A DNA stretch of 20,711 bases from a virus. A model generated the notes under the pieces. That model was not told the origin of the DNA and did not search any database. It worked only from the letters and a program-made list of their open reading frames with translations. Position 1 is the first letter of the stretch. Every line of letters starts with the position of its first letter. The stretch covers positions 1 to 20,711 of IMG/VR virus record IMGVR_UViG_3300022542_000311; one strand, given 5' to 3'. The translations under genes and the position numbers were made by a program. Of the stretch, positions 1 to 20,711 are shown piece after piece.

Positions 1-34
1 GCTGCCCGTGTTCCGCTTAATTTTCTTGTTATCT
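1..34 (+). repeat. 3-prime part of an attC-like site
   Basis: The window opens inside this element. Visible are a possible L-prime arm (GCTGC at 1-5) and a terminal box GTTATCT at 28-34. The stretch TTGTTATCTTTTAATT (27-42) is repeated exactly at 20590-20605, after the attC-like site at the other end of the window. The first gene starts 24 bases after the GTTATCT box. The 5-prime half lies outside the window, so its pairing cannot be checked. Confidence 0.5.
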
Positions 35-57
35 TTTAATTATTTTTGAGGATTTTT

Positions 58-216
58 ATGAAAACATTTGTAGCAACAACAGAAGAAAGATACGTTTGGA
101 CTTGCCCTTACTGTGGAGAAATATGCGACGATGAGTGCGAAGATCCAGAGGATTCCGAACTGGTAACTTGCGAGCATTGCGGAAAAGATGCTAAATGTGA
201 GCGTACTGACAGATAA
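58..216 (+). CDS. Small zinc-ribbon protein, first cassette gene
   Basis: A 52-residue ORF starts at ATG 58, with a GAGG Shine-Dalgarno 6 bases upstream. Two CxxC knuckles, CPYC near residues 15-18 and CEHC near 38-41, plus nearby extra cysteines, indicate a zinc ribbon. The middle is strongly acidic. The stop codon TAA (214-216) lies inside the AGATAAC box of the following attC-like site, as often happens in integron cassettes where gene and attC abut. No specific function can be assigned; such mini zinc ribbons are common in phages and may bind nucleic acid or a host protein. The gene is shorter than 60 codons but has good start, SD and motif support. Confidence 0.7.
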   Translation: MKTFVATTEERYVWTCPYCGEICDDECEDPEDSELVTCEHCGKDAKCERTDR

Positions 217-342
217 CGGATGTAATAACCTGCACCAAGCATTAAAAGCAGGAGACTTGGAGCAACCAAGAAACCATTTAACAATAAGGAACGTGGCAAA
301 ACCCGGACGTGCTTGGTGTCTGTGTTAATTGCCTTGTTAGGT
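211..342 (+). repeat. attC-like recombination site 1
   Basis: The element runs from AGATAAC (211-217) to GTTAGGT (336-342), which fits the attC core GTTRRRY. Inside is a perfect 8-base inverted repeat, CACCAAGC (233-240) and GCTTGGTG (311-318), placed like the L boxes, with variable sequence between the arms. Length (132 bp) is similar to the long attC sites of Vibrio. It shares conserved flanks with site 2: GACAGATAACG then AATAACCT on the left, TCTGTGTT then TTGTTA on the right. Spacers between R and L boxes (about 15 bases) are longer than the usual unpaired central spacer, so it is not a textbook attC. Confidence 0.65.
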
Positions 343-346
343 TTTT

Positions 347-631
347 ATGGAATTTAATAATGTGTACATTGGTGAACTTGTGCATGCATTAAGCACTTAT
401 GACACCGTCCCTCCGATGATGGAAGCGTTGCTTGTTGAAGATTACAGAAAGGTGCTCGCAAAGAGCAAAGTAACAGTCAAGGATTTCCGTGAGTTTTCGC
501 TGGAGGTTCTTGCATTAAGAAAAAACGGTTTGTGTGAAGAATCGGTAAAAGGCTGGTTAAACAACAGTAAAAATAAATTGACCTCTATTTTTACCGAAAA
601 ATGCAGAAGAGCTGATTGTAAGGCAACCTAA
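347..631 (+). CDS. Cassette gene, unknown 94-residue protein
   Basis: The ORF starts at ATG 347, five bases after the GTTAGGT box, in the same TTTTTATG context as the first and third cassette genes. No strong Shine-Dalgarno is present, only GTTAGG. The protein is predicted helical, acidic in the first half and Lys/Arg-rich near the end, with no membrane segment or recognised motif. Its TAA stop (629-631) lies inside ACCTAAC (626-632), the exact reverse complement of the box in front of the gene. The frame stays open after this stop for 13 more codons to a second TAA inside AGATAAC at 668-674. I do not recognise the family. Confidence 0.62.
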   Translation: MEFNNVYIGELVHALSTYDTVPPMMEALLVEDYRKVLAKSKVTVKDFREFSLEVLALRKNGLCEESVKGWLNNSKNKLTSIFTEKCRRADCKAT

Positions 632-632
632 C
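626..632 (+). repeat. R-double-prime-like box of the second cassette
   Basis: ACCTAAC is the exact reverse complement of GTTAGGT at 336-342, the box in front of the same gene. It marks where the attC of this cassette should begin. No complete attC partner arm follows directly; another AGATAAC box starts 36 bases later. Confidence 0.5.
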
Positions 633-667
633 AGGGAACTATGCAGAAAGGTAATTATTCTTATGAC

Positions 668-791
668 AGATAACGTTTGAAATAACCTTCCTGCCCCAGG
701 CAAACCAGAAACTTTAAGCGTGGCAGAAACCTAAAACAAATAACTGGAGAACGGGCGTGTGAGTGGGTCTGTGTTTATATGCTTGTTATGT
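668..791 (+). repeat. attC-like recombination site 2
   Basis: The element runs from AGATAAC (668-674) to GTTATGT (785-791), 124 bp. It shares GACAGATAACG and AATAACCT on the left and GTCTGTGTTTAT plus TTGTTA on the right with site 1, so the two are homologous. The inner inverted repeat is weak: only CCCA (near 695-698) against TGGG (near 764-767) is obvious. Its left box AGATAAC does not match the box at the start of the preceding gene, which instead matches ACCTAAC at 626-632, so the region may be a composite of two attC remnants. Confidence 0.55.
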
Positions 792-798
792 GATTTTT

Positions 799-1116
799 AT
801 GAGTTGTTGGTCAAAAGAGCAATTGGAAAACATGCTTGAGGATGTCGTTAATGAACTTGATTTGTCTGAATTAGCGATTGAGAAGCATGGCCCATTGGGT
901 ACAGCTCCGGCAAAGTTGGTAAGGTTAGTACTGGATCAGAAAGACCGAGAGATAGATATTTTAAGGAATGGTGGCAGGGTCTTGATAAAGCAACCAGAAC
1001 TTATTTGCCCTAATTGTGGCCATTACCCACTAACTTTAGAAGGCACAGCAACATTAGGCACTCCAAAAGACAGAAAGTCATACTGCGATGTGTGCTCATA
1101 CGAAGAAAAGTTTTAG
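799..1116 (+). CDS. Cassette gene, protein with C-terminal zinc ribbon
   Basis: The chosen start is ATG 799, giving 105 residues. An in-frame GTG at 763 would put the start inside the attC-like site, whereas ATG 799 follows its GTTATGT box by 7 bases in the TTTTTATG context shared with the other cassettes. The N-terminal two thirds look helical and acidic. The C-terminal third has CPNC near residues 75-78 and CDVC near 97-100, a two-knuckle zinc ribbon like those of nucleic-acid-binding or metal-sensing adaptors. The stop (TAG 1114-1116) is followed after one base by CCATAAC, the next site. No function is recognised; it may be a phage or host accessory gene. Confidence 0.68.
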   Translation: MSCWSKEQLENMLEDVVNELDLSELAIEKHGPLGTAPAKLVRLVLDQKDREIDILRNGGRVLIKQPELICPNCGHYPLTLEGTATLGTPKDRKSYCDVCSYEEKF

Positions 1117-1117
1117 A

Positions 1118-1220
1118 CCATAACGGCCATAATCAGGGGCAAGCGAGAGTTACATCCCTAAATGTTGGGTAAAGCTGAGAGACTGGGAGACTGGGAGACT
1201 GGGATTCTTGCCTGTTCTCA
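1118..1220 (+). repeat. Degenerate attC-like site 3
   Basis: CCATAAC (1118-1124) matches the reverse complement of the box before the preceding gene at 6 of 7 bases. CAGGGGCAAG (1134-1143) and CTTGCCTG (1207-1214) form an inverted repeat with a two-base bulge, resembling attC L boxes with extrahelical bases. The right end reads GTTCTCA (1214-1220), which does not fit GTTRRRY, so the site is probably truncated or decayed. Between the arms is an 8-base tandem repeat (1179-1202). Confidence 0.45.
1179..1202 (+). repeat. Tandem repeat, three copies of GAGACTGG
   Basis: Three perfect head-to-tail copies of the 8-mer GAGACTGG lie inside the third attC-like element, immediately before its right arm. 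They may reflect slippage in the variable terminal region of the site. Confidence 0.85.
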
Positions 1221-1233
1221 AAGGAAAATTGAT

Positions 1234-1437
1234 ATGAATGATTTAGAAACATTAGAATTGATCAAATCCCATCTGGATGCTGAATTATCCCTCTTTGATA
1301 GAATAGGCATTCTAAGCATGTATAGAAACTCCACCCTTGTAGAAGCAAGGTCTGATGTGGTGAGATCAATCAAGAAGGTAGAAAGATTAATCAAAGGATT
1401 GAGAGAAGATAATGAAATACAACAATGCCCAAAATAA
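1234..1437 (+). CDS. Unknown small protein, 67 residues
   Basis: The start at ATG 1234 has AAGGA about 9 bases upstream. An in-frame ATG at 1162 would begin inside the attC-like element and read through the tandem repeat, so I reject it. The product is a charged, predicted all-helical protein, possibly a short coiled coil, with no cysteine pattern or membrane segment. It overlaps the next gene (start 1412), suggesting coupled translation. It is the first gene after the cassette array and opens the phage operon-like block. No family recognised. Confidence 0.6.
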   Translation: MNDLETLELIKSHLDAELSLFDRIGILSMYRNSTLVEARSDVVRSIKKVERLIKGLREDNEIQQCPK

Positions 1438-1657
1438 CTTCAAGAAGACTGTAGTAGGTGCTATGGTTCTCCTTGACAATCACGAGACAGTTGATGCGAA
1501 GAGGTTTGATCAATGCATGGAAGACTTTCTATTCTTTATTGCAAGTACAATGGATGTTGCAGGATCAAACAATAAAATAACTCTAATGGGAGATGAAGAG
1601 AAAGATGGTACAGTATTTTCAATAGTCATCTCCAAGGAGACAGTAAAAAATGGCTAA
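1412..1657 (+). CDS. Unknown 81-residue protein
   Basis: ATG 1412 lies inside the end of the preceding gene, with GAGAG about 8 bases upstream. Predicted secondary structure mixes helices with a C-terminal strand hairpin (near residues 55-75). There are no catalytic or metal motifs I can name. Its stop (1655-1657) overlaps the start of the next small gene at 1650 by 8 bases, so the genes 1234, 1412, 1650 and queE form one overlapping chain, probably transcribed together. Confidence 0.6.
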   Translation: MKYNNAQNNFKKTVVGAMVLLDNHETVDAKRFDQCMEDFLFFIASTMDVAGSNNKITLMGDEEKDGTVFSIVISKETVKNG

Positions 1658-1826
1658 AGCTACTTCCAAAAAAGAGGTCACTATATTCTTGGTTCTATCA
1701 GGACAGGAGGCAATAATGATCAAGAATATGTGTCAGAATCATTTAGACTCTGGTAAAGAATCTAAACCTGATTACGAAATTCGAATAGGTATCTATAATG
1801 AACTCAATAGAGAATTACATAAATGA
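1650..1826 (+). CDS. Unknown 58-residue protein
   Basis: This short ORF fills what would otherwise be a 165-base gap before queE. ATG 1650 has AAGGAG about 10 bases upstream, and the stop TGA (1824-1826) overlaps the queE start as ATGA. The protein starts MAKATSKKEV, then has a hydrophobic strand, a helix, and an acidic C-terminal part. The fit between neighbours, with overlaps at both ends, is the main evidence that it is real. No family recognised. Confidence 0.6.
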   Translation: MAKATSKKEVTIFLVLSGQEAIMIKNMCQNHLDSGKESKPDYEIRIGIYNELNRELHK

Positions 1827-2464
1827 AAATCAACTCAATTTATCCCACTATCAGTGGTGAAGTAGGTGTGGTTATTCCACAAGGGCACCCTTGTCTTATT
1901 ATCCGTACTCAGGGATGTAATTTAAAATGCAGTTATTGTGATGCTCCAGAAACACAAGATGTTTCTTATGGGAACGATTATTCAATCGAAGATCTTATGG
2001 TAATCATTCAAAAATACAAACTTCCTGTTCTTTTGACAGGAGGGGAGCCTTTGTTGCAACGAGATGTGTCCGATCTCATTCAATATTGTGTGGATGAGAA
2101 GATTCCTATCCAGATAGAAACAAATGGCACTTATAAGCTTCCTGACATAAAATCAAGACTGGTCAGTTTCATAGTAGATCATAAATTTGGACAAGTCAGG
2201 GAGGTCGATTATCTACATGATGTTGGGAGTAATGATTATGTCAAATTTGTTGTTCAGGATAATGGTCAACTGGTGAGAGCACATTCTATTATTATGGGTC
2301 ACAGAAGAACTCATGTCAACTGGGCAATTTCTCCTGTACAATATCCCAATAGTGTGTTAAATGAAATGACCACCTTTACGGAAGAAGTAGCGAGATATTT
2401 GATCGTGAATAAGGTTGAGGCAGTTATTAACATTCAGATACATAAATTAATTAATTTTCCTTGA
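1823..2464 (+). CDS. queE: 7-carboxy-7-deazaguanine synthase (QueE), radical SAM enzyme
   Basis: QueE converts 6-carboxytetrahydropterin to 7-carboxy-7-deazaguanine using S-adenosylmethionine and a 4Fe-4S cluster. The 213-residue protein is of normal QueE length. It has CxxxCxxC at C32, C36 and C39 (GCNLKCSYCD), which binds the cluster, the SAM-binding GGEP motif at about 73-76, an IETNGT segment near 97-102, and the N-terminal IYPTISGE segment typical of QueE. Translation is probably coupled to the preceding gene through the ATGA overlap, since no good SD is present. It precedes folE and queC, with which it would supply preQ0 for DNA modification. The last part (about residues 170-213) is more divergent than the core. 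Confidence 0.92.
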   Translation: MKINSIYPTISGEVGVVIPQGHPCLIIRTQGCNLKCSYCDAPETQDVSYGNDYSIEDLMVIIQKYKLPVLLTGGEPLLQRDVSDLIQYCVDEKIPIQIETNGTYKLPDIKSRLVSFIVDHKFGQVREVDYLHDVGSNDYVKFVVQDNGQLVRAHSIIMGHRRTHVNWAISPVQYPNSVLNEMTTFTEEVARYLIVNKVEAVINIQIHKLINFP

Positions 2465-2489
2465 TTTTATTCCCTATAAGGAATAGTAT
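2461..2489 (+). promoter_or_regulatory. Putative sigma-70 promoter with palindrome in its spacer
   Basis: TTGATT (2461-2466) and TAGTAT (2484-2489) are separated by exactly 17 bases. The spacer contains the inverted repeat TATTCC (2468-2473) and GGAATA (2480-2485), which could be a repressor operator or a small hairpin. The -35 box overlaps the queE stop codon. The region 2490-2554 is AT-rich leader. The -10 match is moderate (4 of 6). Confidence 0.45.
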
Positions 2490-2554
2490 TATATTATACA
2501 AACAGTTACACATAGAGAGGTGCATAGGTTATTTAATCAAAAACAAATACATAT

Positions 2555-2779
2555 ATGGAGGTGATGATCATTGAGGTTCATGTGCATAAATTGAATTGTT
2601 TTAGATGTGGGCATAAATGGATTCCAAGAAAGGAAGATGTGAGACTTTGTCCAAAATGTAAAAGTGCTTATTTTGATAGGCCGAAAACTGATAAAGAAAA
2701 CTCACTTAAAACTAATTCTAAAGAAAAGGAGAAACAAGATGGCGGAAGTAAAAACAGCCGACTTAAAAGTCGTAATTAA
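2555..2779 (+). CDS. Zinc-ribbon protein, 74 residues
   Basis: The N-terminal half carries a compact zinc ribbon: CFRC near residues 15-18 and CPKC near 32-35, with GHKWIPR between, a pattern of small nucleic-acid-binding ribbons in archaea and phages. The C-terminal half is a low-complexity Lys/Ser/Asn tail. The start is uncertain. The only good SD (GGAGGTGA at 2557-2564) lies on top of the first ATG at 2555 and just before the ATG at 2564, so initiation may occur at a downstream non-ATG codon in frame such as ATT 2570. The gene overlaps the start of the next gene (2739) in a different frame. It is the first gene after the putative promoter at 2461. Confidence 0.68.
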   Translation: MEVMIIEVHVHKLNCFRCGHKWIPRKEDVRLCPKCKSAYFDRPKTDKENSLKTNSKEKEKQDGGSKNSRLKSRN

Positions 2780-3401
2780 AGAAATTAATTCCCTGAAGAT
2801 CAAAGGGGTGTCAACAATCCGAACAGTCGGAATCAGTCGTGTTAATATGGAAAAGACCTTCCTTGCAGCCGTTAACACAGCCTCAGATAAGGGCATGGAA
2901 GAAAAGCTCTCTGATGATTGTGTCAATATTTACAACGATATTATGGAAGTAAAGGAAGCAAAGGAGGCTGAAGGTGGTGATGCTGGTGAAAAGAAAAAGC
3001 CTACTGCTGAAAAGAAAGCTACCGATAAAAAGCCTGTTGAAAAGAAAGCTGATGCTGCCGCAAAAAAGAAAGCTGATGCTGCTGCAAAAAAGAAAGCTGA
3101 TGCTTCCGCAAAAAAGAAAGCTTCTGATAAAAAGCCTGTTGAAAAGAAAGAACCTGCTGAACGTTCCTGTTATGATCATGTCCCTGGTAAACAGACTGGT
3201 ATCCTTGATGAATCCCTTCGTGAAGGTGGTACTGTAGCAGAAATCATGGAAGCTGCCGGTGTCAAACGTCCTCGTGTTATGGCACATATCAAATATCTTC
3301 GTGATACTTGTGGACTGACTATTGTTTTCAAAGAAAACAAAAAGGGAGACAAACTCCTTGACCACTACAAAGTGAAGGAAGAGATCTATCGCAAGCCCTG
3401 A
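2739..3401 (+). CDS. Histone-H1-like Lys/Ala-rich DNA-binding protein with C-terminal winged-helix-like domain
   Basis: ATG 2739 is preceded by AAGGAG at ideal spacing, giving 220 residues; an upstream in-frame ATG at 2664 lacks an SD and would overlap the previous gene further. Residues 1-75 form a small folded domain with no match I can name. Residues about 85-145 are a Lys/Ala/Glu linker containing three 8-residue repeats of the type ADAAAKKK, flanked on both sides by DKKPVEKK, like the tails of eukaryotic H1 or bacterial H1-like proteins. Residues about 160-215 look like a helix-turn-helix or winged helix (GTVAEIMEAAGVKRPRVMAH). It probably binds DNA non-specifically and may compact or organise the phage genome, or act as a regulator. 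A strong terminator follows. Confidence 0.75.
   Translation: MAEVKTADLKVVIKEINSLKIKGVSTIRTVGISRVNMEKTFLAAVNTASDKGMEEKLSDDCVNIYNDIMEVKEAKEAEGGDAGEKKKPTAEKKATDKKPVEKKADAAAKKKADAAAKKKADASAKKKASDKKPVEKKEPAERSCYDHVPGKQTGILDESLREGGTVAEIMEAAGVKRPRVMAHIKYLRDTCGLTIVFKENKKGDKLLDHYKVKEEIYRKP
3048..3119 (+). repeat. Three tandem 24-bp repeats inside the H1-like gene
   Basis: Three head-to-tail copies of a 24-base unit starting GCTGATGCT encode three ADA(A/S)AKKK repeats. The block is flanked by two copies of a segment encoding DKKPVEKK (around 3024-3047 and 3126-3149). Copy number could vary between relatives. Confidence 0.85.
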
Positions 3402-3424
3402 TTAGATCACATATATTCCAGTAT

Positions 3425-3465
3425 ATAGGGCAGAGTATTTGTTACACTCTGCCCTATTTGTTTTT
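3425..3465 (+). terminator. Rho-independent terminator
   Basis: ATAGGGCAGAGT (3425-3436) and ACTCTGCCCTAT (3446-3457) form a perfect 12-bp stem with a 9-base loop, followed by TTGTTTTT. It sits between the H1-like gene and folE and would end the first transcription unit. Confidence 0.88.
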
Positions 3466-3477
3466 AGGAGAGAAATT

Positions 3478-4071
3478 ATGGTAACCCCTATTTTTAGTGA
3501 AGAAACAGTAACACGAGCGATTTCTATGCTCTTAACTGGATTAGGAATACAGTTAGATGATCCTAATTTTAAAGACACTCCAACAAGAGTGATGCGTTCT
3601 TTCAAAGAACAGTGTGATGGATTGTATAATCTCGAAAGAGAAATCGAAAAGATCCTGAGTACTACCTTTCCCTCTGAAGGATATAATGGGATGATAGTTG
3701 AGACTGGTATCACAGTCTACTCTCTCTGCCCACATCATCTTCTTCCTGTATCCTACGCTGTTGATATTGGATACATTCCTTCAAAAGATGAAAAAGTCTT
3801 AGGAGCCTCTAAGCTGTCTCGTTCTGCTGAGATACTAGGTAAGCGACCTATCTTGCAAGAATCGTTCACTACAGACATCCTGAAGTGTTTTGAGACTGTT
3901 TCTCCTGAAGGTGTCGCAGTGCTTATCTCAGGGAAGCACCAATGCATGCGTTGCCGGGGCATTAAACAAAAAGATGCAATGCTTCATACTTCTCTGATGA
4001 CAGGGGCATTTGAAATCAATACATCCACAAGGGAGGAGTTCTTCCACCTTGTGAGTAGAGGTTACCGATGA
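3478..4071 (+). CDS. folE: GTP cyclohydrolase I (FolE)
   Basis: This enzyme opens the GTP ring to give 7,8-dihydroneopterin triphosphate, the first step of both folate and 7-deazaguanine synthesis. The chosen start, ATG 3478, has AGGAG 8 bases upstream; the in-frame start at 3439 lies inside the terminator stem. The 197-residue protein shows DTPTRV (about 33-38), the zinc ligand C84 with H86 and H87 in SLCPHHLLP, GASKLSR (about 109-115), QESFT (about 127-131) and the second zinc cysteine C156 in the KHQCMRCRG segment. Length and motifs fit the bacterial type I enzyme. Its stop overlaps the next gene as ATGA. In this setting it most likely feeds preQ0 synthesis. Confidence 0.94.
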   Translation: MVTPIFSEETVTRAISMLLTGLGIQLDDPNFKDTPTRVMRSFKEQCDGLYNLEREIEKILSTTFPSEGYNGMIVETGITVYSLCPHHLLPVSYAVDIGYIPSKDEKVLGASKLSRSAEILGKRPILQESFTTDILKCFETVSPEGVAVLISGKHQCMRCRGIKQKDAMLHTSLMTGAFEINTSTREEFFHLVSRGYR

Positions 4072-4361
4072 TTGCAACACAGAATCACAACGCAACAGAC
4101 GTTGTAATGGTTGATCTATGGAACTACTCAACAGTAGAATCTGAAAATCTTCACTATAAAGGAATGGAAAAATGGATTAAAACCCAATACATACTTGATA
4201 TGATTCTGAAGTCAATTGAAACAATGGTGAATCTAGGCAGACAATGGACTGCTGTTAAATATTATATGTTCCAAAGAAGAACTTCCTACTTTCTCAGGAC
4301 AATGTTCAGTGTGAGTGGGTATCTGTCTAAAAAGATCCGCAGAATAAGGAAAGATAAATGA
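4068..4361 (+). CDS. Unknown 97-residue protein between folE and queC
   Basis: The gene overlaps folE and queC by four bases each (ATGA), a strong sign that it is expressed with them. The protein is predicted helical, with a basic C-terminus (KKIRRIRKDK) and several aromatic residues. It lacks the cysteine and histidine motifs of QueD, the one preQ0 enzyme not found in the window, so I do not assign that role. No membrane helix or known fold is evident. Its position suggests a part in the modification pathway, but that is inference only. Confidence 0.65.
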   Translation: MIATQNHNATDVVMVDLWNYSTVESENLHYKGMEKWIKTQYILDMILKSIETMVNLGRQWTAVKYYMFQRRTSYFLRTMFSVSGYLSKKIRRIRKDK

Positions 4362-5065
4362 CATACAAAGAAGGGAATTTAACTGAAATGAGAGGCGGAG
4401 CATCTGAGGAAATGATACTCTGCTTCTCAGGAGGAATTGACAGTTTAATAGCATGGCATTACCTAGGGAAACCAAAGAGTGTTTTTTTTCATTGTACTGA
4501 TTATTCCACAATAGAACTTTCTTCAGCCCTACGACTCAATCAGGGAATCATTATTGATAGATCCCTTTCCCTATCTAAAATCCAAGAAGGAGATAATGCC
4601 TACATTCCTCACCGTAACCTACTCTTTGCAAGTATAGCAAGTAACTATGGATCTACTGTAGTTATCGCAGGACTGAAGGATGATATGGTTGAAGATAAGA
4701 ACCCGAAAGCATTCAACCTAATGTCTGAAGTACTGTCAGCTACATCGAAGAAAGATATCAATGTGCTCTCTCCTTTTTGGGGGATGACTAAGGCTGAGAT
4801 TGTGGCATGGTTTCTCGCAAATGTTCCTGATGCAAAGGCGATGTTGGGCATATCAGTCTCTTGTTATGCAGGAGAAGCAAATTGTGGCATGTGTCCATCT
4901 TGTTTCAGAAAGGCTTGTGCCTTATGGGAAAATGATATCAAGACACATTTCAGAGATGATTTACTCATGAGACACTACTATAACAGAGCTTTGCAGTGGA
5001 AGTATGATGAAGCAAGGTGTCGGTCAATAATCAAATTCGTACAAGGACAAAAGGAATGGCAGTAA
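4358..5065 (+). CDS. queC: 7-cyano-7-deazaguanine (preQ0) synthase (QueC)
   Basis: QueC uses ATP and ammonia to convert 7-carboxy-7-deazaguanine to preQ0. The 235-residue protein has the PP-loop ATP pyrophosphatase motif SGGIDS at about residues 24-29, the HRNLLF segment near 85-90, and a C-terminal zinc site with four cysteines, C169, C176, C179 and C182. All are standard QueC features, and length is normal. ATG 4358 overlaps the preceding stop and has AAGGA about 9 bases upstream; the first 18 residues are an extension beyond the usual start, and an internal ATG at 4388 or 4412 is possible. It is followed with a 10-base overlap by the HAD gene. Confidence 0.93.
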   Translation: MTYKEGNLTEMRGGASEEMILCFSGGIDSLIAWHYLGKPKSVFFHCTDYSTIELSSALRLNQGIIIDRSLSLSKIQEGDNAYIPHRNLLFASIASNYGSTVVIAGLKDDMVEDKNPKAFNLMSEVLSATSKKDINVLSPFWGMTKAEIVAWFLANVPDAKAMLGISVSCYAGEANCGMCPSCFRKACALWENDIKTHFRDDLLMRHYYNRALQWKYDEARCRSIIKFVQGQKEWQ

Positions 5066-5364
5066 TATACGTTGATCTGGATGGTACTCTTACTAAAGAA
5101 ACTGAAGGATTTGGTGACAAGATATTCATGAACAGAACACCTCGGAAAAAGAAGATCAGACAAATAAATGAGATTAGAGAAGATGGTCACCAAATCATCA
5201 TCTGGACAGCAAGACTTCCTGAGGATCTAAAAGTCACTATCAAGTGGTTAGAGAAACATGGGGTAAAATACGATGGAATACTCCTGAACAAACCCATGTT
5301 CGATCTTTACGTGTGCGATAAGGCACTTAATGTGGAGGATCTCCACAAGTTCACAATAGAGTGA
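5056..5364 (+). CDS. HAD-family phosphatase-like protein
   Basis: ATG 5056 gives 102 residues with the catalytic DLDGT motif at about residues 7-11; an earlier in-frame ATG at 5017 would add 13 residues inside queC and lacks a good SD. HAD motif I (DxDGT, nucleophile and acid/base Asp), motif II (WTAR, near 50-53) and a late DLYVCDKA segment (near 82-90) supplying the magnesium-binding Asp are all present. The protein is a capless minimal HAD, of a size common in phages. HAD members hydrolyse phosphate esters; the substrate here is unknown. The position between queC and the methyltransferase/dpdA pair suggests nucleotide or modified-base metabolism. Confidence 0.82.
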   Translation: MAVIYVDLDGTLTKETEGFGDKIFMNRTPRKKKIRQINEIREDGHQIIIWTARLPEDLKVTIKWLEKHGVKYDGILLNKPMFDLYVCDKALNVEDLHKFTIE

Positions 5365-5379
5365 TTTGGGATCACTATC

Positions 5380-5633
5380 ATGTCTTTATCTTATCTTCAG
5401 GTAAGAAGCTTATTTGATTATAATTCCGAAACAGGATATCTTTATTGGAAAATATCACCAAACAATAATGATGTGTTAAATTGAGAATCAATTATAAAAC
5501 ATTTCATATTGGATACTATAGTGATTTTGATGAAGCAGTAGCCCATAGACTAGCGGTTGAGCAATGTGTAGGATGGGAAGGATGTGACCTGTCTTCTCCT
5601 GCTTACCAATATATAAAGGAGAACATTAAATGA
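5380..5633 (+). pseudogene. Decayed HNH/AP2 homing endonuclease
   Basis: The first part (ATG 5380 to TGA 5484, 34 residues) reads like the N-terminus of the intact endonuclease at 16165 (LFDYNSETGYLYWK against ILHYDEKTGVFTWK). From about 5484, in another frame, the text resumes at the AP2-like C-terminal part: DEAVAHRLAVEQC and SSPAYQYIKE correspond to residues about 143-172 of the intact copy. About 90 codons, including the whole HNH catalytic core, are missing and the frame is shifted, so no active enzyme can be made. The end of the remnant (TGA 5631-5633) overlaps the methyltransferase start as ATGA, and its last codons contain the AAAGGAG ribosome site of that gene. Confidence 0.86.
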
Positions 5634-6199
5634 CTTTACAATTGATTAGCAGAAGTGAGGGAAAATTGCCTACTTACATGAACTTTGGATGTGGCAACAC
5701 AATACACGATGATACTGTAAACATTGATACAAGTGTGAGTGAAACTATTGCAATGAAAGCAAAGAGTTTCGGGAAAAATGCATGGCTATACAAAGGGTTG
5801 TGGACTGATCCACATGAATTCCCTGTAGATCACTTCAATATGGTACTGGCTCATGATGTCCTTGAGCATATACATCCAGATGCAATAGGGAACATGCTGT
5901 ATTGCTTTCGCTGTTGTATGAAAATAGGAGGAATACTGGAAATTAATGTTCCTGATTTCGAACACATTGCACAGTTGATAGCAAATCACAAGATAGATGA
6001 TGAGATGTCCATTGATTGGTTGAGTCAGTTCAGAAGATTAGAACTCATATGGATGGCTCCTTATATTCATGGAGGAATAGGACATCAATCTATATGGACA
6101 AAGGCAATGGCAAGGTATCGTCTTGAGGGGGAAGGCTTCATGATCACAAACATGAAGACTATAGATTTGTCCCTATCTATTACAGCGAAGAGGGTGTAA
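5630..6199 (+). CDS. SAM-dependent methyltransferase-like protein
   Basis: The 189-residue protein has a class I methyltransferase layout: NFGCGN at about 18-23 (SAM-binding glycine motif I), VNID near 31-34 (acidic end of strand 2), LAHDVLEHI near 73-81, and GGILEINVPDFEHI near 104-117. This pattern resembles predicted methyltransferases whose substrates are small molecules, sugars or bases. ATG 5630 has AAAGGAG at good spacing, supplied by the end of the endonuclease remnant. The stop overlaps the dpdA start (TAATG). Co-expression with the transglycosylase suggests it may methylate a 7-deazaguanine base or precursor, but no sequence motif proves this. Confidence 0.75.
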   Translation: MTLQLISRSEGKLPTYMNFGCGNTIHDDTVNIDTSVSETIAMKAKSFGKNAWLYKGLWTDPHEFPVDHFNMVLAHDVLEHIHPDAIGNMLYCFRCCMKIGGILEINVPDFEHIAQLIANHKIDDEMSIDWLSQFRRLELIWMAPYIHGGIGHQSIWTKAMARYRLEGEGFMITNMKTIDLSLSITAKRV

Positions 6200-7068
6200 T
6201 GCCAAGAATCATATTAGACAGCGGAGCATTTTCGGCTTTTCAGAACAATACTGAAGTGGATGTGTATGAATATATTGATTACATCAAGGAGACCAAGGCA
6301 GAATTGTATATGAACCTTGATGTGATTGGTAGTTCTGAGAAGTCATGGGAAAATCAGAAGATCATGGAGAAAGCAGGACTCACTCCACTTCCTATTTTTC
6401 ACGCTGATGCTCCCATTAAGTACCTTCATCGATGCCTTGAATACGATTATATTGCTCTAGGAGGCATGGCATCTGGTTCCCATGAGAATACCAGAAGAGC
6501 TTTTTTAGACTCCAGCTTTGCTGTAATTTGCGATACTCCTGATAGAATGCCTAAAGTAAAAGTACATGGTTTAGGCCTTGCTTCCCCTCTCCTTGTGGCC
6601 CGCTATCCATGGTTCAGTTGTGATACTGCCTCAGGAATTCACTACGGCAGATATGGAATTATTATTATTCCCACTAAAGATAGATCTGGCAAATTAGATT
6701 ACCTTAAACCTCCTTATTCCTTATATATTACAGAAAGATCTACTGCAAAGCAAACGGAAGGTAGGCATTTTTCAAATATATCCCTAGATGAGCAGAAATG
6801 GATTCGTAATTATGTTAAAAAACAAGGCTTTGAATGGGGAAAAGTTGAATATTATGCAGTTGAAGATCCTTTAAAACACACCCTTGCAGAAGGGGAAAGA
6901 TATTTGACTAAAACACACCAATTAGTAGAAAAAGTAATAGAAGATGGTATTATATCTAATGGTGTACTCAGAGACTTTTTCAATATTGATTTTTATATGC
7001 AAATGGAGAAGGCTATTCCTGAATGGCCTTGGGCCTTTAACCCTAGACAAAGGAGTATGTTTTGGTAA
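6199..7068 (+). CDS. dpdA: DpdA-like DNA 7-deazaguanine transglycosylase
   Basis: DpdA proteins are relatives of tRNA-guanine transglycosylase that exchange guanine in DNA for a 7-deazaguanine base such as preQ0. The 289-residue protein has LDSGAFSAF at the N-terminus (D7 a likely catalytic Asp), NLDVIG near 39-44, YIALGG near 84-89, HGLG at 123-126, and RYPWFSCDTAS near 135-145 with D142 as the likely second catalytic Asp. These blocks match the phage DpdA group rather than tRNA enzymes, and it is shorter than bacterial Tgt (about 370 residues). The zinc-binding CxCxxC of Tgt is not visible. Context with folE, queE and queC strongly supports the call. Confidence 0.85.
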   Translation: MPRIILDSGAFSAFQNNTEVDVYEYIDYIKETKAELYMNLDVIGSSEKSWENQKIMEKAGLTPLPIFHADAPIKYLHRCLEYDYIALGGMASGSHENTRRAFLDSSFAVICDTPDRMPKVKVHGLGLASPLLVARYPWFSCDTASGIHYGRYGIIIIPTKDRSGKLDYLKPPYSLYITERSTAKQTEGRHFSNISLDEQKWIRNYVKKQGFEWGKVEYYAVEDPLKHTLAEGERYLTKTHQLVEKVIEDGIISNGVLRDFFNIDFYMQMEKAIPEWPWAFNPRQRSMFW

Positions 7069-7358
7069 AGATACTAACTTGTACTGGAGAATGCCAGGAA
7101 GGAACATTAGATGACTGTCCATGTGATTGTCCTAATGTTTACCTCGAAGAGACAGGAGATGTTTACTCTTTATCTTGGACAAATCATGTTGGTGTGCTGA
7201 TGACTCACACTGAGATAGCTGAATCAAAAGAGCATGCCCTTTCAAAAGCATTATGTGATTCTTCAGTCAATATATGGATATTTGATTATCTTGAAACTTT
7301 TAATTTCAGTACAAGTACGGCTCACTTCTTATGGAATAGGAACGGTAAGATATGCTGA
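7062..7358 (+). CDS. Unknown Cys-rich protein, TTG start
   Basis: The gene begins at TTG 7062, six bases after AGGAG (7051-7055), inside the end of dpdA. The 98-residue protein has five cysteines in the first 24 residues (CTGECQEG followed by CPCDCP), suggesting a metal site or disulfides. The rest appears mixed alpha/beta without a known motif. Its stop overlaps the next gene at 7352. An alternative later ATG near residue 46 would lose the cysteine segment and has no SD, so the TTG start is preferred. No family recognised. Confidence 0.6.
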   Translation: MVKILTCTGECQEGTLDDCPCDCPNVYLEETGDVYSLSWTNHVGVLMTHTEIAESKEHALSKALCDSSVNIWIFDYLETFNFSTSTAHFLWNRNGKIC

Positions 7359-7510
7359 AACTAGACAATGACCAAGTAGACCTGATCATAGCAATGACAA
7401 ATTTTGTTGAAGAAAACTGGTCAGCATTTATACAAAGATGCGAAGAGCGTGGAATCTCTGAAGAAGAATTAGAATTTGAGATTAACAAAATGAAAGAGGA
7501 ACTACAATGA
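7352..7510 (+). CDS. Unknown 52-residue acidic helical protein
   Basis: This short ORF lies exactly between its neighbours, overlapping the previous stop by 7 bases and the next start as ATGA. ATG 7352 has AGGAA about 10 bases upstream. The product is strongly acidic and predicted helical throughout, with a hydrophobic patch near residues 10-19. No motif is recognised. Support comes from tiling with neighbours and codon content like the surrounding genes. Confidence 0.6.
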   Translation: MLKLDNDQVDLIIAMTNFVEENWSAFIQRCEERGISEEELEFEINKMKEELQ

Positions 7511-7689
7511 TCTTGTTTCTTGCAGGAGGTTTTCACTTCTCAAGTAAAGAAGAGAATGAAAGAGAACTTGCTGAATATCTCTTAAAACAACACGGGGAAT
7601 ATAACAGACTTGCTACGTTTTTCTATGAAAAGGATGCGAATATAATAATAAAAGTGGTGAAGAAATTAAATAATGGAGGAAATTTGTGA
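7507..7689 (+). CDS. Unknown 60-residue protein
   Basis: ATG 7507 overlaps the preceding stop as ATGA, with AAAGAGG upstream. The protein starts with a short hydrophobic strand and glycine turn (LFLAGGFHF) and continues with a helix and EYNRLATFFYEKD. This could be a small nucleotide- or protein-binding fold, but I cannot name it. The stop overlaps the next GTG start. It is part of a chain of four small unknown genes between dpdA and the sliding clamp. Confidence 0.55.
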   Translation: MILFLAGGFHFSSKEENERELAEYLLKQHGEYNRLATFFYEKDANIIIKVVKKLNNGGNL

Positions 7690-8063
7690 AATATCAAGTG
7701 GATGGATGGAATAACTTCTGTAGAATATTTGAACTGCCTGATCAATATCCCGAAAAGTATTGTTTTTCAGGTGGTCATCCTGTCACTATGGTGATGGTAG
7801 ATTGGTTCAATCCTGTTCCTGAAGTACCAATCGCTGCTGTAACAAAAGAAGTATGGGAAAAAGAAGTTGGAGAAATTGTACCATTTGAATTAGATCATGA
7901 TAACTTCTGTAATGCAATCCTCCCTTTTCTTCAAGGGAAACAATATATTAAAGAAGAACACAATTACCTACTATTGTGTAATTTTGGATTATCTCTAGCA
8001 TTTCAAAAGAAAACTCAAACAAAGGAAGACAATGGAAACGAAAGAACTTCTAGAAACAATTGA
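7686..8063 (+). CDS. Unknown 125-residue protein, GTG start
   Basis: The GTG at 7686 is preceded by GGAGG with 6-base spacing, and the previous stop overlaps it. The protein looks alpha/beta, with several tryptophans and aromatic residues in the first 60 positions and a Lys/Gln/Asn tail. The C-terminus overlaps the sliding clamp gene by 32 bases. It lacks the HxH and catalytic Cys motifs of QueD, although its length is similar. No family recognised; co-transcription with the clamp is likely. Confidence 0.6.
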   Translation: MKYQVDGWNNFCRIFELPDQYPEKYCFSGGHPVTMVMVDWFNPVPEVPIAAVTKEVWEKEVGEIVPFELDHDNFCNAILPFLQGKQYIKEEHNYLLLCNFGLSLAFQKKTQTKEDNGNERTSRNN

Positions 8064-9054
8064 AAAAGTGATCCCTGCTATAGATACTAAGGGACTGGTT
8101 GAACAGACAAATCACCTTATTTTCAGTGATGGATTATTAGCTGCTTACAATGGGAAGATATCTATCTCGACTCCTGTTGATCTTGACTTTGAATGTTCGG
8201 TACCTGCTCAAGATCTTCTCAAAGTGGTTAAATCTATTGACGATAAAGAGATGGAAATCACCCTCGAAGATGAGATACTCCATATCGTTTCTGATAATGT
8301 ACGTGCTGCTTTGTCTACTGATATAGAAGAAGAGGCCGCTCTCAAGGCAATCAGAAAGTTTGAACTTGATGATCTATATGATGAAAAGGGGGCGGAAGTT
8401 CCTGAAAACTTTATTATGGGATTAGAGTTATGTCAATATTCTGCTTCAAGAAATGCGGATGATATGCAGAATCTCAACTGCATCCTTGCAAATGGCAATA
8501 CAATGACTGCTGGAGATGGATACAGATGTACTTTTATTGAACTTGATGTCGAAATGGACAAAATGCTTATACCCGCTTCCTCTGCTTCTAACCTGACTAA
8601 ATTCGACCCTCTTCAGTACATTATTTCAGGCGGGTGGGTACACATGATTGATTCATTTGATACTGTATTTTCTTTCATTATGACAAAGGGTGACTTTCCT
8701 GATATTGCAAGGGTAATTGATTCATTTGAAGCAGATCTATCTGTTGATCTTCCTGATGGATTGAGAGATGTAGCTCATGATCTTGGAAATATAACTGATA
8801 GCCATTTGGAAAGCTTCCGAATCCTTGAGGTCAATATATGTGATGAAGAAATTGAATGCTTTATTGAAAAAACTGGTGTGTCTGTCACAAAGACTATCCC
8901 CTTTGAAGGTAATGAAATTGGTGCATCTTTCATGATCAACTCTGTTATGCTTGCTTCTATCTTGGCACAAACAAATACAATGGAATTAAGTGAAAAATTC
9001 GCCCTGTTCTCTGATGAGACTTTTAAGTGCCTCATTGGCTTAGTGGAATCATAA
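8032..9054 (+). CDS. Divergent DNA polymerase sliding clamp (DnaN-like)
   Basis: The 340-residue protein has the size and layout of a DnaN-type clamp, which encircles DNA and tethers the polymerase. Recognisable points are the repeated strand pattern of three clamp domains, NTMTAGDGYRCTFIEL near 154-169 (the ATDGHRLA position of DnaN), KMLIPASSASNLTK near 178-191, GDFPDIARVI near 221-230, and FMINSVMLASIL near 301-312, close to where DnaN has its domain-3 helix. ATG 8032 has AAGGA about 7 bases upstream. The clamp loader at 12094 and polymerase at 9276 support it. Identity is clear by pattern but sequence is far from bacterial DnaN. Confidence 0.8.
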   Translation: METKELLETIEKVIPAIDTKGLVEQTNHLIFSDGLLAAYNGKISISTPVDLDFECSVPAQDLLKVVKSIDDKEMEITLEDEILHIVSDNVRAALSTDIEEEAALKAIRKFELDDLYDEKGAEVPENFIMGLELCQYSASRNADDMQNLNCILANGNTMTAGDGYRCTFIELDVEMDKMLIPASSASNLTKFDPLQYIISGGWVHMIDSFDTVFSFIMTKGDFPDIARVIDSFEADLSVDLPDGLRDVAHDLGNITDSHLESFRILEVNICDEEIECFIEKTGVSVTKTIPFEGNEIGASFMINSVMLASILAQTNTMELSEKFALFSDETFKCLIGLVES

Positions 9055-9251
9055 TGAAATTCATATTTTTAGTCCTGATGATTCCTATTGTAGGAGTAGC
9101 GTGTATCCTACATCGGACATTTGTTTCTATCTGTGCTTTCATATTACTGATGCACACATTAAATAAATATGGGATTGATGGTACCACGCCTGATGCGATA
9201 GAGGCAGAAGTAAAGAAAATTAAAAGAATGATCAAGGAGTGGATGAAATGA
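9054..9251 (+). CDS. Small membrane protein
   Basis: ATG 9054 overlaps the clamp stop (TAATG) and gives 65 residues; an upstream in-frame start at 9027 would lie within the clamp gene. Residues 2-19 and about 25-41 are hydrophobic and form one hairpin of two membrane helices, or a signal anchor plus a helix. The C-terminal third is a Lys/Glu amphipathic helix likely facing the cytoplasm. It sits between clamp and polymerase genes. Function is unknown; a link between replication and the membrane is possible but unproven. Confidence 0.62.
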   Translation: MKFIFLVLMIPIVGVACILHRTFVSICAFILLMHTLNKYGIDGTTPDAIEAEVKKIKRMIKEWMK

Positions 9252-9275
9252 AATGAGATATGTAAAGGGGAATAT

Positions 9276-11900
9276 ATGATGTTGATAAGAAATATGTTCG
9301 CTCCTGAAGGAGACAAAGGGCTATGTGAGGATTGTGCTAAGTGCAAAACTCATGAGAAATGCAAAACTCCTTACATGGATTATATAGGGGAGGGGAAACT
9401 AAACTGTCTTATCATTGGAGAATCTCCAAGCATGACGGATGATGATGCAGGAGTCCCCCTCTCTGGTTCAGATGGAAGATTTCTGAAGAGAAGATTATCT
9501 AAATTAGGACTGAGGCTTGAAGAAGATTTTTGGATAACAAATGCAATTATCTGTAAACCACAAAAGAACAAACCTCCTACTGATAGGCAATTAAAACTTT
9601 GCAGAAGGAATCTTATTGAAACCATCGAAGAGTTACAGCCTAGATTTATATGGACATTTGGTAGTATTGCATCAAAGGCGGTAATTCAAAAGGGACTTAA
9701 AAAAGTTTCTGTATCTTCCCTTACAAATAGGATGATACCGTTGAATGAGTATGATGCATGGCTAATGCCCATGTTTGATCCTAAATATTTAATAAGAAAT
9801 GAAAATGATCGCAATCTCCAACAGTATTACTTAAGGAATTTAAAGAATGTTTTAGATTTCATGAAGGAAGATCCAGACCTTCCTTGTGTAAATCCATTTG
9901 ACAAGATAACATTCCTTCGAACACCTGATGAAATAGAAGATTTAATCAACAAACTTATTGATGATGGAACTCCATCATCTTTTGACTTTGAATCAACAGG
10001 ATTGTATCCTTGGATAGAAGGACACAAAACTACTTCAATGGCAATTGCAACTGAAGAAATGTCCTACGCCTTTCCTATTCAACATCCTGAAGCTAAGTTT
10101 ACCCATGAAGAAGAAGATCTTGTAATCGATTCTGTTTGCTACTATCTCGAATCAAAAAAGCTTGAAAAGATCGGGCACAATGTGAACTTTGATAAGAGAT
10201 GGGCATACTGGGCATTAAGTGCAGATCCAGAAGGATTCTTCCCTTGTTCTATGGTTGCTTCGCATATCCTTGATCATAGAAATGGAAATAATAGTCTGAA
10301 GGATCAAGCCTTTCTGAGGTGGGGAATTGTTAATTATGATAAAGCTACTGAGGGCTACATAAAGCAGGTTCCAGGTACTCTTTTTAACAGAATGACAGAA
10401 ATGCCCTTAGATGAACAACTACTGTACGTTGGGGCCGATGCGAAGCTCACTATTAAAACTTATTTAGAACAGTGTGAGGAGTTCACAAAAGGACAAGAAA
10501 GCGCTAATGCATTCTTCATCGACAGCCTTGTACCTCTTTTAGATATTCAAAACAATGGAATCCTGATTGATGTTCCTTATTTCGAACAAGTAGCGAGGGA
10601 TCTTGCAGAAGAAATTGAAGAAATTGAAGAAGAGATTAATAAATCAGATGACGCAGAAAGATATCCGATAATATACAAAGAGCCATTTAATTATTCAAGT
10701 CCGAACTGTCTTAAAAGAATCCTGTTTGAGATGAATGATGTGGAAGCAGTAAAGTTTACAGGCAAAGGGAATGAGTCTGTAGATGAAGAGGCATTAGGAA
10801 AAATTGATTATTGGATGTGTAAAGAAATAGTCAAGGTTCGAAAACTCAAAAAACTCAAAGACACTTACATTAGTCAGTATCTCAGGGGAGAATGTGATGG
10901 TGTTGTTCATCCTGAATTTCCACTACACACTGTTACCAGTTTCAGATCCAGTTGTTGTAATCCCAACATTCAAAATACTCCTAAAAGAAACAAAAAATCT
11001 AAGAAATTAATTCGATCAGGATTTATTACACCTAGGCAATGGAAGGTCTTTGAACTTGACTTCTCAGGTATAGAAGTTTCCACCTCTGCAATGTATCACA
11101 AAGATCCTGGGTTTATGGAGTATCTTTTCACTCCAGGCACTGATATGCATAGAGATGTCACTTGTGATTTATGGATGCTTCCTACAAATGTGCTTCTCAA
11201 TCCCGAATACACTAAAGAACAGAAAGAACTTGCTGGTATACTGCGATTCTTTGGTAAGAACCTTTGGACATTTGCTCAGTTCTATGGTGATTACTTCGGT
11301 AGCTGTGGAGAGAACCTATGGAAGATTTGTCTATTTGAAGAGAAATTAGTATTACCTGATGGTACTCTTCTTAAAGATTGGATATTTGATCAAGGCATCA
11401 CTGAGCTAGGAACAATGCACAAGGGGCAGCCTACTCCTGGCAGCTTCCTTGCTCACTGCAAAGAAGTTGAGAATAAGATGTGGAATGAAAGATTCCCTAT
11501 CTATACTCAGTGGAAAAAAGATATCAATGATTTCTATAATGAACATGGTTATACTGAGTCTCTTTTAGGATTTAGATTTGATGGATACATGGATAGGAAA
11601 CAGACAACAAACTACCTAATTCAGGGTACTGCTTTTCATCTACTGATGTGGTGCCTAGCAAGGGTTAATGAGAGACTGAAGAAGGAGAAATGGGAATCCT
11701 ATCTAATAGGAGAGGTACATGATTCTATGATAGGTTATGTCCATCCTGCTGAAGAACAGGATCTATGGCCTATGATGAAAAAGATTTGTACTGTTGATGT
11801 AGTCAAAAAGTTTCCTTTTATCAATGTACCTTTAGGGATTGAAATCGAAACATCTGAACCAGATGGCAATTTTGCTAACTTAACGGAGATTGAGATATGA
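9276..11900 (+). CDS. Family A DNA polymerase with N-terminal UDG-like domain and 3-5 exonuclease
   Basis: The 874-residue replicative polymerase has three parts. Residues about 15-195 resemble the iron-sulfur uracil-DNA glycosylase superfamily: C17, C20, C23 and C29, then IIGESPS (46-52) and TFGS (127-130). The usual HP motif near its end is replaced by FDPKYL. Residues about 210-400 are a DEDDy proofreading exonuclease: D237, E239, N302, D306, Y384, D388. Residues about 410-874 are the polymerase: motif A DFSGIE with D595, GTDMHRD near 621-627, motif B R657, K661, Y670, G671, and motif C VHDS with H815 and D816. Motif B has one extra residue between Lys and Tyr, and motif C ends in Ser instead of Glu. 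Start codons 9276 and 9279 are both possible. Confidence 0.94.
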   Translation: MMLIRNMFAPEGDKGLCEDCAKCKTHEKCKTPYMDYIGEGKLNCLIIGESPSMTDDDAGVPLSGSDGRFLKRRLSKLGLRLEEDFWITNAIICKPQKNKPPTDRQLKLCRRNLIETIEELQPRFIWTFGSIASKAVIQKGLKKVSVSSLTNRMIPLNEYDAWLMPMFDPKYLIRNENDRNLQQYYLRNLKNVLDFMKEDPDLPCVNPFDKITFLRTPDEIEDLINKLIDDGTPSSFDFESTGLYPWIEGHKTTSMAIATEEMSYAFPIQHPEAKFTHEEEDLVIDSVCYYLESKKLEKIGHNVNFDKRWAYWALSADPEGFFPCSMVASHILDHRNGNNSLKDQAFLRWGIVNYDKATEGYIKQVPGTLFNRMTEMPLDEQLLYVGADAKLTIKTYLEQCEEFTKGQESANAFFIDSLVPLLDIQNNGILIDVPYFEQVARDLAEEIEEIEEEINKSDDAERYPIIYKEPFNYSSPNCLKRILFEMNDVEAVKFTGKGNESVDEEALGKIDYWMCKEIVKVRKLKKLKDTYISQYLRGECDGVVHPEFPLHTVTSFRSSCCNPNIQNTPKRNKKSKKLIRSGFITPRQWKVFELDFSGIEVSTSAMYHKDPGFMEYLFTPGTDMHRDVTCDLWMLPTNVLLNPEYTKEQKELAGILRFFGKNLWTFAQFYGDYFGSCGENLWKICLFEEKLVLPDGTLLKDWIFDQGITELGTMHKGQPTPGSFLAHCKEVENKMWNERFPIYTQWKKDINDFYNEHGYTESLLGFRFDGYMDRKQTTNYLIQGTAFHLLMWCLARVNERLKKEKWESYLIGEVHDSMIGYVHPAEEQDLWPMMKKICTVDVVKKFPFINVPLGIEIETSEPDGNFANLTEIEI

Positions 11901-12082
11901 TCTGTACTAATTGTGAGGATTCAGGATATGAATGGGAAACAGTTGATGCCTGTGGCAAATGTAAGAAGGGTACAGGAGTACAACATAAACAGAATCAGGA
12001 ACACTTAAAATGGCACAATAAAGAAGTTAGAAGATTGAGAAAGGAAATCAAGGAATACCAAAGGAACATAAAACTTCCATAA
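11897..12082 (+). CDS. Small zinc-finger protein with basic helix
   Basis: ATG 11897 overlaps the polymerase stop as ATGA. The 61-residue protein has CTNC (residues 3-6) and CGKC (about 19-22), a short zinc knuckle similar to DnaJ-type CxxC modules, followed by a Lys/Arg-rich helix (about 38-57) with heptad-like spacing. It may be a DNA- or protein-binding accessory of the replisome. The next gene starts 12 bases downstream. No family recognised. Confidence 0.66.
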   Translation: MICTNCEDSGYEWETVDACGKCKKGTGVQHKQNQEHLKWHNKEVRRLRKEIKEYQRNIKLP

Positions 12083-12093
12083 GGAGAGACAAG

Positions 12094-13017
12094 ATGAGTC
12101 AGGCACTACACCTAAAACATAGACCACAAGAATTTGATCAAATGGCAGGAAACGAAACATCTATTGAAATGCTTTGTTCTGTACTTGATAGAGACTATGA
12201 AAAGATTCCACGTTCTCTATTATTTACAGGAGAGTCAGGAACAGGCAAGACTACGATAGTGAGAATAGTGAAGGAAGAACTTGCCTGTTCTGATGCTGAC
12301 TTCCACTTATTCAATACAAGCAATACAAGAGGAATAGATACCATAAGAGAAATGCAAAAGCTCTCTAGACTTGCTCCTATGGATGGAGACTTAAAGATCT
12401 TCTTCCTGGAGGAATGTCACCAACTGACTAAGCCAGCACAAGATGCTATGCTCTTGATGCTTGAAGATGCTCCACCTAATACATTCTTTTTTCTTGCTAC
12501 TACGAACCCTGAGAAGCTGAAGAAGGCAGTCAAAACACGCTGTACAACGATCAAACTTAAAACTCTATCCTATAAGGTCATTACTGACTATCTACGCACT
12601 ATCACAGAGGCAGAAGGAATTGAAGACTATCCGAAAAAGATCCTGACTGCTATCGCTAAAGCTTCTCAAGGATCTTGCAGGGAAGCTGTGAAGATCCTTG
12701 ATCAAGTTATTGATATTGAAGATGATGAAACAGCTCTTGAAGCTGTAGAATCTTCTCTTGGTTCTGAATCAGATATAGCGGAACTGTGCAAAGCCCTATT
12801 GAATGGAAGTAAGTGGAAGGTGATTGCTGAGATTTTGAAAACATTGGATATGGAACCTGAATCAGCAAGATTAGTGATATTAAAGTGGTTCAATAAGGTA
12901 CTTCTCGACAAAGGAGAGCAAAGAGTAGCTGAAATGATGGAACTCTTTGAGAAAAATTACTATGACAGTGGAAAAGCAGGATTAACCAATTCCTGTTATG
13001 CAGCATCATTGCTTTAA
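12094..13017 (+). CDS. Clamp loader AAA+ ATPase subunit
   Basis: The 307-residue protein belongs to the DnaX/RFC small-subunit group, which opens and loads the sliding clamp on primed DNA. It has HRPQEFDQMAGNE (about 9-21, the box II-like start), Walker A GESGTGKTT at 46-54, Walker B with FFLEECH near 103-109 (usual DE replaced by EE), sensor 1 LATTNP near 134-139, the arginine-finger TRC motif at 148-150, and sensor 2 near SCREAVKIL (about 193-201). ATG 12094 follows AAGGAG with good spacing. No zinc-binding module of bacterial DnaX is present, as is usual in phage loaders. A hairpin overlaps its stop codon. Confidence 0.9.
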   Translation: MSQALHLKHRPQEFDQMAGNETSIEMLCSVLDRDYEKIPRSLLFTGESGTGKTTIVRIVKEELACSDADFHLFNTSNTRGIDTIREMQKLSRLAPMDGDLKIFFLEECHQLTKPAQDAMLLMLEDAPPNTFFFLATTNPEKLKKAVKTRCTTIKLKTLSYKVITDYLRTITEAEGIEDYPKKILTAIAKASQGSCREAVKILDQVIDIEDDETALEAVESSLGSESDIAELCKALLNGSKWKVIAEILKTLDMEPESARLVILKWFNKVLLDKGEQRVAEMMELFEKNYYDSGKAGLTNSCYAASLL

Positions 13018-13050
13018 ATGCACTCAGAGGGCATTTAATCATTGATTTTT
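13014..13050 (+). terminator. Weak terminator-like hairpin
   Basis: TTAAATGC (13014-13021) and GCATTTAA (13031-13038) form an 8-bp stem around a 9-base loop. A T-rich stretch (ATTGATTTTT) ends at 13050. The stop codon of the clamp loader is within the left arm. AT-rich stem and interrupted T tract make it weak; it overlaps the following promoter. Confidence 0.45.
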
Positions 13051-13070
13051 AATGAAAGTGCTGATATGAT
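13042..13070 (+). promoter_or_regulatory. Strong sigma-70 promoter with extended -10
   Basis: TTGATT (13042-13047) and TATGAT (13065-13070) are separated by exactly 17 bases, and TGA precedes the -10 as in extended -10 promoters. It lies in the largest intergenic gap of the replication block (249 bases), after a hairpin. Transcription would start near 13077 and run through a structured leader into the recombination genes. Confidence 0.72.
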
Positions 13071-13077
13071 ATTTCTT

Positions 13078-13266
13078 ATAAGTAAATTTTTCATCCCTGT
13101 TGATCTTGCAGGATGCGAAGTACTAATTCAGATGGACTGCAATCTGTCTGTGTTGTTGCTTTGTCTGCTTTAATTGACTTGAACTCCTTTTCGATAAGCG
13201 GGCAGGGATGAATCCTATTAGGGCATTTATAATGCCTACACATTAATCCTATTCTAGGAGGGAAAA
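13078..13266 (+). ncRNA. Putative structured leader RNA
   Basis: This non-coding stretch follows the promoter. TTCATCCCTG (13090-13099) and CAGGGATGAA (13203-13212) are perfect 10-base complements 103 bases apart, able to close a long-range stem. Inside, CAGAT and ATCTG (13130-13147 region) form a small hairpin. Downstream, GGCATT and AATGCC (13223-13236 region) form another, before the SD AGGAGGG of the next gene. No known riboswitch, tRNA or small RNA pattern is recognised. It may be a regulatory leader or a small RNA. Confidence 0.45.
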
Positions 13267-13533
13267 ATGCCAAAACAGCCTAATTTCAAATACGATTGTG
13301 GAGATGAGGTAAAAGACAAAATCACAGGATTTGTTGGTATTGTCAATTGCCGAACACAATGGTTAAACAATTGCAGCACGTATGGGGTGAAGTCTCGAAA
13401 GCTTAAGGATGGAGCTATGCTGAGTCAGGAATCATTTGATGAACCACAGCTTGAACTTGTGAAGCGTAAAGCACTTGAGCCTAAACAAAATACAGGCGGG
13501 CCTTGTGATTCAGTCAAACGCACAAACAGATAG
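13267..13533 (+). CDS. Conserved phage protein of unknown function
   Basis: ATG 13267 follows AGGAGGG, a near-perfect ribosome site. The 88-residue protein has a beta-rich first 60 residues with GDEVKDKITGFVGIV and RTQWLNNCSTYGV, which I recognise as a pattern shared by small phage proteins of unknown role with a likely SH3-like barrel. The C-terminus (about 65-88) is a basic, probably disordered tail. It heads the operon with the UvsY-like, SSB and RecA genes, under the promoter at 13042, so a role in DNA transactions is possible. Confidence 0.75.
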   Translation: MPKQPNFKYDCGDEVKDKITGFVGIVNCRTQWLNNCSTYGVKSRKLKDGAMLSQESFDEPQLELVKRKALEPKQNTGGPCDSVKRTNR

Positions 13534-13543
13534 GAGGTGATAA

Positions 13544-14053
13544 GTGAGCTTTAAAGAAGATGTCAGCATCGACAGGCATAGTCTTGATTATGAATGGTTA
13601 AGACAAGCCGATCTCTTTCATAAGTACTCAGAAGACTATGCTAACGCCATGTTTGAACGAGATAAAAAGAAGGAAAGATTGACTTTAGTAAAAGCTCAAA
13701 TTGATGGTGATATTCGATTAGATCCAGAATCTTATGGTTTTACAGGAAAGCCTACTGAACCTGCCATAGCTTCTCTCATTATACAAGATGAACGTTATGA
13801 GGTTGCCAACAGTGTATACCTTGAGGCTGTAAGGGATATGAATGTAGTGGCAGGAGCTAAAATAGCTATGGAGCATAAAAAAACTGCTCTTGAGGTTCTT
13901 GCTAAATTATACCTTTCCGGATACTGGGGAGAAGCCCGCATTCCTGATGAGGCTAGGAAGAAATACGAAACTGAAAATGAATCTACCGCGTTGAACTCAA
14001 GTTCAAGATTACAAAGTCGGTTAAAAAGTAAAAGAGGAAATACAGATGGCTAG
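13544..14053 (+). CDS. UvsY-like recombination mediator (probable)
   Basis: The start is GTG 13544, supported by AGGAGGTGA directly upstream at good spacing. The 169-residue protein is almost all helical, with a YEWLRQADLFHKYSEDYANA start (about 17-36), a charged middle, and a long helix around 105-135, features I associate with phage proteins often annotated as UvsY-like. UvsY helps load RecA/UvsX onto SSB-coated single strands. Gene order mediator, SSB, RecA supports this. The tail (about 150-169) is Ser/Arg/Lys-rich. The family link is by pattern memory; no catalytic motif exists to confirm it. Its end overlaps the SSB gene by 8 bases. Confidence 0.6.
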   Translation: MSFKEDVSIDRHSLDYEWLRQADLFHKYSEDYANAMFERDKKKERLTLVKAQIDGDIRLDPESYGFTGKPTEPAIASLIIQDERYEVANSVYLEAVRDMNVVAGAKIAMEHKKTALEVLAKLYLSGYWGEARIPDEARKKYETENESTALNSSSRLQSRLKSKRGNTDG

Positions 14054-15086
14054 AACATCGAGATTCAGAAGTAAAAAAGGATATAAAGAGGGCTTGCAGA
14101 AAAGAACAGAGCAAGCTACAGGAAGTAGAGGAGGAAAATGGAAGCCTATCTTTCTTTCTACAGCTAAATTTGAAAAATGGACATGCAAAGAGGGTGACCA
14201 TGTTATCGACATCATTCCATATCTTGATGATGATGATATCTTTCAATACAAACTGGAAGTCCTTGTTCATCAGAGAATTGGACCTGATGAAGGAAACTAT
14301 ATTTGCCCAAAAACCTTTGACAGTAAAGCAAACTGTGCTCTCTGTGATTTAAGATCAATGGCTCAGGCTGAGGATAACGAAGCGATGGCGGATCTTCTCC
14401 GTCCCCGTGAACGAGTGATCTACAACATTGTTTGTTATGACAACAACAAAGAAGAGGATAAGGGAGTTCAAGTCTGGGAAGCCTCTGGTTATCTTGCCGA
14501 GGATAACTTTCAAGCAGCAGCCAAAAAGAGACAAAAGGGTGGAGTCAGTAGTAAAATCTCTTTCGCTGATCCTGACGATGGTAGGACTATCAGTTTCGAA
14601 CGAACAGGAAGTGGTGTCGGAACTCGTTATATAGGGTTTGTGATGGAGGAACGTGATGAACCGATTTCAGATGATATTCTGGATGAAGCCTACATATTGG
14701 AAGATCTCATTGATATTCCCTCAGATGAGGTTCTCCAAGAACAGGCTGATATTGTCCTTGGTTCTTTTCGTTCCAATGAAGAAGATGAACAACCTGAAGA
14801 TTCTGATAAGAAGGATAAATCCAGTAAAACATCCTCTCGTATGTCTCGAAGAAGCAAGGGACGTGGGAAGAAGGATGAAAAAGATGAGAAGAACGAAGAA
14901 AAGGAGGAAAAGTCTAAATCTTCTCGAAGACGTACCAGAAGAACCATAGACAAAACAGGTGACTCAGGTACAGGAGATGATGTTCCCATGGATCTTGGAA
15001 AGGATGAAGACAAAGAGGCAGAAGATAAAGAGAAATCATCTGACAGAAAACGTTCAGGTCGTCGTAGAGTAACAAGAAGGAGATGA
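14046..15086 (+). CDS. Single-stranded DNA-binding protein (gp32-like)
   Basis: The 346-residue protein has a gp32-type core: an N-terminal basic arm (1-30), a FLSTAKFEKWTCKEGDHVIDIIPY opening of the OB-fold (about 36-59), and a zinc site with H75, C87, C97 and C100 (CPKTF then CALC). The first 235 residues are the folded part. The tail, about 110 residues, is unusual: it mixes Asp/Glu with Lys/Arg and ends in RRRVTRRR, whereas phage SSB tails normally end acidic to recruit partners. ATG 14046 has GAGG upstream. It lies between the UvsY-like and RecA genes. Confidence 0.78.
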   Translation: MARTSRFRSKKGYKEGLQKRTEQATGSRGGKWKPIFLSTAKFEKWTCKEGDHVIDIIPYLDDDDIFQYKLEVLVHQRIGPDEGNYICPKTFDSKANCALCDLRSMAQAEDNEAMADLLRPRERVIYNIVCYDNNKEEDKGVQVWEASGYLAEDNFQAAAKKRQKGGVSSKISFADPDDGRTISFERTGSGVGTRYIGFVMEERDEPISDDILDEAYILEDLIDIPSDEVLQEQADIVLGSFRSNEEDEQPEDSDKKDKSSKTSSRMSRRSKGRGKKDEKDEKNEEKEEKSKSSRRRTRRTIDKTGDSGTGDDVPMDLGKDEDKEAEDKEKSSDRKRSGRRRVTRRR

Positions 15087-15088
15087 GT

Positions 15089-16168
15089 ATGAGTAGACTA
15101 CGTTCTCGAACAAAGCAACTTGCAGAGGAGCTTGAAGAGCATGCTAATGAAGATGCCGATCAGGATGGATTCTTTTATACTCCTTCCGATTCTGATATGT
15201 TCGTGTCCACAGGGTCTACACTTCTCGACCTTGCCATTTCAGGTGGCAGGGTCAGGGGAGGAGGAATCCCTGGAGGAATAATGGTAGAAATCTATGGCGG
15301 ACCTGGTGCTGGCAAAACTGCACTTGCTATGGAAATTTGTGCTTCTGTCCAGTATAAAGGTGGAGAAACTACTGTTGCTGATCCTGAAGCAAGGCTTGAT
15401 AAGGAATATGCTAAGTCTTATGGGGTAGAAATATCTGCTGATGATTATTCTCGTCCCAACATTGTTATGGATGTGAAGAATGATAGAGGTAAGGTGACTG
15501 AAGAAGGACTTGAAAGTATTATCAAGAACTGGAATCCTCAGAGTACAGAAGTTGTGAATGCCTTGATAGCTGATAGCATAGCTGCCTTATCTACTTCCAT
15601 GGAGATGGGAAAAGGTGATTTACGTGGACAGAAGAAGGCTAAAGATCTTCATGCCCTTTGCAGAACAACTGCAAGGAGGATAAGTAAAGACAATAGATTA
15701 GTTGTCTTTACTAATCAATTGACAGTAGGAGAATATGGTTCAGATTCTCCTGGTGGAGTAGCTATTAAGTTCTATGCTTCTCTTCGTATCATAATCAAAC
15801 AAAAAGCACAGATTAAACCAAAGAAAAAGAACAAAGCAGGAAAGGAGGTAATAAAGGTAACTGGCATTGAAAGTGAGTGTTGGATTAAGAAATCATCTGT
15901 TGATGATCCCTACCGTTCTGCGCTTATTTATTTAATGTTTGGTTCTGGTATTGATGATATCCGTGCAAATCTTCAATATGTAAAAGATATGACGAAAGAG
16001 TCTTCTTATGATTGTATTGATGGTAAGACTTATGTGGCAATGAATGCTGCGATTAAATATATCGAAGATAATAATCTTGAATCTGAATTGAGAGAAAAGG
16101 TAATTGATTTATGGGAAGAATCTGAATCTTTATTTAAAATTAAGAAGAAAAAGAAAGTTCGATTTTGA
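15089..16168 (+). CDS. RecA/UvsX-like recombinase
   Basis: The 359-residue protein pairs homologous strands during phage recombination and repair. It shows STGSTLLDLAISGG near 40-53, Walker A GGPGAGKTA at about 70-78, a DPEARLD segment near 98-104, Walker B LIADSIAAL near 159-167, FTNQ near 207-210, and SPGGVAIKFYASLRI (about 219-233), the L2/TPGG region of RecA. ATG 15089 is chosen over 15083, since AAGGAG directly abuts 15083 but sits 6 bases before 15089. The C-terminus is a Lys-rich string (about 350-359). Its stop overlaps the TTG start of a homing endonuclease inserted at this junction. Confidence 0.92.
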   Translation: MSRLRSRTKQLAEELEEHANEDADQDGFFYTPSDSDMFVSTGSTLLDLAISGGRVRGGGIPGGIMVEIYGGPGAGKTALAMEICASVQYKGGETTVADPEARLDKEYAKSYGVEISADDYSRPNIVMDVKNDRGKVTEEGLESIIKNWNPQSTEVVNALIADSIAALSTSMEMGKGDLRGQKKAKDLHALCRTTARRISKDNRLVVFTNQLTVGEYGSDSPGGVAIKFYASLRIIIKQKAQIKPKKKNKAGKEVIKVTGIESECWIKKSSVDDPYRSALIYLMFGSGIDDIRANLQYVKDMTKESSYDCIDGKTYVAMNAAIKYIEDNNLESELREKVIDLWEESESLFKIKKKKKVRF

Positions 16169-16881
16169 TTACTCAAAAAGAACTAAAAAAGATTCTTCAT
16201 TATGATGAGAAAACTGGTGTATTTACTTGGAAAGTAAATAGAGGTAACAATCAAACAAAAGGTGAAATTGCTGGATATCCAGATAAGGATGGATATGTAC
16301 GAATTTCAATTAATAAAAAGAGATTCCTTGCTCATAGACTTGCTTGGTTATATAAGAAAGGATATTTACCTGAAAATCTTATAGATCATGAAGATAGAAA
16401 TCCTTACCATAATTGGTGGGATAATCTTAGGGAAACTTCCCACTCTTGTAATGCAAAGAATACTGGTAATTTTAGTCATAATACTTCTGGAGTAAAGGGA
16501 ATATGGTTTAATAAAAGTGCAAAGAAATGGCAATCAGAAATTAAAATAAATAAAGTGCCAAAGTATCTTGGCATTTATAAAGATTTTACAGAAGCTGTTG
16601 CCCACAGATTGGCTGCGGAGCAATGTATAAACTGGGAAGGATGCGATTCCTCCTCTCCTGCTTATCAATATATGAAAGAGGTTCTAACAATGGCAAGAGT
16701 AAAGAAAGATCTGGAAGACAACATCGAAGCATTGATTGATGGACTGGGTAATCTTAAAGATGAGCTGAGAAATGCTATGAACAATAAGGCAGCAGCTGGT
16801 CGTGCTCGAAAACTTACCCTGTCCTTGGCAAAGAGAGGAAAGGATTTTCGAACACTGTCAGTAGCCTACAGTAAAGAGTAA
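16165..16881 (+). CDS. HNH/AP2 homing endonuclease fused to an Hc1-like histone domain
   Basis: The ORF begins at TTG 16165 overlapping the recA stop. Residues about 1-100 form an HNH nuclease module: GVFTWK, AHRLAW with H57, IDHEDRNPYHNWWDNLR with D74, H75 and N87, and a late N96. Residues about 107-172 are an AP2-like DNA-binding domain (TSGVKGIWFNKSAKKW then AVAHRLAAEQC). Such free-standing nucleases cut specific phage sites and spread by homing. From M176 the frame runs on into 63 residues like chlamydial histone Hc1 (KAAAGRARKLTLSLAKRGKDF). That part has its own ATG and SD, so the fusion may be accidental or only partly used. A broken relative is at 5380-5633. Confidence 0.83.
   Translation: MITQKELKKILHYDEKTGVFTWKVNRGNNQTKGEIAGYPDKDGYVRISINKKRFLAHRLAWLYKKGYLPENLIDHEDRNPYHNWWDNLRETSHSCNAKNTGNFSHNTSGVKGIWFNKSAKKWQSEIKINKVPKYLGIYKDFTEAVAHRLAAEQCINWEGCDSSSPAYQYMKEVLTMARVKKDLEDNIEALIDGLGNLKDELRNAMNNKAAAGRARKLTLSLAKRGKDFRTLSVAYSKE
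16690..16881 (+). CDS. Hc1-like histone protein (internal start)
   Basis: ATG 16690 has GAGG 8 bases upstream, an ideal site, so a 63-residue protein can be made independently of the endonuclease frame in which it sits. It is helical and carries KAAAGRARKLTLSLAKRGKDFRTL near its end, matching the pattern of the N-terminal part of Chlamydia Hc1 (repeated Ala, then Arg/Lys helices). Hc1 proteins condense DNA. The Lys/Ala-rich tail of full Hc1 is absent; a similar tail occurs in the separate protein at 2739-3401. The parallel at 5630, where the endonuclease remnant ends just before the next gene, suggests this was once a separate gene after the insertion. Confidence 0.65.
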   Translation: MARVKKDLEDNIEALIDGLGNLKDELRNAMNNKAAAGRARKLTLSLAKRGKDFRTLSVAYSKE

Positions 16882-16893
16882 AGAGTAGAAATT

Positions 16894-16954
16894 TAGGGAG
16901 AAGGTGGATGATGGCTTCCTGTGCATTATACTCTTTGTGCTTTCCTTCTCCCTA
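16894..16954 (+). repeat. Perfect 11-bp inverted repeat in an intergenic region
   Basis: TAGGGAGAAGG (16894-16904) pairs with CCTTCTCCCTA (16944-16954) around a 39-base loop. No T tract follows, so it is not a classic terminator. It could be an RNA stem affecting the downstream gene or a processing site. Confidence 0.7.
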
Positions 16955-17007
16955 TTTCACAGAATATCAAAAGAGATAATAAACTCTTACAAATGTTGGA
17001 GAAAACA

Positions 17008-17238
17008 ATGGCGAAGCGTGAATTAGTAGATGGATTTGAAGAACTTACTGTAGATGTATCAAAGACAATTCAGGAGAAGGATTTTGAACCTTTGAAAATC
17101 CGCCTATCTTTGAAGAAAATGATCAAACCTGAAGAGATTTCAGACGAAATCAGAGAGGTATCGGAAATCCTTGAAAACGAGATCTGCGATATCATGGGAA
17201 TTGAATCAAATCCTGATGATGATGATGTTCCATTTTAA
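17008..17238 (+). CDS. Unknown 76-residue protein
   Basis: ATG 17008 has GGAG 8 bases upstream; an in-frame GTG at 16921 would start within the inverted repeat loop and has no SD. The protein is acidic with a basic centre, mixed strand and helix, and ends in NPDDDDVPF, an acidic tail with a terminal Phe like those by which phage SSB and T7-type proteins bind partners. The rest has no known motif. It might be a DNA-mimic or replication accessory, but this is only a suggestion from the tail. Confidence 0.65.
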   Translation: MAKRELVDGFEELTVDVSKTIQEKDFEPLKIRLSLKKMIKPEEISDEIREVSEILENEICDIMGIESNPDDDDVPF

Positions 17239-17281
17239 ATCATGCTAAATATAGTTTTAATAAACCAAGTGCAGGGTGATC

Positions 17282-17557
17282 ATGAAAAAACCAACAGACT
17301 TTGTATATCATTACATAGTACATAAAGAAAAATTAAACCCCTATGTTGATGTGGATAAATTGATTACATCCATAGTGTATTATGTGCAAAATCATAGTGT
17401 GTATTTTAATTACTCACCCAATTTTGTAGATGATGTAATGGTGTTTGGAATAGTAGGACACACTCAGGATCACCTTGAACTGCAAAAGAAGTTGGGGAAC
17501 ATCCTCAAAGAACTTGGATGCATATTGAAATTCTCTACATTCCATAAATTTGGTTGA
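17282..17557 (+). CDS. Unknown 91-residue protein
   Basis: ATG 17282 with AGGGTGA a few bases upstream is preferred to GTG 17276, which overlaps the SD itself. The protein is alpha/beta, with alternating hydrophobic segments (near 25-36 and 45-58) and a C-terminal strand. No cysteine pattern or catalytic motif is seen. It ends 3 bases before the 5-prime nuclease gene, so is probably in the same operon. No family recognised. Confidence 0.58.
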   Translation: MKKPTDFVYHYIVHKEKLNPYVDVDKLITSIVYYVQNHSVYFNYSPNFVDDVMVFGIVGHTQDHLELQKKLGNILKELGCILKFSTFHKFG

Positions 17558-17560
17558 CAA

Positions 17561-18454
17561 ATGAAAACATTATTAATTGATTGCTCCGCTTTATGTTATT
17601 CTTCAGCTCACACCCTCCGAGGTCTTGAACATGAAGAGATTCAGGTAGGTGTATTGTTTGGATTCCTTCGCCAATTAAGATCCCTTTCTGAACGGTTCAA
17701 CACAAGTGATTTTGTGTTTCTATGGGATTCTAAATCTTCTGATCGCAAAAAACTATTCCCTGAGTATAAAGTCAAGCGTGGCAAAAGCAGGAAGGAAGAT
17801 CCTGAACTTGCAGCTATCTTTCAAGCCACTTATGAGCAAATCAAAAAACTCAAATTGGATATCTTACCTAGAATGGGATACGTCAATTCCTTTGAACAAG
17901 AAGGAAAGGAAGCTGATGATCTTCTTGCTAATATTGTTGAAGGATACAAAGATTGTGTCATTGTAACTGGTGATGAAGATCTGTTACAAATGCTTGATCT
18001 CTGTGATATGTGGTCAACTGGAAAGAAGAAGCTGCTCACTGCTGAGTGGTTCGAAGGTGAATATGGAATACATCCTTATGAGTGGGCAGAGGTAAAAGCC
18101 TATGGAGGATGTAAAACCGATGAAGTGCCTGGAATACCTATTCCCGATGGTAAGGGTGGATGGAGTTCAAAAGGAGTTGGGCCTGGCACTGCTATCAAAT
18201 ACATAAAAGGAGAATTGCCCTCTCACTGGAAAGCTTTCAAAGCAATAAAAAGCGAACATGGACAGGAAGTATACAGAAGAAACCTCCCTCTTGTTAAATT
18301 ACCTATGGATGGAACAAAAGATATTGAATTGAAAGAACAAGGAGTACTGAACTTTCTCGCTTTCTGGGACATATGTCAAGAACTTCGGTTCGAAATGTTC
18401 ATGAAAGGCACTGAGAAGGTTAAATGGGATTTATTTCTACGGGGTGAATTATGA
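17561..18454 (+). CDS. 5-prime to 3-prime exonuclease / flap endonuclease (FEN)
   Basis: The 297-residue protein matches phage 5-prime nucleases that remove RNA primers. Metal-binding acids are visible at D7 (LLIDCSA), D56 in FLWDSK, E117, D119 and D120 (GKEADDLL), and D138 and D140 (VTGDEDLLQ), in family order. A helix-hairpin-helix-like segment with SSKGVGPGTAIKY lies near 202-214. The polymerase at 9276 has no such domain, so this gene supplies it separately, as in T5 and T7-like phages. The upstream SD is weak (GGTTGA). The stop overlaps the next gene as ATGA. Confidence 0.88.
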   Translation: MKTLLIDCSALCYSSAHTLRGLEHEEIQVGVLFGFLRQLRSLSERFNTSDFVFLWDSKSSDRKKLFPEYKVKRGKSRKEDPELAAIFQATYEQIKKLKLDILPRMGYVNSFEQEGKEADDLLANIVEGYKDCVIVTGDEDLLQMLDLCDMWSTGKKKLLTAEWFEGEYGIHPYEWAEVKAYGGCKTDEVPGIPIPDGKGGWSSKGVGPGTAIKYIKGELPSHWKAFKAIKSEHGQEVYRRNLPLVKLPMDGTKDIELKEQGVLNFLAFWDICQELRFEMFMKGTEKVKWDLFLRGEL

Positions 18455-18657
18455 TACCAAAGAATACAGTTATATTTTCTGATCCTAAATTCCTGAACGA
18501 ATCTGGTACTCCTAAAGAAGGAGCTGACATCCATCTAGGATATCTCAGATGTCATCCTGATTCCCTTGATAAGGTATTGAATGGCATTAAACAGACACTT
18601 GGTTTTGTCCTTGAAGTGGTTCATAACCAGCCAGAGATAAATCAATGCACCAATTAA
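18451..18657 (+). CDS. Unknown 68-residue protein
   Basis: ATG 18451 overlaps the nuclease stop and has GGGGTGA upstream. The protein is alpha/beta, starting with a strand (NTVIFSDP) and containing GADIHLGYLRCHPDS, then a helix and a strand. No motif is recognised. The last 13 bases overlap the endonuclease VII start, so the genes are probably translated together. Confidence 0.6.
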   Translation: MIPKNTVIFSDPKFLNESGTPKEGADIHLGYLRCHPDSLDKVLNGIKQTLGFVLEVVHNQPEINQCTN

Positions 18658-19160
18658 AACATTCAGAATTAAAAGAAATAAGAGAATTCTTTCATGAACA
18701 ACAAAGGGGAATTTGTCCTATTATTAATCAGGAAATTCCTATTGAGGATATGGTTGTTGATCATAAACACAGAAAGAAGTCCACTCCTGTTGGGGAAAAT
18801 AGATGTGGTATGGTTCGTGGTGTAATACAAAGGTCGGCAAATGTAATTGAAGGCAAATTATCAAGCGCTTATGTGCGATATGGTCTACATAAATTCGATA
18901 TCACATTACCTGACTTCCTCAGAAACCTTGCTGACTATTTGGAAAATCCTCCGCTCTCTGAAGAATTATTAATTCATCCTTCAGAGGCTCCTCCACCAAA
19001 GAAGCTGATGAAGAGAAGTTATAATTCTTTATATACTCTGTATAAAAAGAATCCTGTACGTACACCATTTCCTAAATTTCCTAAATCAGGTAAAATGATA
19101 AATGCGCTTCAAAATCTGTATGATTATTACGAACTCGAACCGGAATATTATAAACAGTAA
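18645..19160 (+). CDS. Recombination endonuclease VII-like (Holliday junction resolvase)
   Basis: Endonuclease VII (T4 gp49) cleaves branched DNA before packaging. The 171-residue protein has the His-Me finger core: GICPI near 22-26, VDHKH with D39, H40 and H42, RGV near 58-60, and N66 in the position of the conserved Asn. Both zinc CxxC pairs of the T4 protein are largely lost: the first reads CPII, and the second position reads QRSA instead of CxxC. Residues about 85-171 form a helical C-terminal region. The enzyme is likely active without structural zinc, as in other phage variants of this family. Confidence 0.78.
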   Translation: MHQLKHSELKEIREFFHEQQRGICPIINQEIPIEDMVVDHKHRKKSTPVGENRCGMVRGVIQRSANVIEGKLSSAYVRYGLHKFDITLPDFLRNLADYLENPPLSEELLIHPSEAPPPKKLMKRSYNSLYTLYKKNPVRTPFPKFPKSGKMINALQNLYDYYELEPEYYKQ

Positions 19161-19174
19161 CCTAAGAGGATACT

Positions 19175-20452
19175 ATGGATGAATGGAAAGAAGTATTGAA
19201 CATAATCTATGAGATCGAAAGAGCCAAAGGAAATGCAAAGCATCCTCTCATCATCAAGTACCTTAATGAAAACAAATTGTTTGCTAAGATGGTAGAATAT
19301 ACCCTCAATACAAGCAGGACGTTCAAATGCAAAAAAGTTAAATGGACAGATGATTCTGATCCTCATGGAGATATCTTTGTCTATCTTGATTTCCTTAATG
19401 GCAAGAGTGGGGCAAATAGTACTGACAGGGACGCATTAGGAGAGATGGCCTCTGTGTCTGAAGAAAAATTCGAAGTCGTGAAAAGACTCCTTGAAAGAAA
19501 GATGGGATGTGGTCTTACTGTCAAAACTCTCAATAATCTATTGCCTGGATTTGTTCCTTACTTTAAGTACATGCGTTGCAGTGGACTTAATAAATCGGAT
19601 TATATTGTATTCCCCTGCTACAGTCAGTTGAAGGCTGATGGTGAATACTTTGATGTCTTTGTTCCAAGTGATGACAAGCAATCTATTTCATTTCAAACAA
19701 GAAATGGTAAAGTGGCTGATTTCTCATTAGTGGATACAGATTTTATGGATTTCCCTGCTGATTATAACGTTAAGTTAAGTGGCGAAGCTCTTCTCCTCAA
19801 AGAAGATGGTATTGGTTTTGAAGACAGGAAAGATGGAAATGCTATCATCAACAAAGCCTTGTATGGTAATCTGTCTCAGGCTGAAGCTGATAGGATCAGG
19901 TTTTCATTCTGGGATTCTGCATTTGATGGAGATGATTTGGATTATGAAGAAAGATTGGATGATCTTTATGGACTCCTCTTGCCTGTTATTGAATGCAAGA
20001 TAGTCAAGAATTGGGAAGAGGTATGGGAACATTATGCTGATGTCAGAAAGAGAGGACTTGAGGGAACTGTCCTTAAAAACTTCAAAGGAAGATGGAAAGA
20101 TGGTACTTCTTCTAATCAGATCAAGGTCAAATCCGAAAAGGAATGTGAGCTTGAAGTCTATGATATAGTTCCTGGAGAAAGAAAGTATTCAGGAATGATA
20201 GGCTCCTTGATGTGTAAATCATCCTGTGGTCAATTGCTCACTGATGTAGGAATGGGACTATCTGATGAGGACAGAGTAAAAGATGATTGGATTGGAAAGA
20301 TAATCACAGTACGATTCAATGCTGTATCTCGTTCTAAAGCAAAGGAGACATGGGCAATGACTCATGCGAGACTTGTTGATGATCGTCCAGACAAACTTCA
20401 CGCAGATTCTTTTGCTTATATTAAGAAGGTAAAGGAAGTAAAACGGAGGTAA
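19175..20452 (+). CDS. ATP-dependent DNA ligase
   Basis: The 425-residue protein seals nicks using ATP. The adenylation motif KADG has K153 as the likely nucleotide-bound lysine (CYSQLKADGEYF). Further nucleotidyltransferase motifs are LSGEALLL near 200-207, EGTVLKNF near 290-297, and QIKVKSE near 307-313. The final approximately 100 residues fit an OB-fold. The N-terminal 120 residues are a helical DNA-binding domain. ATG 19175 has AGAGGA upstream. This size is close to T4 ligase (487 residues) but shorter. The gene ends the replication block; an attC-like site follows. Confidence 0.93.
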   Translation: MDEWKEVLNIIYEIERAKGNAKHPLIIKYLNENKLFAKMVEYTLNTSRTFKCKKVKWTDDSDPHGDIFVYLDFLNGKSGANSTDRDALGEMASVSEEKFEVVKRLLERKMGCGLTVKTLNNLLPGFVPYFKYMRCSGLNKSDYIVFPCYSQLKADGEYFDVFVPSDDKQSISFQTRNGKVADFSLVDTDFMDFPADYNVKLSGEALLLKEDGIGFEDRKDGNAIINKALYGNLSQAEADRIRFSFWDSAFDGDDLDYEERLDDLYGLLLPVIECKIVKNWEEVWEHYADVRKRGLEGTVLKNFKGRWKDGTSSNQIKVKSEKECELEVYDIVPGERKYSGMIGSLMCKSSCGQLLTDVGMGLSDEDRVKDDWIGKIITVRFNAVSRSKAKETWAMTHARLVDDRPDKLHADSFAYIKKVKEVKRR

Positions 20453-20453
20453 T

Positions 20454-20588
20454 ATGAAGCGTATAAAACTTTTATTGTTAAAAATCAGGAGCAAGAGAGA
20501 TTTGCACCTAAACTTAGATAAGGTAGGATGGGTGGCAGCAAGCGGGGTCTTAGGAAAACCGCGCTGCTCACTTGTCCCTTGTATTTAA
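20454..20588 (+). CDS. Possible 44-residue peptide
   Basis: ATG 20454 is preceded by GGAGGTAAT, a strong ribosome site that spans the ligase stop. The frame codes for a basic peptide (MKRIKLLLLKIRSKRD at the start). The second half runs through the attC-like element at 20516-20597, and the stop lies in its right arm. It may be a real leader peptide, or an accidental frame behind the SD. Low confidence. Confidence 0.3.
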   Translation: MKRIKLLLLKIRSKRDLHLNLDKVGWVAASGVLGKPRCSLVPCI

Positions 20589-20597
20589 TTGTTATCT
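20516..20597 (+). repeat. attC-like recombination site at the right end
   Basis: AGATAAG (20516-20522) and GTTATCT (20591-20597) form the outer boxes (6 of 7 complementary). Inside, GCAGC (20535-20539), two unpaired A, GCGG (20542-20545) pair with CCGC (20559-20562) and GCTGC (20563-20567): a bulged stem as seen in attC. TTGTTATCTTTTAATT at 20590-20605 is identical to 27-42 at the other end of the window. Confidence 0.55.
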
Positions 20598-20618
20598 TTT
20601 AATTTAACGGGAGTGTAT

Positions 20619-20711
20619 ATGCCTAACGACTTCGTAAAAGAAAGAATGGTCATGATTAAAAGGGTCACTGCTAATTGTCCTATGTGTGACAGGAAGCGTG
20701 ACGACAAAGAC
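20619..20711 (+). CDS. Start of a small zinc-type cassette gene (cut by window end)
   Basis: ATG 20619 follows GGGAG and begins 21 bases after the GTTATCT box, like the first cassette gene. The visible 31 residues include CPMC near residues 20-23, half of a zinc knuckle, amid basic residues. The end lies beyond the window, so length and family are unknown. It resembles the other cassette genes in being small and cysteine-bearing. Confidence 0.55.
   Translation, partial: MPNDFVKERMVMIKRVTANCPMCDRKRDDKD

Follow-up and report, generated by a model that had tools for sequence, protein, structure and literature searches.

The window analysed here is 20,711 bp long and is the entire IMG/VR record IMGVR_UViG_3300022542_000311, a linear fragment, so that the array at its left end is truncated by the contig end. 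Three small + strand ORFs (52, 94 and 105 aa) are interleaved there with related elements of about 125 bp, and the next phage gene lies at 1234. The replication module of the window encodes a DNA polymerase (PHROG E 1e-82), a clamp, a clamp loader, a UvsX-like recombinase, a single-strand binding protein, an exonuclease, an endonuclease VII and a DNA ligase. Genes for QueE-like, GTP cyclohydrolase, QueC-like and queuine tRNA-ribosyltransferase-like (DpdA-type) proteins are grouped at 1823-7065, a set that suggests 7-deazaguanine modification of the phage DNA. A sister contig (IMGVR_UViG_3300022540_000360, 25,112 bp; L002/L005) is 99.9% identical across window positions 9382-20463 and extends further right. 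Isolate phages gave no DNA-level match to the window (blastn), and no match was found in Rfam. The features of the array and of the related region at the right end are given below; for the elements, the strand is the one bearing the features of an attC bottom strand.

1 to 34, + strand: E0, a right arm truncated at the contig end (L'' CTTAATT 16-22, R'' GTTATCT 28-34)
58 to 216, + strand: ORF1, a 52-aa zinc-ribbon-like protein (weak zinc-ribbon matches)
211 to 342, + strand: E1, 132 bp, a two-armed attC-like site (R' AGATAAC 211-217, L' TAATAAC 223-229, L'' GTTAATT 324-330, R'' GTTAGGT 336-342)
347 to 631, + strand: ORF2, 94 aa, no family or relative found
626 to 632, + strand: stand-alone ACCTAAC box at the stop of ORF2; it partners the E1 right box perfectly
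668 to 791, + strand: E2, 124 bp, likewise attC-like and two-armed (R' AGATAAC 668-674, L' AAATAAC 680-686, L'' GTTTATA 773-779, R'' GTTATGT 785-791)
799 to 1116, + strand: ORF3, 105 aa, with a zinc-ribbon-like C-terminal part (CPNC/CDVC)
1118 to 1217, + strand: E3, a degenerate terminal element (R' CCATAAC 1118-1124, L' TAATCAG 1130-1136)
20463 to 20699, no strand assigned: indel, 237 bp missing from the sister contig, covering E4 and the start of the next gene
20480 to 20597, + strand: E4, degenerate, following the gene for DNA ligase (L' AATCAG 20483-20488, L'' TTGTATT 20579-20585, R'' GTTATCT 20591-20597)

ORF2 had no match among isolate phages, and its sole match (L003) was rejected as a chance match within a tape-measure-like gene. 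ORF3 had no match in isolate phages or plasmids. Its residues 1-58 are 83% identical to a gene of phage contig L004 (79% over 109 nt at the DNA level), and this homologue backs the + sense of ORF3. L004 is an unrelated phage contig, the gene matching the N-terminal half of ORF3 lies at 9995-10237, and no attC-like site was called in it by covariance model R1 (described below).

The first-pass annotation had described small genes alternating with related elements of about 100-130 bp, with boxes at the stop codons and just before the next starts. The alternation was confirmed, and E1 and E2 are homologous at both ends. The placement of the boxes was confirmed at most junctions: the ORF1 stop falls within the E1 left box, ORF2 starts 4 nt past the E1 right box and ORF3 starts 7 nt past the E2 right box (799 vs 785-791). 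The E2 left box departs from it, lying 36 nt past the ORF2 stop, at the stop of a 10-codon frame. This frame is contained in a 42-bp unit between ORF2 and E2 (632-673) with ends ACCTAA/C and AGATAA/C, which could be a cassette remnant.

R boxes, inverted repeats with AAC and GTT triplets, are present on both sides of E1 and E2 and on one side each of E0, E3 and E4. The L boxes pair at 6/6 positions in E1 and 5/6 in E2, with an extrahelical base behind the third pair in the L box of the right arm (GTTAATT 324-330 in E1); L-box pairing in E3 and E4 is partial. E1 and E2 are built like aadA-type sites, with a 7-nt box, a 5-nt spacer, an L box and one extrahelical base in the right arm. The two elements are 325 bp apart and share two 25-nt repeats (88% and 80% identity). 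Their left arms are identical at 20/30 positions (p ~7e-6) and their right arms at 21/30 (p ~1e-6), and the likeness runs slightly past the boxes, to TGAC ahead of the left box and to TTTTTATG where the genes start. The E1 right box and the isolated box at the ORF2 stop lie in an inverted repeat (I5, 332-343/625-636).

The remaining elements are less complete. E3 has an inner stem (GGCAAG/CTTGCC) and an 8-bp tandem repeat (1175-1204) and is without a right R box; the left R box of E4 has been lost. Sixteen nucleotides at window positions 26-41, beginning in E0, are identical to E4, and the L' string of E4 was found again in E3 and in the sister contig. Related elements thus lie at the other end of the contig and, by the same ligase gene, in the independently assembled sister contig, which supports their location in the phage genome. 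An inverted repeat between the end of ORF3 (~1003-1022) and E3 (~1125-1144) was set aside as probably a coincidence in a zinc-finger codon string.

Covariance models R1-R3 were built from attC sites of other replicons, namely class 1 cassettes, a Shewanella prophage, Tetrasphaera phage TJE1, phage contig L023 and a Lysobacterales MAG; a Vibrio phage array was kept as an untrained control. Two sites found via the window's own arm pattern were included in R2 and omitted from R3, which is broader. The arrays of L023 and L039 were themselves found through the window, and some of their other sites went into all or part of the models. The tool itself describes its E-values as rough. R1 ranked E1 first in the window (11.5 bits, E 0.6) and E2 second (10.1 bits, E 1.3), listed neither with default filters, and gave E4 9.9 bits. 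Up to E 5, R2 returned E2 (19.7 bits, E 0.018) and E1 (18.5 bits, E 0.034) and nothing else; other phage DNA (82 kb) scored at most 14.0 bits. R3 put E2 at the top (16.6 bits, E 0.053) and E1 in fourth place (9.9 bits, E 2.4); the untrained Vibrio sites scored 19-30 bits with this model. E3 was reported by none of the models. The covariance-model search that had been proposed as a check therefore placed E1 and E2 among the best matches of the window, with the predicted ends, at weak scores (E 0.018-2.4). This is moderate model evidence for an attC identity of E1 and E2, and not proof.

Folding of the bottom strand, also proposed as a check, gave modest values. Unconstrained folding did not return an attC hairpin. 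In a constrained DNA fold the R boxes were paired with a probability of 0.055 (E1) and 0.11 (E2), within the range of known sites (0.004-0.97); the attC form of E1 was not the MFE structure, and E2 was without proper L pairing. Simple arm-complementarity scans separated the sites poorly from background.

A scan with a degenerate right-arm pattern yielded 19 viral stretches, mostly chance matches in coding sequence. One of them (L023 9047-9154) is a site within a six-site array of another phage contig (IMGVR_UViG_3300031673_006805). In register, E1 matches this site at 24/29 positions of the right arm and at 18/29 of the left arm (p ~8e-5), the left arm not being part of the pattern search that found L023. 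Five further sites of this array are strong. The array (8193-10419) runs in canonical sense and adjoins genes for a head maturation protease and the major head protein. No integrase was found in the L023 fragment, and the array is apparently a further phage CALIN. A pattern scan of GTDB genomes gave, among chance matches, a Lysobacterales MAG array with two matching sites (similar arm). Arm-pattern matches other than L023 and L039 were rejected as mostly chance, in coding sequence, and a scan for the left-arm string AATCAGG added no relatives beyond the sister contig.

Polarity was read from box flanks and from the models. Among known bottom strands, 23 of 26 have AACG following the left box and 25 of 26 have TT in front of the right GTT. 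On the phage + strand, AACG follows the left box in 5/5 cases (E1, E2, E3 and two elements of the sister contig) and the right boxes read TTGTTA in 4/4 (E0, E1, E2, E4). All R1-R3 matches to E1 and E2 are on the + strand, which is also the coding strand. In the Vibrio phage control, 12 of 14 assignable sites follow their gene in canonical sense, with the folding strand opposite the genes. Annotations, judged by eye, also showed the canonical sense for the Shewanella prophage, the P1 class 1 integron and L023. As judged from box flanks and model matches, the coding strand of the window thus carries the attC bottom-strand features. With these features and the genes both on the + strand, and the controls showing the opposite, the sites are inverted relative to the genes, which do not run in the sense of their sites as in a canonical array. 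The first-pass annotation had assumed a common orientation, and this assumption is not supported. Under inverted polarity a cassette would consist of a site followed by a gene, giving units at 217-673 (E1 and ORF2) and 674-1123 (E2 and ORF3) cut at AA/C of the left boxes.

The strand choice of attC determines the orientation of the cassette (PMC8946536), and several successive inverted genes therefore call for selection or an unusual origin. Our preferred hypothesis is that co-transcription with the phage operon was selected for. What is unusual about the array is this inverted polarity.

Decay is seen in both genomes. The sister contig has two left arms with no right arm, each behind a gene stop (11256, 11821), so that E3, E4 and these two elements are one-armed. 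The sole difference seen between the window and the sister contig is the 237-bp indel at E4, which is flanked by 7-bp direct repeats (GAAGCGT, 20456-20462 and 20693-20699) and does not end at G/TT points. In the sister contig the ATG after the ligase gene is joined in frame to the remainder of the next gene. The difference looks like a deletion or insertion at short repeats and not like an integrase junction. Breaks between G and TT, expected by the first-pass annotation in relatives, were therefore not found in the one sister contig and one element (E4) compared. From the lost arms and the indel at short repeats, present turnover is probably not driven by an integrase. Viral contigs contained no relatives of QueE or of the gene adjoining the array, so that the main array is left without an empty-site comparison; no relative covering it was found. 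Neither the window nor the sister contig, both incomplete genomes, contained a tyrosine recombinase (no match to PF00589 in these two fragments).

In sum of likelihood, the array is probably a decaying, integrase-less cassette cluster (CALIN) captured by the phage, with its genes in phage operons, its sites largely immobile and its attC polarity inverted. E1 and E2, if they are attC sites, supply the at least two close sites without an integrase gene that define a CALIN. The first proposal, attC-type sites that adjoin phage replication genes and are not accompanied by an integrase, is supported by model matches with predicted ends, homology to L023 and L-box pairing. The proposed current mobility is not, given the low scores, the several one-armed elements and an indel that avoids G/TT; the earlier interpretation as a whole is partly supported. 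A phage ancestor would have acquired cassettes of a bacterial integron, either through illegitimate recombination or because an integron integrase of the host used a secondary site. The array genes, on the + strand like the neighbouring phage genes, are presumably co-transcribed with them. E1 and E2, having kept both arms and the extrahelical base, might still serve a host IntI.

A variant that we regard as unlikely, though tenable, is a phage-adapted array in which attC polarity has been systematically reversed, cassettes with antisense genes are kept and expressed by the phage operon instead of an integron promoter, and the sites are still substrates of a host integrase.

Promoter-stem-loop elements of T4-type phages are repeated stem-loops between small variable genes, and the elements of the window resemble them in this respect. 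They could accordingly be an intergenic repeat specific to the phage (a stem-loop, a terminator or a promoter unit) that is attC-like by chance and spreads small genes by homologous recombination. Such an element would fit the occurrence between small variable genes at two places in the genome, the E1/E2 likeness past the boxes (expected of any duplicated intergenic element), a terminator-like stem at the end of E2 and the low attC scores. Against it stand the in-register likeness of both E1 arms to a site of L023, where the cassette array is a true one, and the attC L-box geometry and extrahelical base. Promoter-like sites are also not enriched (3 vs 2.5 in shuffles), and the boxes and spacing, unlike those of the T4-type elements, are of attC type. 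We consider this explanation unlikely.

A canonical mobile array, with sites in gene sense that are cut at G/TT of the right boxes and are exchangeable with host integrons, is distinctly unlikely. Gene starts and stops are placed relative to the boxes as in canonical cassettes, and partner boxes match at 7/7 positions around ORF1 and 6/7 around ORF3. The box-to-start distances (4-7 nt) and the stops within left boxes are indeed the pattern of a canonical array and are awkward with inverted polarity. Against this, the polarity is the opposite one in every model and at every box flank, arms have been lost from several elements, and the sole indel seen is not at G/TT.

An assembly artefact, in which a bacterial integron fragment was fused to a phage contig, would suit the position of the array at the contig end and its G+C (41.3% vs 37.8% for the rest of the window), but is highly improbable, as both the far end of the contig and the sister contig carry related elements, ORF3 has a related gene in a phage contig, and the G+C of the array is inside the range along the contig (33.9-43.2%).

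Cassette clusters in phages have precedents. In a screen of 10,705 phage genomes, Qi et al. 2023 (PMC9892861) found 17 CALINs, some of them in virulent phages, and observed IntI1-dependent recombination in 5/6 tested sites, which establishes the phage-integron route in principle. Tetrasphaera phage TJE1, Pseudoalteromonas phage PH101 and Polaribacter phage P12002L are among the phages with CALINs in that study (PMC9892861); like the window, these virulent-phage arrays combine cassette-type sites and small genes without an integrase. The sites of the window, by comparison, score lower, several are one-armed, and all genes are antisense to the attC polarity. The consulted parts of that paper describe no systematic attC inversion, save for a remark on divergent attC directions in one phage (PMC9892861), and the TJE1 sites were found to be canonical in the present analysis. 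The present array is a further, degenerate case of the phage CALINs already published in 2023 (PMC9892861). The L023 array likewise has no integrase in its fragment and shares both arms of one site with E1, but has six sites (five strong) and canonical-sense genes and adjoins head genes. Bacterial chromosomal integrons (Vibrio, Shewanella, Lysobacterales) have the same box architecture, L-box spacing and extrahelical base, whereas the window is without intI or attI and its polarity to the genes is reversed.

An uncultured phage lineage and L023 are thereby added to the few phages with integron cassette sites, and a shared site type links the two. If the inversion is real and general, it points to a rule of domestication in which phages keep the cassettes with genes oriented along the phage operon. 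From the decay of the sites, phages of this lineage would be mostly a cassette sink and not a platform of active exchange.

Two further repeats were noted in the window. The 3' part of an HNH endonuclease gene is present twice (5517-5621 and 16576-16680; 75% identity), with one copy truncated, and this duplication looks like homing-endonuclease spread. Tandem repeats rich in lysine and alanine are located at 2978-3150, within an ORF ending at 3401.
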